From the NCBI GenBank assembly GCA_002127295.1, contig NFUV01000003.1:1-64000 (forward strand): DNA of 64,000 nucleotides. The letters run 5' to 3'. Source of the stretch: Chitinophagaceae bacterium IBVUCB2 (GTDB taxonomy: Bacteria; Bacteroidota; Bacteroidia; Chitinophagales; Chitinophagaceae). Below the pieces are notes generated by a model that was not told the DNA's origin, ran no database searches, and worked only from the letters and a program-made list of their open reading frames with translations. Below are positions 1 through 64,000 of this stretch, one piece after another; positions within the stretch are counted from its first letter, which is position 1, and the number at the start of each line of letters is the position of its first letter. The translations under genes and the position numbers were made by a program.

Positions 1-36
1 ACAGAGGGCTACGAAACTATTTTTGCCCACACACTT

Positions 37-121
37 TGTAAACCCTGCGCAGGATTACTACATTTGTAAACCAATAACAGGATTATTAATCACAAGTGTA
101 AACTTTTTTCAGGACGAGTCA
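37..121. mobile_element. Right end of an insertion element (three direct repeats), IS21-like architecture
   Basis: Three copies of TGTAAAC-N6-CAGGA begin at 37, 65 and 97, with the same 13-nt offset between the two blocks each time; the first two continue as CAGGATTA. The last copy lies directly beside the point where the SusC gene is broken, and a CA dinucleotide (120-121) falls at that junction. Repeated transposase-binding sites at a terminus ending in CA are typical of IS21-family elements. The family assignment is an inference, because no transposase gene is inside the window; the element body must lie to the left. Confidence 0.6.
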
Positions 122-898
122 CTCATTAGCATTAGTAGTAGAATATCTTTCAATTGCCGGATTCGAAAACCCTGTTTGTACTTTGAATTGTAAATTTTGT
201 CTTCCTTTTTTGGCTTTTCTAGTTGTAATCATAATTACACCATTTGCACCTTTTGAACCGAAAAGTGCTGTAGTAGATGCATCTTTCAAAACAGTGATAG
301 TTTCAATATCATCAGGATTGATGTTAGAGAAACCACCATCGTAAATCGCACCATCAACTACATATAGAGGTCCGCTACTTAATGAAAAGGAACCAAATCC
401 TCTTACTATAATACCAGGACTAGATCCAGGTGCGCCACTGGGAGCTGTAGTTTGTATACCGGGTGCAGCTCCTACTAATGCATTCAAAGCATTACTTATA
501 GGTCTGTTTTCAAATTGTTTACCAGAAACCTGCGCAGCCGATCCTGTAAATGAAGATCTTCTGATATTACTACCATACGCAGTTACAACTACCTCATCCA
601 TGCTTTTTTCCTGCATGCGAAGTGTTACAGAAACGGTAGAAGATGATGTAAGTGATACTTCCTGCGTAGCCATATCTACCCCGGAAAAAACAAGGATTTT
701 TCCATTGGCAGGAACAGTGAGTGAATAAACCCCCTCATTGTTAGTAATGGTTCCAGCTGTTGTACCTTTTACGGTAACAGAAATATTGATAAGAGGCAAT
801 CCCTTATCATCAGTTACTTTACCCGTAATAGTTCGTTGCGCCAGTAGTTGCAACGACAGGAATAATACTCCGAGGAGGAGTAAAAACGATTTTCTCAT
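119..898 (-). pseudogene. SusC/RagA-type TonB-dependent receptor, amino-terminal fragment truncated by an insertion element
   Basis: The start is placed at 898 (MRKSF), where a clear signal peptide begins and ends at LLAQ; an in-frame extension to 1000 lacks support. After the signal come a carboxypeptidase-D regulatory-like domain (about residues 22-105, ITGKVTDDKG), the TonB-box-like stretch EVVVTAYG, and a plug domain with the SusC hallmarks GVIMITTRK and PLYVVDG. The reading frame ends after about 259 residues at NANE, where SusC proteins normally continue with YY and about 700 more residues of beta barrel. The stop codon is created at the junction with the mobile-element end. The fragment cannot form a barrel and is non-functional; the rest of the gene should lie on the other side of the element. 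Confidence 0.85.
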
Positions 899-1098
899 AA
901 GTGAAACTGTTTTGATTGTAAAATAAATTAGCCTTAACAAATACTGCTTTCTGCTTAAACATGTGTCCAAAAAAAGAGGTTCGAATGCAGCAGTCAGCAC
1001 AAACTGTAGTCAGTCCAAAAAGACAACAGTTTGTTAATTTTTGCTGCACGAAAATAAGGAAGAAGTAAGTATATGGTCAAAAAATATATGTATGACAA

Positions 1099-1503
1099 TT
1101 AGTTGATATAACAGGCTTTTCCTTCAACAAAAGCCACCGCAAACGATTGATTTATGAATGGTTGAATAAAAATTGCAGCTTTATCCGACTTTGTTCCTTC
1201 CATATTAACATCACCTACTATTATCTGCACTCCGGTTACCTTTCCCTCAGCGTTTCTTTTAAATGTGGCTGTTCCTCCGAACGCAACAATATCAAACACA
1301 TCCGTCTGCGTTTTACGAAGCTCCGTATTTCCCATGGCAGAAGTGGCTGTTAGTACACCGCTTTCAAGAACAACTGTTATTTCTGTAACCGGGCTACCTT
1401 CCGGAAAAGTGTATTTTCCAGTGTAATGGGTTAAAGAATCTGTTTGTGCCATTGTTGCACTATAAACAATGAGTCCAAGTGTAAAAAGAAAAATCCTCTT
1501 CAT
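1099..1503 (-). CDS. Small secreted protein with a DUF3471-like domain
   Basis: 134 residues with a signal peptide (MKRIFLFTLGLIVYSATMAQ), so it is probably periplasmic or outer-membrane associated. The mature part begins HYTGKYTFPEGSPV and resembles the small beta-strand DUF3471-type domain often found at the carboxy-terminus of serine hydrolases, here standing alone. No catalytic residues are recognisable. It stands 42 bp upstream of the thiolase stop on the same strand and may be part of a short transcription unit. The specific role is unknown. Confidence 0.7.
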   Translation of the reverse strand: MKRIFLFTLGLIVYSATMAQTDSLTHYTGKYTFPEGSPVTEITVVLESGVLTATSAMGNTELRKTQTDVFDIVAFGGTATFKRNAEGKVTGVQIIVGDVNMEGTKSDKAAIFIQPFINQSFAVAFVEGKACYIN

Positions 1504-1545
1504 AATTATAATTATTTATGTGGGAATAAACTTACGAAATAGTTT

Positions 1546-2739
1546 TTATGGCTGTTCAAAAATAATAGCAGCCCCTTGCCCCACACCTACACACATTGTG
1601 GCAAGCCCATACCTACTTTTTGTTCTCCGCATTTCGTGAAGTAACGTTGTTGAAATTCTAACCCCACTACATCCAAGCGGATGACCAATTGCAATAGCAC
1701 CGCCATTTACATTCACTTTAGCCGCATCTAATTTCAAATCTTTTATACAGGCGATTGATTGTGATGCAAAAGCCTCGTTCAATTCAACCAGGTCGAGATC
1801 ATTAACAGATAATCCTGCTCTTTGTAGAGTTTTGTTTGTTGCCGGTACCGGACCAATTCCCATAATGGCTGGGTCAACCCCAGCCACAGCCATCGATCTT
1901 ATTTTTGCCAATGGGGTTAACCCGTATTTCTTCAAGGTTCCTTCACTTACGAGCAACATAGCTGCAGAGCCATCATTTATACCAGATGAATTTCCTGCTG
2001 TGACAGTTCCCTCTTTAATAAATGCCGGTTTTAATGAACCAAGTTTCTCCAGGGAGGTTTCTCTCGGATGCTCATCATTTACTACCCAACTGATAAGACC
2101 TTTATTATTTAATTCTACCGCTGCAATTTCTTCTACCCATTTATCAGCAGCTTTGGCAGCAAAATATTTTTGTTGTGATGCCAGTGCAAACTCGTCTTGT
2201 TCTGTCCTGCTGATCTTCCATTGTGCTGCTACATTCTCAGCCGTTTCACCCATTGTATATGGATGATATAACGCAGATAAACTTTTATTGACGAAACGCC
2301 AGCCCATGGTAGTATCAAACATTTCTTGTGAGCGGCTAAATGCATCTGCGCTTTTTGACATTACAAAAGGAGCTCTTGTCATACTTTCTACTCCGGCTGC
2401 TATTACCATTTCAGCATCGCCGCACATAATTTGTCTGGCACCATCCATAATGGCCTGTAGTCCCGAGGCGCAAAGCCTGTTGACTGTATTCCCCGCTACT
2501 GTTACAGGCAAACCAGCGAGTAAAGCAGCCATTCTTGCTACATTTCGATTATCTTCTCCGGCCTGGTTAGCAGCCCCGGCTATTACATCCTCAATTGCAT
2601 TTATATCGACAGCAGGATTCCGCTGTAATAATGCTTTAATAATATAAGCCAGCAGATCGTCTGGACGGATGGTACTTAATGCACCGCCATATTTACCGAT
2701 TGGTGTTCTTACAGCATCAACAATGTAAACTGTGTTCAT
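1546..2739 (-). CDS. Acetyl-CoA C-acyltransferase (3-oxoadipyl-CoA thiolase type)
   Basis: A 397-residue thiolase, the usual length for the family. The active-site cysteine is in NRLCASGLQAI (about residue 90) and the carboxy-terminal motifs are NVNGGAIAIGHPLGCSG and CVGVGQG, supplying the catalytic His and second Cys. The amino-terminal RTPIGKYGGAL and the spacing of later motifs resemble PcaF/PaaJ, which cleave 3-oxoadipyl-CoA to succinyl-CoA and acetyl-CoA. No other beta-ketoadipate or phenylacetate genes are nearby, so an acetoacetyl-CoA or general beta-oxidation role is equally possible. Thiolase identity is firm; substrate is inferred. ATG at 2739. Confidence 0.88.
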   Translation of the reverse strand: MNTVYIVDAVRTPIGKYGGALSTIRPDDLLAYIIKALLQRNPAVDINAIEDVIAGAANQAGEDNRNVARMAALLAGLPVTVAGNTVNRLCASGLQAIMDGARQIMCGDAEMVIAAGVESMTRAPFVMSKSADAFSRSQEMFDTTMGWRFVNKSLSALYHPYTMGETAENVAAQWKISRTEQDEFALASQQKYFAAKAADKWVEEIAAVELNNKGLISWVVNDEHPRETSLEKLGSLKPAFIKEGTVTAGNSSGINDGSAAMLLVSEGTLKKYGLTPLAKIRSMAVAGVDPAIMGIGPVPATNKTLQRAGLSVNDLDLVELNEAFASQSIACIKDLKLDAAKVNVNGGAIAIGHPLGCSGVRISTTLLHEMRRTKSRYGLATMCVGVGQGAAIIFEQP

Positions 2740-2804
2740 AATAAGTAATAATAGAGCTGCAAGATAATTGATTCGCTACTGCCTTTAAGGGGGCTGCTGT
2801 TTAT

Positions 2805-2812
2805 TATCTTTG
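2805..2812 (+). promoter_or_regulatory. Bacteroidetes -7 element of rlmN (TATCTTTG)
   Basis: TATCTTTG matches the TAnnTTTG -7 box of the Bacteroidetes primary sigma factor. Only 4 nt separate its last G from the ATG at 2817, so the transcript would be leaderless or nearly so. No convincing -33 box is seen at the usual distance. Confidence 0.65.
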
Positions 2813-2816
2813 CAGC

Positions 2817-3863
2817 ATGGCAAAAAGCACCATCCGGAATATACGATCACTCAGCCTGGAAGAATTAGAAACCTATTTTGAAGAAATGGGAGAAAAAAAG
2901 TTCCGGGCAAAACAGGTATACGAATGGCTTTGGTTAAAACCTGTGCAGTCCTTTGACGGCATGACGAATATTTCAAAAGCTATTCGCCAGAAATTAGCTA
3001 CTGACTTCACTTTACCAGGATTAACGGTTGACACAGTTCAACATTCTGAAGATGGAACTATCAAAACAAGATTTAAAACCCATGACGGGCATTTTGTAGA
3101 AGGGGTATTAATACCAACTACTTCCCGTTTTACTGTTTGTGTTTCATCGCAAATAGGATGCTCACTAAGTTGTAAGTTTTGTGCCACCGGTTATATGGAC
3201 AGAAAAAGAAATCTGGAGTTTGATGAGATATATGACCAGGTTGCTATAATTAATGAGCAATGCGAAAAAGAGAATGGGAAAAAGTTGAGCAATATAGTTT
3301 TTATGGGAATGGGCGAACCATTGCTTAATTATAAAAATGTGTTGAAGGCAATTGAAAGAATTACATCGCCCCATGGAATGGGCATGAGTCCACGCCGCAT
3401 TACTGTTTCTACAGCTGGTGTTGCAAAAGGCATTCGGCAGCTGGGTGATGATAAAGTGAAATTTAAATTGGCTTTATCGCTTCATGCAGCAAATGATGCC
3501 AAGCGACATGAGATTATGCCTATTAATGATACCAATAATATTCAATCACTGATCGATGCACTGAATTATTTCTATAAACAAACAGAGAATGAAATAACTT
3601 TTGAATATATACTCTTCAAAGATTTTAATGACTCATTAAAAGATGCGGATGAGTTGATCAAACTTTACCGGCAGGTTCCTGCCGACCTTATTAATATTAT
3701 AGAGTATAATCCGATTGAGTTTGCGAAATTTCAAAAGCCGCAGGAAGAAAAGGTGCAGGCCTTTATGGAATACTTAGGTAAACACCGGGTGAATGCCCGT
3801 CTTCGCCGCAGTCGTGGAAAGGATATTGATGCAGCTTGTGGCCAGTTGGCAAATAAAAATTAA
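2817..3863 (+). CDS. rlmN: Dual-specificity RNA methyltransferase RlmN (23S rRNA A2503 / tRNA A37)
   Basis: 348 residues, full length for RlmN. The radical-SAM cluster motif CSLSCKFCATG (about residues 118-125) has the CxxxCxxC spacing, followed by the SAM-binding GMGEPLLNY. The conserved carboxy-terminal cysteine lies in DIDAACGQL; with another Cys it forms the methyl-transfer pair of this family. RlmN adds a methyl group to C2 of adenine 2503 in 23S rRNA and to A37 in some tRNAs. Single gene, divergent from the thiolase. Confidence 0.96.
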   Translation: MAKSTIRNIRSLSLEELETYFEEMGEKKFRAKQVYEWLWLKPVQSFDGMTNISKAIRQKLATDFTLPGLTVDTVQHSEDGTIKTRFKTHDGHFVEGVLIPTTSRFTVCVSSQIGCSLSCKFCATGYMDRKRNLEFDEIYDQVAIINEQCEKENGKKLSNIVFMGMGEPLLNYKNVLKAIERITSPHGMGMSPRRITVSTAGVAKGIRQLGDDKVKFKLALSLHAANDAKRHEIMPINDTNNIQSLIDALNYFYKQTENEITFEYILFKDFNDSLKDADELIKLYRQVPADLINIIEYNPIEFAKFQKPQEEKVQAFMEYLGKHRVNARLRRSRGKDIDAACGQLANKN

Positions 3864-4080
3864 ATTCTTCCGTCCCGCTGGAAAGGGCCATATCTATATT
3901 TATTATTAAGTTCAGTTTAAAAGAACCGTTTATACCTGTTTCCAACCATTTACGAAGAATTTCATACTTCGGTTAAACTTCTCCAACAGCTTCAGGTCTG
4001 TAGTACGTTAAAAAATTATAACAATTGCTGCCGTAGGTTTAGGTAAAAGTGCAGCGTCTAAAAACAAAAAAGTAATAACC

Positions 4081-4731
4081 ATGAAGAAATTAATATTATC
4101 CGCATTGATAGTGTCAATGGCAGTAGCTGTACAAGCACAGGAAATCAAAGATAGAAAATCAGAAAGACCACAGCATCATCAAAAACATCCTGGTAAAAAA
4201 GGTCATCATGATGCGATGAAGCAATTGAATCTTACAGAAGATCAAAAAGCAAAATTCAAATCGCAGAATGAGGAAATGCGTAAGCAAATGGCTGAGTTAA
4301 AAAAGAACGACGGTATTACGGTAAAAGAATCGAGAGAAAAAATGGCAAGCATTCGTAAAGAGCATAAAGAAAAAACGCAAGCTATCCTTACTACAGAGCA
4401 GAAGACTCAATTAGAAAAATCAAGAACTGAAGGCAAGGCTAAATTTGAGGCCATGTCGAAAGAAAGAAATGCTAAAATGAAAAGCAACCTTGGTTTAACT
4501 GATGAGCAATCAGCTAAGATGGATAAAAACAGAGCTGAAATGGCAACAAAAATGAAGGCTTTGCGTGAAGACAAAGCTTTGAGCGACGAACAGCGAAAAG
4601 AAAAAGTAAAAGAGTTGATGAAGCAACAAAAAGAAAACATGAAATCAATTCTTACAGAAGAGCAGTTGAAGAAGATGAAAGAAGGAAGAGGACAACGTCC
4701 GGAAAGAAAAGAAAAGAAGACTACTATATAA
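4081..4731 (+). CDS. Exported Lys/Glu-rich helical protein (DUF4890 / Spy-like)
   Basis: 216 residues with a signal peptide ending at AVQAQ, then a His/Lys-rich stretch (HHQKHPGKKGHH) and repeated helical segments of the form LTEDQKAKFKSQ, LTTEQKTQLEK, LTDEQSAKMDKNR and LTEEQLKKMKEG. Such LT-x-EQ repeats are typical of DUF4890 and CpxP/Spy-type periplasmic proteins, which sense or buffer envelope stress and metals. No cysteines or enzymatic motifs. It stands alone with its own terminator. The chaperone-like or metal-binding role is inferred only. Confidence 0.8.
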   Translation: MKKLILSALIVSMAVAVQAQEIKDRKSERPQHHQKHPGKKGHHDAMKQLNLTEDQKAKFKSQNEEMRKQMAELKKNDGITVKESREKMASIRKEHKEKTQAILTTEQKTQLEKSRTEGKAKFEAMSKERNAKMKSNLGLTDEQSAKMDKNRAEMATKMKALREDKALSDEQRKEKVKELMKQQKENMKSILTEEQLKKMKEGRGQRPERKEKKTTI

Positions 4732-4753
4732 AAAATTTTGCAGAAGAGAACCG

Positions 4754-4785
4754 ACCCGTCTCCCCTATACGAGACGGGTTTTTTT
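4754..4785 (+). terminator. Rho-independent terminator of the DUF4890 gene
   Basis: Perfect 9-bp stem ACCCGTCTC / GAGACGGGT (4754-4762 with 4771-4779), 8-nt loop, followed by a run of seven or more T. It begins 22 bp after the stop codon. Confidence 0.92.
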
Positions 4786-4850
4786 AATTTCAAAATTACC
4801 TCTTACCAGAAAGAAATTATCTTGAATAATTCCACTAAAATTCGATTTCT

Positions 4851-4858
4851 TATCTTTG
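4851..4858 (+). promoter_or_regulatory. Bacteroidetes -7 element upstream of rluB
   Basis: TATCTTTG, a perfect TAnnTTTG box, 37 nt upstream of the ATG at 4896. This gives a leader of about 30 nt, unlike the leaderless arrangement at rlmN. Confidence 0.65.
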
Positions 4859-4895
4859 ACCCTCACTACTGTTGTAAAACAGCAAACTACTACAC

Positions 4896-5843
4896 ATGAA
4901 AAAAAAAGCCAGTCATTTCGACAAGTTTAAGCCTAAGAAAAGTAACGCAGCTATTAAAGAGCAGTTCAAACAGGAAAAAAGAAAATACAAGAAAGAAAAA
5001 GAAGAGTTTTTTGAGAAAAAGAAAGCTGAAACAAGAGCCCAGCAAGCTGGTGTAAGAAGTCGTGGTGCAGTTGTCAGTTCAACACCTACGCCAATTACAC
5101 ATAGCCGTCCTCAAACTTCTTCTCAAATGCCGCTTAATAAATATATTGCCCATGCAGGCATTTGTGGCCGTCGGGAAGCTGCCGAAATGGTAAAAAAAGG
5201 ATTAGTAAAAGTAAATGGAAAAGTTATTACCGAACCGGGACATAAAGTATTGCCAACGGATGATATTAATGTGAACAACAAGAAAACTTTCCTCGCAAAA
5301 AATCTTGTTTACATTCTCCTAAATAAACCAAAAGATTACATTACTACTACCGATGATCCCCAAAACAGGAAAACAGTTTTAGATATTATTGGTAAAGCCA
5401 CTACGGAAAGAGTTTATCCTGTGGGAAGACTTGATAGAAATACTTCGGGTGTTTTATTGCTTACTAATGATGGTGAACTGGCGCAAAAACTCACACATCC
5501 CAGTAATGAGATAAAAAAAGTTTATCATGTTACTCTCGATAAACCATTGGTACAAAAAGATTTTGATAAAATACTAAGTGGCGTAAAATTAGAAGATGGT
5601 CCTGCCAGTGTAGATGTTTTAGCTTATGCTGACATAAAAGATAAAACACAGGTAGGGGTGGAAATACACAGCGGCCGCAACCGAATTGTTCGCCGAATAT
5701 TTGAAGTATTGGGTTATGATGTAAAAAATCTTGACCGGGTGATATTTGCAGGACTAACGAAAAAAAATATTGAGAGGGGTAAGTTTCGTTTTTTAAGCGA
5801 GAAGGAAGTGAGGGATTTGAAACATTTTGGAAAAGGCAAATAG
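4896..5843 (+). CDS. rluB: 23S rRNA pseudouridine synthase, RluB/RsuA family
   Basis: 315 residues. An approximately 80-residue Lys/Glu-rich basic extension (KKKASHFDKF to about residue 85) precedes an S4 RNA-binding domain (LNKYIAHAGICGRREAAEMV). The catalytic domain follows with PVGRLDRNTSGVLLLTNDGEL, which contains the pseudouridine-synthase aspartate, and HSGRNRIVRRIFEVLGY. The extended basic amino-terminus is common in Bacteroidetes RluB proteins. The enzyme isomerises a uridine in 23S rRNA (U2605 in E. coli). RluE/RluF specificity cannot be excluded from sequence alone. Confidence 0.9.
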   Translation: MKKKASHFDKFKPKKSNAAIKEQFKQEKRKYKKEKEEFFEKKKAETRAQQAGVRSRGAVVSSTPTPITHSRPQTSSQMPLNKYIAHAGICGRREAAEMVKKGLVKVNGKVITEPGHKVLPTDDINVNNKKTFLAKNLVYILLNKPKDYITTTDDPQNRKTVLDIIGKATTERVYPVGRLDRNTSGVLLLTNDGELAQKLTHPSNEIKKVYHVTLDKPLVQKDFDKILSGVKLEDGPASVDVLAYADIKDKTQVGVEIHSGRNRIVRRIFEVLGYDVKNLDRVIFAGLTKKNIERGKFRFLSEKEVRDLKHFGKGK

Positions 5844-5932
5844 ACCGCCAATATCACTGATTAATGCAAATAAATTGTCTTCGGCAATTTTGTTTAGCCA
5901 CACATTAACATAGAAAGACACAGAGTATTACA

Positions 5933-6664
5933 ATGAAAATTTCGGAATTAATAATTTTTGAGAATGACGATTTTATTGCATTGAATAAACCATCTGGTTT
6001 ATTATCAATTCCAGATAGAGAAGGAGAAGAAGTTTCGTTGAAGGGGTTATTACAGGAAAAATATTCACAAATATTCACCGTACACCGGCTGGATAGAGAT
6101 ACAAGTGGACTAATTGTATTTGCAAAGAACGAAGCCACTCATAAACATCTTTCACAACAGTTTGAAGGACGATTAACAAAGAAAATATATGCCGGTCTTG
6201 TAATTGGTTCGCCGGCTGAAACAAAAGGAAGTATCAATCTCCCCCTGGCAGAGAATATGGTACAGCGTGGAGTAATGATCGTTAACCGCAGAGGAAAAGA
6301 ATCATTGACCGATTATGAAGTGATGGAAGATTTTGGATTGTATTCGTGGATGCTATTTCAAATACACACCGGACGGACTCACCAGATACGGGTACACATG
6401 AAAGAAATTGGCCACCCGATCGTTTGTGATGCAGTGTATGGTGATGGAAAACCAGTTTTGCTTTCTTCGTTGAAGAAGAAAAAATTTAAGCTGGGAAAAG
6501 ATGTGTTGGAAGAGCGGCCGCTGATGTCACGACTTGCCTTACATGCTTATCAACTAACATTTACAACCATTCATGGCGATAAAAAAGAATTGACTGCTGA
6601 ATTACCAAAAGATCTAAAAGCGACGATACAGCAATTACAGAAATGGGCGAAGAAAAAATCTTAG
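5933..6664 (+). CDS. RluA-family RNA pseudouridine synthase
   Basis: 243 residues, compact and lacking an S4 domain. The catalytic motif VHRLDRDTSGLIVFAK (about residues 45-60) carries the active-site Asp, and HTGRTHQIRVHMKEIGHPIVCD is the characteristic RluA-family carboxy-terminal motif. Target site (tRNA U32, 23S U746 or other) is not decidable here. Its last codons overlap by 4 bp with the 3' end of the convergent metZ-like gene. Confidence 0.9.
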   Translation: MKISELIIFENDDFIALNKPSGLLSIPDREGEEVSLKGLLQEKYSQIFTVHRLDRDTSGLIVFAKNEATHKHLSQQFEGRLTKKIYAGLVIGSPAETKGSINLPLAENMVQRGVMIVNRRGKESLTDYEVMEDFGLYSWMLFQIHTGRTHQIRVHMKEIGHPIVCDAVYGDGKPVLLSSLKKKKFKLGKDVLEERPLMSRLALHAYQLTFTTIHGDKKELTAELPKDLKATIQQLQKWAKKKS

Positions 6665-7833
6665 CACTTATCCAACGCCTGCAAAATATCATTTAGAATA
6701 TCTTCCGGATGCTCTAACCCCACGGAGATACGGATCAAACCCGGGGTAATTCCAACAGCAGTTCGTTCTTCTTCTGTCAATTTAGAATGTGTAGTAGATG
6801 CTGGGTGAGATGCAATGCTTCTGCTATCGCCTAAATTATTCGTCATTGACAGCATTTGCAATGCATTCAAAAAATTTCTTCCGCTTTCAACGCCTCCTTT
6901 TAATTCGAAGGTCACAATACCACCCCCATTACTCATTTGTTTCTTTGCGATTACATATTGTGGATGCGTTTCCAGGAAAGGATATTTTACGCTTTTAATT
7001 TGTGAATGTGATTGTAATGAAGTGGCTAGTTTCAAGGCTGTGTCTGCATGTCTATCCATTCTAACATATAATGTCTCTAAACTTTTCGTCAGAACCCAAG
7101 CGTTAAAAGGACTCATGGATGGCCCGGTATTCCGGATGAACAGATATAATTGCTTAATTAATTCTTTTTTTCCAACCACTACTCCACCCAATACTCTTCC
7201 TTGTCCATCAATAAATTTTGTAGCAGAATGTAATACTAAATCAGCACCGTACTGAATAGGCTGTTGTACTGCTGGTGTAGCAAAGCAATTATCTACTATA
7301 AATAAGATATTATGCTCGTTGCAAATTTTTGATACAAGTTCTATATCTATGATATCCAAACCAGGATTGCTTGGTGTTTCCACATATAGCATTTTAGTAT
7401 TGGGCTTTATCAAAGCAGCAATGCTACCTGGTTGGTTCATATCAAAGTAGGAGGATTCAATTCCCCACTTCGGTAAATATTTGGTGAGAATAGTATGCGT
7501 TGAACCAAATACTGCTGATGCAGATATAATATGATCGCCTTTACTCAAGAAAGTCATAAAAGTTCCAAAAATCGCTGCCATGCCTGTTCCTGTTGCTACA
7601 CCATCCTCTGCTCCTTCTAATGCGGCAATCTTATTAATGAATTCATCTACGGTTGGATTAGAAAATCTTGAATAAATATTTACTTCCAAGGTGTCATCAG
7701 CAAATGCATCTGCCATCTCTTCAGCTGACTCATATGTAAAACTACTGGTGAGAAATAAAGGCGTTGAATGTTCCTTTTGTCCCGTTTGATCTGTTTGAAG
7801 ACGGATTGCTTTTGTTTCCGGACGTTGTGACAT
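6661..7833 (-). CDS. metZ: O-succinylhomoserine sulfhydrylase / cystathionine gamma-synthase-like PLP enzyme
   Basis: 390 residues of the Cys/Met-metabolism PLP family. Visible motifs include YSRFSNPTVDEF, ETPSNPGLDI, the PLP-phosphate region VDNCFATPAVQQP and the PLP lysine in HSATKFIDGQGRVLGG. These features resemble MetZ, which makes homocysteine directly from O-succinylhomoserine and sulfide. That role fits the neighbouring sulfate-reduction island, whose product is sulfide. Cystathionine gamma-synthase remains an alternative. It does not carry the palindrome found in front of the island's other units; its promoter is a plain -7 box at 7855-7862. Confidence 0.85.
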   Translation of the reverse strand: MSQRPETKAIRLQTDQTGQKEHSTPLFLTSSFTYESAEEMADAFADDTLEVNIYSRFSNPTVDEFINKIAALEGAEDGVATGTGMAAIFGTFMTFLSKGDHIISASAVFGSTHTILTKYLPKWGIESSYFDMNQPGSIAALIKPNTKMLYVETPSNPGLDIIDIELVSKICNEHNILFIVDNCFATPAVQQPIQYGADLVLHSATKFIDGQGRVLGGVVVGKKELIKQLYLFIRNTGPSMSPFNAWVLTKSLETLYVRMDRHADTALKLATSLQSHSQIKSVKYPFLETHPQYVIAKKQMSNGGGIVTFELKGGVESGRNFLNALQMLSMTNNLGDSRSIASHPASTTHSKLTEEERTAVGITPGLIRISVGLEHPEDILNDILQALDKC

Positions 7834-7854
7834 TATCTTAAATTAATTGGACCG

Positions 7855-7862
7855 CAAAGATA
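7855..7862 (-). promoter_or_regulatory. Bacteroidetes -7 element upstream of metZ
   Basis: The minus strand reads TATCTTTG here, 21 nt upstream of the ATG at 7833. Confidence 0.6.
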
Positions 7863-7954
7863 CAATGCTTGCACTATGAAACTGTTAAGAAAATCAATGA
7901 CTAACATACGTTTGCGTTACACCTATATATAAAAATATTTTTCATAAGGATGAT

Positions 7955-8722
7955 TTATTGTTTTCTTAGATCAAGATTGTGAAAATAGAATAGCCTTGCA
8001 ACCTGGGTGCTGCGATACCTATTGCCCGCAGCTAATTGTTGAAAAACATTCATGTATCCAAATTGGAAATTATCATGCTTATTAATATGATAATTGAAAC
8101 CAACGAAAAAACGATTTTGGTCAAAATAATTATTGACTATCTGCTTACCAAAGTTCACATGCACTTCATCATTCACTACCAATGACAACGTTTTGGGTTG
8201 AAATCTTCTTTTACTCAAGGGGATTTGTGCGAAGAAATTATAGCGAAGTTTAAAATTAAAATTATACCCTTCGGCCAGTTCATTGTCATTCAAAATCTTT
8301 CGCCGAAATCTTTCTTCTAACCGGAACCATTGCATTAATCGTAGTTTAGGAAATCGTGTATGCCATTGGATCTGTTGCCATGGCCTATGCTCTGGCTGCG
8401 AAATATTTTTATGATTTTCTGCAGGAAAATGATTGATATAAGCATACCCTACTGTCAGCTTTGCATCATCCGTAAGATAATACGTTAGTCCAACACGAAT
8501 AATTGCCTGTGAAAAGCCAGAAAAGAAATCTTCCTTCGTTCTTAAATGTGCGTCAGTCCATACACCCCATTTGCTGCTGAAACGGGTCTGGTTAAAATAT
8601 CCTGCCCAAAGCTGGTTTACATTGGTAGTCTGTTTTGCTTGTGCAATTGCTTTTGACGACAATAATATACTCATTAACGCACCTGCCATAAGGTTTCTGC
8701 CAGAAGAAAAAGAAGTGAACAT
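7955..8722 (-). CDS. DUF2490 outer-membrane beta-barrel-like protein
   Basis: 255 residues with an amino-terminal hydrophobic segment ending at SKAIAQ, consistent with export. The body has alternating aromatic beta-strand patterns (LWAGYFNQTRFSSKWGVWTD, YHINKHDNFQFGYMNVFQQ) and ends in LDLRKQ; the pattern matches DUF2490, a predicted small outer-membrane barrel common in Bacteroidetes. Start at 8722 or at an internal Met 11 codons later. It lies 5 bp downstream of the preceding small gene and is probably co-transcribed with it. Function unknown. Confidence 0.8.
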   Translation of the reverse strand: MFTSFSSGRNLMAGALMSILLSSKAIAQAKQTTNVNQLWAGYFNQTRFSSKWGVWTDAHLRTKEDFFSGFSQAIIRVGLTYYLTDDAKLTVGYAYINHFPAENHKNISQPEHRPWQQIQWHTRFPKLRLMQWFRLEERFRRKILNDNELAEGYNFNFKLRYNFFAQIPLSKRRFQPKTLSLVVNDEVHVNFGKQIVNNYFDQNRFFVGFNYHINKHDNFQFGYMNVFQQLAAGNRYRSTQVARLFYFHNLDLRKQ

Positions 8723-8727
8723 ATCCG

Positions 8728-9006
8728 CTATTTTTCTTTTAAAAAAATTAATATCCCTTGCGATGCAGAAGTAATTACCAGCCGGACAATATCAAAATGA
8801 ATATGCTTTACTATTAATGTAACAGGAAATTGTTGCCAGGAAAGTAGTTTAAACTCTCCTTCAGTAGTTGTCAACGATTCCTCTCCGGATTTTTCGATAT
8901 ACACATGGGTGAACCTAACTTGTTTATTATCTTTCTTATTGATCACTACTCCCTGTATAATCAGCGGAAGCATCACTTTGTTTATTTCAGGATAAGATAA
9001 AATCAT
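8728..9006 (-). CDS. Stand-alone carboxypeptidase-D regulatory-like domain protein
   Basis: 92 residues. IQGVVINKKDNKQV, TTTEGEFKL and a carboxy-terminal strand rich in I/L resemble the beta-sandwich regulatory-like domain usually found at the amino-terminus of TonB receptors, here without signal peptide, plug or barrel. An alternative start at 8973 (MLPLII) would drop 11 residues and begin closer to the domain. It sits 5 bp before the DUF2490 gene. It may be a relict or a real two-gene unit. Confidence 0.6.
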   Translation of the reverse strand: MILSYPEINKVMLPLIIQGVVINKKDNKQVRFTHVYIEKSGEESLTTTEGEFKLLSWQQFPVTLIVKHIHFDIVRLVITSASQGILIFLKEK

Positions 9007-9034
9007 ACGCTGCTATTTACTGTTCAAAAAAATG

Positions 9035-9106
9035 ACAGCCCGGTCGGATTCGAACCGGCGTATAAGGATTTGCAGCCCTCCACCTATCCTCTCGGTCACA
9101 GGGTTG
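9035..9106 (-). tRNA. tRNA-Cys (GCA)
   Basis: The minus strand has a T loop GGTTCGAATCC, an anticodon loop CTGCAAA (anticodon GCA) on a 5-bp stem GAGGG/TCCTT, a D arm with GAGAGG and discriminator U73, as expected for tRNA-Cys. CCA is not encoded. The acceptor stem pairs imperfectly in either possible register (two mismatches) and the T stem has one mismatch, so the exact ends could be off by one and function is slightly uncertain. Confidence 0.82.
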
Positions 9107-9118
9107 ATTTTTTAAAGA

Positions 9119-9142
9119 GGCGTCCCGGAGAACCAGGACGCC
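9119..9142 (-). terminator. Probable terminator hairpin of the TonB receptor gene
   Basis: GGCGTCC and GGACGCC form a perfect 7-bp GC-rich stem with a 10-nt loop, followed on the minus strand by TCTTT and AT-rich sequence. It lies about 60 bp after the receptor's stop codon and just upstream of the tRNA. The weak U-run lowers certainty. Confidence 0.6.
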
Positions 9143-9203
9143 GTTACTCTAACGATTGCTTGTTGTATGAAAAACTATGCTTAGGGTTAGTAACTATATG
9201 ATA

Positions 9204-11771
9204 TTAAAAAGAATAGCGCAATGTAATTCCGTATGTTCGCTGATCTCCCAATACTCCTGCATAATGACCGGCATTACCACCTGCCGGTAATAATTGTTCA
9301 TAATAATTCTTATCTAATAAATTACGACCCCATACAAATGCTGAAAGACCGTTAACAGCTCTAAAACCAAATCTTCCATTTAATAGTGCATATCCATCAA
9401 TATTCAAATAGGCTGACGGTGATGGGCTTGAAGAAAAAGAAGAACGATAGTAACCATCTGCTGCTACAAAGAATTTGCCTGCTTTACCTAAAAAAGCAAC
9501 AGGAGTTGTAAACTCTCCTCCTAATGATCCGGCCCATTTAGATATCCCGGGAAGCTCACCACCTGAAATATCTTTAAATGCTTTCTGTACTCCATTTTCT
9601 GTTAAACCCGTTTCTTCCAATGGTAGCGGGGCATTTACAAATTTTACATACTTAGCATCAGTGTATGCTAATGCTCCGTAAAAAGAGAAATGATTATTGG
9701 CTTTAAAATTTGCATCCACTTCCAAACCTTTTACATTTACTTCTTCGGCATTAGCAATATAGCCACGATTAACACCTAACTCGGCTGATTGAACATTCGT
9801 CTGGTAATTCTTAATGTCGGAATTATGTACCGTAAGATTCAATGTGAACTTATCACTTGGATTAGTTTTAATACCTACTTCATAGTGTTTCAGATCCTCT
9901 GGTTTTATTACCGCTAAATCTGTTGCTGGTTGACCATTAACAGTTGGTAATCCGGCTACATTAACACCCACAGGCTTAAAGCTGGTAGAATACGTTACAA
10001 AAGCATTAAGCCTTTTATTGACCCTGTATGCTACGGTTAGTTGATAGGTCAAATTGTTTTCATTAGCATCAGCAACATACGATTGACTGCTGTAAACTCC
10101 ATTTTTAAAACCCTGTAATGTAGTTTTTTGAGCGGTTGTGCCATTGTAGTTTGCAGTATCTAGCCCACCTGCTGCTACCCTGTTGTAGCTTACATCTTTT
10201 TTATCGTAGTTGAACCGAATGCCGGGTAATACATGTAATCCTTCTGTAATTTCCCAATCAATATTTGCGAATGCTGCCGCACTGGTGGATTTGATCGAAG
10301 CTTTTGTATAAATACCATATCCTTCAAAAAGGCCCGGTGTTTGCCAAAGATTGCTGGTAGAGCTTTGTGAAAAACGCCATTGAGCAGCACCTGATTCTTC
10401 TGTTCCGTTGATCTTTACTTCCTGGTCAATAAAAAATAAACCAACAACACCACTTAATCGGGATGAAAACTCTCCGGCATAGCGAACCTCCTGCGACCAG
10501 TTCCGATGCTTTGCCGGATTCTGTGATTTTGCCAGTGCCTGCAAACCTGTGAAGTCTCTATCATTGGAAGGATCCCAATCCCAATAGCGCCAGGCCGTAG
10601 TTGAAGTCAATGTACCTGGACCAATTTTAATATCTGCATTTAATGATATTCCTCCCAAATCATTACCCGATCTCCATGGAGTATCATGATCTATTACTCT
10701 GGCGAAAGCATTTTGATTGGGTAAACTATATCCAAGATCAGCAATGATTGCAGCGAATTGACGATAGGCAGGTCGCTGCGTCTGCACCACACCGGCTACC
10801 ACTTGTGCATAACCATCAGGTCGTTGACGGGAAGCATCAGCTGCAAATGTAATTGATGTATTATCTGACGGCTTGTACAATAGCTGCCCACGAAATCCAA
10901 GATTATTAATATCGTTGGTATATTTTCCAGTACGAACATTCTCCACCAAACCGTCACGTTGTGTTCCAGAAAAAGAAAGACGGGCTGCTAATTTTTTAGA
11001 TAAGGGACCTGTTATAGAACTCTTTGCTTGTACGTATCCATAATTACCATAACTCACTTCAAAATTTGCACCGGGTTTAAAACTTGGTTTGCGGGTTGTG
11101 ATATTCAGTGCTCCCGAAGTAGTGTTCTTACCAAATAATGTTCCCTGTGGACCACGCAATACTTCAATGCGTTCTACATCGATAAAATCAAACGTTGCAG
11201 CAGCGGGACGGGCATAGTAAACACCATCCACATAAAAACCAACCCCGGGATCAAGACCATCATTGGTTAATCCAAATGGAGAACCAAGCCCCCGGATATT
11301 GATACCAGTATTGCGGGGATTAGATGTATACAATTGAACCGATGGTACAAATTCCTTAACCCGGTTTACATTGAATGCGCCTGCATCTTCTACCTGTGCT
11401 GCGCTGATAACTGAAATGGGAATAGGAACATCCTGTAATACTTCTCTGCGTCTTCTTGAGGTAATAACAACCGTATCCCTTTGAAAAAGCGATTCTAATT
11501 GTATCAATACATTATTGATATTCGAATTTCTGACAATAAACTCCCGTGGCCCAAAGCCTGCAGAAGATACTACTAAAATAAAAGGAAATGGTTGATTTAC
11601 GATAAATGAAAAACGGCCTGCAGAATCAGTAACAGCGCCGGTAGAAGTGTTTTTTACTACTACACTTGCAAAAGGCACAGGTTCATTATTATCATTTACA
11701 ACACGGCCGGTAAACTGAGCCGAAACAATCAACGGTAATAAAAAAGCGATTAAAAGAGCAAAATGTTTCAT
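9204..11771 (-). CDS. TonB-dependent outer-membrane receptor, probably part of the sulfur regulon
   Basis: The chosen start (11771, MKHFALL) opens a signal peptide ending IVSAQ; an upstream in-frame ATG at 11798 is less likely. About 855 residues: carboxypeptidase-D regulatory-like domain (FTGRVVNDNNEPVPFASV), plug domain beginning near RRRREVLQDVPIPISVI with LRGPQGTLFGKNTTSGAL, and a full-length barrel ending in aromatic YSF. It belongs to the classical FecA/CirA-like type, not SusC, and no SusD partner follows. A palindrome of the sulfur island lies 33 bp upstream of the ATG, and its predicted promoter matches that of the sulfate-assimilation operon. This suggests uptake of a sulfur compound or of a cofactor or metal needed for sulfur metabolism. 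The ligand is unknown. Confidence 0.92.
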   Translation of the reverse strand: MKHFALLIAFLLPLIVSAQFTGRVVNDNNEPVPFASVVVKNTSTGAVTDSAGRFSFIVNQPFPFILVVSSAGFGPREFIVRNSNINNVLIQLESLFQRDTVVITSRRRREVLQDVPIPISVISAAQVEDAGAFNVNRVKEFVPSVQLYTSNPRNTGINIRGLGSPFGLTNDGLDPGVGFYVDGVYYARPAAATFDFIDVERIEVLRGPQGTLFGKNTTSGALNITTRKPSFKPGANFEVSYGNYGYVQAKSSITGPLSKKLAARLSFSGTQRDGLVENVRTGKYTNDINNLGFRGQLLYKPSDNTSITFAADASRQRPDGYAQVVAGVVQTQRPAYRQFAAIIADLGYSLPNQNAFARVIDHDTPWRSGNDLGGISLNADIKIGPGTLTSTTAWRYWDWDPSNDRDFTGLQALAKSQNPAKHRNWSQEVRYAGEFSSRLSGVVGLFFIDQEVKINGTEESGAAQWRFSQSSTSNLWQTPGLFEGYGIYTKASIKSTSAAAFANIDWEITEGLHVLPGIRFNYDKKDVSYNRVAAGGLDTANYNGTTAQKTTLQGFKNGVYSSQSYVADANENNLTYQLTVAYRVNKRLNAFVTYSTSFKPVGVNVAGLPTVNGQPATDLAVIKPEDLKHYEVGIKTNPSDKFTLNLTVHNSDIKNYQTNVQSAELGVNRGYIANAEEVNVKGLEVDANFKANNHFSFYGALAYTDAKYVKFVNAPLPLEETGLTENGVQKAFKDISGGELPGISKWAGSLGGEFTTPVAFLGKAGKFFVAADGYYRSSFSSSPSPSAYLNIDGYALLNGRFGFRAVNGLSAFVWGRNLLDKNYYEQLLPAGGNAGHYAGVLGDQRTYGITLRYSF

Positions 11772-11801
11772 GTACTTGGTTTGATTTCGATTATACAATA
11801 A

Positions 11802-11826
11802 TTAGTCTATTTATTTAGTAGACTAA
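11802..11826. promoter_or_regulatory. Sulfur-island operator A (leader of TonB receptor)
   Basis: AGTCTATT-N5-AGTAGACT (11804-11824), flanked by a further matching TT/AA pair. One base differs from the perfect palindrome found upstream of cysD, with the same 5-bp spacer. It lies in the predicted 5' leader, 30 bp before the receptor ATG. Confidence 0.7.
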
Positions 11827-11930
11827 ATAAATAAAAAAAAGCACCACTTCACAGGCAACAACATCGTTGAATTGGATCCGCAAAAGCTGGCGGGTTATTA
11901 AGTTTCTGATTACGCAGGGAAAACATTTGT

Positions 11931-11972
11931 CAAAAATATGTGTGAACTATTACTCTACCAAATTTATAGACT
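11931..11972 (-). promoter_or_regulatory. Promoter of the TonB receptor with operator-like -33 region
   Basis: On the minus strand a TTG (11961-11959), 20 nt, then TATTTTTG (11938-11931) form a Bacteroidetes -33/-7 promoter. The -33 is embedded in a degenerate operator (11952-11972, 6/8 matches in each half, 5-bp spacer). The promoter in front of the peroxiredoxin-cysH operon has the same elements and exactly the same spacing. Confidence 0.65.
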
Positions 11973-11982
11973 ATTAATTTTA

Positions 11983-13494
11983 TTATAATGCTTTTATTAA
12001 TATTCGGATACTCCAGGCGACAACCACAGCCCCCAATAAAATGAAAGAAGTTTTCCTAGGTAATTTGCCTGCAAGTCTCGCTGCAATAGGTGCGGCAATA
12101 ACTCCTCCAATAACAAGAGCTAATATTATTTGCCAATTTTGCACACCAATCAATGTAAAAAAAGTGAAGGCACTAGCCAGTGTTACAAAAAATTCTGTCA
12201 GGCTGACTGATCCTATTACATATTTCGGAGTTCGTCCTTTTGTAATTAATGTAGAAGTAACAATGGGACCCCAGCCACCGCCTCCAAAAGAATCAAGAAA
12301 CCCCCCTGCACCAGCTAGCCAGCCATGTCTCTTGAATTTCTTTTTTTCATTCACCGCTTTAAAAGCATTGGCAAATATTTTTATACCCAATAGCAACGTA
12401 TAAATTGCCATTGCAGGACGCAGGTATTTAATATGTGTATCATCAAACCATACTAGCATCAATGCACCAAGTATCGCACCGATAATACCGGGTATAACCA
12501 ATGCCTTAAAAAGCTTCTTGTTTACGTTTCCAAATTTATAATGACTATAACCTGATGCTCCGCTGGTAAACATTTCGGCAGTATGTATGCCGGCACTAAT
12601 TGCTGCCGGGCTTACTTGTGCTGTTTGTAATACAATAGAACTTGTGACACCATAACCCATACTGGTTGCCCCATCCACCATTTGCGCAAGAAAGCCGGCC
12701 AAAACCATCCAATGAAAATTCTTGTCCAATGTTTTGTACCAGGCTACTGTATCATCTGCCATCTGCTGAAATGGTAAATACGAAAAAATAAAATGTCCAA
12801 TCAACATTAATGCAAAAGATATCAAGGAATAAGTCGCAATTTTTCTCCAACGCCTTTCACCGTTTACATTATCTTTCTCAACCAATCCCTTAGTAAGAGC
12901 ATTTAGCTTCTTTACTTTCTGCTCGAAATTTCCATTTAATTTCTTCCGAACATTGTGCAGGTTATCAATTACATCATCTAACTCCCCGGGTAATACATCA
13001 TGTAAAACTTCTTTTATCCTTTTGGCCGCAGTTGGCGATTTCCCATTAGTAGAAATAGCAATTTTCAAACTTCCTTTTTGTACAATGCTGCCGAGATAAA
13101 AATCACATAGTTCCGGAGTATCTGCAACATTTACTAAAATTCCTTTATTCTTTGCCAGGCCTTTAATATCCTTATGCAATTGTTTATCATCAGTAGCGAG
13201 AACAAGCAACTCTTTCCCAACAAGATCGCCTTCTTCAAATCTTCGCTGGATAATTGTACAAGATGGATGTTTCCAAACTAATTTTTTTATTTCTTCTTTT
13301 ACTTCCGAGGCAACGATAGTAATTTTTGCTTCGGGAGAATTGGCTAATAAGGAGTGTAATTTCTCCAATCCTACATTTCCTGCTCCTACAAGTAATGTAT
13401 TTAACTGTTCGAGTTTTAAAAAAACAGGATACAACTGGTTCTTTGAGCCAATTTCAGTTTCCTTCAAAATCAATTTATCAAAATCCTGGTCCAT
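11983..13494 (-). CDS. Fusion of precorrin-2 dehydrogenase/sirohydrochlorin ferrochelatase with a TSUP (TauE/SafE) transporter
   Basis: About 503 residues from the ATG at 13494, which avoids the 47-bp overlap with hemB that a start at 13551 would cause. Residues about 20-200 form a CysG-N/SirC domain: NAD-binding VGAGNVGLEK, VLATDD, VNVADTPELCDF with the catalytic Asp, and STNGKSPTAAKRI. This domain oxidises precorrin-2 to sirohydrochlorin and inserts iron. From about residue 225 on there are seven to eight hydrophobic segments of the TauE/SafE family, including the repeated glycine motifs MVDGATSMGYG and FLDSFGGGGWGP. TSUP members move sulfite, sulfonates or sulfate, so this module may import sulfate or export sulfite. 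The fusion ties cofactor completion to anion transport; direction and substrate are inferred. Confidence 0.88.
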   Translation of the reverse strand: MDQDFDKLILKETEIGSKNQLYPVFLKLEQLNTLLVGAGNVGLEKLHSLLANSPEAKITIVASEVKEEIKKLVWKHPSCTIIQRRFEEGDLVGKELLVLATDDKQLHKDIKGLAKNKGILVNVADTPELCDFYLGSIVQKGSLKIAISTNGKSPTAAKRIKEVLHDVLPGELDDVIDNLHNVRKKLNGNFEQKVKKLNALTKGLVEKDNVNGERRWRKIATYSLISFALMLIGHFIFSYLPFQQMADDTVAWYKTLDKNFHWMVLAGFLAQMVDGATSMGYGVTSSIVLQTAQVSPAAISAGIHTAEMFTSGASGYSHYKFGNVNKKLFKALVIPGIIGAILGALMLVWFDDTHIKYLRPAMAIYTLLLGIKIFANAFKAVNEKKKFKRHGWLAGAGGFLDSFGGGGWGPIVTSTLITKGRTPKYVIGSVSLTEFFVTLASAFTFFTLIGVQNWQIILALVIGGVIAAPIAARLAGKLPRKTSFILLGAVVVAWSIRILIKAL

Positions 13495-13504
13495 TAGTTG
13501 TTTT

Positions 13505-14500
13505 TTAAATACTTGCTTGTTCAATCCAATTCTTTGCGCTTCTTGCTGCATATGAAATAATTATATCAGCTCCACTTCTTGTTAATGCTGCCCATGTTTC
13601 CAGGTGTGCGGCATCCCGGTTCAATAAATTTTGTGCTGCCAGGCTTTCAATGGCTGCATACTCACCGCTTACATGATAGGCTGCAACAGGTTTTATTGTT
13701 TGCTGTTTCAACTTTGCTATCACATCTGTGTATAAAGCAGCCGGTTTAACCATTAATATATCGGCTCCTTCTTTTTCATCCCGCAAAGCACTGGCTATTG
13801 CATCATTTATATTGAAGGGAGAAATTTGATAGGTTTTCCTGTTCTTTAATACATTGGCCTGTGGCGATGAATGACAAGCATCTCTGAAAGGGCCATAAAA
13901 TTGTGAACTGAATTTTGCAGCATAACTCATGATACTAACTGTATCATGTCCGAATGCATTCAAAGCAGAACGGATTGCAGCAATTCTTCCATCCATCATA
14001 TCACTGGGTGCAATACAATCTGCACCTGCATTAGCTAATTGAATCGCATATTTCGTAAGAACATTCACTGTTTCACCATTCAGTAAAACTGATTGCTCCT
14101 TATTTAAAATGCCACAATGTCCATGTGATGTATAACTGCAAAGACAAACATCAGCCGACAACCAAACAGCATCCCCAAAAACATCTTTTATTCTTTTAAC
14201 AACTGTTGTCGCAAAACTAAAATCAAAAATGATTTCACTTTTATTTGCAGGAACAGGGAACAATAAAAACTTACTGATACCATTTTTTAAGTCTGATTCA
14301 ATTGTTTGTAATACTGATCCGATCGTATCTACTTGCACACTTGCTAAACCCTTTACAGCTCTTGGAGACGTCAATGCTTCATCCACAAACAAGGGCTGGA
14401 TAAAGCTTTTATGTGAAAGTCTTACCGTTGCCGTTAACTCCCGTATATGTTCATCGGCTCTCAGGCGACGCTGAGTGGCCGGGTAAAATATTCTCTCCAT
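13505..14500 (-). CDS. hemB: Delta-aminolevulinic acid dehydratase (porphobilinogen synthase)
   Basis: 331 residues, normal length. The zinc site is DVCLCSYTSHGHCG, and the Schiff-base lysines are in SYAAKFSSQFYGPFRDA and ILMVKPA, with SDMMDGRI and YHVSGEY also conserved. It condenses two 5-aminolevulinate molecules to porphobilinogen. Its start overlaps the end of the hemC-hemD fusion by 40 bp, which suggests translational coupling. The position between ALA synthase/HemCD and the siroheme-synthase fusion implies supply for siroheme rather than general haem. Confidence 0.95.
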   Translation of the reverse strand: MERIFYPATQRRLRADEHIRELTATVRLSHKSFIQPLFVDEALTSPRAVKGLASVQVDTIGSVLQTIESDLKNGISKFLLFPVPANKSEIIFDFSFATTVVKRIKDVFGDAVWLSADVCLCSYTSHGHCGILNKEQSVLLNGETVNVLTKYAIQLANAGADCIAPSDMMDGRIAAIRSALNAFGHDTVSIMSYAAKFSSQFYGPFRDACHSSPQANVLKNRKTYQISPFNINDAIASALRDEKEGADILMVKPAALYTDVIAKLKQQTIKPVAAYHVSGEYAAIESLAAQNLLNRDAAHLETWAALTRSGADIIISYAARSAKNWIEQASI

Positions 14501-15987
14501 TCTTCAAATGATTTAATTGTTGGAAATATCACGGGTTCAACTGTTTGTTTCATTAGTAAAGCTGCTGTTTCTCCTCCCGCACAGCCATGCTTAACACTTA
14601 ACTTGCAGTACTGGTTATAATTTTCATACTGCGTGTAACTGCTCCAAAAAATAAAATCTGCCGCAGCGATTTTTTCAACCAGCTCAATATTTTCGCCAGC
14701 CAGTAACTGATAATTACTTACTGCATGATAGCCTTTTTGTTTCCATCTTTTGGCTGCTTCATTGTGTGTAAGAATACAAATATCATTCTGCTTAATATTA
14801 AATAACGGCATTTCCAATGCTGGCAGGAACCATTCAAAACCAAAAGCATCTGCAGAACCTTGGACCCAATACCCTTGCTTTGCTAATTCAAACCATGTTT
14901 TAGTTCCGGAGGCATAAATTGTTGCATGTATTAATGCAGCAGTAGCACTATCATGTTGTACCGCTTTATAATTCGCAACAAAAACAACTGGTTGATCGAT
15001 CCTTCCTTTTTCATCACTCCATTTATACACAAAGAAATCCTTCATATGATCCGTAGATGAAAATATATTGCCCTGGCTAATATCAATGTCAGGCAAGCCG
15101 GACCATTTTCTGAATTGATTGTCATTATTGTCAATGCCGGCGGCATACAATGTTTTATAGTATTTAGTTTTAAATGTAGCGACCCCAAATCGCTGTAAAC
15201 ATCCGGTTCCATACTGATAAGCCTCTTTCTTTTCATTATATGCATCTTCAAAAAGATCTGGATCATTTATTTTCTTCAGCAAATCTGTTGCAACTATATT
15301 GTTCGGGTGTGCTTCGGCCACAATAGCTCCCTGGCAAGGTGCTGGTACACATTCAATTAGTGGCAGTAACATCAACTTTGTACCCGCTAATAATGAGTTG
15401 ATAATTGCAGCATCAATATTGCTTCTTAACAAACGGTTTAATCCTGCAGTTGCCAAAATAGTAGCGTCGTAATTTCCCTCCCTTAATAGCCTGAGTCTTC
15501 CTTCCACATTTCCTCGTATCGATCTTGTTTCAATTTTTATTTCAGCATGAAGTTGTGGCAACGCTTTTTTTAAAAAATCAACAGCCATCTCCTCTCTTCT
15601 TGGCGAACAGGTTCCTACAATGATGGTTTTGCCATTCTTTATCTTTTCAAGAATATCCGGATTGAAAATAGCTATATCCCGCACATCATCCCTGTCTACA
15701 ACGGCAAATGAATTGTGACTGAAAAAATGGGTAGCACTCATATCTTTTAAAGAATGAACAGCTATATCTGCTTCATTTTTTTCTAATGCGGTAAATATTT
15801 CTTCCGTAAAAAAATCCGTTCCATCCAATGCAGAGAGATTAACATTAAGCTCCCTGTCGCCACGACTGGTACGCCCAATGATCTCCACTTCAGTTGCGGG
15901 TTGTAGCAAAAGGATCTTTTGCTTTACCAACTCAGCTTGTAATAAACTAAGCCGGCTGCTTCTGCATATGATGCGTACTTTCTTCAA
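14461..15987 (-). CDS. hemC-hemD: Hydroxymethylbilane synthase / uroporphyrinogen-III synthase fusion
   Basis: 508 residues. The HemC half (1 to about 300) has VHSLKD with the catalytic Asp82, [25 protein letters not shown] and a probable dipyrromethane cysteine Cys263 in GTGCLQRFG. It is divergent, since family consensus residues such as GTSSLRR are altered. The second half (about 320-508) has HemD-like elements, including [24 protein letters not shown]. Together the halves would turn porphobilinogen into uroporphyrinogen III, the substrate of CobA in the same operon. The only sensible start is TTG at 15987, inside the ALA synthase gene (41-bp overlap), and the 3' end overlaps hemB. Confidence 0.88.
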
Positions 15988-17173
15988 GCAATACTTGTTT
16001 TAAATTTTTTACTAATTGTGCTACCTGTTCTCTTGTATGGCGGGCTGTAACAATTATTCGCAAACATTCTTCACCGACAGGAACAGTCGGATAATTTACG
16101 GGCTGCACATATACTCCGTGTTGCTCCAATAATTTATCAGCAATAATTTTACATTTTGCTGCATCGGCAATTAAAACAGGAGTTATATGTGAATCGTTTG
16201 AAATGAAATGGATTGCTTCAGCTTCCAGCAATCTTCGTAAGTAATTCACGGTGCCATGCATTCTTGCCCGGTGTTGTTGTTGTACCTGTATCAGATTGAT
16301 ACTTTTTTCAGCAGCTGCACAATTAGCCGGTGGCAATGATGTAGTAAAAATAAATCCACTGCCATAACTGCGGATAAAGTCGATAATTGTTTGTGATGCA
16401 GCAATATAACCACCAATCACCCCAACAGCTTTTGCCAATGTTCCATTAATAATATCAATCTCTTGTAATAGATTTTCCTGTTCGCAAATACCTGCTCCGG
16501 TTTCGCCATACAAACCAACTGCATGCACTTCATCTATATAGGTTAAGGCATTATATTTCTTTGCGAGACGAATTATCTCTTTTACCGGAGCGATAGATCC
16601 ATTCATGCTATACACAGATTCAAAGACTATCATCTTTGGTTTATCAGCCGGAAGTGATTGCAATAATTCTTCTAAATGCTGAATATCATTATGACGAAAA
16701 ATTACTTTTGAATTGCCGCTGTTCCTGATTCCTTCAATGATAGAAGCATGATTTCGTTCATCCGAAATAAAAATTAGTTCTTTGATATGCCGGCCAATTG
16801 TTTGTAACGAAGTCAGGTTAGCCAGGTAAGCCCCGCCAAAAAGCAATGCTGATTCTTTTTGATGCCATGCAGCAATTGTTTGTTCTAATGATTGGTGATG
16901 GTTAGTTGTCCCTGAAATATTTCGGGTGCCGCCACTTCCGGTACCACTTTGGTGCAATACAAAAGATAATTTACTGATCACTTCTTCATCCACACTCATG
17001 CCCAGGTAATCGTTGCTGCAAAAATTAATGGCTCTTTTAGTTTCTCCCTGCTGATCAAAATAGAAAAAGGGGAAATGCCTGGCACTTTTGTTTACGTTCA
17101 GAAAATAACGATAATTATTGCTTTGTTGCAATGCAGTTATCTTCCGTTGAAATATGTTCTGATAATCGTTCAT
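15947..17173 (-). CDS. hemA: 5-Aminolevulinate synthase (C4/Shemin pathway)
   Basis: 408 residues of the alpha-oxoamine synthase family. [37 protein letters not shown] and the PLP lysine Lys248 in [16 protein letters not shown] are visible. Features that separate ALA synthase from BioF and KBL are present: Arg22, GGTRNISGT (Thr83-Arg84-Asn85-Ile86), Ser189 and [10 protein letters not shown] (Thr363). From memory these match the succinyl-CoA-recognising residues described for Rhodobacter ALA synthase, nearly with the same numbering. It would make ALA from glycine and succinyl-CoA. Bacteroidetes usually make ALA from glutamyl-tRNA, so a C4 enzyme here is unusual. It follows cysI by 17 bp and overlaps hemC-hemD. 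Confidence 0.87.
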
Positions 17174-17190
17174 TCAATTTTAATTTGCCA

Positions 17191-18849
17191 CTACCATTTT
17201 TTATTAGAGAAATCACCAAAAGTTTCACCTATAGTTCTTTCACTTTTATAAACTGCAAATAACTCATCCAGTGTTTGCAATATTTGCTCTTCATTCAGGC
17301 TGTCTTTATACTTTGTATTTAACCGTTCGCCTGTACGATCGCCACCAATATGCAGATTGTAATGCCCGTATGCGGTTCCAACAAAGCCGATCTCGGCTGC
17401 GGGTGAACGGCCACAACCATTTGGACAACCGGTCATTCTTAAAATGATTTCCTCGTGTTGCAATGAATGTTTTTCCAACAGAGGCTCTATTTTATCAATC
17501 AATGAAGGAAGGTAGCGTTGTGCTTCTGCCAATGCCAGCGGACAAGTATTAAATGCCACACAAGCCATTGCATTTTTTCGCAAAGCACTTGCTTTATGTG
17601 TGTGTTGATCTAGTCCAAATTGTTCTAACAATTCTTCAATGATCGATTTATCTTCTTCACTGATATCAGCCAGTATCACATTCTGATTTCCGGTAAAACG
17701 AAAATTCGCTTTGCCGGTCTTTGCAATTTCAAATAATGCAGTTTTTATCGCTGCGGTATTATCATCCAGCACTCTTCCATTTTCCACAAACAAAGTATAA
17801 TACCACTTGCCCTCATGATTCTGCTTCCACCCATAATGGTCTTTCCGGTCAGTAAAACTGTAGTATTTAGATTCTTCTAATGTAAAGCCACATCTTTTTT
17901 CTAATTCTTTTTTAAATTCAGCAACGCCCAACTTATCAATCGTATATTTTAACCGGGCTAATTTTCGATCTGTTCTATTTCCATAATCCCGCTGGATCGT
18001 CATTATTTCATAGACAACTTTTAATATTTTTTCTTCTGTATCAACAAAGCCGAGCATTGTTGCCAGCCTTGCATAGGTATTTGCATTGCCATGTGTAGCA
18101 CTTAATCCACCACCAGCAGCAATATTGAAACCTACCAACATATTATTTTCAATAATGGCGATCAATCCCACATCATTCGTTAAAACATCTACATCATTAT
18201 TAGGTGGAATTGCAATTCCGATTTTAAATTTTCTTGGCAAGTAACGATCCTGGTACAACGGATCTTCCTCTTGCTTATCAGCAATCTGCTCTTCATCCAG
18301 CCAAATCTCATAATAAGCCCTTGTTTTTGGTAATGCCAGTAAACTTATTTTATCGGCGTACTTAAATACTTCTTCATGAACTGGTGATTCATTTGGATGA
18401 GCACTGCAGGTTACATTCCGGTTCACATCGCCGCAAGCTGCAATTGAATCCAGCTGCAACGTATTGAATGATTGAATAGTTGGTTTGATATGAGATTTTA
18501 AAATCCCGTGCAGCTGTACTGTTTGTCGTGTTGTAATTTTTATTGTTCCGGTAGAATGTTCACCTGCCACATGATGCAAGCCGATCCATTGTTCAGGTGT
18601 TAAAAATCCTCCGGGCAATCGTAACCTGATCATATAAGAATATAACCATTCTAATTTCTTTGCACTTCGTTCTTCTCTTCTGTCACGGTCGTCTTGTTGG
18701 TAGAGGCCATGAAATTTAATCAGCGATTGGTCATCTTCATACAAAGCACCAGTAAGGCCATCTTCCAGGCTTTCTTTTAAGGTTCCCCTCAATCCATCGC
18801 TTGAGGTTTTGATCCGCTCTACCGGTGATAAATTATTTTTTTTGCTCAT
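17191..18849 (-). CDS. cysI: Assimilatory sulfite reductase, siroheme hemoprotein subunit
   Basis: 552 residues, typical of CysI. The cysteines that ligate the [4Fe-4S]-siroheme centre are in ACVAFNTCPLA (CxxxxxC) and MTGCPNGCGRS (CxxxC). The substrate-binding region includes TTRQTVQLHG and CGDVNRNVTCSAHPNESP. It reduces sulfite to sulfide with six electrons from CysJ. Start ATG at 18849, 12 bp after cysJ. Direct linkage to siroheme genes downstream matches its cofactor need. Confidence 0.95.
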   Translation of the reverse strand: MSKKNNLSPVERIKTSSDGLRGTLKESLEDGLTGALYEDDQSLIKFHGLYQQDDRDRREERSAKKLEWLYSYMIRLRLPGGFLTPEQWIGLHHVAGEHSTGTIKITTRQTVQLHGILKSHIKPTIQSFNTLQLDSIAACGDVNRNVTCSAHPNESPVHEEVFKYADKISLLALPKTRAYYEIWLDEEQIADKQEEDPLYQDRYLPRKFKIGIAIPPNNDVDVLTNDVGLIAIIENNMLVGFNIAAGGGLSATHGNANTYARLATMLGFVDTEEKILKVVYEIMTIQRDYGNRTDRKLARLKYTIDKLGVAEFKKELEKRCGFTLEESKYYSFTDRKDHYGWKQNHEGKWYYTLFVENGRVLDDNTAAIKTALFEIAKTGKANFRFTGNQNVILADISEEDKSIIEELLEQFGLDQHTHKASALRKNAMACVAFNTCPLALAEAQRYLPSLIDKIEPLLEKHSLQHEEIILRMTGCPNGCGRSPAAEIGFVGTAYGHYNLHIGGDRTGERLNTKYKDSLNEEQILQTLDELFAVYKSERTIGETFGDFSNKKW

Positions 18850-18861
18850 AGCCTGTCTTCT

Positions 18862-20577
18862 TTAATAAACATCTTTTTCATATCTGCCTTCTTTCTTCAG
18901 GTTGTCTAAGTATTGCGTTGCTTCTTCCGTTGTTTTCTTTCCTTTCTCTTCAATGATTTGTAATAATGCAAGCTCTACTTCTTTACTCATCGGATCTTTT
19001 GTTCCACTGATGAACACAGAGGCTCCACTATCGATCCAGGTATATAACTCAGTTGCTTGTTGTTTCATTCTATGCTGCACATACACTTTTTCTTGTTGAT
19101 CTCTTGAAAAAGCAAGATCGATTTTAGAAAGTACTCCTGTTTGTACGTAATTCTGTATTTCTGTCTGGTATAAAAAATCAGTAGTAAAATGTTGCTCGCC
19201 GAAGAAAAACCAATTTCTTCCAGGTGCACCTGTTGCATCTCTTTCAGCAAGAAATGCACGGAAAGGAGCTATACCAGTTCCCGGACCGATCATGATCACA
19301 TCTTTATCGGCAGCCGGTAATTTGAAATTTTTGTCTTTATGGACATAAAAGGTAATGGCCGAACCAACCGGTTGATCTCCTAAGAACTCGCTGCACAATC
19401 CAAAGCGTTGAGCATCTTCTTCCAGGAACTGGTTTCTTGCAACGGTGATATGCACTTCGCTTTCTCCATGCGCTGCCGGTGAAGAAGAAACAGAATACAA
19501 TCTTGGCGAAATAGGCAGTAAAATTTTTACAATTGCTTCAAATTGAGCTGCGTCTTTTACCGGGTAAATGCGAAGCAGATCTACTAAATCCATTCTTGTA
19601 TCAGGAATTTCCTGTTGAATAATCGCCGCATACTTCTTCACTGTTGAAGTAAGCAGGTAGCAAATATTGAGATGCTGTGTAAGTAATTCGGCAACCGGCG
19701 CAGTAACTTTTGCTGTAGCGATCTCCAGATTTGCATCTATACCTGTTAAGGCAATAATTTTTTCTACTACTTCCTGTTGGTTACGGGGGATAATACCAAT
19801 CGTATCACCCGGTTCATAAGCAATGAGTTCATTAGCACCTATTTCAATATGATAGGTTTGTTTGTTGGACCCACGATCATTTAAATTAATATTTGTGAGT
19901 ATAGTTCCTGTATAATATTTTTTGCCAGTTGTTTTTTTAGTAATTATCGCTGCCGGTGCACCTAGGCTAACCTGCACTTTTGCTTCTACTACATGTAAGA
20001 CTTTTTCAAACCACTGCAATGCCTCTTCCTCATAATCAACATCACATTTTTGCAGTGGCACCACTCTTGTTGCACCAAACTTGCTTAATTGCGTATCTAC
20101 ATCTTCTCCTGTTTTGCAAAAAAGCGGATAGGACGAATCGCCCAATGCCAGCACACTGAATTTCAAATCTGGTAATGACAATTGGTTTTCATGAATATGG
20201 TCATAGAATTTTTTTGCGGGTATCGGTGGTTCGCCTTCTCCCTGTGTGCTGATCACCACAAAAAAATAATCTTCCTTCGTCAGATCATTCACCCCGTATT
20301 GATCCAATCCAACCAACTTTGCATTCACCCCTTTTTTCTTTGCTACCGCCGCTAACTGTGTTGCTAATCGTTTTGAATTTCCTGTTTCGGTACCAAAAAC
20401 TAAAGTGATCTTTTTTATTGCAGCGGCTTTTGGTTCGTTACTGTTTATTTGCGTGGCTCCGTTGTCTTTTGCATTCATAACGATGCCTGACAAATAGCCA
20501 TTGATCCAGATCAGCTCTTCTTTCGAATAACCATCCAGAAACTCATGTAATTGTTTTATTCTTGATTCACCAATCAT
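18862..20577 (-). CDS. cysJ: Sulfite reductase [NADPH] flavoprotein subunit
   Basis: 571 residues. After an amino-terminal helical segment like that of CysJ (YSKEELIWINGYLSG) comes an FMN-binding flavodoxin domain (TETGNSKRLA, STQGEGEPP), then an FAD-binding domain with PRLYSVSSSP and an NADPH domain with GPGTGIAPFRAFL and the terminal RYEKDVY. It passes electrons from NADPH through FAD and FMN to CysI. Starts 9 bp after cobA. Confidence 0.95.
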   Translation of the reverse strand: MIGESRIKQLHEFLDGYSKEELIWINGYLSGIVMNAKDNGATQINSNEPKAAAIKKITLVFGTETGNSKRLATQLAAVAKKKGVNAKLVGLDQYGVNDLTKEDYFFVVISTQGEGEPPIPAKKFYDHIHENQLSLPDLKFSVLALGDSSYPLFCKTGEDVDTQLSKFGATRVVPLQKCDVDYEEEALQWFEKVLHVVEAKVQVSLGAPAAIITKKTTGKKYYTGTILTNINLNDRGSNKQTYHIEIGANELIAYEPGDTIGIIPRNQQEVVEKIIALTGIDANLEIATAKVTAPVAELLTQHLNICYLLTSTVKKYAAIIQQEIPDTRMDLVDLLRIYPVKDAAQFEAIVKILLPISPRLYSVSSSPAAHGESEVHITVARNQFLEEDAQRFGLCSEFLGDQPVGSAITFYVHKDKNFKLPAADKDVIMIGPGTGIAPFRAFLAERDATGAPGRNWFFFGEQHFTTDFLYQTEIQNYVQTGVLSKIDLAFSRDQQEKVYVQHRMKQQATELYTWIDSGASVFISGTKDPMSKEVELALLQIIEEKGKKTTEEATQYLDNLKKEGRYEKDVY

Positions 20578-20586
20578 AGTTCATTA

Positions 20587-21387
20587 TTAAACAGTCACTA
20601 ATTCGTTAAACACAGACCCTGTTGAGTTTGCTGCAAACCAATTAAAATCCTGCTGCAGATTCACCACTTCACCAATGATGATCAATGATGGCGAGCTGAA
20701 TTGTCGTCCGGCAAAATTGGTTATACAATCTTTTAATGTGCTAATATGAATTTGCTGATTCGCCGTAGTTGCCTGTTCAATAACAGCCAGCGGAGTCAAT
20801 GACTTGCGGGAAAAACGCAATAACAATTCGGCGAGATCCGTAATATTTTTTGCAGCCATGTAAAACACCAGTGTATCATTAGAACTGGCTATGCTCTTCC
20901 ATTTTTCAGAACTATAATAACTATTAGGATTGAAAGTGAGAAACTGTACGGATTGCGAATATCCACGGGCTGTCAATGGAATGCCTGTATAAGCAGAGGC
21001 ACCAGATGCAGCAGTTATACCCGGAATAATTTCAAACGAAATACTATGTTGCTGCAAGGCTTGCAGCTCATCCAATACATTACTGAAGAATGCAGTATCG
21101 CCTCCTTTCAACCGCAAAACTCTTTTCCCTTTTAGTGCATGTTCAATTATCAATGCAGTAACTTCTTCCTGCGACAAAGAAGCCTCATTATAACCTTGCT
21201 TACCGGCTTGAATAACCAGCGCAGCCGCTGAAGCATGTTCTTCAACGATCAACGGATTGACAAGACGATCGATAATGATCACTTCCGCATCGGCAAGTCT
21301 TCGTTGCAGTTTTACTGTTATTAATTCAGCATCACCCGGGCCTGCGCCTGCCAGTGTTACTTTTCCGGTTGATTGTTGATTATTCAT
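20587..21387 (-). CDS. cobA: Uroporphyrinogen-III C-methyltransferase
   Basis: 266 residues, single-domain SUMT. SAM-binding motifs VTLAGAGPGDAELITVK and RVLRLKGGDTAFF are present, and GITAASGASAYTGIPLT is the third conserved block. It methylates uroporphyrinogen III at C2 and C7 to precorrin-2, the first committed step to siroheme. The dehydrogenase/chelatase domain that CysG would carry is instead on the TSUP fusion at the end of the same gene run. Operator B lies 5 bp before its ATG. Confidence 0.95.
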   Translation of the reverse strand: MNNQQSTGKVTLAGAGPGDAELITVKLQRRLADAEVIIIDRLVNPLIVEEHASAAALVIQAGKQGYNEASLSQEEVTALIIEHALKGKRVLRLKGGDTAFFSNVLDELQALQQHSISFEIIPGITAASGASAYTGIPLTARGYSQSVQFLTFNPNSYYSSEKWKSIASSNDTLVFYMAAKNITDLAELLLRFSRKSLTPLAVIEQATTANQQIHISTLKDCITNFAGRQFSSPSLIIIGEVVNLQQDFNWFAANSTGSVFNELVTV

Positions 21388-21391
21388 ATAT

Positions 21392-21412
21392 AGTCTACTT
21401 TTTTAGTAGAGA
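21392..21412. promoter_or_regulatory. Sulfur-island operator B (cysN-cobA junction)
   Basis: AGTCTACT-N5-AGTAGAGA: a perfect left half and a right half with 6 of 8 matches, with the same 5-bp spacer as the other sites. It lies in the 41-bp gap between cysN and cobA, 4 bp from the cobA ATG. No clear -33/-7 promoter is visible nearby. Confidence 0.65.
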
Positions 21413-21428
21413 TTATTGATAAAAAAAT

Positions 21429-22670
21429 TTACTTAAAGAGAACGGCTGCTACTGTACTATTACTGGTTTCATCCACTAAAATGCCACTTCCATTTGCACT
21501 GATCTTTTCGTAATTATCAAATACTAATGGTGCCGCTGTTTTGATTGTCGCCTTCACTACCTCATTCAGCTTTACATTTCCTTCAACCGGTTGCTGATCT
21601 AGACTGTTTACATCCAGTTTATAATCAATTTGCTTCACTACTGCTCTTACCAGGCGGCTATTATGCTGCAAATAATATTTATTACCGGGCACCAGCGGCT
21701 TATCGTCTAACCAACAAAGCAAGACTTCCAGTTCATTGTTCACCTGCGGTTGATTATCAACCTTCGTTATTGCATCACCCCTGCTTATATCAATATCATC
21801 TGCTAATTGAATTACTACACTCTGTGGTGCAAATACTTCTTCTACTTCCTCCCCACCTACTTCCAGTTTGCTGATTGTTGTTTCAATACCTGCAGGCAAC
21901 ACCGTCACTTTATCGCCCTTTTTATAGATACCACTTATTACTTTACCTGCATAACCACGGTAATCATGCAAGTCATCAGTTTGCGGACGAATAACCAATT
22001 GTACCTGGAAACGGGCATCCGTTAAATTAATATCATTATCAATTTCTACTTCTTCCAGCAATTCAAGCAGGGGCTTGCCCATGTACCAATCAATCGCAGT
22101 TGATTTATCAACGATGTTATCGCCATTTAATGCACTAATAGGAATATAGATCACATCCTTCAACCCTAATTGCTTTGCAACATTTGCATAATCAATAACG
22201 ATGTTGTTGTATACATCTTCCAAGTATTCTACCAGGTCCATTTTATTGATGGCCACCACCACATGTGGAATTTTCAATAACGATGCAATAATGGAATGGC
22301 GGCGGGTTTGCTCTACGACACCTTGTCTTGCATCTACTAGTATAATAATAAGATTGGCATTCGAAGCTCCTGTAATCATGTTCCTTGTGTACTGTACATG
22401 TCCCGGTGCATCGGCTATGATGAATTTTCTTTTTGGTGTGGTGAAATATCTATATGCCACATCAATCGTAATACCTTGCTCTCTCTCGGCTCTTAGACCA
22501 TCGGTCAATAAGGCGAGATCAACAGAGCCATCTGTTCTGTTCTTCGTTGACTTTTCTAATGCCTCTAACTGATCAATCAAAATATTTTTACTGTCGTAAA
22601 GCAAACGACCGATCAAAGTACTTTTTCCATCATCTACACTACCAGCGGTTATAAATCTTAGTAAATCCAT
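21429..22670 (-). CDS. cysN: Sulfate adenylyltransferase subunit 1 (GTPase)
   Basis: 413 residues. P-loop GSVDDGKSTLIGRLL, then DAPGHVQYTRNM and the NKMDLV specificity motif of translation-factor-like GTPases, followed by EF-Tu-like beta-barrel domains. It drives ATP sulfurylase with GTP hydrolysis. There is no carboxy-terminal APS kinase (CysC) domain, which agrees with the APS-type reductase encoded by cysH. Separated from cysD by 87 bp containing a periodic inverted repeat. Confidence 0.95.
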   Translation of the reverse strand: MDLLRFITAGSVDDGKSTLIGRLLYDSKNILIDQLEALEKSTKNRTDGSVDLALLTDGLRAEREQGITIDVAYRYFTTPKRKFIIADAPGHVQYTRNMITGASNANLIIILVDARQGVVEQTRRHSIIASLLKIPHVVVAINKMDLVEYLEDVYNNIVIDYANVAKQLGLKDVIYIPISALNGDNIVDKSTAIDWYMGKPLLELLEEVEIDNDINLTDARFQVQLVIRPQTDDLHDYRGYAGKVISGIYKKGDKVTVLPAGIETTISKLEVGGEEVEEVFAPQSVVIQLADDIDISRGDAITKVDNQPQVNNELEVLLCWLDDKPLVPGNKYYLQHNSRLVRAVVKQIDYKLDVNSLDQQPVEGNVKLNEVVKATIKTAAPLVFDNYEKISANGSGILVDETSNSTVAAVLFK

Positions 22671-22684
22671 GATAAATAATTAAG

Positions 22685-22760
22685 TCAAAAATCAAAATTC
22701 AAAAAATACACTCCGGATACTACGACTTTTTGAATTTTTACTTTTTAATTTTGATTTTTA
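22685..22760. repeat. Inverted repeat with arms of 7-bp units
   Basis: The left arm (22685-22706) consists of TCAAAAA TCAAAAT TCAAAAA. The right arm (22727-22760) consists of TTTTTGA ATTTTTA CTTTTTA ATTTTGA TTTTTA. The arms are inverted copies separated by about 20 nt, lying between cysD and cysN and running into the cysD stop codon. It could form an intercistronic mRNA hairpin. Confidence 0.75.
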
Positions 22761-23666
22761 AAAATATCCATTCTTCTTCCTGTCTTCCATCGCTGCTTCG
22801 GTAACTCTATCATCAATTCTAGTTTCACCTCTTTCACTTATTTTGGTAGAAATAATTTCGTTGATCACTTCATCCAACGTAGATGCCGTTGATTCTACGG
22901 CAGCGGTACAAGTCATATCCCCAACTGTTCGGTAACGAACTTTTTTGGTAGTGATAATATCATCCGCAGATGGTTGTACATATTCACTCATAGCTACTAA
23001 TTGCCCTTCATGCTCTATCACTTCCCTTTCATGTGAAAAATAGATAGAAGGCAAACCAATGTTTTCTTTGCGTATATAATTCCAGATATCAAGTTCTGTC
23101 CAGTTGCTGATAGGAAACACTCTTACGTTTTCGCCCTTGTGAATACGACCATTATAAATATTCCATAATTCTGGTCGTTGCAATTTTGGATTCCATTGAC
23201 CGAATTCATCCCTCACCGAAAAAATTCTTTCTTTAGCTCTTGCTTTTTCTTCGTCTCTTCTGGCTCCACCAATGCAACAATCAAATTTAAATTCTTCAAT
23301 AGTGTCGAGCAGTGTGTATGTCTGTAACCAGTTGCGGCTTGGGAATTTTCCTTTAGGTTCAGTCAGGCTTCTTTGCTTGATGGTATCTTCCACTTTTCGC
23401 ACTGTCAATGTTGCATTTACTTCGTTGGCCAACCAATCCCGGAAAGTCAGGGCTTCAGGAAAATTATGTCCCGTATCAATATGCACCAAGGGAAAAGGAA
23501 TTTTTCCCGGTGCAAATGCTTTCTTTGCCAGGTGAACAAGTGTAATGGAATCCTTACCGCCACTAAACAACAAAGCAGGACGTTCGAACTGCGCCGCTAC
23601 TTCCCGGAATATGTAGATACTCTCCGCCTCCAGTTCCTCGAGATAATTCAAATGATAGTTACTCAT
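22758..23666 (-). CDS. cysD: Sulfate adenylyltransferase subunit 2
   Basis: 302 residues, the expected length. The PP-loop SGGKDSITLVHLAKKAF binds ATP; VHIDTGHNFPEALTFRD, CIGGARRDEEKARAKERIFS and FPISNWTELDIWNYI are conserved CysD blocks. With CysN it forms ATP sulfurylase, making APS from sulfate and ATP. An AGGAAAA ribosome-binding-like stretch lies directly between operator C and the ATG. Confidence 0.96.
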   Translation of the reverse strand: MSNYHLNYLEELEAESIYIFREVAAQFERPALLFSGGKDSITLVHLAKKAFAPGKIPFPLVHIDTGHNFPEALTFRDWLANEVNATLTVRKVEDTIKQRSLTEPKGKFPSRNWLQTYTLLDTIEEFKFDCCIGGARRDEEKARAKERIFSVRDEFGQWNPKLQRPELWNIYNGRIHKGENVRVFPISNWTELDIWNYIRKENIGLPSIYFSHEREVIEHEGQLVAMSEYVQPSADDIITTKKVRYRTVGDMTCTAAVESTASTLDEVINEIISTKISERGETRIDDRVTEAAMEDRKKNGYF

Positions 23667-23681
23667 ACTTATATTTTTCCT

Positions 23682-23708
23682 ATAAGTCTACTTTTACAGT
23701 AGACTTAT
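23682..23708. promoter_or_regulatory. Sulfur-island operator C (cysH-cysD junction), best copy
   Basis: AGTCTACT-TTTAC-AGTAGACT (23685-23705) is a perfect palindrome; the symmetry continues for three more base pairs, giving 11-bp arms. It lies in the 54-bp gap between cysH and cysD. It could be a DNA operator, an RNA hairpin just before the cysD ribosome-binding site, or both. Confidence 0.75.
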
Positions 23709-23720
23709 TATACAAAAAAA

Positions 23721-24431
23721 TTACACTGCTACTTTCGTTACACTTTCATGCAAACCACATTCTTTTTGCGATATTTCCCACCACCAGCGGCCTGCTCTTG
23801 CATCTTCACCTGGTTCAATGGCTCTTGTACAAGGTGAACATCCAATACTTATAAAACCCTTATCATGTAAATGATTGTACGGGACATTATGTTGATTAAT
23901 GTACTCCATCATATCATTATAGCCCCATCGTATTAGCGGGTTAAATTTATACAGCTGTTTTTCATCAGACCACTCGATCATCGGCATCTGTTCCCGGTTA
24001 CCAGACTGTTCAGCTCTTAATCCTGTTATCCAAACTTTTGCTCCTTTTAGTGCCCTGTTCAATGGTTTTACTTTCCGGATATAACAACATTCCTTTCTGT
24101 TGTCAACTGATTCGTAAAAGCTATTTATTCCCTTAGTATTTACAAACTCCTCAACATCGGTTGCTTCCGGAAAAAAAACTTCGATATTTCTTTTATAGCG
24201 GGCAATTGTTCTATCAAGCAACTCATATGTTTCATTAAATAATCTACCGGTATCAATAGTAAAAATTTTTACAGGAAGGTTGTTTTTAGAAATAATATCT
24301 GTAAGCACCTGGTCTTCCTGACCTAATGAGGAAGAGAACACAACACCTTCAGAAAACAACTGGGTTACTAACCGAATTGCTTCATGAACTGTACTTCCTT
24401 CAATTTCCTGTATTTGTTCAGTGCTTAACAT
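23721..24431 (-). CDS. cysH: Adenylyl-sulfate (APS) reductase, iron-sulfur type
   Basis: 236 residues. SLGQEDQVLTDI and FTIDTGRLFNETYEL are adenylyl-sulfate-reductase motifs. KECCYIRKVKPL (the CC pair) and IGCSPCTRAIEPGEDARAGRWWW (CxxC) supply the four ligands of the [4Fe-4S] cluster that marks APS-using enzymes, and KECGLH carries the catalytic cysteine. It reduces APS to sulfite. No APS kinase gene is present, so the pathway would run through APS. The ATG directly follows the peroxiredoxin stop codon. Confidence 0.93.
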   Translation of the reverse strand: MLSTEQIQEIEGSTVHEAIRLVTQLFSEGVVFSSSLGQEDQVLTDIISKNNLPVKIFTIDTGRLFNETYELLDRTIARYKRNIEVFFPEATDVEEFVNTKGINSFYESVDNRKECCYIRKVKPLNRALKGAKVWITGLRAEQSGNREQMPMIEWSDEKQLYKFNPLIRWGYNDMMEYINQHNVPYNHLHDKGFISIGCSPCTRAIEPGEDARAGRWWWEISQKECGLHESVTKVAV

Positions 24432-25067
24432 TTATAAATTTGGCTGTGGTGTATAACGTAAGTAAGGTTTTACAACTTTTACACCTTTAGGGAATTTCTT
24501 GATGGCATCTTCCGTAGAAACCGCCGGTACAACAATTACATCTTCACCCGATTTCCAGTCAGCCGGTGTTGCTACGCTATAACCTGCTGTTAATTGTAAT
24601 GAATCAACTACCCTTAATACTTCATAAAAGTTTCTTCCTGTTGATGCCGGGTATATGATCATCAGCTTTACCAACTTATCAGGACCGATTACAAAAAGAG
24701 AACGAACCGTTGCAGTAGCAGAAGCATTGGGATGGATCATGTCATAGAGGGTTGCAACATTCCTATCGGCATCTGCAATTATTGGGAAACCAACTGAACA
24801 ACCTTGAGTTTCGTTGATATCTTTTCTCCACTTAAAATGTTTATCCAACGGATCGATACTTACCGCAAGCACTTTTACATTACGTTTTGCAAATTCTTCC
24901 TGCAACAAAGCTGTCTTACCAAGCTCAGTAGTACAAACTGGTGTAAAGTCAGCAGGATGGGAAAATAGAATTCCCCAGCCATCCCCAATAAAATCATAGA
25001 AATTAATTTCTCCTTCAGTTGTTTGTGCGGTAAAATTTGGCGCTGTATCACCCAGTCGTAATGACAT
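24432..25067 (-). CDS. 1-Cys peroxiredoxin (Prx6 type)
   Basis: 211 residues. HPADFTPVCTTELG holds the peroxidatic cysteine, and the long carboxy-terminal region with VATPADWKSGEDVIVVP and PYLRYTPQPNL is typical of Prx6-class enzymes; no resolving cysteine motif is seen. It reduces peroxides. It is the first gene of the sulfate-assimilation run, directly abutting cysH, so it probably protects the iron-sulfur and siroheme enzymes or links oxidative stress to cysteine supply. Confidence 0.92.
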   Translation of the reverse strand: MSLRLGDTAPNFTAQTTEGEINFYDFIGDGWGILFSHPADFTPVCTTELGKTALLQEEFAKRNVKVLAVSIDPLDKHFKWRKDINETQGCSVGFPIIADADRNVATLYDMIHPNASATATVRSLFVIGPDKLVKLMIIYPASTGRNFYEVLRVVDSLQLTAGYSVATPADWKSGEDVIVVPAVSTEDAIKKFPKGVKVVKPYLRYTPQPNL

Positions 25068-25131
25068 AGTATATAATTTTAGTAGACTGCAAAAATAGGG
25101 GTAAAAAAATAGCCTACCAAGACGATAGACT
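25068..25131 (-). promoter_or_regulatory. Promoter/operator region of the sulfate-assimilation operon
   Basis: Minus strand: TTG (25120-25118), 20 nt, TATTTTTG (25097-25090). A degenerate operator (25111-25131, AGCCTACC-N5-GATAGACT) covers the -33. A second operator (25068-25088, weak left half, perfect AGTAGACT right half) begins just after the -7 and touches the ATG. The arrangement suits a repressor blocking both -33 and start site. It lies in the 108-bp gap downstream of the Rrf2 gene. Confidence 0.65.
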
Positions 25132-25175
25132 ACTTTATGATTATTTACGCAAACGACTGTTTGCCAAAGTACAAG

Positions 25176-25583
25176 CTAAACTATCAGATCTTTTAGTGTC
25201 CTGTTTTCAACAATATTCAGGGTAGCATCCCTTACTTCCAGCATTATATCATGCAGGCCGCAATGTTTTTCGTCACAATTCTTACATCGTTCATAAAAAT
25301 AAAGACTAACACACGGTAGCATGGCAATAGGACCATTTATCAAACGGATTACGGTCGCCATTTTAACTTTGTCGGGGCTTTTAGCAAGAAAATAGCCTCC
25401 CCCTTTCCCTTTTTTGCTATCAAGAATATCAGCCTTCTTTAATTCCAGTAGTATATTTTCCAAAAATTTGAGCGGAATTTTTTTCTTTTTAGCAATTTCA
25501 GAAATTAGTACGGGTCCCTGGTTATACTTTGCTGCCAGGTAAGTAAGTGCTTTAAAAGCGTATTGTGATTTTTTGGATAACAT
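25176..25583 (-). CDS. Rrf2-family transcriptional regulator
   Basis: 135 residues. The amino-terminal winged helix (SKKSQYAFKALTYLA, ISEIAKKKKIPLKFLENIL, wing KGKGGGYFLAKSP) is typical of Rrf2. Cys91, Cys100, Cys103 and Cys108 (C-x8-C-x2-C-x4-C) lie where IscR and NsrR bind an iron-sulfur cluster, so the protein may sense cluster status or redox. Rrf2 proteins such as CymR control cysteine synthesis in other bacteria. Its position immediately before the peroxiredoxin-cysH operon makes it the best candidate for the AGTCTACT palindrome. It follows the OsmC gene by 14 bp. Confidence 0.9.
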   Translation of the reverse strand: MLSKKSQYAFKALTYLAAKYNQGPVLISEIAKKKKIPLKFLENILLELKKADILDSKKGKGGGYFLAKSPDKVKMATVIRLINGPIAMLPCVSLYFYERCKNCDEKHCGLHDIMLEVRDATLNIVENRTLKDLIV

Positions 25584-25597
25584 AGTTGAAACCTAAA

Positions 25598-25990
25598 TTA
25601 CTGAATAACTAATTTATAATTGATAGGTGAGTTCTTTTTCAACATCGCCGATACTCCACAATATTTTTCCAAAGAAAGATCAATTGCCTTTTTTACTTTA
25701 TCCTCATTTTCAGCATCCGTCTTCATTATGTAAGTGATCAAAATCTCTTTAAAAACTTTAGGATGCTCTTCTGTTTGCTCTGCTTCTGATTCGATAGTGA
25801 ATTCAGAAAAAGTTACTTTCATTTTTGTAAGAATGTCCACCACATCTATTCCAGAGCAACCAGCAAGACCGGCTAATAATAATGCTTTGGGGCTAAAGCC
25901 ATTCTCCCTGCTTCCATCAAGCTGTATTGTGCTATGTTCATGCAGGCTTTCAAATTCATGATTCTTTTTCCAGGTTGTAATTGTTTTCAT
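25598..25990 (-). CDS. OsmC-family thiol peroxidase-like protein
   Basis: 130 residues of the OsmC/YhfA family. The two conserved cysteines are in LAGCSGIDVVD and EKYCGVSAML, as in organic hydroperoxide-reducing members, and SPKALLLAGL precedes the first. Expected to be cytoplasmic and to act on hydroperoxides or sulfur-containing substrates. It lies between a CDF transporter (1 bp) and the Rrf2 gene (14 bp), so the three are likely an operon. Confidence 0.88.
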   Translation of the reverse strand: MKTITTWKKNHEFESLHEHSTIQLDGSRENGFSPKALLLAGLAGCSGIDVVDILTKMKVTFSEFTIESEAEQTEEHPKVFKEILITYIMKTDAENEDKVKKAIDLSLEKYCGVSAMLKKNSPINYKLVIQ

Positions 25991-25991
25991 A

Positions 25992-26978
25992 CTATACTAG
26001 TTCATGTTTTTTATTCTGTGATATATTTTCTAAGGTCCAGATGATCCGATGCTCAAAATTATTCTTTCTCTCGCTACAATTGCTTTTATTACAAATCCGG
26101 CAAGAAAAAGGTAAACAACCATCGGAATGAACGAACAATTCAAGGGATTCTCCAAACTCTTTCCGTATCAATGCCGCTAACGCATCTACTTCCCTGTGCC
26201 CTTCATGAATATTAAGATACCAGGGCACTGTCAGGTGACAATCCACATGCAACACATTTCCATATTTAATAACCCGTAGATTATGCAAATCAACCCAATT
26301 CTCACTTCTATTCGCATTCAACAGGGTTACCATTCTGGTAAGCAGTTTTGTATCTGCTTCATCCATAATTCCGGCAATGGAATGCCGTAGGATTTTATAG
26401 CCGGTGAACATAATAAAAACAGCGAACAAAATTGCTACTGTACTATCTATCCATTTGTATCCTGTAAAATAAAGCAGAATAAGACCTATTACTATTCCAA
26501 CGGTTGACCAGGTATCACTTTGTAAATGTTTGCCACTAGCCATTAATGCCAATGAATTATTTTTCTTTCCTACCCGCAGGCAAAAAAAGCCCACTATAAA
26601 ATTTACAATTGCCGTTGTACCCACCAGCCAGATACCATAATCAATTTTTTGGAGTGCTACGGGATTGATAAGATTTTGAACACCCTTGTATAAAATAATA
26701 GCACCGGCAGTTCCGATCAATGTTCCCTCTACTGCAGCAGAAAGAAATTCTGCTTTACCATGCCCATACGGATGATCCATGTCGCGGGGCTTAGCCGCAA
26801 CGAATAGACTATATAAACCAATAAATCCTGCGGCTACATTTACAATACTCTCTAATGCATCAGTAAGGATGGAAACAGAATAAGTTGAATAGTAGGCAAT
26901 AAATTTTACTACCAGCAGTAGTACAGAAACCACTGCTACCCATTTTTGAATTTGTAGATTTTGTTGTGCTGTTTTCAA
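25992..26978 (-). CDS. Cation diffusion facilitator (CDF) metal exporter with cysteine-rich tail
   Basis: 328 residues. About six membrane segments; the metal-site motif LTDALESIVN in helix 2 and HPYGHGKAEFLSAA are CDF hallmarks, followed by HLQSDTWSTVG in helix 5. The cytoplasmic carboxy-terminal domain has CHLTVPW. The tail has CLPFSCRICNKSNC (C-x4-C-x2-C-x4-C), a possible extra metal- or cluster-binding site. Substrate could be zinc, iron or manganese. The frame starts at a TTG (26978); no in-frame ATG lies upstream without a stop. Confidence 0.88.
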   Translation of the reverse strand: MKTAQQNLQIQKWVAVVSVLLLVVKFIAYYSTYSVSILTDALESIVNVAAGFIGLYSLFVAAKPRDMDHPYGHGKAEFLSAAVEGTLIGTAGAIILYKGVQNLINPVALQKIDYGIWLVGTTAIVNFIVGFFCLRVGKKNNSLALMASGKHLQSDTWSTVGIVIGLILLYFTGYKWIDSTVAILFAVFIMFTGYKILRHSIAGIMDEADTKLLTRMVTLLNANRSENWVDLHNLRVIKYGNVLHVDCHLTVPWYLNIHEGHREVDALAALIRKEFGESLELFVHSDGCLPFSCRICNKSNCSERKNNFEHRIIWTLENISQNKKHELV

Positions 26979-27009
26979 CTTAAGTGTTCTAATTCATGGA
27001 TTAGTTTTG

Positions 27010-27017
27010 CAAATTTA
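27010..27017 (-). promoter_or_regulatory. Possible -7 element of the CDF-OsmC-Rrf2 unit
   Basis: The minus strand reads TAAATTTG, fitting TAnnTTTG, 31 nt upstream of the TTG start. A TTG lies near the -33 distance. Weak evidence alone. Confidence 0.4.
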
Positions 27018-27174
27018 AAAGGTGCATTTCCCAATTCGTTTTTTACACCATTAAAAGTCACAGAAAGACTCCCAAAACGACAGGTATTAAACATCTCAAT
27101 GTAATAAAATAAAGCAATTTTAATAATGATTTGAATTTAGCTTCTGTAATTGCCTTGCTTTTATATTAAAAAAA

Positions 27175-28620
27175 TCACTTCTTTTTATTACCGCCAAAAA
27201 AATGACCTGCAGTTCTGAAAATTTTTGAATAAAACTCTTTATTAAAAAGTTGTGAGTCATGCATCGCCTTATAAATAAGAAAAAAGGCAATAGGAAGTAA
27301 GATAAAAGTTGCCAGCCACATGCCTGCAAAAGGACTCATGCTATCTTCTTTGGCAAATTTTTCGCCGGTGGTACTGGAAAAATAAAATAGCATAAAGAAA
27401 ATAATAGAGAATATTAACGGTGTTCCCAATCCGCCCTTCCTGATGATGGAACCCAATGGTGCACCAATCAAAAACAAAACAAGGCAAGCCAACGAAAGGG
27501 AAATTTTCCGGTGCCATTCAATTTGATGCTTACGCAGGTTTCTTTCTTTCTCCCACATAGTACCTGCTAATGATTCTGCGCTGATTCGTAAAGAGGCAGC
27601 AATATTTTGTACAGATTGATTTATCTGGACTATTGCCGAGTCAGGCAGCAGCTCCTCAAAGTTTTTTACTTTCCTGACTTTAAATGTATCCTGTATTTTC
27701 TTCTTATCCCAGATCGAATCCATTATACCTACAAACCGAAGCTGGCGGAACATATCATTCATACTCTGCTTTTCTATTCGGCTGTTATCTTTCTTTAATG
27801 AATCAATTGCTTTTTCCAACTGACGCATACTGAACATTTTTTCATTATTGCGGTTTACACTATCTGCTGTTCGATTATTAAATCCTAAGGAGCTTAAATC
27901 AAATCTCTTTTTATACTCTTTAAATCCAATGCGGATAAATTCTGAATTCCTTTCGTAGGTATTTCCTTTTTCCTCGTATCGCCACCCGTCTTTCAGGTTG
28001 AATTCCATAAAACGTTTATCCTCTGTTACCCGCATGATGCCGCTCCTGGCAATGATGAAATTGTCTTGCAATGGATTACCCTGCTCATATACAATCACAT
28101 CTCTTATCACACTATCATTTGCTTCTTTTGTACCAATCTTTATCGAGAAGCCACTTATCTTATCATAGAAAACTCCTTCCTTTAAATCAAAGGCTGGTTT
28201 TGCATACACTATATCCGCCAATAATGTTCGCTGTTTAAGGTTGGCAACAGGTATTACATAATTTGCAAAAACAAAAGCAACTCCAGAGAGGAGTAATGCA
28301 ACAAAAAAAAGTGGCCGCATAAAACGCAGCAACGAAATACCCGCTGATTTAATAGCTACTAATTCAAAAGTTTCACCCAAATTACCGAATGTCATTAAAG
28401 AAGAGAGCAGGATAGCCAACGGTAATGCCAGCGGAACTAAAGTGGCGCTGAGATACCAGATAAATTCAAGAATCAATCCTGTACTCAATCCCTTGCTTAC
28501 AAAATCATCAATGTATAACCAAAAAAACTGCATTATTAATACCAGCAACGTAATAAAAAACGTGGCGATAAAAGGACCAATAAAGGCCTTAACAATGAGC
28601 TTATCTAATTTTTTGAACAC
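27175..28620 (-). CDS. LptF/LptG-family lipopolysaccharide export permease
   Basis: 481 residues, longer than the proteobacterial proteins because of a large insert, as is usual in Bacteroidetes. Membrane helices lie near residues 12-35, 50-72 and 98-120 and three more in the carboxy-terminal third (SLSLACLVLFLIGAPLGSIIRKGG). The central region is a beta-jellyroll periplasmic domain with a helical insertion (FSMRQLEKAIDSLKKDN). It would work with LptB to move LPS to the Lpt bridge. The start codon is GTG with AAAGG 4 nt upstream; the divergent neighbour starts 13 bp away. Confidence 0.9.
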   Translation of the reverse strand: MFKKLDKLIVKAFIGPFIATFFITLLVLIMQFFWLYIDDFVSKGLSTGLILEFIWYLSATLVPLALPLAILLSSLMTFGNLGETFELVAIKSAGISLLRFMRPLFFVALLLSGVAFVFANYVIPVANLKQRTLLADIVYAKPAFDLKEGVFYDKISGFSIKIGTKEANDSVIRDVIVYEQGNPLQDNFIIARSGIMRVTEDKRFMEFNLKDGWRYEEKGNTYERNSEFIRIGFKEYKKRFDLSSLGFNNRTADSVNRNNEKMFSMRQLEKAIDSLKKDNSRIEKQSMNDMFRQLRFVGIMDSIWDKKKIQDTFKVRKVKNFEELLPDSAIVQINQSVQNIAASLRISAESLAGTMWEKERNLRKHQIEWHRKISLSLACLVLFLIGAPLGSIIRKGGLGTPLIFSIIFFMLFYFSSTTGEKFAKEDSMSPFAGMWLATFILLPIAFFLIYKAMHDSQLFNKEFYSKIFRTAGHFFGGNKKK

Positions 28621-28633
28621 TTACCTTTAATAT

Positions 28634-29245
28634 ATGAGTGGCGCAAAAATAAGGCTTTCAGAAAAGGAGATGGAATTGGTTACCAATGCGGAGGTTATTT
28701 TAACAAAGAATGCCATAATTGAGAAAGTAAAAACATTAATGGCAGAGTTACAATCCTCAACCGAAGAAATAATCAATCAGCATTCATATTTATTTGCCCC
28801 CGAAGCTATTTTATCCCGTCCAAAAATTTCAAGAGGCGAAAACTACAAAGGGCTCCCCTATCTCATACTGGATTATCCCCGTTGTTTTGAGAAAAAAAAT
28901 ATCCTGGCTATTCGCACTATGTTCTGGTGGGGAAATTTTTTCAGCATCACACTTCATCTTTCTGGTAAATACAAAGAATTATATCAACAAAAAATAATAG
29001 CCGCATTTGATATGATTATTGCCCATGAATTATTTATAGGCATCCACGAAGATCAATGGGAGCATCACTTTGAGAAAGATAATTATACTGCAGTCAACGA
29101 TTTTTCAGCAATAGAATTTAGCCAGATAATCCGGGAACAGGGATTTTTGAAACTGGCAAAAAAAATCCCACTTACACAGTGGGATGATGCTAAAAATATA
29201 CTTCTCGAAGCGTATAGTGATCTACTTAAATTATTAAAAGATTAG
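28634..29245 (+). CDS. Conserved protein of unknown function
   Basis: 203 residues, soluble, no signal peptide. The first 50 residues are helical; the middle has LPYLILDYPRCF and FWWGNFFSITLHLSG, and the end is helical (KNILLEAYSDLLKLL). I do not recognise the family. It is divergent from the lptF-like gene (13 bp between starts) and its 3' end overlaps by 4 bp with the convergent START-like gene. TACCTTTA just upstream of the ATG may be a -7 box. Confidence 0.7.
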   Translation: MSGAKIRLSEKEMELVTNAEVILTKNAIIEKVKTLMAELQSSTEEIINQHSYLFAPEAILSRPKISRGENYKGLPYLILDYPRCFEKKNILAIRTMFWWGNFFSITLHLSGKYKELYQQKIIAAFDMIIAHELFIGIHEDQWEHHFEKDNYTAVNDFSAIEFSQIIREQGFLKLAKKIPLTQWDDAKNILLEAYSDLLKLLKD

Positions 29246-29619
29246 TTACCCAGCCTATGAAAAAGTTCTTTTACCTGGTAATCCCATAATCTGCTCTGGT
29301 CTTTAATTTCTTTTTTCTCCGCAAAATCTTTTATAATTAAAATAGTCTGATTAGTGATTTCTGACTTATCGATCCTAAACTCAAAGTACTCCTCTTTGGG
29401 AGCAGTTTGCCAGTGAAAACGGATAAATTTATCCTGTTCGCTTTCCAGCTTATCGGCCTTTTCAAAAGCGCCGTTCCAGCCGAAATAAAAGACGTCGTCT
29501 CTTTCATCTACTTTATCTGCAAACCATTCTCCTAATCCGGCAGGAGTGGAAAGAAATTCATATAATATTGAGGGAGAGCAGCGAACCGGGAACTCCAGGG
29601 TGTATAATTGTTTACTCAT
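29242..29619 (-). CDS. START-like (AHSA1/SRPBCC-type) protein
   Basis: 125 residues. EFPVRCSPSILYEFLSTPAGLGEWFADKV is the opening strand-helix of the Bet v1/AHSA1 fold, with FRFDWQT-like strands following and a closing helix WDYQVKELFHRLG. Such proteins bind small hydrophobic ligands or chaperones. Ligand unknown. Small single gene, convergent with the neighbour. Confidence 0.85.
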   Translation of the reverse strand: MSKQLYTLEFPVRCSPSILYEFLSTPAGLGEWFADKVDERDDVFYFGWNGAFEKADKLESEQDKFIRFHWQTAPKEEYFEFRIDKSEITNQTILIIKDFAEKKEIKDQSRLWDYQVKELFHRLGN

Positions 29620-29923
29620 TCTTCTTGCGCCTCAAGCTTGGCGATTGTTGCAATAATAGAGAAATAATGCTTGCCACAAAATATTTTATAGGTTATTTTT
29701 CCCCTTTTTTACCAGAACATTTCCGTTTAAAAAATAAATAGCCACTTTAAACGTTAAGGATATACCAAAATTTTATTTGGCTAATATTCTTAAATCCAAT
29801 AAATTGCCTTGACGTTCAATATGTTGAACAACCTATGACATTGTGGTGGGTATTTTTTGAGTAATAAGATTGACTATTCTTATAATTCTTGAACCCTTAA
29901 AATGCACCATTAAAAACCAACCT
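29620..29923. other. 304-bp intergenic region upstream of rpoD
   Basis: No gene is seen. It contains a perfect 6-bp-arm palindrome GTTCAA-TATG-TTGAAC (29814-29829) and downstream TATTTTTTG (29851-29859), one base longer than a standard -7 box. The rpoD promoter and a regulatory site may lie here. Confidence 0.5.
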
Positions 29924-30799
29924 ATGAGTATGAGACAACTGAAGATCTCGAAATCCATTACGAATCGAGAATCTCAAAGCCTTGAAAAGTATCTGCAAGA
30001 AATTGGCAAGGTCGAACTTATTTCCCCCGAGGAAGAAGTTAAATTAGCTACCCGTATCAAGGAGGGAGATCAACAAGCTTTGGATCGTTTAACCAAGGCG
30101 AATCTTCGTTTTGTGGTATCTGTAGCCAAGCAATATCAAAACCAGGGATTATCGTTGCCAGACCTGATTAATGAAGGTAATCTCGGGCTAATAAAAGCAG
30201 CCCAGCGCTTCGATGAAACCCGTGGCTTCAAATTTATTTCCTATGCAGTTTGGTGGATACGCCAGAGTATTTTGCAATCTTTAGCGGAGCAATCCCGTAT
30301 AGTTCGCTTACCTCTCAATAAGGTTGGACTTACCAACCGGATCCAAAAAGCTTATTCATTACTCGAACAGCAATTTGAGAGAGAGCCTTCTGCAGAAGAA
30401 TTGGCTGAAGTGCTGGAAATGGATATTGAAGAAGTAAAAGCTACGATCGGCATTAATGCCCGCCATGTAAGTATGGATAGCCCTATGTCTGAAGGCGAAG
30501 AAAATACGTTGCTGGATGTACTGGAGAACCATAATGCCGATAAAACAGATGGCGAATTAGATCATACTCAGTCATTAAAGACTGAAATTGACCGTTCACT
30601 AAAAACATTGACAGAGCGTCAAAAAGAGGTGATCTGCTTCTTCTTTGGCATCGGTGTTGACCACCCGATGAGCCTGGAAGATATTGGCGAACGTTTTAGC
30701 CTGACCAGAGAAAGAGTAAGACAGATCAAGGACAAGGCCATCACCAAATTAAAGGCGTCAAACCGGTGTAAACTTCTCAGAACCTATCTTGGAAATTGA
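29924..30799 (+). CDS. rpoD: Primary RNA polymerase sigma factor
   Basis: 291 residues from the ATG at 29924 (a second ATG, the form MRQLK, is at 29930). The short Bacteroidetes RpoD lacks the long region 1.1. Region 1.2 is [15 protein letters not shown], region 2 has [20 protein letters not shown] and [16 protein letters not shown], region 3 follows, and region 4 has [15 protein letters not shown] and [23 protein letters not shown]. It directs transcription from the TAnnTTTG promoters seen throughout this window. Confidence 0.96.
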
Positions 30800-30842
30800 T
30801 TTAAAACTAAAAAGATTCTACTGACATAAAACTTTACATTTC

Positions 30843-30887
30843 TATCTTTGCAATTCTTTTAAAAGTGAACATTTGATGTTCACTTTT
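30843..30887 (+). promoter_or_regulatory. ffh promoter -7 box and adjacent hairpin
   Basis: TATCTTTG (30843-30850) is followed by a perfect 12-bp-arm hairpin AAAAGTGAACAT / ATGTTCACTTTT (30861-30872 with 30876-30887, 3-nt loop) and a T-rich stretch. The hairpin may end rpoD transcription, stabilise the 5' end of ffh mRNA, or attenuate it. Confidence 0.6.
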
Positions 30888-30920
30888 TCATTTACAGGAT
30901 AGTGAAAAATATTTCGAATT

Positions 30921-32246
30921 ATGTTCAACAGTTTACAGGAAAAATTAGAATCCGCTTTTAAGAACCTCAAAGGGCAGGGAAGAATTACTGAGCTAAATAT
31001 TGCTACAACCGTAAAAGAGATCCGCCGTGCATTGGTTGATGCGGATGTGAACTATAAAATTGCCAAAGAGTTTACCGATAAGGTAAAGGATAAAGCAATG
31101 GGTGAAAAGGTGATCAATGCCATTTCTCCGGGCCAGTTGATGACCAAAATTGTAAAAGATGAACTGGCAGAACTGATGGGTGGACAAGAAGCGGTTTTCA
31201 ATGCCAAAGGAAATCCTGCTATTATTTTAATCGCTGGCTTACAAGGTAGCGGTAAAACAACTTTCAGTGGTAAACTGGCGCATTTTCTAAAAACAAAAAA
31301 AGGCCTCTCTCCTATGTTGGTGGCAGCAGACATTTATCGTCCCGCTGCCATGGAGCAATTAAGAGTGTTGGGTGAGCAGATCGGTGTGGATGTACACATT
31401 GAACTGGAAAATAAAAACGCTGTTTCTATTGCACAGAACGCAGTAAAAGAAGCAAGAAGTAAAAACAAGAATGTACTGATCATAGATACAGCTGGTCGTT
31501 TGGCGGTAGATGAAGTAATGATGAAGGAAGTAGCTGATGTGAAGGCTGCAGTTAATCCGCAAGAGATCTTATTTGTGGTGGATAGTATGACGGGACAGGA
31601 CGCTGTAAACACTGCCAAAGCCTTTAATGACCGTCTTGATTTTACCGGTGTTGTACTTACCAAATTAGATGGTGATACCAGGGGTGGTGCCGCTATCTCC
31701 ATCAAATACACGGTTGATAAGCCTATCAAGTTTACCAGTGCTGGCGAAAAGATGGATACATTGGATGTGTTTTATCCAGACCGGATGGCACAGCGTATCC
31801 TCGGTATGGGTGATATCACTTCGCTGGTTGAAAAAGCACAGGAGCAATTTGATGAAGAAGCTACCAAAAAGCTGGAAGCAAAGATCCGCAAGAATAAATT
31901 TGACTTTGCCGATTTCAAAACCCAGTTAGAAGCCATCAAAAAGATGGGTAATATGAAAGATATGCTGGGAATGATACCTGGTGTTGGGAGTAAAATAAAG
32001 GATGTTGAAATCAATGATGATTCCTTCAAAGGAATTGAAGCTATGATAAACTCCATGACCCCTGCAGAAAGAGCCGACCCGGATCTAATTGACGGCAACC
32101 GCAAAAAACGCATCGCCAAAGGCAGTGGCAAAGACATACAGGAAGTAAACAACTTTATGAAGCAGTTTGAGCAAATGCGGGGAATGATGAAAAATATGAA
32201 CAAAATGGGGGCTTTGGGAAGGATGATGCCGGGAATGAAAAGATAA
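30921..32246 (+). CDS. ffh: Signal recognition particle protein Ffh (SRP54)
   Basis: 441 residues. Helical N domain, then a G domain with GLQGSGKTTFSGKLA (P-loop), DTAGRLAVDE, and TKLDGDTRGGAA, then a Met-rich M domain ending GALGRMMPGMKR that binds 4.5S RNA and signal peptides. Targets nascent membrane and secreted proteins to FtsY and the translocon. Confidence 0.97.
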   Translation: MFNSLQEKLESAFKNLKGQGRITELNIATTVKEIRRALVDADVNYKIAKEFTDKVKDKAMGEKVINAISPGQLMTKIVKDELAELMGGQEAVFNAKGNPAIILIAGLQGSGKTTFSGKLAHFLKTKKGLSPMLVAADIYRPAAMEQLRVLGEQIGVDVHIELENKNAVSIAQNAVKEARSKNKNVLIIDTAGRLAVDEVMMKEVADVKAAVNPQEILFVVDSMTGQDAVNTAKAFNDRLDFTGVVLTKLDGDTRGGAAISIKYTVDKPIKFTSAGEKMDTLDVFYPDRMAQRILGMGDITSLVEKAQEQFDEEATKKLEAKIRKNKFDFADFKTQLEAIKKMGNMKDMLGMIPGVGSKIKDVEINDDSFKGIEAMINSMTPAERADPDLIDGNRKKRIAKGSGKDIQEVNNFMKQFEQMRGMMKNMNKMGALGRMMPGMKR

Positions 32247-32399
32247 AAGACCGAAAGACGGGAGTCGGCAAGTCCGAAAGACAGCTTACTATCTTTATAA
32301 ACCTTTTTAGGATTTCTAAATTCCTGAAGAAAATTAAGAATTTAAAACCTTTTTCTTCAGACTTTCCGTCTTCCGGACTTGCAGACTTATAGACTTTCG
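32247..32399. repeat. Inverted repeat with arms of 8-bp GWCTTNNN units, copy 1
   Basis: The right arm (32360-32399) reads GACTTTCC GTCTTCCG GACTTGCA GACTTATA GACTTTCG, five octamers in register. The left arm (32247-32284) is, on the minus strand, GTCTTTCG GACTTGCC GACTCCC GTCTTTCG. About 75 nt separate the arms. It fills the ffh-rpsP gap. A second member is at 34030. Confidence 0.75.
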
Positions 32400-32423
32400 C
32401 TTTTTATTTCACCATTTCAGTAC

Positions 32424-32466
32424 TATATTTGCCGTCCGGTTTTTACCGGAACTAACAATTATTGTT
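32424..32466 (+). promoter_or_regulatory. rpsP promoter -7 box and structured leader
   Basis: TATATTTG (32424-32431) followed by TCCGGT-TTTT-ACCGGA (32435-32450), AACAAT-T-ATTGTT (32453-32465) and TTAAC-GCT-GTTAA just after. The small stem-loops crowd the 57 nt before the ATG at 32489 and may be a ribosomal-protein leader. Confidence 0.5.
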
Positions 32467-32488
32467 TAACGCTGTTAAATTTCTATTT

Positions 32489-32932
32489 ATGTCAGCAAAA
32501 ATCCGTCTTCAGAGACACGGGTCAAAAAAGAGACCCTTTTACTTCATCGTTATTGCCGATTCACGGGCACCCCGTGATGGTAAATTCATCCAAAAATTAG
32601 GTACTTACAATCCATTGACTGTTCCTGCTACTATTCAGCTGGATCGTCAAAAAGCATTGGAGTGGTTGAACAAAGGTGCTACACCAACTGATACTGTTCG
32701 CAGAATCCTCAGTTTTAAAGGTGTATTATACCTGAAACATCTCCTTCGTGGTGTAGGTCTTGGTTTATTTGATGATGCTACTGCAATGGAGAAATTCACT
32801 GCGTGGAGTGCAGAACATGAAGCACAAATTAAAAAACGCCAGGATGACGCTTACCGCAACAAAAGAGCAAGACGTCCGATGCCAGGTCGCAGACCTGAAA
32901 GGACAGAAGGCAACGGCGGTGGCGAAGGATAA
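32489..32932 (+). CDS. rpsP: Small ribosomal subunit protein bS16, with carboxy-terminal extension
   Basis: 147 residues from the ATG at 32489, whose [25 protein letters not shown] opening (seen within the first 25 residues) is typical of S16. The usual domain is about 80-90 residues; the rest is a helical, basic tail ending in Arg/Gly-rich [13 protein letters not shown], a common Bacteroidetes extension. Structural 30S protein. A terminator follows, and rimM starts about 40 bp further on with its own promoter. Confidence 0.95.
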
Positions 32933-32958
32933 ATAAATATCCACCCTGAAAGTTCATG

Positions 32959-32988
32959 AATCCCGGTTTTATAGCCGGGATTTTTTTT
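32959..32988 (+). terminator. Rho-independent terminator after rpsP
   Basis: AATCCCGG / CCGGGATT stem (32959-32966 with 32975-32982), 8-nt loop, run of eight to ten T. Confidence 0.9.
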
Positions 32989-33016
32989 GCTACAGATTAC
33001 ACCGGTTAACACGGAT

Positions 33017-33024
33017 TATATTTG
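33017..33024 (+). promoter_or_regulatory. Bacteroidetes -7 element of rimM (TATATTTG)
   Basis: TATATTTG lies 5 nt before the ATG at 33030, so the mRNA would have almost no leader. Confidence 0.6.
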
Positions 33025-33029
33025 CACTA

Positions 33030-33548
33030 ATGACGGAATATTTTAAAATAGGAAAGCTCGTGGCTGTTCATGGTCTCAACGGTGAACTATTACTAAAACA
33101 TGAGTTAGGAAAAAAAACATCACTGAAAGGATTGCAAGCCATTTTTATTGAAGAAAAGAAAAACTCTTTTCTTCCCTGGTTCATTGAATCTACCAAAATT
33201 AAAAACGAAGAAGAGATTTATATAAAATTCGAAAGCATCAACAGCAGGGAAGCCGCTATAAAACTTACACAAAAAGAAATTTGGGTACCAGAAGTTGATT
33301 TTAAAAAATTTGCTGCTAAATCTGCCCCCGCAAGTTTATTGGGCTACACCATTATCAATAAAGATGAGCCAATCGGTGAGATTTTAGAACTGATTGAACA
33401 ACCGCATCAATTGCTTTGCCGATTAGACATTAAAGGAAAAGAAGTATTGATACCGCTGCATGAGCAAACATTGCAAAAAATAGATCATAAGAAAAAAGAA
33501 GTATTAGTGGAATTACCGGAGGGTTTGCTGGAGATTTATCTTATTTAG
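33030..33548 (+). CDS. rimM: 16S rRNA processing protein RimM
   Basis: 172 residues. The amino-terminal RimM barrel has YFKIGKLVAVHGLNGELLLKH and the PRC-barrel-like second domain has LLGYTIINKDEPIGEILEL and KEVLIPLHEQ. Assists maturation of the 30S head near S19. In many bacteria rimM is followed by trmD; here trmD is 16 kb away. Its 3' end overlaps the convergent neighbour by 8 bp. Confidence 0.93.
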   Translation: MTEYFKIGKLVAVHGLNGELLLKHELGKKTSLKGLQAIFIEEKKNSFLPWFIESTKIKNEEEIYIKFESINSREAAIKLTQKEIWVPEVDFKKFAAKSAPASLLGYTIINKDEPIGEILELIEQPHQLLCRLDIKGKEVLIPLHEQTLQKIDHKKKEVLVELPEGLLEIYLI

Positions 33549-34014
33549 GTCCTTTTATAAAATCCACCAGTAATTTCATTCTATAATAAAGATTGCTCAG
33601 CATTAGGGATACATTGTTTTTTACTTTCTCAACACTATTACCATTCATCTTCTTAATATTCTTTAGCTCTTCGATCTTTTCATCGATTTTTTCAACCAGC
33701 TTTTCTGCAGTCCAGCCAATGTATTTTTTATTCCGGTCATCAAATACATGATAGGGTTCGATGCTGCCGGGTTTTAGTTTGTTGAATTTGAAATTGCTCT
33801 CCACTCCTTTTTTGATTGTTTCATTGCTCAGCATATCAATCATTACATCAGCAGAAACTTCGTTTAAAAATGCATTATGAAAAATATTGAGATTGTTCCT
33901 TAATTCCCGGATCACTTGCTTTTTCAACACATCATTTGTCTTACCTTCTTTATTTAAGAAAGTAAGTAAATCCTTCAGCGGTCCGATACCTGTTTTAAGC
34001 CATTCAAGATTCAT
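33541..34014 (-). CDS. Conserved helical protein of unknown function
   Basis: 157 residues, soluble, largely alpha-helical (VEKIDEKIEELKNIKKMNGN, SNLYYRMKLLVDFIKG) with a short strand region IEPYHVFDDRNKKYIGWTAEK. No signal peptide or recognisable catalytic motif. I do not recognise the family. Convergent with rimM; start 14 bp from a periodic inverted repeat. Confidence 0.65.
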   Translation of the reverse strand: MNLEWLKTGIGPLKDLLTFLNKEGKTNDVLKKQVIRELRNNLNIFHNAFLNEVSADVMIDMLSNETIKKGVESNFKFNKLKPGSIEPYHVFDDRNKKYIGWTAEKLVEKIDEKIEELKNIKKMNGNSVEKVKNNVSLMLSNLYYRMKLLVDFIKGPK

Positions 34015-34029
34015 AAATCAAATATAAGA

Positions 34030-34129
34030 TGTGAGACGGAAAGTCGGGAAGACAGGAAGTCCGAAGAAAGTGCTTGATAGAGGGAACCTTATTTCGGACT
34101 TTACAGACTTTTTGTCTTTCGGACTTAAG
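34030..34129. repeat. Inverted repeat with arms of 8-bp GWCTTNNN units, copy 2
   Basis: The left arm (34030-34071) reads, on the minus strand, GACTTCCT GTCTTCCC GACTTTCC in register. The right arm (34097-34129) reads GACTTTACA GACTTTTT GTCTTTCG GACTTAAG. It lies in the gap before dinB; the dinB -7 box starts right after the right arm. Confidence 0.75.
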
Positions 34130-34131
34130 AT

Positions 34132-34139
34132 TAACTTTG
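34132..34139 (+). promoter_or_regulatory. Bacteroidetes -7 element of dinB (TAACTTTG)
   Basis: TAACTTTG, 4 nt before the ATG at 34144; leaderless arrangement. Confidence 0.6.
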
Positions 34140-34143
34140 AAAA

Positions 34144-35349
34144 ATGTCCGATCAAAAAAGACATATTGCCCATTTTGACCTCGACTCTTTTTTTGTTTCT
34201 GTTGAAATAAGGAATGATCCCTCCTTAAAAGGCAAGCCGGTTTTAGTAGGTGGTTATGAACGGGGCGTAGTAGCTGCTTGTAGCTATGAGGCCAGGAAAT
34301 TTGGTATTCATTCTGCTATGCCGATGAAAAAGGCAATGCAGCTTTGCCCGCAGGCAATTGTTACCAGTAGCAGCCGGGGCGATTACAGCCGTTATTCAAG
34401 ATGGGTCACTGATATCATTGCATCAAAAGTTCCTTTGTTTGAAAAAGCAAGTATTGATGAGTTTTATATTGACCTGACAGGGATGGACAAGTTTTTTGGT
34501 GTAAGTCAATATGCAAAAGACTTGCGCAGCCTGATAACTAATGAAACTGGTTTACCCATTTCCTGTGGGTTAGCTTCTGCAAGATTTATTGCTAAGATGG
34601 CAACGAATGAAGCAAAGCCAAATGGTTTTTTGGAAATTCCGCATGGAAAAGAAAAAGAATTTCTGTGGCCTTTAGGTATTGAAAAAATAAATGGAGTAGG
34701 CAAACAAACAGAGCAACATCTTAAATCGTATGGCATTTATACTATTGAAGACATTGCTAAAACACCGATAGAACATTTAGAAAAGATAGCCGGCAAATGG
34801 GGTGAAGCACTCTGGCATAAAGCACATGGCATTGGCAGCACAGAAATTACAACCGACTGGGAACAAAAAAGCATGAGCCATGAAAACACTTTTGATACAG
34901 ATTACACTGATGTTGAATTTCTGCATAAGGAATTAGTAAGGCTTACTGAAAAAACGGCTTATTCATTAAGAGAAGATGAAAAGCTGACGGGTTGTGTTAC
35001 CGTCAAGATCCGCTACTCTGATTTTGAAACAACTTCCCGCCAGGAAACCGTTGATTACACAGCATTGGATGATGTGCTGATTGCAAAGGTTAAAGACCTT
35101 TTCAATAAATCGTATCAAAAGAAAAGGCCTGTGCGGTTGCTGGGTGTTCGCTTCAGCCATTTTATTCCCTTTACCATGCAGATGAGTTTGTTTGAAAATA
35201 ATATTGAGAAGTTGCAATTGTACAAAGCAGTAGATGATATTAAAGACAGGTTTGGAAGTAAGCTGGTTACCAAAGCAGTGACTTCGCAATCAAAAGATAG
35301 TAGTAGTGAGTTTACAACTAGACACAATAAAAAAAAGAAAGCCGATTAA
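34144..35349 (+). CDS. dinB: DNA polymerase IV (Y-family translesion polymerase)
   Basis: 401 residues. Catalytic carboxylates in FDLDSFFVSVE and SIDEFYIDLTG, YEARKFGIHSAM (finger region), helix-hairpin-helix INGVGKQTEQHL and a little-finger domain in the carboxy-terminal third. The end is basic (HNKKKKAD) and no beta-clamp motif is obvious at the extreme terminus; QMSLF near residue 345 fits a clamp-binding QxxLF motif. Bypasses DNA lesions. No SOS-box is apparent before the gene. Confidence 0.94.
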   Translation: MSDQKRHIAHFDLDSFFVSVEIRNDPSLKGKPVLVGGYERGVVAACSYEARKFGIHSAMPMKKAMQLCPQAIVTSSSRGDYSRYSRWVTDIIASKVPLFEKASIDEFYIDLTGMDKFFGVSQYAKDLRSLITNETGLPISCGLASARFIAKMATNEAKPNGFLEIPHGKEKEFLWPLGIEKINGVGKQTEQHLKSYGIYTIEDIAKTPIEHLEKIAGKWGEALWHKAHGIGSTEITTDWEQKSMSHENTFDTDYTDVEFLHKELVRLTEKTAYSLREDEKLTGCVTVKIRYSDFETTSRQETVDYTALDDVLIAKVKDLFNKSYQKKRPVRLLGVRFSHFIPFTMQMSLFENNIEKLQLYKAVDDIKDRFGSKLVTKAVTSQSKDSSSEFTTRHNKKKKAD

Positions 35350-35377
35350 AAATGTCTTTCATTTACGGTAAAATAAG

Positions 35378-35420
35378 AAGTTACTTCATTGAAAAAAATC
35401 GTTCCTCAATGAAGTAACTT
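35378..35420. terminator. Bidirectional hairpin between dinB and the PKD-lipoprotein run
   Basis: Perfect 15-bp arms AAGTTACTTCATTGA (35378-35392) and TCAATGAAGTAACTT (35406-35420), 13-nt loop, between two convergent genes. U-tracts are short, so it may be a terminator for both strands or another palindromic element. Confidence 0.65.
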
Positions 35421-35441
35421 GTTTCCCATCAATTTGCATTT

Positions 35442-36146
35442 TTAGAATACTATTTTTACATCCGGAGAATCGCTAACATCCATGCCATAATAAAAAATAT
35501 AAAGACTGCCATAATGATACATACCAGCACCATGTGGCCGGGTCTCAATAAAATACTCGTATGGACCCGAAGTTGTGGTATATGCAATCGGATCGACTTC
35601 TATCCATCCAGGATTAGAATCCCGTTGAATATAAATTCTAAATGGAGTATTCCCGGTAGGAATAAAACTATAGAAATGGGGTATCTCTATAGCATTGTAC
35701 CAGGGAAAAATCCAGGTCAGGTTATAAAAGACTACCTGCCTATCCAATAAGCGTATGGTTTTTACTACCACTGTATCCTTATCAGTTGCTCCATAGGTAT
35801 CGCTAGCTACAAGCTCAAATAGATATTCTCCCTCGAGAAGATTGGTAACCTCAGTAGTTAGACTTTGAGGAGAAATAATTGTACAGGCAGGTCCTGCTAT
35901 TTTTGTCCATATAAAACTTAGCGTACTATTTTTATCCGGGTCAGTAGCATGTCCAGTTAATGTTATATAGTTATTAAATAACCCCACTGAAAAATCATTG
36001 CCTGCATTGACTAAGGGTGGTCTGTTAGGCGGTGGTGGCGGAACGAAAGGAACAGTACCGGTAGCCGGGGCCTCCTTTGAGCAATTAGTACTCACAAATA
36101 CAATTGCAAGAAGTAAAATGATTTTAAAAGAAAATATTTTTTTCAT
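35442..36146 (-). CDS. PKD-domain lipoprotein, paralogue 1
   Basis: 234 residues. A lipoprotein signal peptide ends at STNC, followed by SKE (CxKE). A Pro-rich linker (FVPPPPPNRPP) leads into one PKD-type beta-sandwich (about residues 45-130: NAGNDFSVGL, GHATDPDKN, LVASDTYGATDKDTVVV). A second, beta-rich carboxy-terminal domain of about 95 residues (LTWIFPWYNAI to VKIVF) is not recognised. Most similar to paralogue 3. Last gene of a four-gene minus-strand run; probably surface-exposed binding or adhesion protein. Confidence 0.82.
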   Translation of the reverse strand: MKKIFSFKIILLLAIVFVSTNCSKEAPATGTVPFVPPPPPNRPPLVNAGNDFSVGLFNNYITLTGHATDPDKNSTLSFIWTKIAGPACTIISPQSLTTEVTNLLEGEYLFELVASDTYGATDKDTVVVKTIRLLDRQVVFYNLTWIFPWYNAIEIPHFYSFIPTGNTPFRIYIQRDSNPGWIEVDPIAYTTTSGPYEYFIETRPHGAGMYHYGSLYIFYYGMDVSDSPDVKIVF

Positions 36147-36171
36147 GACTTAAGATTTATTCATCCTGACG

Positions 36172-36858
36172 TCAATAAACAAGTTTGATTTCTACAGGTT
36201 CTGTTTCATCATAAGTTGACCAAATAATTAGAGTGCCGTTTACTAACTTAACTCCATAAAAAGAATCCTCGTTAAAAAATAATTCTTCCCAATTTGAAGA
36301 ACTATTTTTTCTTATAAAGACCCTAAAAATCTTTCCTGCCGGGACATATTGATAAATATTTGGAATAAGTATAGCAGAGCCCCATAATAATGTCCCAAAT
36401 AATCCCTGATCACCCCAAATAAGGTTGCTAAAAACTATTTCACCCGGGGTTGTTGAAATCTGACTTACTGCAACTGTAACTGTATCCTTGCCCGACAAAC
36501 CACTAGCATCCGTTACCGTCAATTCAAATTGATAAACTCCTACTTCAAGATTCCTTACATAGGTTGAAATCGAATTCGGTTCATCAATTAAGAAAGATAC
36601 GGGTCCTGAAATCTTACTCCATTGTACACGGTTAATATTATTTTCTTTATCAGAAGCATATCCAGTTAAAAGGCAGGAATTTATTGGAAGAATAAACTGT
36701 TTGTCTAACCCTGCATTTGCCCGTGGAGAAGTATTTGTAGTTGGTGGTGTTACTACTATTCCTGTTGTATTGTCAAAGGCTGGTTCTTTTTTGCAATTAG
36801 CATTAATAAAAACAACTAGCACAAATATAATTAGTTGAAAAAAATGTAACCTTTTCAT
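36172..36858 (-). CDS. PKD-domain lipoprotein, paralogue 2
   Basis: 228 residues, same layout: lipoprotein signal ending NANC with KKE, a Thr/Pro linker, a PKD-like domain (NAGLDKQFILPIN, GYASDKENN, TVTDASGLSGKDTVTVAV) and a carboxy-terminal domain with LIWGDQGLFGTLLWGSAILIP. More diverged than paralogues 1 and 3, lacking the poly-proline stretch. The central tryptophans of the last domain (WTK/WSK) and the KIVF/KLVY end are shared by the set. Gap to paralogue 1 is 25 bp. Confidence 0.82.
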   Translation of the reverse strand: MKRLHFFQLIIFVLVVFINANCKKEPAFDNTTGIVVTPPTTNTSPRANAGLDKQFILPINSCLLTGYASDKENNINRVQWSKISGPVSFLIDEPNSISTYVRNLEVGVYQFELTVTDASGLSGKDTVTVAVSQISTTPGEIVFSNLIWGDQGLFGTLLWGSAILIPNIYQYVPAGKIFRVFIRKNSSSNWEELFFNEDSFYGVKLVNGTLIIWSTYDETEPVEIKLVY

Positions 36859-36923
36859 TTCTCAAGATTTAAATTCAGAATAAAAATCTCACATTTAGAT
36901 GTAATTAGATATAGCAAGTCTTT

Positions 36924-37616
36924 TCAAAACAAAATTCTTACATCAACATTAATGTTTACATCAACATCTGTATATAGCCAAATACTGTTTTCGGTATCAA
37001 TCTCATAATATATCGAGTTGCTGGGTGAATATTGACTCATAGGAACAGCTTCATGCCATATTGCAGAGTTGACAAATTTTATGAAAACACGGATGGGCGC
37101 ATTTGGTGGTATGTGCGAATAAATATTATAAATAGGTATGGAGCAGCCCATAGGACAAGTCCAGCTTAAGTTAAAAATATTAACGGGGCTTGTTATTGGC
37201 TCGATACTGTTAATTTTTACAACTATTTTATCCGTATTTGTTGCTCCATGGTTATCTCTGGCTAAAAGTTCAAATTGATATTCACCCACAAGAAGATTTG
37301 TAACAACTGTAGTCCTACTTTGGGGAGAAACAATGGTACATGGAGCTCCTGCTATTTGAGTCCAGTTTGTAGTAAGTGTATTATCCATATCCTGGTCATA
37401 AGCATGTCCTCTTAACTTCATGTCATTGCTATATAATGTCCCTGTAAAATCCGGGCCTGCAAGAGCTACAGGTGGCCGGTTAGGAGGAGGCGGTGGCGGA
37501 TGATTAGTAACAGTATTGATTCCGGAACCGCTTGCAGGCAATTCTTTACTGCATCCGGGGCTGACCAATAAAATCATCACTCCGGCAAAAAATAAAACGA
37601 AATAGAATCTTTTCAT
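36924..37616 (-). CDS. PKD-domain lipoprotein, paralogue 3
   Basis: 230 residues. Signal peptide ends SPGC, followed by SKE. Poly-Pro linker HPPPPPPNRPP, PKD domain with AGPDFTGTLYSND, GHAYDQDMDN and LARDNHGATNTDKIVVK, then a carboxy-terminal domain with LSWTCPMGCSIPIYNIY. The PKD half is near paralogue 1 and the tandem presumably arose by duplication. It starts 33 bp after the haloperoxidase-like gene and is probably co-transcribed with it. Confidence 0.82.
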   Translation of the reverse strand: MKRFYFVLFFAGVMILLVSPGCSKELPASGSGINTVTNHPPPPPPNRPPVALAGPDFTGTLYSNDMKLRGHAYDQDMDNTLTTNWTQIAGAPCTIVSPQSRTTVVTNLLVGEYQFELLARDNHGATNTDKIVVKINSIEPITSPVNIFNLSWTCPMGCSIPIYNIYSHIPPNAPIRVFIKFVNSAIWHEAVPMSQYSPSNSIYYEIDTENSIWLYTDVDVNINVDVRILF

Positions 37617-37649
37617 ATTATAAAGATTGAGTACTAAATATTATAAATT

Positions 37650-39035
37650 CTATTCCATCTCTCTGAAACTATTATTGAAAACATAGTTGGCAATTTGTTT
37701 CCCTTGCTCTTCACCAAACAGGCAGGCTTTTCTAAAATGAAATCCTACATAAATACGGGACAGCGCATTATCTCTTGCAGCTTGTGATATTGATGTATAT
37801 TGACGCACTACTCCTGGAAGTGTAAGGCTGGTTTGATTTACGGAAATAATATCAGTGCCGAAGAAAAGTGATAACACTTCTGCCGCCGCCCCGCCAAAAT
37901 TTGCATGTGCTGAAGGATAATCGGGTATAGGGGGTGTATATAGATTCATTGCAGGATTAGCATTAGGACTTTCTATGTACATCGGCAACCAGTTAACATC
38001 ACCTGTTGTGTTATTATTACCATCCGCATCACCGAGCCGGATCGCTGTTTCCGGTCTCCAATAGGAATAATAATATTTTGCTTCAAAACATCCCGATACA
38101 CCATCCACCATTGCCGTATGCATTAATGCAAAAAGTCGGGCCGTTCTCCATGCATCTATTTTTTTAGAACTAATGATGTTTCTTGCAAAACGATTCCATC
38201 CAATAGATGACCGTTCTACCCAAAACACACCTATCTCTGTTTCCTCTGCAGTTCTGGTCCCTCCTACTTTTGCTCCTTTTGTTTTTATCTCGTTATACTC
38301 TGTTACATATGTTGCCGAACTAACCGGGTCAGGTGCTCCGGGTCTGAACTGGTTATTAGTTTCCGTAACAAATGGCTTCATCAAAGTTCCCCATTGATGC
38401 AGCGCTTTTATCTTTGGCATAGTTGGTAAACTAAAAGGAAGTGTGGAACGATATTCACCTGGTGCAATACCCTCGGGCTGAGCTATCTGTACATTCGCCT
38501 GTAAAAAATTATCTGTTGAACGGTTGGCAATTATAGCATCTGCTGATTGTTCGCCCAATGTTTTTCCATCTTCTTTACTTTGTCCATCGGTTATTGTGCT
38601 TAAACTTTCAGCATACCATTGGTCAATAGGATTAGTGCCCTGAAGATTCATTTTTTTTATCGTCCAATATGCTGCACTTGCAACAGCAGCATCTGGTGAA
38701 GCTGATTTCTTCCTTTCATTTAACAATGCAAAGCGTTCAAATTTTGGTTTAATGGAATTTAAGGCATCATGTACAGCTATCTGTATCATTGCAAAATAGC
38801 GGGCCTGTGCAGGAGGAGTATTGGGGGCTGTAAGAACAATGCTGGCTTTTTGATTCCAGAATAAGACCATGTCATTTTCTACAAAGCCCGGGTCAAGCGG
38901 CTTTTTATCTGTTACATTGGTTAGGTCTTGTGATATAGGTTGTTGCTTAACGTCTTCCTTCTTGCATGAATAACCGAGGACAAGAAGCAATGCTGATAAA
39001 AGACTCAGCACCAAAGAAGTTGTATTCTTTTTCAT
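37650..39035 (-). CDS. Vanadium-haloperoxidase/PAP2-superfamily lipoprotein
   Basis: 461 residues. Lipoprotein signal ends at YSC, followed by KKED (CxKE). The PAP2 catalytic motifs are all there: KYYYSYWRPETA (K-x6-RP), DYPSAHANFGG (PSxH), and SRIYVGFHF (SR-x5-H, the third-motif His). The final Asp of classical PAP2 phosphatases is missing, as in vanadium chloroperoxidase-like proteins. It could be a vanadate-dependent haloperoxidase or a phosphatase on the outer face of the envelope. First of four lipoprotein genes; the two-component system lies 147 bp upstream. Confidence 0.87.
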   Translation of the reverse strand: MKKNTTSLVLSLLSALLLVLGYSCKKEDVKQQPISQDLTNVTDKKPLDPGFVENDMVLFWNQKASIVLTAPNTPPAQARYFAMIQIAVHDALNSIKPKFERFALLNERKKSASPDAAVASAAYWTIKKMNLQGTNPIDQWYAESLSTITDGQSKEDGKTLGEQSADAIIANRSTDNFLQANVQIAQPEGIAPGEYRSTLPFSLPTMPKIKALHQWGTLMKPFVTETNNQFRPGAPDPVSSATYVTEYNEIKTKGAKVGGTRTAEETEIGVFWVERSSIGWNRFARNIISSKKIDAWRTARLFALMHTAMVDGVSGCFEAKYYYSYWRPETAIRLGDADGNNNTTGDVNWLPMYIESPNANPAMNLYTPPIPDYPSAHANFGGAAAEVLSLFFGTDIISVNQTSLTLPGVVRQYTSISQAARDNALSRIYVGFHFRKACLFGEEQGKQIANYVFNNSFREME

Positions 39036-39181
39036 TGTAAAATTTTAAGATTAAAGAATATAGGTTTAATGCGATGGTTAAGAATGAACAAACAAGGGAT
39101 AGGGTTGGTAATTCTCTGATGCAATCTCAGATAATAAATTTCAGAAGTCAATCCCTATTTTGAGTGATAGAAAGGATTCTA

Positions 39182-39817
39182 TCAGTAAGGAAGAATATGT
39201 TCGCTTAATGCTTTGGCGATAGCTTCCTTGCCGCAATTGACATGCAGCTTGGTATAGATATTTTTAAGATGGGATCTGACAGTATGAAAGGAAATACCCA
39301 GTTTATCTGCGATGATCTTGGAGCTATGACCGTTGATAAGTGATTGCAATACCTGTAATTCCCGTTCGGATAGTTCGTACTTATTATTTGATATACCGGG
39401 TTTAAAACTACTGAGTACTCTTCGGGCAATACTGGGCGACATGGGAGCTCCGCCTTCAATTACTTCTTGAATGGCCTCGATGAGCCTGGAGGGGGGTGTT
39501 TTTTTTAGCATGTAACCATTAGCACCATTGCAAAGACATTGAAATAATTTTTCATCGTCTTCAAAAACGGTGTACATAATAACGGAAGTGGCGGGATGTG
39601 CTTCCTTAACCATTCTTACTCCTTTGATACCACTGTCACCTGGCATATCAATATCCATCAGAACAACGTCTGGCTTGTAAACTTTTGTAATGCTGCCCGC
39701 ATCCTTACAATTGTTGTACTCTCCAATCACTTTATATTCACCAAGTCCGTTAAGCAGTACCGTTAGTGATTCTCTCAACTTATCATTGTCTTCAAAAATT
39801 ATAATGGAAATGGACAT
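39182..39817 (-). CDS. NarL/LuxR-type response regulator
   Basis: 211 residues. Receiver domain with acidic pocket IFEDND, phospho-acceptor in DVVLMDIDMPG (Asp about 55) and the threonine/lysine switch region YTVFEDDE/MLKK; helix-turn-helix GerE/LuxR domain ELSERELQVLQSLINGHSSKIIADKLGISFHTVRSHLKNIY, described here in short as a complete LuxR-type DNA-binding domain (about 148-205). It starts 27 bp after its kinase. Likely regulates the lipoprotein run downstream. Confidence 0.92.
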   Translation of the reverse strand: MSISIIIFEDNDKLRESLTVLLNGLGEYKVIGEYNNCKDAGSITKVYKPDVVLMDIDMPGDSGIKGVRMVKEAHPATSVIMYTVFEDDEKLFQCLCNGANGYMLKKTPPSRLIEAIQEVIEGGAPMSPSIARRVLSSFKPGISNNKYELSERELQVLQSLINGHSSKIIADKLGISFHTVRSHLKNIYTKLHVNCGKEAIAKALSEHILPY

Positions 39818-39844
39818 AAGGCTAAGCTAAATAAACGGTTAAAA

Positions 39845-42754
39845 TTATTTCATCCCTTTTTTGAGTGACCCATAAAATGGTAATCTCACATCAATGGTTG
39901 TTCCCTGGCCATTCCCTGATTGTATAGTAATAGTGCCTTTCCACCGGCTCACCCTATTTTTAATGTTACTAATACCATTACGGTGTGTAAGTTGGGTAGG
40001 ATCAAACCCTTTACCATCATCACTGATTAGCAGTTTAAGATTATCTTTTTCAATAAAAAGAGAAATGGATACAGATGAAGCTGCTGCATGTTTTTGAATA
40101 TTATTCACCGATTCTTTAAAAATCAGAAAAAGGTCCCGTCTTTGTTCCATCATAATTTTTTTTTCGGCAATATGCGGATCCATTTTCAATTCATACCGGA
40201 TATTACAGGCATCAAACAACTCAGCAGCATATCGTCGCATACGGGCCGCCGTTTCCTGCAGTGTATCATTCTTAGTATTCACACTCCAGATAATATCATC
40301 AAGCGCCTGGCCGGAAGCATCAATTTCTTCACGAATACGATCCAGATAAGCTTCTGATTTTTCGGGGTTATTTCCGTTTCGTTTACTTAACTCCGTAAGT
40401 ATACTGATATTCGTTAAAGTAGAACCAATATCATCATGCAGATCTGTGGCAATCCTGTTGCGAACATGCTGTATTCTTTGCAATTGCCGGATCCTGTACC
40501 GGTAAATCATATATAACAATACTCCAACAACAGCAATAACCAAAGAGATAAACCACCAGGTTTTCCAGAACGGTGGTCGAATGCCGAAATTGAAACTGGC
40601 TGTTTCGCCGGCTTCACCATCCCATCCAATGGTTCTGACTTCAAACTTATAATCTCCCGGCTGCAGGCTTGCGTAAGAAACATCATGCCCGTTACTAGGT
40701 ATACTCCACATTGTATCAATGGTTCCTAAAAGACGATAACTGAATTGATTTTGCTTTTCGTTGATAAACCCCGGAGAACTGAATTCAAAGCTTGCATGAT
40801 TTTGAAAATATTTCAAGGAGATGACAGTGTCAGTATTATAAATATTTATTCTGTCCTGCTGGTTCCCCAGCTTTATTAAAGTAATGTCTGCTTTTGATGG
40901 TGATACATTCTCAAGATTTTCATCTCTTAATTTCACTATTTTATTACTGGTCAGACACCACCATTCATTATCACCTGCATTCACTATTTGGAATATTTCA
41001 TGGAAAAAGTTGGCAACCCTGCTAAAATTAAAGACTTTGAAATGGTTCTTTTTTTTAACCAGCTTGTTAAGGCCATAAAATGTTCCCACCCAAATATCAC
41101 CATTTGATGTTTCAGCAAAACACTTAATGAAATTGGAAGACAATCCCTGTTGCTGGTCAAAAGAAGAGACTGTATAAACATCATTAGCGTTGGATGTCAG
41201 GCGAAATGCCCCACGATACCTTGTGCCAACCCACACATTTCCTTCTTTATCCGTAAAAAGACTACGTATACATTTATCAGGGAGGAGGTGAGAAAGATCT
41301 TTCGTCTCAAAATGAAGACTGTCTCCTATGAACGAATAGGTGATACGATATAATCCATCAAACCATGTTCCCGCCCATAATGACCCATTCTTATCAATTG
41401 TCAAACTGGTAACCCTGTGCCCGAGAGAGTTGTTGATCATTGCACTTTTTTTGGAAACAACACCAATGCCCCCATGTATACCAAAAAAGGCATTCCCTTT
41501 CCCATCAACACATGTACCCTGGTCCGTCATCACAAAGTAAGGAGTGGAAAATGGAATAATCTTTTTGTTCAAAGAATCATAATAGCCAATACTGGTTCTT
41601 GAACCGAATACTACCGGGTTGCTTCCGGGGATAAGAAAAGTAGGCCGTTCACCAATAAAACTAATATCCTCCCTTTTCCCTATTTGCGGTTGGTATAATT
41701 TGGGATTGGTTGAGCCAGCAATTAAAACCCGGTCCTTCCCCACCGGCATGATCATCTTTGCATTATTCAACACCCCCACATCATCGGGTGTGATGGTAGC
41801 GATGCCCGTTCTTGATACAATTTTTGCAAGCCCGTTGGCCGTCCCGAGCCAAATATTTTTCTCTTTGTCAATAAAGATCGATGCTACCATATTTGAGGGC
41901 AAGCCATCTTTTTCCGTATATAAATTATAATTACCGTTAGGCGCAATATGCGCAAGACCTTTAGCCGATCCCATCCAAAGCCATCCCTTATCGTCTTCTT
42001 TAATAAAGTAAATACAGGTATTACCGGACCATGCGGGTAATAACGTTACCGGAGGTATGATAATTTCACAGCTAAGTTTTTGCTGATCAAGATTTATCAG
42101 TCGTATCCCACTCTCTGTACAAAACCATATCCTGTTTTTTGAATCCTTGTATAAAGATCTTACCACCTCATTTGCTATAGGAAAGGTGGCGACTATCTTG
42201 AAATCTTTCTTTAAAACGACTAATTGATGTGCAACTCCCGGAATAACGCCGAGGAATAAAGAATCGTTGACTTGCAGCATATATTCAATTCTCAGATCCG
42301 GTTTCTCCTGGTTTGGTTTTACAATTTTTCCTCCATAGTACTTAAAAACTCCCTGTGTAGTTGGTATGATATAATTGTTAGCGGAAAGCTTTAGTAATTC
42401 GGCAGGTTCATCCGCAATTTTAGAAAATTTTGTAACCCGGCCGTTATCTATGCAATCAATAGAACCATTATTGAATGTAGCAAACACTTTCCCATTAACT
42501 TCAAAAAAATCATTTACAAGACTATGGGACAATCCGTTTAGCGTAGAGTAATTAGTGAATTTGTGGCCGTTATAGTGACTAATGCCCTCCCAGGTACCTA
42601 TCCAGATAAATCCCCTTGAATCCTGGAAAATTCTCCGCACATTATTAGATACCATTCCATCCTGCACGGAATAAGAAATGATAATGGGCTGCTGGCTGAA
42701 TAGCATCCTTGGGAGAATAACTATTAAGATCAATAGTATAGCAGAGCGGCGCAT
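39845..42754 (-). CDS. Two-component sensor kinase with periplasmic propeller (HisKA_3 type)
   Basis: 969 residues. Signal peptide, then repeated regulator-propeller motifs (FIWIGTWEGISHYN, WLWMGSAKGLAHI, NIWLGTANGLAKI, VWVGTRYRGAFRL, IWVGTFYGLNKL) over about residues 25-610, then a Y_Y_Y domain (about 640-705) before one membrane helix (WWFISLVIAVVGVLLYM). The cytoplasmic part has the phospho-accepting His in LHDDIGSTLTNIS (about 768) and an HATPase domain ending near DDGKGFDPTQ. This type often senses extracellular polymers or nutrients. Ligand unknown. Confidence 0.92.
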   Translation of the reverse strand: MRRSAILLILIVILPRMLFSQQPIIISYSVQDGMVSNNVRRIFQDSRGFIWIGTWEGISHYNGHKFTNYSTLNGLSHSLVNDFFEVNGKVFATFNNGSIDCIDNGRVTKFSKIADEPAELLKLSANNYIIPTTQGVFKYYGGKIVKPNQEKPDLRIEYMLQVNDSLFLGVIPGVAHQLVVLKKDFKIVATFPIANEVVRSLYKDSKNRIWFCTESGIRLINLDQQKLSCEIIIPPVTLLPAWSGNTCIYFIKEDDKGWLWMGSAKGLAHIAPNGNYNLYTEKDGLPSNMVASIFIDKEKNIWLGTANGLAKIVSRTGIATITPDDVGVLNNAKMIMPVGKDRVLIAGSTNPKLYQPQIGKREDISFIGERPTFLIPGSNPVVFGSRTSIGYYDSLNKKIIPFSTPYFVMTDQGTCVDGKGNAFFGIHGGIGVVSKKSAMINNSLGHRVTSLTIDKNGSLWAGTWFDGLYRITYSFIGDSLHFETKDLSHLLPDKCIRSLFTDKEGNVWVGTRYRGAFRLTSNANDVYTVSSFDQQQGLSSNFIKCFAETSNGDIWVGTFYGLNKLVKKKNHFKVFNFSRVANFFHEIFQIVNAGDNEWWCLTSNKIVKLRDENLENVSPSKADITLIKLGNQQDRINIYNTDTVISLKYFQNHASFEFSSPGFINEKQNQFSYRLLGTIDTMWSIPSNGHDVSYASLQPGDYKFEVRTIGWDGEAGETASFNFGIRPPFWKTWWFISLVIAVVGVLLYMIYRYRIRQLQRIQHVRNRIATDLHDDIGSTLTNISILTELSKRNGNNPEKSEAYLDRIREEIDASGQALDDIIWSVNTKNDTLQETAARMRRYAAELFDACNIRYELKMDPHIAEKKIMMEQRRDLFLIFKESVNNIQKHAAASSVSISLFIEKDNLKLLISDDGKGFDPTQLTHRNGISNIKNRVSRWKGTITIQSGNGQGTTIDVRLPFYGSLKKGMK

Positions 42755-42913
42755 AAACTAAATATAATAAAATAAATCACACACCAATTAACGTAACGGC
42801 AGGTTTACCCTCGCAATGATGCATAGATTCTACATTATTAAACAAATAATGATAAACTCTACGTGATGTAAAAAATCTGCTTCTTATCTTCGTCGTCCCT
42901 AAAATCTATAATT

Positions 42914-44281
42914 ATGTCACAAGTTTGGAAAGATTACCAGGAAAAAAACAAAGACCGTTTTTTGAATGAAATGCTTGACCTGCTCCGCATTCCTTCTGTA
43001 AGTGCAAAAACAGAGCATAAAGCAGATATGCTGACTTGTGCAGAAGCAGTAAAGAAAAGTTTATTAGAAGCCGGTTGCGATAAAGCTGAAGTGATGACTA
43101 CTGACGGTCACCCAGCTGTGTATGGAGAAAAAATTGTTGACGCCTCTAAACCAACAGTACTGGTATATGGACACTACGATGTGCAACCCGCTGAGCCGTT
43201 GGAATTGTGGACCAATCCACCTTTTGAACCCACAATCATTGATGGAAAAATATTTGCAAGAGGAAGTGCGGATGATAAAGGCCAGTTCTATATGCATGTA
43301 AAAGCATTGGAAACATTGGTGAAAACAAACAGCATGACCACCAATATCAAATTCCTGATCGAAGGTGAAGAAGAAGTAGGTTCTCCCAATTTAGGAAAAT
43401 TTGTTGCTGCAAATAAAGACTTATTAAAAGCAGATGTGATATTGATCAGTGATAGTTCTATGCTGAGCATGGAAAATCCTTCTCTTGATACAGGTGTTCG
43501 TGGCTTAAGTTATATACAAGTAGAAGTTACTGGTGCTAACAGAGATCTGCATAGCGGAACCTATGGGGGTGCTGTTGCAAACCCAATAACCATATTAGCA
43601 AAAATGATCGCCAGCTGTCATGATGAAAATAATCATATCACTATTCCGGGTTTTTATGATGATGTAGTAGTGGCAGGGCCTGAAGAAAGGGCATTGATCA
43701 ACAAAGCTCCGTATGATGAAAAAGAATACATGGATGAATTAGGTGTAAAAGAATTGTGGGGAGAAAAAGGATACAGTACGTATGAAAGAACAGGTATTCG
43801 GCCAACCATTGAAGTAAATGGCATCTGGGGTGGGTATACAGGCGAAGGTGCAAAAACAGTATTACCATCTAAAGCATTTGCAAAAATTTCAGCAAGATTA
43901 GTTCCTAATCAATCATCAGATAAAATAACAGAGAAGCTTTTATCTTATTTTAAATCTATCGCACCAAAATCAGTGGAAGTAAAAGCAGAATTACATCATG
44001 GTGGCGAACCTTATATGACTCCGATAGATAGTAAAGGATATAAAGCTGCATCAAAAGCAGTGGAAACTACTTTTGGCAAAGCGCCGATCCCTGTTCGTGG
44101 TGGCGGTAGTATTCCAATCTGTTCTATTTTAGAAAAAGAATTAGGTATTAAAATAATTTTCATGGGCTTTGGTTTGGATAATGACAACCTGCATAGCCCG
44201 AATGAAAAATATAATATCGAGAATTATTATAAAGGAATAGAAACAATCCCTTATTTCCATAAGTATTTCTCGGAAGCATAA
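42914..44281 (+). CDS. M20-family dipeptidase (CNDP/PepV-like)
   Basis: 455 residues. Metal-binding motifs: VYGHYDVQPA, ARGSADDKGQ, EGEEEVGSPN and terminal DNDNLHSPNEKYN. The DDKGQ/EGEEE signature and the dimerisation domain with HHGGEPYMTP fit cytosolic M20 dipeptidases (carnosinase-like), needing two zinc or manganese ions. Cytoplasmic; splits dipeptides. A single gene with its own terminator. Confidence 0.93.
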   Translation: MSQVWKDYQEKNKDRFLNEMLDLLRIPSVSAKTEHKADMLTCAEAVKKSLLEAGCDKAEVMTTDGHPAVYGEKIVDASKPTVLVYGHYDVQPAEPLELWTNPPFEPTIIDGKIFARGSADDKGQFYMHVKALETLVKTNSMTTNIKFLIEGEEEVGSPNLGKFVAANKDLLKADVILISDSSMLSMENPSLDTGVRGLSYIQVEVTGANRDLHSGTYGGAVANPITILAKMIASCHDENNHITIPGFYDDVVVAGPEERALINKAPYDEKEYMDELGVKELWGEKGYSTYERTGIRPTIEVNGIWGGYTGEGAKTVLPSKAFAKISARLVPNQSSDKITEKLLSYFKSIAPKSVEVKAELHHGGEPYMTPIDSKGYKAASKAVETTFGKAPIPVRGGGSIPICSILEKELGIKIIFMGFGLDNDNLHSPNEKYNIENYYKGIETIPYFHKYFSEA

Positions 44282-44304
44282 AACTGAAAACTGTTTAATA
44301 TTAT

Positions 44305-44330
44305 AACCTCACTCTTTGGGTGAGGTTTTT
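44305..44330 (+). terminator. Rho-independent terminator after the M20 peptidase
   Basis: AACCTCAC / GTGAGGTT stem (44305-44312 with 44320-44327), 7-nt loop, T run; the T-run also serves as upstream sequence of the hslR -7 box. Confidence 0.85.
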
Positions 44331-44338
44331 TAATTTTG
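44331..44338 (+). promoter_or_regulatory. Bacteroidetes -7 element of the S4/Hsp15 gene (TAATTTTG)
   Basis: TAATTTTG ends 4 nt before the ATG at 44343, directly after a terminator. Confidence 0.6.
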
Positions 44339-44342
44339 CTGA

Positions 44343-44726
44343 ATGACCGATAAAGAAAAACTTCGTCTCGATAAATATCTCTGGGCTATTCGTTTATTCA
44401 AAACCAGAAGCCTTGCTACTACTGCCTGCAATAGCGGTAAAGTAAAATACCAGGACGAACAGGCAAAGCCTGGTAAAAATGTTCATTTAGGAGATATATA
44501 CGATGTAAGAACAGAAGCTAAAAAATGGAGAATAAAAGTCATCGGGCTTTTACAAAGTCGAGTAAAATATGAAGAGGCGATAAAATTTTATGTGGACATT
44601 ACACCGGAAGAAGAATTAGAAAGATTGAAATACCAGGCAGCCAGTTTCCATACGGGTAAACGTCCCAGCAAAATTGGAAGACCTACAAAAAAAGAGAGAA
44701 GAGACCTGGATGAATTTATGGAGTAA
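44343..44726 (+). CDS. hslR: S4-domain RNA-binding protein, Hsp15-like
   Basis: 127 residues. KLRLDKYLWAIRLFKTRSLATTACNSGKVKY is the S4 domain and KPGKNVHLGDIYDVRT the second conserved stretch of Hsp15/RqcP. A Lys-rich tail (RPSKIGRPTKKERRD) follows. These bind 50S subunits carrying stuck nascent chains and act in ribosome rescue. Confidence 0.88.
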   Translation: MTDKEKLRLDKYLWAIRLFKTRSLATTACNSGKVKYQDEQAKPGKNVHLGDIYDVRTEAKKWRIKVIGLLQSRVKYEEAIKFYVDITPEEELERLKYQAASFHTGKRPSKIGRPTKKERRDLDEFME

Positions 44727-44742
44727 GGGCTTACAATAAAAA

Positions 44743-44768
44743 AGGGCTACCTGGGAACAGGCCGCCCT
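44743..44768 (-). terminator. Terminator of the UspA gene
   Basis: AGGGC...GCCCT outer stem (44743-44747 with 44764-44768) with inner CCTG/CAGG pairing; on the minus strand it is followed by CCCTTTTTT. Confidence 0.75.
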
Positions 44769-44825
44769 ACTTAATAAAAACTACCAAACCACGAGAGTCT
44801 TTCTTCTTTTACAATTAACTCGTTG

Positions 44826-45680
44826 CTATTGTTGTGGTGCAATTGTAAGCACCGGAATATTTGATTCTCTAAATAAATATTTTCCAAACCAGTTTCCCCA
44901 CCATCCCTTTCTCATTGATTCTTTACCCGGATTAACCACAATTAAATCTGCCGCTACATCTTTCGCATAGGCCAGAGTATCAGCATGGCCATTGGAATAA
45001 ATTTCAGCTGAGCAATGCACCCTTACATTTGTGTAATCCCTCAGCAACTGGTATGATTTTGTTACGCATCGTGTATTTAATTTTTCTTCTGCCTTTGAAT
45101 TAGCTTTTTGTCCCATTAAGTGTACAATCCCATTGAACTTACGGGCCAGAAAAGTGGCCATTGTTAGTTTTTTAATAGGAATAAAATTATTTACCGGCAC
45201 CACTATATTGTGCAATTGGGTCACATCAAACCGCCGTGTTACTGTAAGTACCGGGCATTGGGTTTGTTGCGATAACTTATTGATATTAATTTGCTGAACT
45301 AAAGCACCTGTAAACTTCCGGTGATACTTTGGAATAAGTACGAGGTCGATATGCTTGCTAATAATAACTTCCTTCATTATAGTTTGCCAGCTTCCATGCA
45401 ATATTTCGGTGGTCATCAGCAGTCCGTTGCTCAAGTGGGATTTATATTCATCTTGCAATCTTTGCATTTTTATCTGGCTGTCCTCCATTGAAAAATTGAA
45501 CAAGGACCCTGAAACGGAACCGTCATACAAAAAAGGAATAACGGATATTGGTGTTTGAACATACAGCAAATGCAAGTCACAATTAAACTCATTCGCCACC
45601 TGCACAGCCTTCTTCATCAGCAATTCGGTATTCCTGTTGAAGTTTACCGGAACTAATATGCGGTTGAAAATTTTTGTCAT
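44826..45680 (-). CDS. Universal stress protein with two UspA domains
   Basis: 284 residues: two tandem UspA-like folds (amino-terminal RILVPVNFNRNTELLMKKAVQVANE; second, weaker, from about residue 150, NIVVPVNNFIPIKKL to LFRESNIPVLTIAP). The ATP-binding G-x2-G-x9-GS motif is not clear. Cytoplasmic stress/energy-related protein; specific role unknown. Confidence 0.88.
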   Translation of the reverse strand: MTKIFNRILVPVNFNRNTELLMKKAVQVANEFNCDLHLLYVQTPISVIPFLYDGSVSGSLFNFSMEDSQIKMQRLQDEYKSHLSNGLLMTTEILHGSWQTIMKEVIISKHIDLVLIPKYHRKFTGALVQQININKLSQQTQCPVLTVTRRFDVTQLHNIVVPVNNFIPIKKLTMATFLARKFNGIVHLMGQKANSKAEEKLNTRCVTKSYQLLRDYTNVRVHCSAEIYSNGHADTLAYAKDVAADLIVVNPGKESMRKGWWGNWFGKYLFRESNIPVLTIAPQQ

Positions 45681-45767
45681 TCTCTGTTGCCCAGGCTATT
45701 ATGACCACAAGGTATTATCCGGTCTTTAGAGGGGGGTTAAGCTACGGTTAGAATTAAATTAAAATGC

Positions 45768-47144
45768 TTACTTCTTCAATGTAGGTAAAGTAACAATAAA
45801 GCTGGTACCGTTTTCGGTATCAGAATGAACGGTTAGTGTTCCTTTATGGATACTTATTATTCGCCGGCTTAGTGTTAGACCCAACCCGGTGCCCGGCTTA
45901 CCTTCCGCATTACTGCTCCGATAAAATGGTTCGAATAAATTGCTTACTTCATCAGCAGGAATAAAATCGCTTTTATTTTGGAATATCAATTGGGTTTCTT
46001 TCCCTAAAAAAACAAGTCGTACTTCAACCGTATTATCAGGAGAATATTTACAACCATTTTCCATTATATTTTTAAGTGCACTGTGGAGCAAATGTGAATT
46101 TCCAAATACCTGGCATTCATTTTCATCTTCTGGTAGTTCAGGAAAAGACAGATCGATTGTGTAGCCAGAGTTTTGTTTTAATGTTTCTGTATGAGCCTTA
46201 ATCAATACCTCATCAATTCTAACTTTATCCAATGAAATAGCTCCATGTGTTCCGGCTTTTGCAATTTCAAGCAAATTTCTTGTCAGGTGATTTAATTCCT
46301 GCACATCTTCCAACACCGAACCCAGTACTTTCCGGTATTCATCATTACTACGGTCATGCAATAGTGCAACTTCTATCTGGCTTGACACAGATGTAAGTGG
46401 TGTTGATAATTCATGTGATGCATTAGAAATGAAACGACGTTGTATTGCAAAAGATTCTTCTAAGCGGTTTAATAAATCATTAAAAGTATTGTTTAGCATT
46501 GCCAACTCATCTTTTCGTTTTCCCACAAATAAACGATGGGATAAATTTTGAGAAGTTATAAGCTGCACATCATGGATTGTTTCTTTAATCGGCTTAACGA
46601 TACTACGGGAAAACAAATATCCCACCAGTAACGTAAACAATACAGCTCCCGGCACAAAAAGAACAAAAATGCGTTTTAAGTCGGAGATATATTGTTTACC
46701 TGCAATATTCTCTGCACCAACTACTACGATAAAATTTTGTCCTGCTGACTGGTAGTTATAAATACACACATCTTTTTTTTCGTAAACAAAAAAGCTTTGC
46801 TTTTCCTCCATAGCTTCTTCAAACCAGGAGTCCGGTGCAATTATCTGTGATGTGCTGTCATCATGATATTCATACAACATCTCTTTATTTTCGCTGTATA
46901 TATTAATGTTCTTATTTAACAGGGCTGGCGGAGAAGTGGAATCTAATGATTTTAATAAATTGGTGGTATCATTTTTAAAAACAGTGTACAGGTACCCTGT
47001 TCTTGCCGCCCGGGTTAATAATCGCTGTCGAAAATCTTTTTCAACACTTTGCTTACTTAAAGTAAAAATAACAAAAGACATAACCAGTAAAATACCAGTA
47101 ACGATAAAAGTGAAAAGCAGGTTGATTTTATAAGTAAGCTTCAT
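45768..47144 (-). CDS. HAMP-type membrane sensor histidine kinase
   Basis: 458 residues. Two membrane helices (about 8-30 and 158-178) enclose a 125-residue periplasmic domain; a HAMP linker (FSRSIVKPIKETI) precedes HisKA with RFISNASHELSTPLTSVSSQIE (His about 240) and HATPase with NAEGKPGTGLGLTLSRRI. The ATG overlaps the stop of the response regulator gene by one base (TGATG). Signal unknown. Confidence 0.93.
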   Translation of the reverse strand: MKLTYKINLLFTFIVTGILLVMSFVIFTLSKQSVEKDFRQRLLTRAARTGYLYTVFKNDTTNLLKSLDSTSPPALLNKNINIYSENKEMLYEYHDDSTSQIIAPDSWFEEAMEEKQSFFVYEKKDVCIYNYQSAGQNFIVVVGAENIAGKQYISDLKRIFVLFVPGAVLFTLLVGYLFSRSIVKPIKETIHDVQLITSQNLSHRLFVGKRKDELAMLNNTFNDLLNRLEESFAIQRRFISNASHELSTPLTSVSSQIEVALLHDRSNDEYRKVLGSVLEDVQELNHLTRNLLEIAKAGTHGAISLDKVRIDEVLIKAHTETLKQNSGYTIDLSFPELPEDENECQVFGNSHLLHSALKNIMENGCKYSPDNTVEVRLVFLGKETQLIFQNKSDFIPADEVSNLFEPFYRSSNAEGKPGTGLGLTLSRRIISIHKGTLTVHSDTENGTSFIVTLPTLKK

Positions 47145-47833
47145 CAGCTTATATCTTTTAATACATAGCCCATTCCCACCTGAGTGTGAATTAACGGCTC
47201 ATCAAAACTTTTATCAATTTTTTTTCGCAAGTAATTCACATATACATCTATCACATTCGTACGGGTATCAAAATCAATATCCCACACCTGCAATGCAATA
47301 TCTGCACGGGATACTACCCTATTTTTATTTCGCAGAAAATATTCCAGCAATTGAAATTCTTTTGCTGTAAGTGAGACAACCTGCCCGTTTCTTGTTACTT
47401 GTTTGCTATCCAAATTCATTATCAAATCCCCCGCCTGTAATAAGGTGCCGGTAGCAACGGTGGCATGAATCCTTTTTAACAAAGCCCGGATACGAACTAA
47501 CAGTTCTCTAAAATCAAAGGGCTTGATAATATAATCATCGGCGCCGGCATCAAATCCTTCTATCTTGTCTTCTACTGCATTCATAGCCGTTAACATTACC
47601 ACGGGTACCGCTTCATTGGCAGAGCGAATGGCTTTGCAAAGATCATAACCATTCATACCCGGAAGATTAATATCCAGAATGACTAACTCAAAAGGGCGAC
47701 TTTTAAATATTTTCCAGCCGATAGCCCCGTCATAAGCCACTTCTACTTCAAACCCGTTCTCCGTTAGTCCTTGCTTCAACGAGTCTGCAATTTTTCGTTC
47801 ATCCTCCACTATTAATATATGTATATCCTGCAT
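47144..47833 (-). CDS. OmpR-family response regulator
   Basis: 229 residues. Receiver domain with EDERKIADSLKQGL, phospho-acceptor in LVILDINLPGMNG (about Asp 52) and PVVMLTA/KPFDFRELLVRI; winged-helix carboxy-terminal domain with LTAKEFQLLEYFLRNKNRVVSR. It partners with the kinase at 45768 through translational coupling. TATCTTTT upstream may be its -7 box. Confidence 0.94.
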   Translation of the reverse strand: MQDIHILIVEDERKIADSLKQGLTENGFEVEVAYDGAIGWKIFKSRPFELVILDINLPGMNGYDLCKAIRSANEAVPVVMLTAMNAVEDKIEGFDAGADDYIIKPFDFRELLVRIRALLKRIHATVATGTLLQAGDLIMNLDSKQVTRNGQVVSLTAKEFQLLEYFLRNKNRVVSRADIALQVWDIDFDTRTNVIDVYVNYLRKKIDKSFDEPLIHTQVGMGYVLKDIS

Positions 47834-47869
47834 CCGGTAAATTTAAAAAGATAAAAGGAATAGCGGCGA

Positions 47870-49423
47870 TTATATCCTGAGTAATTTATCGCCGTCTTTA
47901 CATTGTAATTGATATAAATCAGTCCTGCGGTCTGTCCATGTTTGTACACTTCCAAATTCCCGGTTTCTTTTCAGCAAGTTCATATCCAGTTCCTGCACAA
48001 TAGCGGTTTCTACGTTCGCTGGTGCTTCTGCGGCTAATCCTTCCCGGTGAAATTCAATATCACTTGGTGTGAGTATTGCGGATTGTGCATAATGAATGTC
48101 CAGGTTTTCTACTTTTGGTAAATTACCTACGGCGCCGGTTATAACAACATAAAACTGGTTTTCAATTGCTCTTGCCTGCGCACAATAACGAACCCGTAAA
48201 TATGATCTTCGCACATCCGTATTAAAAGGAACAAAAATAATATCGGCTCCCTTGCTGGCAGCAACACGACTTAATTCAGGAAACTCTATATCATAACATA
48301 TTTGTATTGCCACTTTCCCACAATCTGTATTAAACACTTTCATTTCATTCCCCGCCTTTACTCCCCACCATTTTTTTTCATGTGGTGTAATGTGGATTTT
48401 ATATTGTTTTGCATAGGTACCATCTCTTTTAAAAAGGAAAGAAACATTATACAAATTATCATCTTCCACAACAAAATGCGAACCACCTATAATATTTACA
48501 TTATAACGAATTGCCAATCGTGTAAACATTTCAATATACTGGGTGGTAAATTGATCTAATTCTCTTACAGCTTCTGCTGGCTTTTTGTGTGGTAAAAAAG
48601 TAAGCAGCTGCATGGTCAGCATTTCAGGAAAGACAATAAAATCCGACCGGTAATCAGAAGCCACATCTACAAAATACTCGCAGTTATCTGCAAACTCCTG
48701 AAAGTTATTAATCATCCGCATTTCATATTGAATACAACTTATTCTTACATATGGATCTTGCTTTTCCTTTTTTTGTTTTTTATCAACATAAAGTAAATTA
48801 GTCCATTCCATAAAAGTACCATAGCCACATGATTCTTTATCGTTAGGGAGATAATCGGGCAGCAATCTTTTTAATACAAAGCCATTCGATAAATGAGCAG
48901 TAAGCACCTCATCATAAATTTTCTTATCTACTACTTCCTGTACATATTCATGAACAGTCATTTTTTCTGCGTAGTGATAAAAACTGGGAATCCGGCCGCC
49001 AATTAATATACTTTTCAAATTTACTTCTCTTGCTAATTTTTTTCGGGCTTCGTACAGGCGACGGGCCAACTTCATTAACCGAAATTCAGGATGCACCATT
49101 ATTTCCATTCCATATAGTGTATCGCCTTCCGGATCATGATTAGTGATAAATCCCCTGTTCGTAAGTTCATTCCAGCTGGCAGTATCAGAATATTCGCTCC
49201 TTGTTATTATCAAACTGCAACTTGACGCTACCAATTTTTCATTGTATTCAATACAAAATTGCCCTTTCGGAAAAACAGAAAGAATGCTTTCAAACTGTTC
49301 GTTGCTCCACGGCTTCATACCCGGAAAACAAACCAACTGAAGATTACATATCGCCTCGTAGTCTTCCGCAACTATATTTCTGCTGTTTATTTTGTTTTGC
49401 TTTGCTTTTGATACAACACCCAT
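47870..49423 (-). CDS. Fused GNAT N-acyltransferase / carbon-nitrogen hydrolase (nitrilase) protein
   Basis: 517 residues. The amino-terminal part (about 15-200) is a GNAT domain (RNIVAEDYEAICNLQ, GMEIMVHPEFRLMKLARRLYEA). The carboxy-terminal part (about 225-490) is a nitrilase domain with the catalytic Glu in DFIVFPEM, the Lys in KQYKIHITPHEK and the Cys in AIQICYDIEFPEL. The combination is a known protein architecture of uncertain substrate; it could N-acylate and then de-amidate or form a small-molecule metabolite. A single gene, 36 bp upstream of the two-component pair on the same strand. Confidence 0.9.
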   Translation of the reverse strand: MGVVSKAKQNKINSRNIVAEDYEAICNLQLVCFPGMKPWSNEQFESILSVFPKGQFCIEYNEKLVASSCSLIITRSEYSDTASWNELTNRGFITNHDPEGDTLYGMEIMVHPEFRLMKLARRLYEARKKLAREVNLKSILIGGRIPSFYHYAEKMTVHEYVQEVVDKKIYDEVLTAHLSNGFVLKRLLPDYLPNDKESCGYGTFMEWTNLLYVDKKQKKEKQDPYVRISCIQYEMRMINNFQEFADNCEYFVDVASDYRSDFIVFPEMLTMQLLTFLPHKKPAEAVRELDQFTTQYIEMFTRLAIRYNVNIIGGSHFVVEDDNLYNVSFLFKRDGTYAKQYKIHITPHEKKWWGVKAGNEMKVFNTDCGKVAIQICYDIEFPELSRVAASKGADIIFVPFNTDVRRSYLRVRYCAQARAIENQFYVVITGAVGNLPKVENLDIHYAQSAILTPSDIEFHREGLAAEAPANVETAIVQELDMNLLKRNREFGSVQTWTDRRTDLYQLQCKDGDKLLRI

Positions 49424-49560
49424 AAATAACTTTAATGATATTCAACAAAGTAACGCACTGCCAATTGGAGGTGCATTAAGGTAGTATTAGAAGCGAATTA
49501 GTCTTTTTTTGACCCTGTCACTCAGTCTTTTGTCAAATCAGTGATTCTTATCCCTGACCT

Positions 49561-49568
49561 TATCTTTG
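49561..49568 (+). promoter_or_regulatory. Bacteroidetes -7 element of trmD (TATCTTTG)
   Basis: TATCTTTG, 4 nt before the ATG at 49573; the fifth gene in the window with this leaderless spacing. Confidence 0.65.
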
Positions 49569-49572
49569 CAAC

Positions 49573-50250
49573 ATGCACATAGATATTCTAACCGTTTTGC
49601 CAGAATTGCTTGAAAGTCCATTTGCGCATAGTATTATGAAAAGGGCGCAGGAAAAAGGATTGCTAACGGTAAAAGTTCACCAACTGCGTAAGTGGGCGAT
49701 TAATGAATATGGTATGGTTGACGATTACCAGTTTGGAGGTGGAGCCGGAATGCTGATGATGTGTGAACCCCTGGCAAAAGCTATTGAAGAATTGTCGAAA
49801 GACAGAAAGTTTGATGAAATAATTTTTTTAACTCCCGATGGTGAATTGTTCAACCAGAAAGCAGCAAACAGTTTATCCTTAAAAGAAAATTTGTTATTAA
49901 TCTGCGGCCATTATAAAGGTATTGATGAAAGGATACGGGAACATTTTGTAACGAAAGAAATTTCAATTGGTGATTATGTATTAAGTGGTGGCGAATTGCC
50001 AGCTGCTATTTTAGTGGATGCAATTGGGCGTCTGTTACCGGGTGTATTAAATGATGAAACATCTGCCCTTACCGATTCATTCCAGGACAACCTGCTTGCA
50101 CCTCCTGTATATACCCGTCCGGTAGATTTCAGGGGTTGGCGGGTTCCAGAAGTATTAATGAGTGGCGATCATAAAAAAATTGAAGAATGGCGACACGAAC
50201 AATCCATTTTACGAACCAAGGAAAGAAGACCCGGATTACTGGATGAATAA
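49573..50250 (+). CDS. trmD: tRNA (guanine-N1)-methyltransferase
   Basis: 225 residues, normal length. SPOUT knot motifs [30 protein letters not shown] and the carboxy-terminal [19 protein letters not shown] are clear. Methylates G37 of tRNAs reading CNN codons, preventing frameshifts. Not next to rimM/rpsP as is common elsewhere. Confidence 0.95.
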
Positions 50251-50286
50251 TAGTTCCTGAATTTCATAACAACCGCCTATCAGCCA

Positions 50287-50341
50287 AAACGTTTACATGA
50301 ACACAAATTATGTGTAACATATATTGATTTACAAACGTTTA
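50287..50341. promoter_or_regulatory. Symmetric motif pair upstream of the desaturase gene
   Basis: Two copies of AAACGTTTA (50287-50295 and 50333-50341) flank a palindrome ACACA-N5-TGTGT (50301-50315), in the 230-bp gap before the desaturase. The arrangement may be an operator. Evidence is pattern only. Confidence 0.35.
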
Positions 50342-50480
50342 TCGTTAAACTATGACAACAATCAGGTACGAATTAGCCGGAATGCCTTAATTTTACGCCG
50401 CCCGAACCACCTATATTTCTGAAACAGACTATAGTTTTCAGGGGCGATTTACCTGGTAAATAATAACTTAAGCGAATTAC

Positions 50481-51530
50481 ATGAAGGCACTGACATTACT
50501 TACTGACCCCGTATATAACGAACCTGAAAGTTTTAGCCGCTACGAACGTTTTTGGTTAAAATATATAAATGATAAAAGAGACCTGCCGTTTATTCATCTC
50601 CTCACCTCCATTAATCTATTTGTAATTCCCGTAGCAATAATATTATATACTCCTTTATTACAAGGCTGGTATTGGTGGCTATTATACATTCCCTATTTCT
50701 ATTTTTCGCAAATGTATTTTAAAGGTCGGTTTGGATTGATGTTGCATTGTATCAGCCACCGCAAATTGTTTAAAAAAGAATATACCTGGCTTTATCATTA
50801 TACTATCTGGTTTGTGTGTCCATTCTTTGGCCATACTCCTGAAACTTATTTTGTACACCATATGGCAATGCACCATGTAGAAAACAACCAGGAAGATGAT
50901 GCAAGCAGCACCATGAAGTACAGAAGAGACAGCCTTATTGACTTTATGAAATATGTAGGCCGGTTTTTGGTGATGGGCTTTGTAGATACATTTATGTATC
51001 TCTTTAACCGCAAGAGAAAGAAGCTCTATATGCGCCTTACTTACGGCGAATTAACTTTTTATGCCTTTTGCGTGGGGATGTGTTTTGTAAATTTAAAAGC
51101 TACTCTCTTTATTTTCATCATACCATTTGTATTTGCACGGATAGTAATGATGCTGGGTAACTGGGCACAGCATTCATTTATTGATAAAAATAATACAGAA
51201 GATAATTTTACCAGTGCTATCAATTGCATTAATACCAAATACAATCATATGTGCTGGAATGATGGCTACCACACTGTACACCATCTTCGTCCGGGTATGC
51301 ACTATACAGAAATACCCGGTGAGTTTCTAAAAATGAAGCATGAGTTTGCAGAAAAGAAATCATTGATATTTGACAGTGTTCACTACCTGCATATTTTTAT
51401 CTGGCTGATGACAAAAAATTATAACAAGCTTGCCGATAACCTGGTGAATATTGACAATACTTTTTCCAGCAAGGAAGAAGCTATTGCATTGATGAAGGAA
51501 CGGGTTAAAAAAATTGACACCGCTGCATAA
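50481..51530 (+). CDS. Membrane fatty acid desaturase
   Basis: 349 residues, several membrane segments. Histidine boxes HCISHR (HxxxH), HHMAMHH (HxxxHH) and HTVHHLRPGMH (HxxHH) ligate the di-iron centre of membrane desaturases. It would introduce a double bond into acyl chains, but position and carrier (acyl-lipid, acyl-CoA) are not set by sequence alone. A perfect palindromic terminator begins at its stop codon. Confidence 0.9.
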   Translation: MKALTLLTDPVYNEPESFSRYERFWLKYINDKRDLPFIHLLTSINLFVIPVAIILYTPLLQGWYWWLLYIPYFYFSQMYFKGRFGLMLHCISHRKLFKKEYTWLYHYTIWFVCPFFGHTPETYFVHHMAMHHVENNQEDDASSTMKYRRDSLIDFMKYVGRFLVMGFVDTFMYLFNRKRKKLYMRLTYGELTFYAFCVGMCFVNLKATLFIFIIPFVFARIVMMLGNWAQHSFIDKNNTEDNFTSAINCINTKYNHMCWNDGYHTVHHLRPGMHYTEIPGEFLKMKHEFAEKKSLIFDSVHYLHIFIWLMTKNYNKLADNLVNIDNTFSSKEEAIALMKERVKKIDTAA

Positions 51531-51562
51531 AAAGAAAGGGCTTCGATCGAAGCCCTTTCTTT
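51531..51562. terminator. Perfect 32-bp palindrome, bidirectional terminator
   Basis: AAAGAAAGGGCTTCGA and its exact inverse complement meet at 51546/51547; poly-A/poly-T ends give a U-run in both directions. It serves the desaturase (+) and the BNR propeller gene (-). Confidence 0.88.
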
Positions 51563-51578
51563 TTATCTTAATTTATCA

Positions 51579-54500
51579 TCAGTCTTTTTTCACGCCTATC
51601 ACCGGTAATGTTTTCGCATGAATCAATTGGTTTAGCTTTCCAACATCATCAGTCATTATTTTCTTTAGTTTGTTAAGTTGTACATCTATTAAACCAGCCA
51701 GTTCCGCATACGCTTCTTTTGCTTGTTTAGATGGAGCTGATTGACCGGCAGAAGCTGCATCATATAAGCCTGCTAATTTATCATCCAGCCTTATCGGGAA
51801 ATTTAATACATCTTGTCCGCTCTTTGCTTTGGTTTGGTGCAATGCTTCTTCTACAGCTGTCATTTGCTTATTGATCGTATCGATCTGCGTTTTAATTTCT
51901 TTAGGCATTTCTTTTCCGGCCCTTGCACTAAAATCACTCATCTGCTGCCGCACTTCCCGTATATTCTTTATGCCTTTCATTACTTCTGAGAACTTATCCC
52001 GAACGGTAACCAGGAAATCAAACTGCTCCTGGTGTTCGGCCGTTGTGATCTTATAGTTAGGATCCGCCAAAATTGTAAAGGGTATTTCTGCAGAATCTGT
52101 ACCTGCTTTTATTTTAGCAAAATACTGACCCGGTGCGGCCTTAGGCCCACCCACAAAACCATTCCAGAGTATCAACCCTTCTACTCTTTCTGCCACGGGA
52201 TAATTCATATCCCATACAAACTGGTTCATGCCTTTGTTTACATCAATCTTATTATCCTTTGAAGTAGTTGAGAATGTTTTGATTGTTTTCTTATTCTTAT
52301 CCATCACTTCTATTACCACTTTTGTAGAATCTGTTGCATCTTTTAAAAAATAATTGATGATCGTTCCGTTTGGTGGATTTGCACCAGCATTTCGTAATCC
52401 TCCTGCAGCACCAAATCTTCTTCCTCCTCCCTGCATTCTATATGCAGGGTCCACATCAAATACATGGAGGTTCTTATTGGTAATGGTTCCGTTTGCTTGT
52501 TGTACCACAGTCAAATCATCCAGTATATAAATACTTCGACCTTGGGTGCCTACGATCAAATCGTTGTTTTTAATTGTGAGGTCAGTAATTGGTACAATTG
52601 GTAAATTCAACTGAAAACTTTTCCAATTGCTTCCCCCGTCATACGAAATATACATTCCATACTCTGTGCCCGCATATAAAAGCCCTTCTTTTTTTCTATC
52701 GGCCCTGACCGCCCTTGTAAAATGCAATGCTGGAATGCCACTGGTTATTTTCTTCCAGGTTCTACCATAATCTTCTGTTTTGTAGATGTAAGGTGCAAAA
52801 TCATCCAGCTTATACCTTGTACCAGCAAAATAAGCTGTACCCTTTTTAAATGGATCAGGCTCCACACAATTCCACATTATTTGTGGTGGGCAATCTTTTG
52901 GCGTTACATTCTCCCAATTTTTTCCGCCGTCTTTACTTACATGTATCAATCCATCATCACTACCAGTCCATAGTAAATCTTTTTCTACCCAGGATTCTGT
53001 AGTGGTAAAAATGGTACAGTAATACTCTACACTTGTATTGTCTTTTGTTATCGGTCCACCGCTTGATGCTTGTTTGCTTTTGTCATTCGTAGTGAGATCG
53101 GGACTGATTTTTTCCCAGCTCTTTCCTTCATCTTCCGTTACAAATAAATGATTACCGGCGGCATAAAGCCTTTTTGGATTATGTGGTGAAAAGAAAATGG
53201 GGTAGTTCCATTGAAAACGATATTTCGCTGCTTCAGCACCGGCACCCATATTATCAACTGGCCATACATTTATTAAACGGCTCTCTCCTGTTCTATGATC
53301 CATTCGTTGTAGCATTCCCATATAATTACCCCCATAGGTAATATCGGGATTTTCGGGGTCAGCTACTACATAACCACTTTCACTTCCGGCTGTTACTTCC
53401 ATATCTGTAGCCATAATACCGGCACCATAGGTGCGGCTGCGAATACGAAATGCAGTATTATCCTGCTGGCCTGATAATATTCTATAAGGAAAAGCATTGT
53501 CGGTACTTACCCTGTATACTTGTGCTGTAGGCTGATTTAAATAAGTACTCCAGTTAGTACCTGCATCAAAAGAAACTTGTGCACCACCATCATCCGCTAC
53601 AATCATCCTATTGCCATCTTCCGGATCAATCCATAGATCATGATGATCACCATGTGGTGTATTAATACTGCGGAATGTTCTGCCGCCATCCGTACTAACC
53701 ATAAAATTTACATTGGGACAGTAGACTTTATTCTCATTTTGCGGATCTACATACACTTTGGTATAATACCATGCCCGCTGACGTATATTATTATCACTGC
53801 TCATCAATGTCCATGTTTCGCCGGCATCAGCACTCATAAATAAACCGCCGTCTTTATTTTCTACAATACAAAATATTTTATCTGTATTAGAGGGTGCTAC
53901 CGCCACACCAACAATTCCCCAGGTTCCTTTTGGTAATCCTTTTTTAGTAGAGATATTGGTCCATGTTTCTCCGCCATCTATACTTTTATACATGCCACTA
54001 CCCTCACCTCCACTTTCTAAACTATGCGGCGTTCTCATTACCCGCCACATTCCCGCATAAAATACATTAGGGTTACCAGGCTCCATTACCAAATCGCTGC
54101 ATCCCGTTTGATTATTGATGTATAAAGTTTTCTTCCATGTTTTTCCACCATCAGTAGTTTTAAAAACTCCTCTTTCTTCATTTGGGCCAAACAGGTGGCC
54201 TACTACTGCTACCCATGCTATGTCAGGATTCTTTGGATGCACTATTACCCGAATAATATGCCGGCCATCTTTCAAACCAATGTTCTTCCAGCTTTTTCCA
54301 CCGTCATCACTTCTCCACATACCACCCAATCCTTCGCTTACATTTCCCCGCATGGTATTTTCTCCTTCACCTACATATATTACTGTTTCATCTCCGGGTG
54401 CAACCGCAACGGCACCAATTGAACTACCAAAAAACTTATCGGAAATGTTCATCCAGTTACTTCCGGCATCTGTAGTTTTCCAAACACCACCACCGGTAGC

Positions 54501-54713
54501 ACCAAAATAAAATGTGTTTTTATTTTTATAGCTGCCCGCTACCGCAGCACTTCGTCCACCACGAAACGGACCAATCAAACGATATTTTTGACTTTTGAGA
54601 ATTGCATCCTCCTTATCAGAAGAAGCGACGGGCTGAGTTGTGGGTTTTGTTTTTTGTGCAAAAAGGTTTGCAAAAATTACTGTGCTGATGAACAGCAAAA
54701 AATATTTTCTCAT
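51579..54713 (-). CDS. Large exported BNR/sortilin-like beta-propeller protein, paralogue 1
   Basis: 1044 residues. Signal peptide MRKYFLLFISTVIFANLFAQ. About ten Asp-box or related repeats (TDAGSNW, DDGGKSW, TDGGKTW, SIDGGETW, SADAGETW, STDGGRTF, SKDGGKNW, SYDGGSNW) over the first 730 residues predict two propeller-like units, after which a beta-sandwich-like stretch (FVWDMNYPVAERVEG) and a helical carboxy-terminus follow. No sialidase active-site arginine triad is evident, so it is probably a binding or peptide-processing scaffold rather than a sialidase. Substrate unknown. Confidence 0.85.
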   Translation of the reverse strand: MRKYFLLFISTVIFANLFAQKTKPTTQPVASSDKEDAILKSQKYRLIGPFRGGRSAAVAGSYKNKNTFYFGATGGGVWKTTDAGSNWMNISDKFFGSSIGAVAVAPGDETVIYVGEGENTMRGNVSEGLGGMWRSDDGGKSWKNIGLKDGRHIIRVIVHPKNPDIAWVAVVGHLFGPNEERGVFKTTDGGKTWKKTLYINNQTGCSDLVMEPGNPNVFYAGMWRVMRTPHSLESGGEGSGMYKSIDGGETWTNISTKKGLPKGTWGIVGVAVAPSNTDKIFCIVENKDGGLFMSADAGETWTLMSSDNNIRQRAWYYTKVYVDPQNENKVYCPNVNFMVSTDGGRTFRSINTPHGDHHDLWIDPEDGNRMIVADDGGAQVSFDAGTNWSTYLNQPTAQVYRVSTDNAFPYRILSGQQDNTAFRIRSRTYGAGIMATDMEVTAGSESGYVVADPENPDITYGGNYMGMLQRMDHRTGESRLINVWPVDNMGAGAEAAKYRFQWNYPIFFSPHNPKRLYAAGNHLFVTEDEGKSWEKISPDLTTNDKSKQASSGGPITKDNTSVEYYCTIFTTTESWVEKDLLWTGSDDGLIHVSKDGGKNWENVTPKDCPPQIMWNCVEPDPFKKGTAYFAGTRYKLDDFAPYIYKTEDYGRTWKKITSGIPALHFTRAVRADRKKEGLLYAGTEYGMYISYDGGSNWKSFQLNLPIVPITDLTIKNNDLIVGTQGRSIYILDDLTVVQQANGTITNKNLHVFDVDPAYRMQGGGRRFGAAGGLRNAGANPPNGTIINYFLKDATDSTKVVIEVMDKNKKTIKTFSTTSKDNKIDVNKGMNQFVWDMNYPVAERVEGLILWNGFVGGPKAAPGQYFAKIKAGTDSAEIPFTILADPNYKITTAEHQEQFDFLVTVRDKFSEVMKGIKNIREVRQQMSDFSARAGKEMPKEIKTQIDTINKQMTAVEEALHQTKAKSGQDVLNFPIRLDDKLAGLYDAASAGQSAPSKQAKEAYAELAGLIDVQLNKLKKIMTDDVGKLNQLIHAKTLPVIGVKKD

Positions 54714-54754
54714 ATGCTAACAATTAGGAGGATGAATGTACGAATTGTAAGCCG

Positions 54755-54790
54755 CAAAAAACAATAGCTACCCTTTTGAGGATAGCTATT
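54755..54790 (-). terminator. Terminator between the two propeller genes
   Basis: AATAGCTA / TAGCTATT stem (54763-54770 with 54783-54790), 12-nt loop, followed on the minus strand by TTGTTTTTTG. It should separate transcription of the two paralogues. Confidence 0.8.
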
Positions 54791-54812
54791 GCACATATAT
54801 ATTTTTTTATTA

Positions 54813-57800
54813 TTAGAATCCTTTCTTTTCTCCTGACGGCACAAGGCCTTCCTTTTTTAACCCATCAGTTACCTGCTTATCATATTTCTTCAATATCTGC
54901 TGATTTGTTTGTTCTTTCTTTTTAAGTTCTGCCTGCAGTACAGGAACCCTTTGCACCTGCATATTAGATGGTGCTGCTTCCTGGCCACTTACTCCACTAT
55001 ACAATTCGGTGATCTCTTCCCGTAATCTTTTTTCATCCGCAAACACAGATTTTTGCTTTGTGGCCAAACATTCAGCTCGCAGTTTTTCCAACTCATCATT
55101 ATAAGCAATCATAGTTCTTTTTAAAGTAGAGTCTTTTACTTTACTGAGATTATCTTTTATTAATTTTTGTTTGGCATTGATCGTATCAACAACAGCGGCT
55201 AATTGCTCATGCATTTTATAAACTTCCATTGCAGTTTTATATTGCAGCTTTCTATCTTCCAGTGTAAAATTTTTATCAGCAGGATCATGTACCAATTTTA
55301 CTTTGGATGTATAGGTCGAATCACCCACTTTTAGTTTAATGGTATAATCTCCCGGTAAGACCATTGGCGCAAGAAATCCACCAAAGTCAAGCTTAGCACC
55401 ACCCGATGCAATTTTTGGTGGCTTCATACTCAGGTTCCATTGAACGAGGTTTACTCCTTTTCTTTTGCTACCGGGTATGGATTGAATTAATTTACCTGCA
55501 GCATCATATATATCCATTTTTACTTCCCCACTACTAACCCTGTCTTTCAAATAATATTTTATTGGTGGAATGGATGGAGGATTGGGTGCTACCCATCCGC
55601 CAGTGCTTGGAAAACCGCCATCACCAAACTGTCCCATCGTTAATGTAATTGGCGCAGTAGGAAATATAACCACATCTTGTTCAGCCGTTTCTTTTTTCAT
55701 ATTTCTGATAGGAGATATATCATCGACAATTAAAATTCCTCTGCCATGTGTAGCAATAATCAGATCATGAGTGCGGGGATGAATTTGAATATCTCTTGCC
55801 AATACATAATCAGGGATCTTATTTTTCATCCTGAACCAATTTTGTCCGCCATCCAGGGTTGCAAACAAACCCATTTCTGTTCCAAAGAAAAGCAAGTCCT
55901 TATTTATCGGATCTTCTTTTATTTTATGAGCGAAGCCGGTAAATTCAGCGCTGTTCATCAACGTCCATGTTTTACCCATGTCTGTTGACTTACCAAGATA
56001 TGGCTTATGATCTCCATACATATGATTATCAAAAGTGGCATATACCACTTTCTTATCAAACTTTGATGGCTCAATACTGCTAATCCAAGTTTGCGCAGGT
56101 ATTCCTGCTTTTGCATAATTGGCAGCAACATTGGTCCATGTCTTACCTGCATCCAATGTGTATTGTAGGTTGCCATCATCTGTTCCTGCCCAGATCATTT
56201 TCTCATCCAGTGGAGATTCTGCAATGGTGAAAATGGTACAATGATTTTCCGCAGAAGTATTATCTGCACTTAAGCCACCACTATTTTCCTGTTCCTGTTT
56301 CTTTTTATCATTAGTAGTTAAGTCAGGTGATATGCGGGTCCAGTTTCTTCCCTGGTCATTTGATTTATACAGGTACTGGCTTCCCATGTATAAATTCTTT
56401 TTATTAGCAACCCCTACTACAATAGGTGTGTTCCAGTTCCAGCGAAGTTTCTCTTCATTAACCGCTTGCTGTGGCTTTATATTAACCGCTTTTGTTGCAG
56501 TAAGATTAATACGATTGATATTTCCTCCTTGTGATTCTGCATACGCTATTGTTGGGTCTGTAGGATCCGGCTGCACCCAAAATCCATCACCTCCATTAAT
56601 TGATTTCCACATACCATTACTTACTCCGCCAGACGCAGCAGATGGACCAACCCAACTACCATTATCCTGCAAGCCTCCATAAATGTTATACGGTTTCTTA
56701 TCATCAACTGCTGCATGATAAAATTGCCCAACAGGTAACGACTGCACAAAATTCCAGGTGGCACCTTTATCCAAACTTATATATACACCGCCATCTGTAC
56801 CTAAGTAAAGTTGATTAGTATTATTAGGATTGATCCATAAGGCATGATGATCACTATGTACCCAGCCTCCCTCATTACTTGCATCAGCAAATGAGTATCC
56901 TCCATCGCTTGAATAAGAGAATGATAATGCCGGACGATAAACTCTTTTGGGATCTTTCGGATCAATAACTATTGTAGCAAAATAAAACGGTCTTGATACA
57001 ACATTAAAAGTTGCACTTTGTTTTTTCCAATTCTCTCCTCCATCCGCAGAAATAAACAAACCAGTTTCATTGGATTCAACAATAGCAACCATATTTTGAG
57101 GTGCACTTGGTGCAACTGCGAATGCGATCCGGCCAAACGGTTTAGCAGGTAATCCTTTCGTCAACTCTTTCCATGTTTTTCCTCCATCAACACTCTTCCA
57201 CATACCGCTTCCTTTACCACCAGAATTAAATGCATAAGGTAATCTTCTAAATTCCCAATTAGATGCATACACAGTATCAGGATGCATGGGATCAATAGCT
57301 ACATCCGCACAACCCGTATTCTCATCGTGGTACAAAATCTTTTCAAATGTTTTTCCGGCATCGGTTGATTTATACAAACCCCTATCCTTGCTACTATTCC
57401 ACAATGGGCCCGGAACGGCTACATAAATAATATTAGTGTTATTGGGGTTGATTACAATCTTGGCGATATGCTCTGATTTTTCAAGACCAATTTTTGTCCA
57501 GTTATCTCCACCATCAGTTGACTTATACATTCCATCACCAATGGAAACAGAGTTCCGCATATTACTCTCCCCGGTTCCTGCAAAAATTACTTTCGGGTTT
57601 TTGGGGTCTATAGCAATAGCACCGATACTCTGGCAATATTTATCGAAGATGGGTTTAAATGATGCACCCGCATTGGTAGTTTTCCAAATTCCGCCACCGG
57701 CAGTACCCACATAAATAGTTTTACCATCCTGCGCCACCCCTTCAATGGCAGTGATGCGACCACTCATGGTACCGGGGCCAAGCCAACGGGCTTCCATCAT

Positions 57801-57884
57801 ACCAAATGTGCTACTGTTGATATTAGTTTGTGACAGGGCAGTAATTCCTGTCATTATAAGCAAAAAGGAAAAGATAATTCTCAT
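54813..57884 (-). CDS. Large exported BNR/sortilin-like beta-propeller protein, paralogue 2
   Basis: 1023 residues from the ATG at 57884 (an upstream ATG at 57893 is possible). Signal peptide ends at TALSQ. Asp-box-type repeats include TDGGDNW, TDAGKTF, SVDGGKTW, SADGGENW, SSDGGYSF, SNDQGRNW, TLDAGKTW and TLDGGQNW, then a helical carboxy-terminus (VDTINAKQKLIKDNLSKVKD). Same design and order of parts as paralogue 1, implying an old tandem duplication. Function unknown. Confidence 0.85.
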   Translation of the reverse strand: MRIIFSFLLIMTGITALSQTNINSSTFGMMEARWLGPGTMSGRITAIEGVAQDGKTIYVGTAGGGIWKTTNAGASFKPIFDKYCQSIGAIAIDPKNPKVIFAGTGESNMRNSVSIGDGMYKSTDGGDNWTKIGLEKSEHIAKIVINPNNTNIIYVAVPGPLWNSSKDRGLYKSTDAGKTFEKILYHDENTGCADVAIDPMHPDTVYASNWEFRRLPYAFNSGGKGSGMWKSVDGGKTWKELTKGLPAKPFGRIAFAVAPSAPQNMVAIVESNETGLFISADGGENWKKQSATFNVVSRPFYFATIVIDPKDPKRVYRPALSFSYSSDGGYSFADASNEGGWVHSDHHALWINPNNTNQLYLGTDGGVYISLDKGATWNFVQSLPVGQFYHAAVDDKKPYNIYGGLQDNGSWVGPSAASGGVSNGMWKSINGGDGFWVQPDPTDPTIAYAESQGGNINRINLTATKAVNIKPQQAVNEEKLRWNWNTPIVVGVANKKNLYMGSQYLYKSNDQGRNWTRISPDLTTNDKKKQEQENSGGLSADNTSAENHCTIFTIAESPLDEKMIWAGTDDGNLQYTLDAGKTWTNVAANYAKAGIPAQTWISSIEPSKFDKKVVYATFDNHMYGDHKPYLGKSTDMGKTWTLMNSAEFTGFAHKIKEDPINKDLLFFGTEMGLFATLDGGQNWFRMKNKIPDYVLARDIQIHPRTHDLIIATHGRGILIVDDISPIRNMKKETAEQDVVIFPTAPITLTMGQFGDGGFPSTGGWVAPNPPSIPPIKYYLKDRVSSGEVKMDIYDAAGKLIQSIPGSKRKGVNLVQWNLSMKPPKIASGGAKLDFGGFLAPMVLPGDYTIKLKVGDSTYTSKVKLVHDPADKNFTLEDRKLQYKTAMEVYKMHEQLAAVVDTINAKQKLIKDNLSKVKDSTLKRTMIAYNDELEKLRAECLATKQKSVFADEKRLREEITELYSGVSGQEAAPSNMQVQRVPVLQAELKKKEQTNQQILKKYDKQVTDGLKKEGLVPSGEKKGF

Positions 57885-57915
57885 AACAATCATTTAATGG
57901 TGAAAAGTAATAACA

Positions 57916-57939
57916 AACCCCGACTTTTCAATCGGGGTT
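57916..57939 (-). terminator. Terminator of the LolA-like gene
   Basis: AACCCCGA / TCGGGGTT stem (57916-57923 with 57932-57939), 8-nt loop, with AT-rich sequence following on the minus strand. Confidence 0.7.
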
Positions 57940-57962
57940 CGGAAAATAACTATTGCTCAAGC

Positions 57963-58658
57963 TTAATTTTTAAAAGCACTTTCATCAACAGGATCGTTAA
58001 TGCTTATTTTAGTAATATTAAGTTCGCCATAGGGAAGTGTAAAAGATTTAGCTACTACAATTCCTTCAGCAAGTTTTTCATAATTACTAAAATTAGTAGA
58101 TACTTCCTGCTCCTGGCCATTTGCTTTTGTTATTGAAATGCTCTTGATCAGGTAATGAGTTTTAGTATCAATAAACATTGTTTCAGGAGAGCCTCCTTTC
58201 TTGTTTACTTTTAGTTTATAACATTCAGTACCATCCACATCATCTTTGCCTAAAAGTTCAATTGTATGACCTTTTGCAGCATAATCAACTAACACACCTT
58301 GTGCATCCAGTTGATCCTGGGATTCAGCAAGTGTTTCACCCGTCATTGCTTCCGGGGCAGTTTGACCCTGGAAGGGCATAAAGTTCCACCCGTTTGTTGG
58401 TGTAATAATTGTATAGCCTGTCATTCCCATTAAAGTAAATTCTTGCCGGGAGCCTTTACCGTGTAATACTACCTGATTAATGTTAGCTTCAAACCCTTGT
58501 CCCTTCAAAGTACCTTCCAGTTTTACCGAATTTACTTTTCTCCAGGCTTCAGCACCACCGATAGCCTGAATATGCATGTTAACTACTTCATCAGCAGTTT
58601 GTGCTTTTGTAATAAAAGCGGCTCCTAATAAGAAAAGAGAGAATACTATGCGTTTCAT
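57963..58658 (-). CDS. LolA-like outer-membrane lipoprotein-sorting family protein
   Basis: 231 residues. Signal peptide ends at ITKAQ. The VVNMHIQAIGGAEAWRKVNSVKLEG opening and beta-strand pattern (YKLKVNKKGG, MFIDTKTHYLIKSI) fit the half-barrel LolA/LolB-like fold seen in several Bacteroidetes periplasmic families. No cysteine for lipid attachment. Possibly binds an acyl chain or small ligand; exact role unknown. Single gene. Confidence 0.78.
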   Translation of the reverse strand: MKRIVFSLFLLGAAFITKAQTADEVVNMHIQAIGGAEAWRKVNSVKLEGTLKGQGFEANINQVVLHGKGSRQEFTLMGMTGYTIITPTNGWNFMPFQGQTAPEAMTGETLAESQDQLDAQGVLVDYAAKGHTIELLGKDDVDGTECYKLKVNKKGGSPETMFIDTKTHYLIKSISITKANGQEQEVSTNFSNYEKLAEGIVVAKSFTLPYGELNITKISINDPVDESAFKN

Positions 58659-58756
58659 TTGTTTAGTTTTTATTTATAGTGCAAAAATTAGATAGCAAAT
58701 GTAAAGTTTGGCCCTGTCAAATGAGTATTTTTAGCGTAAACTAACAAAATAACAAG

Positions 58757-60394
58757 ATGAACGGAGCTTTTTCAATAACCGGTCAACTGGTGGATGTGCA
58801 CCAACAGACGGTTTACCCGGCCGAAGTGGTTGTATCGTCTGGCAAAATTCAAGCCATTCGTCCTCTCTCCCAATCACCCGATTCATCACTTACCTATATT
58901 CTTCCCGGATTTATAGACAGCCATGTTCATATTGAAAGCTCTATGCTGGTTCCTTCAGAATTTGCCCGGCTGGCTGTTGTACATGGAACGGTAGCTACTA
59001 TCAGTGATCCCCATGAAATTGCCAATGTGTGTGGTATGGAAGGGGTGGAATTCATGATTGAAAATGGAAAAACAGTTCCTTTTAAATTCAATTTTGGCGC
59101 ACCTAGCTGCGTACCCGCAACTGTGTTTGAAACTGCGGGAGCCTCACTTGATTCAAATGATGTAGAGAAATTATTACAACGAGATGAAATAAAATACCTG
59201 AGTGAGATGATGAATTTTCCCGGTGTTTTATTTAAAGATGAGGAAGTGATGAAAAAGATTGCGGCTGCACATCGTCTTGGCAAACCAGTTGACGGACATG
59301 CGCCGGGACTAAGAGGCGAAAAAGCAAAACAATATATAGATGCTGGTATTTATACCGACCATGAATGTTTTACTTCAGAAGAAGCGTTGGATAAATTAAA
59401 ATATGGAATGAAAATTTTGATCCGTGAAGGAAGTGCGGCTAAAAATTTTGAAGCATTGATTGATCTGCTGCATGATTACCCTGAAATGATAATGTTTTGC
59501 AGCGATGATAAACACCCGGATAGTCTTGTAGTAGGACATATCAACCAATTATGTGCAAGAGCCGTAGCAAAAGGAATTGATATTTTTAAGATATTGAAAG
59601 CAGCTTGCGTAAATCCTGTCAATCATTACAAATTAGATGTTGGCCTGTTAAGAGAAGGCGATGCAGCAGATTTTATTGTAGTGAAAGATTTGAAAAATTT
59701 TGAAGTGATAAAAACATTTATTAATGGCGAGTTGGTTGCCGAAGATGGAAAATCAAATATTAAAACAACAAAGTCGGGGATTGTAAATAATTTTTCTTGC
59801 AGTAAAAAAGCAATTGACGAATTTGAAATAAAAGGGAATGGTGAAAAGGAAATATTGGCAATTGAAGCATTAGATGGCCAGCTTATTACCAACAGGCTTT
59901 CAGTGGAAGCGAAAATAGCGAACGGCAATATTTTAAGCGATGTTGAAAGAGATATTTTAAAAATAGTTGTGGTAAACCGTTACAGCAATACCTCTGTTGC
60001 CAAAGCCTTTATTAAAAATTTTGGGTTGAAGCAAGGTGCAATGGCTTCCTCAGTTGCACATGACAGCCATAATATAGTTGCAGTAGGTGTAGATGACGAA
60101 AGTATTTGCAAAGCCGTTAACCTTGTAATAGAAAAGGAAGGTGGTGTAAGTGCTGTTAGTAAAAACAAAGAAATGATTGTTGCATTGCCGGTGGCAGGTT
60201 TAATGAGCAACGATGATGGTTATAAAGTTGCCGGTGATTATACGGCAATTGATAGAATGACCAAGGAAGACCTAGGTTGTACGCTGGCTTCTCCTTTTAT
60301 GACCCTTTCCTTTATGGCGTTACTCGTAATACCACATTTAAAGCTCAGCGATAAAGGATTGTTTGATGGAGATAACTTCAGTTTTGTTCAGTAA
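58757..60394 (+). CDS. ade: Adenine deaminase
   Basis: 545 residues, amidohydrolase superfamily. [15 protein letters not shown] gives the metal-binding HxH, followed by [22 protein letters not shown] and [10 protein letters not shown] with further metal ligands. The carboxy-terminal adenine-deaminase domain includes [20 protein letters not shown]. Converts adenine to hypoxanthine for purine salvage. TATTTTTA about 37 nt upstream is a poor -7 box. Confidence 0.94.
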
Positions 60395-60542
60395 TCCTCC
60401 AGAGACAAAGTAATTTTCAGACTTTCACAATCCCTTAATAAGTAAACAAGGCCTTTTCTGCATCTAATTCGTAACTAAGGTGCAGACCCGCAGGGTTGAA
60501 AAGTGAATATAGAAATGGTCTGGCCGATTAAAAGCCCTTGTT

Positions 60543-60836
60543 ATGAAAAAACATCTACACATTTCTGCCAAATTGGATGAACCCGCCTTTGTTCAAAACC
60601 TTGTTGAACGATTGGCCTACCGCCGTTATGAATTAGGCTATGGTAATATAAAAGTACCCCGCGGCTTTAAAGCCATCGAAACATCGTCTACAGAAACCTA
60701 CGTAAGCGGTACATTGGCTATTGAAATTACCGGTGAAGAAACAATCAATATGCCTTTTATTACCAGCTTTCTTTTTACTTGTGTTAAAGGAAAAACTGAA
60801 CCGTACCAGCTTATCTGGAGCAGTTCATTAAACTAA
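60543..60836 (+). CDS. Small protein of unknown function
   Basis: 97 residues, no signal peptide. The sequence mixes helical and strand segments (FVQNLVERLAYRRYELGY, YVSGTLAIEITGEETIN) with the end LIWSSSLN. Not recognised. It stands between adenine deaminase and the LiaF-like gene with separate spacers of about 150 and 130 bp. Confidence 0.6.
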   Translation: MKKHLHISAKLDEPAFVQNLVERLAYRRYELGYGNIKVPRGFKAIETSSTETYVSGTLAIEITGEETINMPFITSFLFTCVKGKTEPYQLIWSSSLN

Positions 60837-60969
60837 ACGGCCCGTTTTTAAATCTGTACCCATTTTCACCCTCCCATTACCGTCATTCACCGACTTACAA
60901 TGGCCAAGTACCCATTCGCTATTGTCGTTCTCCAAAGTGCCGCTTAGTTTTGATTAAAATTAGAACGAG

Positions 60970-61785
60970 ATGAGAGACGACTTCAAAAATGCAAGAGACG
61001 AACGCCGCAGCCGCTGGCATGACACATTTGAAGATGGTGGCAATAAAAGCCATATATGGACAGGTATTTTCATTTTAGCTATTGGCATTGCTGCTTTGAT
61101 CAAAGTAAGTAATCCAGACTTGCCCCGCTGGCTATTTAGCTGGAAAACGTTTCTGATTGCCCTTGGTCTTTTTATTGGGATCAAACATAGTTTTAAAGGT
61201 GGTGCCTGGGCGATATTAATGTTGATTGGTGGTGCTTTTTTAATTACTGATATATATCCTGATATTTCAATCCGCCGGTATATATGGCCTGGTATTTTAA
61301 TAGTGATAGGTGCTGCACTTATTTTAAAGCCTAAACGCAGTTTTCAGAGTTGCTACAACGAGGAAGCAAAAAAAAAAGACCCTAATACGGGAATAACAGA
61401 TGCTACTATAATTGAAGAGACCTACGATAGTCATAAGGATGTGCCGGAAGATTTTGTTGATAGCACTTCCATCTTTGGCGGAGCTAAGAAAAATATAATT
61501 TCCAAAAATTTTAAAGGTGGCGACATTGTAAACATTTTCGGTGGCACTGAGCTTGACCTTAGCCGTGCTGACTTTAATGGAACAGCTATCATTGAATTCA
61601 CCACCATTTTTGGTGGCAGTAAATTGATTGTTCCCTCTAACTGGACAATTAAATCTGAAGCAGTCACCATTTTCGGCGGGTTGGAAGACAAAAGAAATGT
61701 ACAAGCCCTGACCGATAGTGATCAAAAAATATTATTGCTAAGAGGCACTGTAATTTTTGGAGGTATTGAAATAAAAAGTTTTTGA
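60970..61785 (+). CDS. LiaF-like membrane protein (DUF5668 plus LiaF carboxy-terminal domain)
   Basis: 271 residues. Four short hydrophobic segments between residues about 30 and 120, then a cytoplasmic right-handed beta-helix-like region with five repeated IFGG motifs (STSIFGGAK, VNIFGGTE, TTIFGGSK, VTIFGGLE, VIFGGIE). In Firmicutes LiaF represses the LiaRS envelope-stress system; here the nearby histidine kinase and regulator (62201-63984) may be the partner. Confidence 0.85.
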   Translation: MRDDFKNARDERRSRWHDTFEDGGNKSHIWTGIFILAIGIAALIKVSNPDLPRWLFSWKTFLIALGLFIGIKHSFKGGAWAILMLIGGAFLITDIYPDISIRRYIWPGILIVIGAALILKPKRSFQSCYNEEAKKKDPNTGITDATIIEETYDSHKDVPEDFVDSTSIFGGAKKNIISKNFKGGDIVNIFGGTELDLSRADFNGTAIIEFTTIFGGSKLIVPSNWTIKSEAVTIFGGLEDKRNVQALTDSDQKILLLRGTVIFGGIEIKSF

Positions 61786-61835
61786 GAAAACGTTGACTTG
61801 CTGCAACAAACCAAATAACTACAAAACCAACAACC

Positions 61836-62195
61836 ATGAATTGGTATCTTGCAAAAATGGTCTTTCGCATTATATGCGGAGATGGAAACCATACCGCCCA
61901 ATTTGATGAACAACTTCGCCTGGTAGCTGCCGGCAGCCTGGAAGAGGCTTTTCACAAAGCCCAGTTAATGGGTGGAAAAGAAGAAGAAATGTTCTTTAAT
62001 AATAACCAGCAACTGGTGCAATGGCAGTTTATAAGTGTAAGCGAATTATACCAACTCAATGAATTAATAGATGGTGCAGAAGTGTATTCAAGAATTGAGG
62101 AAAAGGAAAATGCTGATAGCTACCTGCATATTGTACATAAAAAGGCAGAACAAATCAGGTTTGGCACTCCACTCAATTTATTGAATCTTGCATAA
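61836..62195 (+). CDS. DUF4288 domain protein
   Basis: 119 residues, soluble. MNWYLAKMVFRIICGDG, FDEQLRLVAAGSLEEAFHKAQLMG and WQFISVSELYQLNEL match the DUF4288 pattern; no known enzymatic residues. Lies between LiaF-like and LytS genes (50 and 5 bp gaps), suggesting a co-regulated role. Confidence 0.82.
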   Translation: MNWYLAKMVFRIICGDGNHTAQFDEQLRLVAAGSLEEAFHKAQLMGGKEEEMFFNNNQQLVQWQFISVSELYQLNELIDGAEVYSRIEEKENADSYLHIVHKKAEQIRFGTPLNLLNLA

Positions 62196-62200
62196 GCAGC

Positions 62201-63247
62201 ATGACAAACTCGCCATTTTCCATATTAAAATTCCGAATCATTTTCATTATTGCCTGGTTGGTGCTGCTCGCCGACAATGCTATGGTGCTTCATTTTTTTG
62301 GACTACCCTGGACTGCCGCAATTATTGACAGTGCTATCGGTAATTCTTTATTGTTCCTGGCCTGTCTTTTAGTAATGAATACACTGCGGTTTTATTTGCC
62401 CCGTGGTGCACAGTATATTAATATTTTTTCCATTTGTGTTTTCCTTACCATTGTTTGGTTACTACTTACAAAAGTTTTTTTGAAATTAGCTCTAAGCCAT
62501 TACGATGGGTATAATAATTTATTGCAACACTCCCTTTCGATCCGTTTTAGCATTGCCTTCTTACTACTCGGCTGTATCACCCTGATTAGTATTTTATGGT
62601 ATAACCAACAGGAACAAAAGGAAAAAGATGAACGAAAAACAGATGCTGAAAAATTAGCGAAAGAAGCAGAGTTGTTTAAACTGCGGCAACAATTACAGCC
62701 CCACTTTTTATTCAACAGCCTTAATTCCATTAACGCATTAATTGGAAGCCGCCCTGTAGAAGCCAGAAAAATGGTACAGCAGTTATCGGATTTTTTAAGA
62801 GGCACCATCCGCAAAGAAGAAACACAATGGGTAACATTCCAGGAAGAGTTGCAATACCTGCAACTTTATCTTGATATTGAAAAAGTAAGATTTGGCAACC
62901 GACTGGCTACAGTAATTGAAATGGATGCAAGTACTGAATTATTAAAGATCCCGACTTTATTACTGCAGCCGATCGTAGAAAATGCAATTAAGTTTGGGCT
63001 TTATGATACAACTGGTGAAACGATCATCCGGTTGTATGCTACTAAAGTAGCAGACGATCTTGTTATAAGAGTAGAAAATCCGTTTGATCCGGAGACATCC
63101 TCACCAAAGCAGGGTATTGGGTTTGGTCTTCAATCGGTACAAAGAAGATTGTATTTATTATTTGCCAGAACAGACCTCTTAGTTACAAACGCAAAAGAAA
63201 ATATCTTTACAACCATAGTAAAAGTTCCGCAAGGATTAATATCATGA
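62201..63247 (+). CDS. LytS/YehU-type sensor histidine kinase
   Basis: 348 residues. Four membrane helices in the first 130 residues, then a linker and a His_kinase domain with LRQQLQPHFLFNSLNSINALI (phospho-accepting His) and HATPase motifs (LLQPIVENAIKFG). No dedicated extracellular domain. The stop overlaps the next gene's ATG by four bases (ATGA). Likely senses membrane or envelope state. Confidence 0.93.
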   Translation: MTNSPFSILKFRIIFIIAWLVLLADNAMVLHFFGLPWTAAIIDSAIGNSLLFLACLLVMNTLRFYLPRGAQYINIFSICVFLTIVWLLLTKVFLKLALSHYDGYNNLLQHSLSIRFSIAFLLLGCITLISILWYNQQEQKEKDERKTDAEKLAKEAELFKLRQQLQPHFLFNSLNSINALIGSRPVEARKMVQQLSDFLRGTIRKEETQWVTFQEELQYLQLYLDIEKVRFGNRLATVIEMDASTELLKIPTLLLQPIVENAIKFGLYDTTGETIIRLYATKVADDLVIRVENPFDPETSSPKQGIGFGLQSVQRRLYLLFARTDLLVTNAKENIFTTIVKVPQGLIS

Positions 63248-63984
63248 GCAAAGTAATTATTATTGACGATGAGCCATTGGCAAGAAGTATTGTAATTGAG
63301 TACCTGCAAAATCATCCTGAACTCGAAGTTGTTCAGCAATGTGGCGATGGTTTTGAAGGTTTAAAAGCCATACAGCAATACCAACCTGATTTAATTTTCC
63401 TGGATATCCAAATGCCGAAAATTACCGGCTTTGAAATGCTGGAATTAATTGAACAGCCACCCGGGGTTATTTTCACCACTGCGTTTGATGAATATGCTAT
63501 TAAAGCATTTGAATCACATGCAGTAGATTATTTATTAAAGCCGTTTAACCAGGAACGCTTTGATAAAGCCATTGCCCGATGGAGTGAGCAAAAAGCAGCT
63601 GTGGCCGAAAAATCTACACAAGGAGTATTAGAATCTGCAGCATCATCCCCTTCCCAAAGGCATCGTATTGTGGTAAGAAATGGCAGCAAGATCAAAATAA
63701 TTTCTGTATCGGATGTACAATACCTGGAAGCTGCGGATGATTATGTAAAAATCCATACCCAGGAAGGTTATTTTTTGAAGAATAAAACCATGACGCATTT
63801 TGAACAGTCATTGGATGAACAGCAGTTTGTCCGTTCGCATCGTTCTTATATTGTAAATGTGCAGCAGATAACAAGAATTGATCCGTATGAAAAAGACAGC
63901 CATGTGGCAATCCTTCGTTCCGGAGCTAAAGTACCGGTTAGCAGAAGCGGCTACGGAAGGTTAAAAGAAGTGCTGGGTTTATGA
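63244..63984 (+). CDS. LytTR-family response regulator
   Basis: 246 residues. Receiver domain with DDEPLARSIVIEYL, phospho-acceptor in DLIFLDIQMPKITGF (about Asp 54) and LLKPFN; LytTR DNA-binding domain with VQYLEAADDYVKIHT, FVRSHRSYIVNVQQI and VPVSRSGYGRLK. Partner of the kinase just before it; target genes probably include envelope functions. Full length; it ends 16 bp before the window edge. Confidence 0.93.
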   Translation: MSKVIIIDDEPLARSIVIEYLQNHPELEVVQQCGDGFEGLKAIQQYQPDLIFLDIQMPKITGFEMLELIEQPPGVIFTTAFDEYAIKAFESHAVDYLLKPFNQERFDKAIARWSEQKAAVAEKSTQGVLESAASSPSQRHRIVVRNGSKIKIISVSDVQYLEAADDYVKIHTQEGYFLKNKTMTHFEQSLDEQQFVRSHRSYIVNVQQITRIDPYEKDSHVAILRSGAKVPVSRSGYGRLKEVLGL

Positions 63985-64000
63985 TCATTCGTAATGCACT

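Follow-up and report, generated by a model that had tools for sequence, protein, structure and literature searches.

A conserved palindrome at sulfate-assimilation genes in two groups of Bacteroidota is a candidate operator of an adjoining Rrf2-family protein

The 64-kb window, the whole stretch of Chitinophagaceae bacterium IBVUCB2 DNA that was analyzed, carries a minus-strand cluster of sulfate-reduction and siroheme genes. Its operon head is a peroxiredoxin gene (24432-25067), followed by cysH, encoding (P)APS reductase (23721-24431; PF01507), cysD, the sulfate adenylyltransferase small subunit (22758-23666; TIGR02039, 413 bits, cut-off 397), cysN, its GTPase subunit (21429-22670; PF00009), and cobA, uroporphyrinogen-III C-methyltransferase (20587-21387; TIGR01469, 243 bits, cut-off 185). 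A cysJ-like sulfite reductase flavoprotein (18862-20577; TIGR01931, 566 bits, under the cut-off of 668) precedes the sulfite reductase hemoprotein CysI (17191-18849; NF010029, 756 bits, cut-off 457). Next come 5-aminolevulinate synthase (15947-17173; TIGR01821, 516 bits, cut-off 339), a hemC-like protein (14461-15987), of which PF01379 covers residues 4-227 only, leaving the C-terminal half without assignment, and which scored 159 bits against TIGR00212, slightly under the cut-off of 164, and hemB (13505-14500), the sole ALAD found in the genome. Also in the cluster are a fusion protein that joins a precorrin-2 dehydrogenase part (CysG N-terminal) to TauE/SafE (11983-13551) and a TonB-dependent receptor (9204-11771). 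Upstream of the peroxiredoxin gene, also on the minus strand, lies a gene for a 135-residue Rrf2-family regulator (25176-25583; PF02082); an Rrf2 protein with a cysteine cluster thus does adjoin the operon head, as an earlier note on this DNA had stated.

That note had further proposed that a recurrent palindrome with a 5-bp spacer marks a sulfur regulon here. A search of the window for AGTCTACT-N5-AGTAGACT with up to 3 mismatches returned 4 matches; 100 shuffles gave an expectation of 0.07, with no single shuffle reaching 4 sites, and all four matches precede genes of the single sulfate-reduction/siroheme cluster. The perfect copy (23685-23705) occupies the cysH-cysD gap, 18 bp from the cysD start at 23666, and its arms extend to 11 bp (23682-23708), as the note had described. 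Copies with 1 and 2 mismatches lie 32 bp before the likely TonB receptor ATG at 11771 (11804-11824) and 4 bp before the cobA start at 21387 (21392-21412), in agreement with the near-perfect sites that had been reported there. What had been called a half site at the peroxiredoxin gene is present but is better described as a 3-mismatch palindrome with one arm intact (25068-25088), which abuts the ATG at 25067 with no gap and, on the minus strand, comes immediately after TATTTTTG.

Recurrence with the same spacing exceeded chance, as the note had argued: among 13 spacer lengths compared (0 to 12), a spacer of 5 gave 4 sites and each of the other twelve gave 0 or 1. With 300 permuted palindromic arms as the control, the window held 3 sites at ≤2 mismatches (control mean, 0.02; maximum, 1) and 4 at ≤3 mismatches (mean, 0.38; maximum, 3). 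The two degenerate end sites of the note also exist, each with 4 mismatches, one 43 bp before the peroxiredoxin gene (25111-25131) and one on the upstream side of the TonB gene (11952-11972), but singly they are not significant, because at ≤4 mismatches the control reaches a mean of 3.3 and a maximum of 16 against 9 sites in the window. No palindrome was found immediately before the Rrf2 gene within the window.

Palindromes inside an operon could also act as RNA hairpins for processing, stability, or termination of the transcript. The perfect site folds strongly (−14 kcal/mol; z, −5.2) into the identical 11-bp stem, and z values of −3.2 and −2.0 were obtained at the TonB and cobA sites. The peroxiredoxin site, in contrast, does not fold, and some sites in other genomes lie in divergent gaps (L067, L056, and L086). 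None of 33 two-mismatch sites has both changes at paired positions, so that none is compensatory; this evidence is modest, as about 2 would be expected on paired positions by chance and sites picked by sequence disfavor freely varying hairpins. On this modest evidence, we consider an RNA function very unlikely.

Across the whole 4-Mb genome, the palindrome occurs at ≤2 mismatches in 4 places only, 3 of them in the sulfur cluster within a stretch of 12 kb. The note had named random positions genome-wide as a refuting result, and on this the genome speaks both ways: the 10 places with three mismatches that lie beyond the window appear to be scattered at random, and 5 of them fall inside open reading frames. 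Conservation of the one distant 2-mismatch site was not found. At ≤3 mismatches there are 15 places against 9 for the backward pattern, little over chance, as would be predicted if the palindrome were a REP- or MITE-like dispersed repeat or a mere coincidence. For the cluster sites, we rejected that explanation, whose probability we consider negligible, in view of the scarcity of places at ≤2 mismatches and the recurrence at the same gaps across many genera. Since 3-mismatch places outside the cluster are near chance, the visible regulon in IBVUCB2 is essentially one cluster. A site before a homolog of the phosphosulfolactate synthase ComA (C1:846989) at first seemed to be independent proof; among 30 ComA loci, the best 30 of 145 matching genomes, only that of IBVUCB2 itself carried a site at ≤3 mismatches, and this site may be due to chance.

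The palindrome recurs in the family. In 147 Chitinophagaceae genomes, we found 50 sites at ≤1 mismatch versus 3 for the backward control (sign test, 2.8e-12), a comparison which, like the other conservation and co-occurrence tests below, treats related genomes as independent. Outside IBVUCB2, 22 of 48 such sites stand at homologous sulfate/siroheme genes. Among 93 cysD loci, 24 had a site at ≤2 mismatches (150 permuted patterns: mean, 0.11; maximum, 2) and 53 had none even at 3 mismatches. A position directly in the gap upstream of cysD is not the rule: at ≤4 mismatches, 12 of the 93 loci have a site there, the remainder being background (100 permuted patterns: mean, 0.5; maximum, 6). Predicted sites stand at cysH, cysD, cobA, and an OAH/OAS sulfhydrylase gene, and homologs of the peroxiredoxin (68-69%) in three genomes of family f4 are likewise preceded by the palindrome; 3 of the 7 f4 sites (L340 to L342) precede no recognized sulfur gene. 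Conserved sites at homologous sulfur genes were thus found in several genera, as expected of an operator-defined regulon.

The extended consensus is ATTAGTCTACT-N5-AGTAGACTAAT with an A/T-rich center, and flanks on which the sites had not been selected (ATT/AAT) carry 0.4 to 0.7 bits. The tetramer TTTG is concentrated 6 to 10 bp before the site (18 occurrences, versus at most 8 in other 5-bp bins), and exact TAnnTTTG boxes mapped relative to the site gave no clear peak. De novo palindrome discovery at Chitinophagaceae Rrf2 loci placed GTCTAC-N7 and CTACT-N5 among its leaders; we did not count this as proof, as A/T-rich and other shared repeats ranked equal or higher, and the motif was absent from the leaders listed for Chryseobacterium.

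In Chryseobacterium, which belongs to another order, a site at ≤3 mismatches was present at 34 of 36 loci (permuted mean, 0.01) and at ≤4 mismatches at all 36 (permuted mean, 0.15). The Rrf2 match ends 28 to 30 bp ahead of the site, and the next gene is TauE in one annotated locus (L168) and cysH in the other (L193). In the phylum sample overall, there was hardly any excess (16 sites versus 12 backward controls); the excess is confined to two families (13 versus 0), outside of which the sample showed none (3 sites versus 12 in the control). The sulfur regulon proposed by the earlier note thus gains support from conservation at homologous genes in many genera, Chryseobacterium included. We conclude that the palindrome before sulfate-use genes is real and conserved.

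The Rrf2 protein scored 118 bits against PF02082 (cut-off, 30) and 116.6 bits against TIGR00738 (cut-off, 73.3), which places it in the Rrf2 superfamily. Sites occurred in 35 of 101 Chitinophagaceae genomes with an Rrf2 ortholog and in 2 of 46 without one (Fisher test, 2.4e-5); among cysD-bearing genomes the association was weak (P = 0.04). In the phylum sample, sites were found in 8 of 10 genomes whose Rrf2 ortholog has at least 74% identity, in 0 of 50 at 44 to 69% identity, and in 3 of 236 without an ortholog (8/10 versus 3/286; Fisher test, 5.5e-12, with the 74% cut picked after the data had been seen). Within Chitinophagaceae, Rrf2 proteins at 63 to 72% identity also accompany sites. The 80 named Rrf2 loci held 32 palindrome sites versus 0 backward controls.

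A different DNA-binding protein might own these operators, the adjoining Rrf2 gene being incidental. Strong sites are indeed missing in many Rrf2-bearing genomes (66 of the 101 Chitinophagaceae genomes have no site at ≤1 mismatch), and in a draft genome that is 95% complete (G022) two sites stand at sulfur genes but no Rrf2 match was found. Against this, Chitinophagaceae and Chryseobacterium differ in gene order and yet have the same protein next to the same site; in G060 the palindrome separates the Rrf2 gene from the peroxiredoxin gene (L067), and in G071 one stands between an Rrf2 paralog and a nifS-like gene (L064). We therefore regard another owner as unlikely. Recurrence of the palindrome, conservation of its sequence and spacing at homologous genes, and linkage to Rrf2 in two orders are directly seen here; adjacency and co-occurrence point to the Rrf2 protein, which the earlier note had favored, as the candidate binder.

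Judged from sequence, the palindromes are quite probably operators of the adjoining Rrf2 protein, which would control sulfate-use genes in two groups of Bacteroidota and is itself probably a repressor that senses sulfur or redox state via four conserved cysteines. An Rrf2 dimer would bind the palindromes as double-stranded DNA. With sites close before peroxiredoxin-cysH, cysD, cobA, and the TonB receptor gene, the genes for sulfate assimilation and siroheme would form a single regulon that can also be entered at internal points. The protein may use its cysteines, possibly with an Fe-S cluster, to sense redox state or the supply of sulfur, and a shortage of reduced sulfur would derepress the cluster. 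Repression is suggested by the placement of sites near gene starts: 19 of 22 sulfate-cluster sites lie ≤45 bp from the predicted start, where repression is more usual. Distances do vary, from 8 to 108 bp at those 22 sites and from 150 to 302 bp at PhyH genes, as they might if the Rrf2 protein acted as an activator or, like IscR, in both directions depending on position; we consider this rather unlikely.

In structural comparison, the Rrf2 fold was nearest to CymR (best match, 2y75; TM up to 0.84), with IscR second. CymR of Bacillus subtilis and Staphylococcus aureus, the Rrf2-family master repressor of cysteine metabolism, shares this common fold; according to excerpts of two papers it has a regulon of sulfur genes (PMC3828012, PMC9338935), and such a regulon is predicted here from sites. 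Our protein scored 68.1 bits against the CymR equivalog model NF047409 (cut-off, 195), below the level for CymR itself. It differs in its four conserved cysteines, B. subtilis CymR being cluster-free in an excerpt of PMC9338935, and in a predicted regulon of sulfate activation, sulfite reduction, and siroheme genes.

IscR of Escherichia coli and other species also has the common Rrf2 fold, but our protein falls below its equivalog model as well (TIGR02010, 79.5 bits; cut-off, 207.55). The IscR ligand pattern is C-x5-C-x5-C-x2-H, whereas the spacing here is C91-x8-C100-x2-C103-x4-C108, kept in 90 of 90 distinct close orthologs and followed by x2-H in 87 (H111 in our protein) and x2-N in 3. In both proteins the cysteine region ends in C-x2-H (C108 and H111 in our protein, C104 and H107 in IscR). 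No isc or suf gene was identified beside this Rrf2 gene among the genes annotated here. RisR of Myxococcus xanthus similarly pairs an Rrf2 repressor with an imperfect promoter palindrome (Tt/gGAC-N7-GTCCt/a in an excerpt of PMC9973013); it governs Fe-S assembly operons, and its half-site differs from ours. NsrR and RsrR are Rrf2 proteins that carry clusters, the Streptomyces coelicolor NsrR having a 23-bp operator (excerpt of PMC9338935), but they serve NO and redox responses, and our protein scored 37 bits against the NsrR family model (cut-off, 182).

In the open-access literature searched, we found no description of control of sulfate assimilation in Bacteroidota, nor of this palindrome motif or regulon. 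Because the proposed operator is defined and both a candidate regulator and a list of targets are at hand, the proposal lends itself to direct tests; one example is Chryseobacterium, in which the palindrome has the Rrf2 gene on one side and TauE or cysH on the other. Were the four-cysteine protein to contain a cluster, it would connect the supply of sulfur with Fe-S state. The same palindrome precedes PhyH-family genes, which are accompanied by a short-chain dehydrogenase and in one case also by a phosphosulfolactate synthase homolog. We offer as speculation, and as a rather unlikely one, that the four-cysteine Rrf2 of some Bacteroidota couples sulfate/sulfite reduction to siroheme supply and oxygenase-based membrane-lipid remodeling. 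The proportion of sulfonolipids to other hydroxylated lipids would then depend on sulfur state, and through the recurring oxygenase targets the composition of the membrane would follow the supply of sulfur. Further copies of the palindrome stand in front of Cupin_8 dioxygenase genes and in the vicinity of fatty-acid hydroxylase genes.

The palindromes of the window, two arms around a 5-base spacer, form an operator family that is real and conserved and belongs to a sulfur regulon; their most likely binder is the neighboring Rrf2 protein (P0001, 25176-25583, minus strand). A search for AGTCTACT-N5-AGTAGACT returned four window sites at up to three mismatches, against 0.07 expected; permuted arms made of the same eight bases gave a mean of 0.38 and a maximum of 3 over 300 trials. 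Among 13 spacer lengths tried, 5 yielded the four sites and each other length none or one. All four sites precede a gene of a single minus-strand cluster encoding peroxiredoxin, cysH, cysD, cysN, cobA, cysJ, cysI, 5-aminolevulinate synthase, hemC, hemB, a CysG-N/TauE fusion, and a TonB receptor. The earlier note had claimed such a palindrome recurring at sulfur-gene boundaries, and these counts bear it out. The two degenerate sites that it placed at the cluster ends are present (25111-25131 and 11952-11972, four mismatches each), but sites with that many mismatches show no clear excess over control in the window.

Across the whole genome (3,998,833 bases, 3 contigs), four places match at up to two mismatches: three in the sulfur cluster, and one (L003, G000:C1:846989-847009) 132 bp before a putative phosphosulfolactate synthase (ComA) homolog, named from a reading of its sequence. 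Allowing three mismatches raised the count to 15, versus 9 with the backward pattern, and chance therefore probably accounts for the weaker places outside the cluster. Of the 10 places with three mismatches that lie beyond the window, 5 fall within open reading frames (ORFs). The genome-wide search upheld the association with the cluster for three of four strong matches, while three-mismatch places elsewhere were near chance. Among 30 ComA loci, only that of the window's genome has the site; the 29 others lack it.

Conservation was evaluated across 147 genomes of the family Chitinophagaceae, including that of the window. At up to one mismatch, 50 sites were found in 37 genomes, compared with 3 backward-control sites (sign test, 2.8e-12), which puts the chance share at about 3 of 50. 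All 48 sites from the other genomes were taken with up to 5 kb on either side, their neighbors were compared with the window's proteins, and they were sorted by hand. Twenty-two lie at a sulfate/siroheme cluster or its accompanying TonB receptor: before cysD, cysH, cobA, CysG-TauE, NirA-like, or 5-aminolevulinate synthase genes, in the peroxiredoxin-Rrf2 gap, or before or near the TonB gene (27 to 86% identity to the window's receptor). Three more accompany other sulfur genes, encoding an O-acetylhomoserine/O-acetylserine sulfhydrylase (673 bits; cutoff, 495), a nifS-like product, and a YeiH-like protein that scores under its NCBIfam cutoff. In L064 (4279-6175), a second Rrf2 gene (52% identity to P0001), a site, and the nifS-like gene stand in a row, and this paralog may share the operator. 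The remaining sites precede PhyH-family genes (5), SusC/TonB-like genes (5), thioredoxin-like genes (2), or a Cupin_8 gene (1), lie near fatty-acid hydroxylase genes (3; 53 to 67% identity, Pfam assignment from L069, 492 bp away in L074), or fall in none of these classes (7). Four of the 48 lie within an ORF from a simple gene caller; that of L068 (737 amino acids) looks real, and the other three look spurious or doubtful. The sites before SusC/TonB-like genes (L048, L054, L060, L075, and L076) are 206 to 421 bp upstream, with an adjoining SusD confirmed in L060; sulfur-source uptake is a possible role for these loci.

Loci chosen without regard to the motif gave a concordant picture. cysD is present in 94 of the 147 genomes, and 93 cysD loci were used (the window's genome was left out, and an extra G060 stretch lacking cysD was dropped). 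At least one site occurred in 6, 24, and 40 of them at one, two, and three mismatches, while 150 permuted patterns averaged 0.01, 0.11, and 2.6 loci and never exceeded 1, 2, and 15. The sites turn up repeatedly ahead of cysH, cysD, cobA, and peroxiredoxin, although two of those listed lie within or across cysH. The 130 bp before cysD held a site at up to four mismatches in only 12 of the 93 loci, always 29 to 41 bp ahead of the match start, and we read these counts as a regulon that is conserved while individual sites turn over. The proposed sulfur regulon is supported by this recurrence at homologous sulfur genes, in 22 of 48 family sites and 24 of 93 cysD loci at up to two mismatches.

P0001 is a full-length Rrf2 protein, and C-x8-C-x2-C-x4-C is present in all 90 distinct ortholog sequences, which were by choice the closest ones. 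The structure predicted for P0001 (pLDDT 82.8, dropping to about 59 to 70 in the blocks with the cysteines) is closest in fold to CymR (TM up to 0.84), then IscR, but the protein falls far below both family cutoffs. Published work describes control of cysteine genes in Bacillus by CymR with CysK (PMC3828012, PMC9338935); the regulon predicted here would work like that of CymR, although by family model the regulator itself is not CymR. Known Rrf2 operators include a 23-bp one for NsrR (PMC9338935) and a palindrome around N7 for RisR (PMC9973013). In the literature searched, we found no description of this motif or of a Bacteroidota Rrf2 sulfur regulon.

An Rrf2 match (E ≤ 1e-30) was present in 101 of the 147 family genomes, and sites occurred in 35 of these versus 2 of the 46 without (Fisher, 2.4e-5, counting related genomes as independent). 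Of the two, G141 has its only site within a gene. The other, G022, is a draft at 95% completeness; it has two sites at sulfur genes and remains an exception. Among cysD-bearing genomes only, the association was weak (39/84 versus 1/9; P = 0.04, related genomes again counted as independent). The window's genome has a second Rrf2 gene, 32% identical to P0001. OsmC-like and cation efflux (CDF) genes (25598-26978) lie upstream of the Rrf2 gene, an order kept in many Chitinophagaceae loci.

Named genomes scanned with the Rrf2 alignment yielded at least 550 relatives, of which the best 80 loci (44 treated as Chitinophagaceae and 36 Chryseobacterium) contained 32 sites at up to two mismatches versus 0 backward controls. 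Among these 80, 34 of the 36 Chryseobacterium loci had a site at up to three mismatches and all 36 at up to four (permuted means, 0.01 and 0.15), 28 to 30 bp past the point where the Rrf2 match ends; given their close relationship, the Chryseobacterium loci amount to one event or a few. In the two loci with detailed annotation, the gene after the site is TauE (L168) or cysH (L193).

Of 296 genomes sampled across the phylum, 11 had the pattern, with 16 sites versus 12 backward controls; the split was 13 versus 0 in the window's family plus a second family, f4, and 3 versus 12 in the others. Rrf2 identity of 75 to 77% makes f4 probably the family of Chryseobacterium. Its seven sites, in four genomes, include three between a peroxiredoxin homolog (68 to 69%) and a divergent gene and one before a Cupin_8/JmjC-like gene (L337, 4055-4933) that is 53% identical to one in the window's family (L087, 5038-5901), the sites lying 33 bp (L337) and 17 bp (L087) upstream; L340, L341, and L342 had no recognized sulfur gene downstream. 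No close Rrf2 was found for the three single hits outside both families (G337, G342, and G346). Sites occurred in 8 of 10 sampled genomes at Rrf2 identity of at least 74%, 0 of 50 at 44 to 69%, and 3 of 236 without, with related genomes counted as independent, the 74% cut fixed after the data were seen, and less similar Rrf2 proteins accompanying sites in the window's family.

The consensus of 93 distinct sites was ATTAGTCTACT-WWWWW-AGTAGACTAAT, in which the 16 core positions had been selected for and the flanks and center had not. As RNA, the window's perfect site would fold well. Among 33 two-mismatch sites, which were picked by sequence, none had paired or compensatory changes (about 2 expected by chance), only modestly favoring protein recognition over RNA pairing. 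For such a protein operator, proximity to predicted starts (19 of the 22 sulfate-cluster sites within 45 bp) would point to repression by the regulator. In 89 oriented windows (named loci by Rrf2 strand), TTTG was enriched 6 to 10 bp ahead of the site (18, with no other bin above 8); exact TAnnTTTG gave no peak ahead of the sites.

A lipid branch is a lead. The five sites before PhyH-family genes (L062, 5001-7948; L071, L072, L081, and L053; 47 to 72% mutual identity, Pfam assignment from L053) lie 150 to 302 bp upstream, and the next gene encodes a short-chain dehydrogenase in L062, L071, and L081 and a sugar-isomerase-like TIM barrel in L053. L062 also has a second ComA homolog beside these genes. 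Because SulA of Alistipes converts cysteate to 3-ketocapnine (PMC9304779), this neighborhood suggests a speculative link to sulfonolipids.

Within the cluster, 11983-21387 encodes almost every step of a route to siroheme that starts with 5-aminolevulinate synthase and proceeds via hemB and hemC to cobA and CysG-N. Neither glutamyl-tRNA reductase (PF05201) nor ferrochelatase (PF00762) was found in the genome, and its only detected ALAD is that of the cluster, which suggests that tetrapyrroles would be made for siroheme only and heme imported. The hemC-like protein (14461-15987) has about 280 C-terminal residues without a Pfam match at 0.001, possibly a uroporphyrinogen-III synthase. The fusion protein (11983-13551) joins precorrin-2 dehydrogenase parts (residues 43 to 181) to a TauE/SafE sulfite exporter domain (283 to 516) and has homologs of similar length in related loci.
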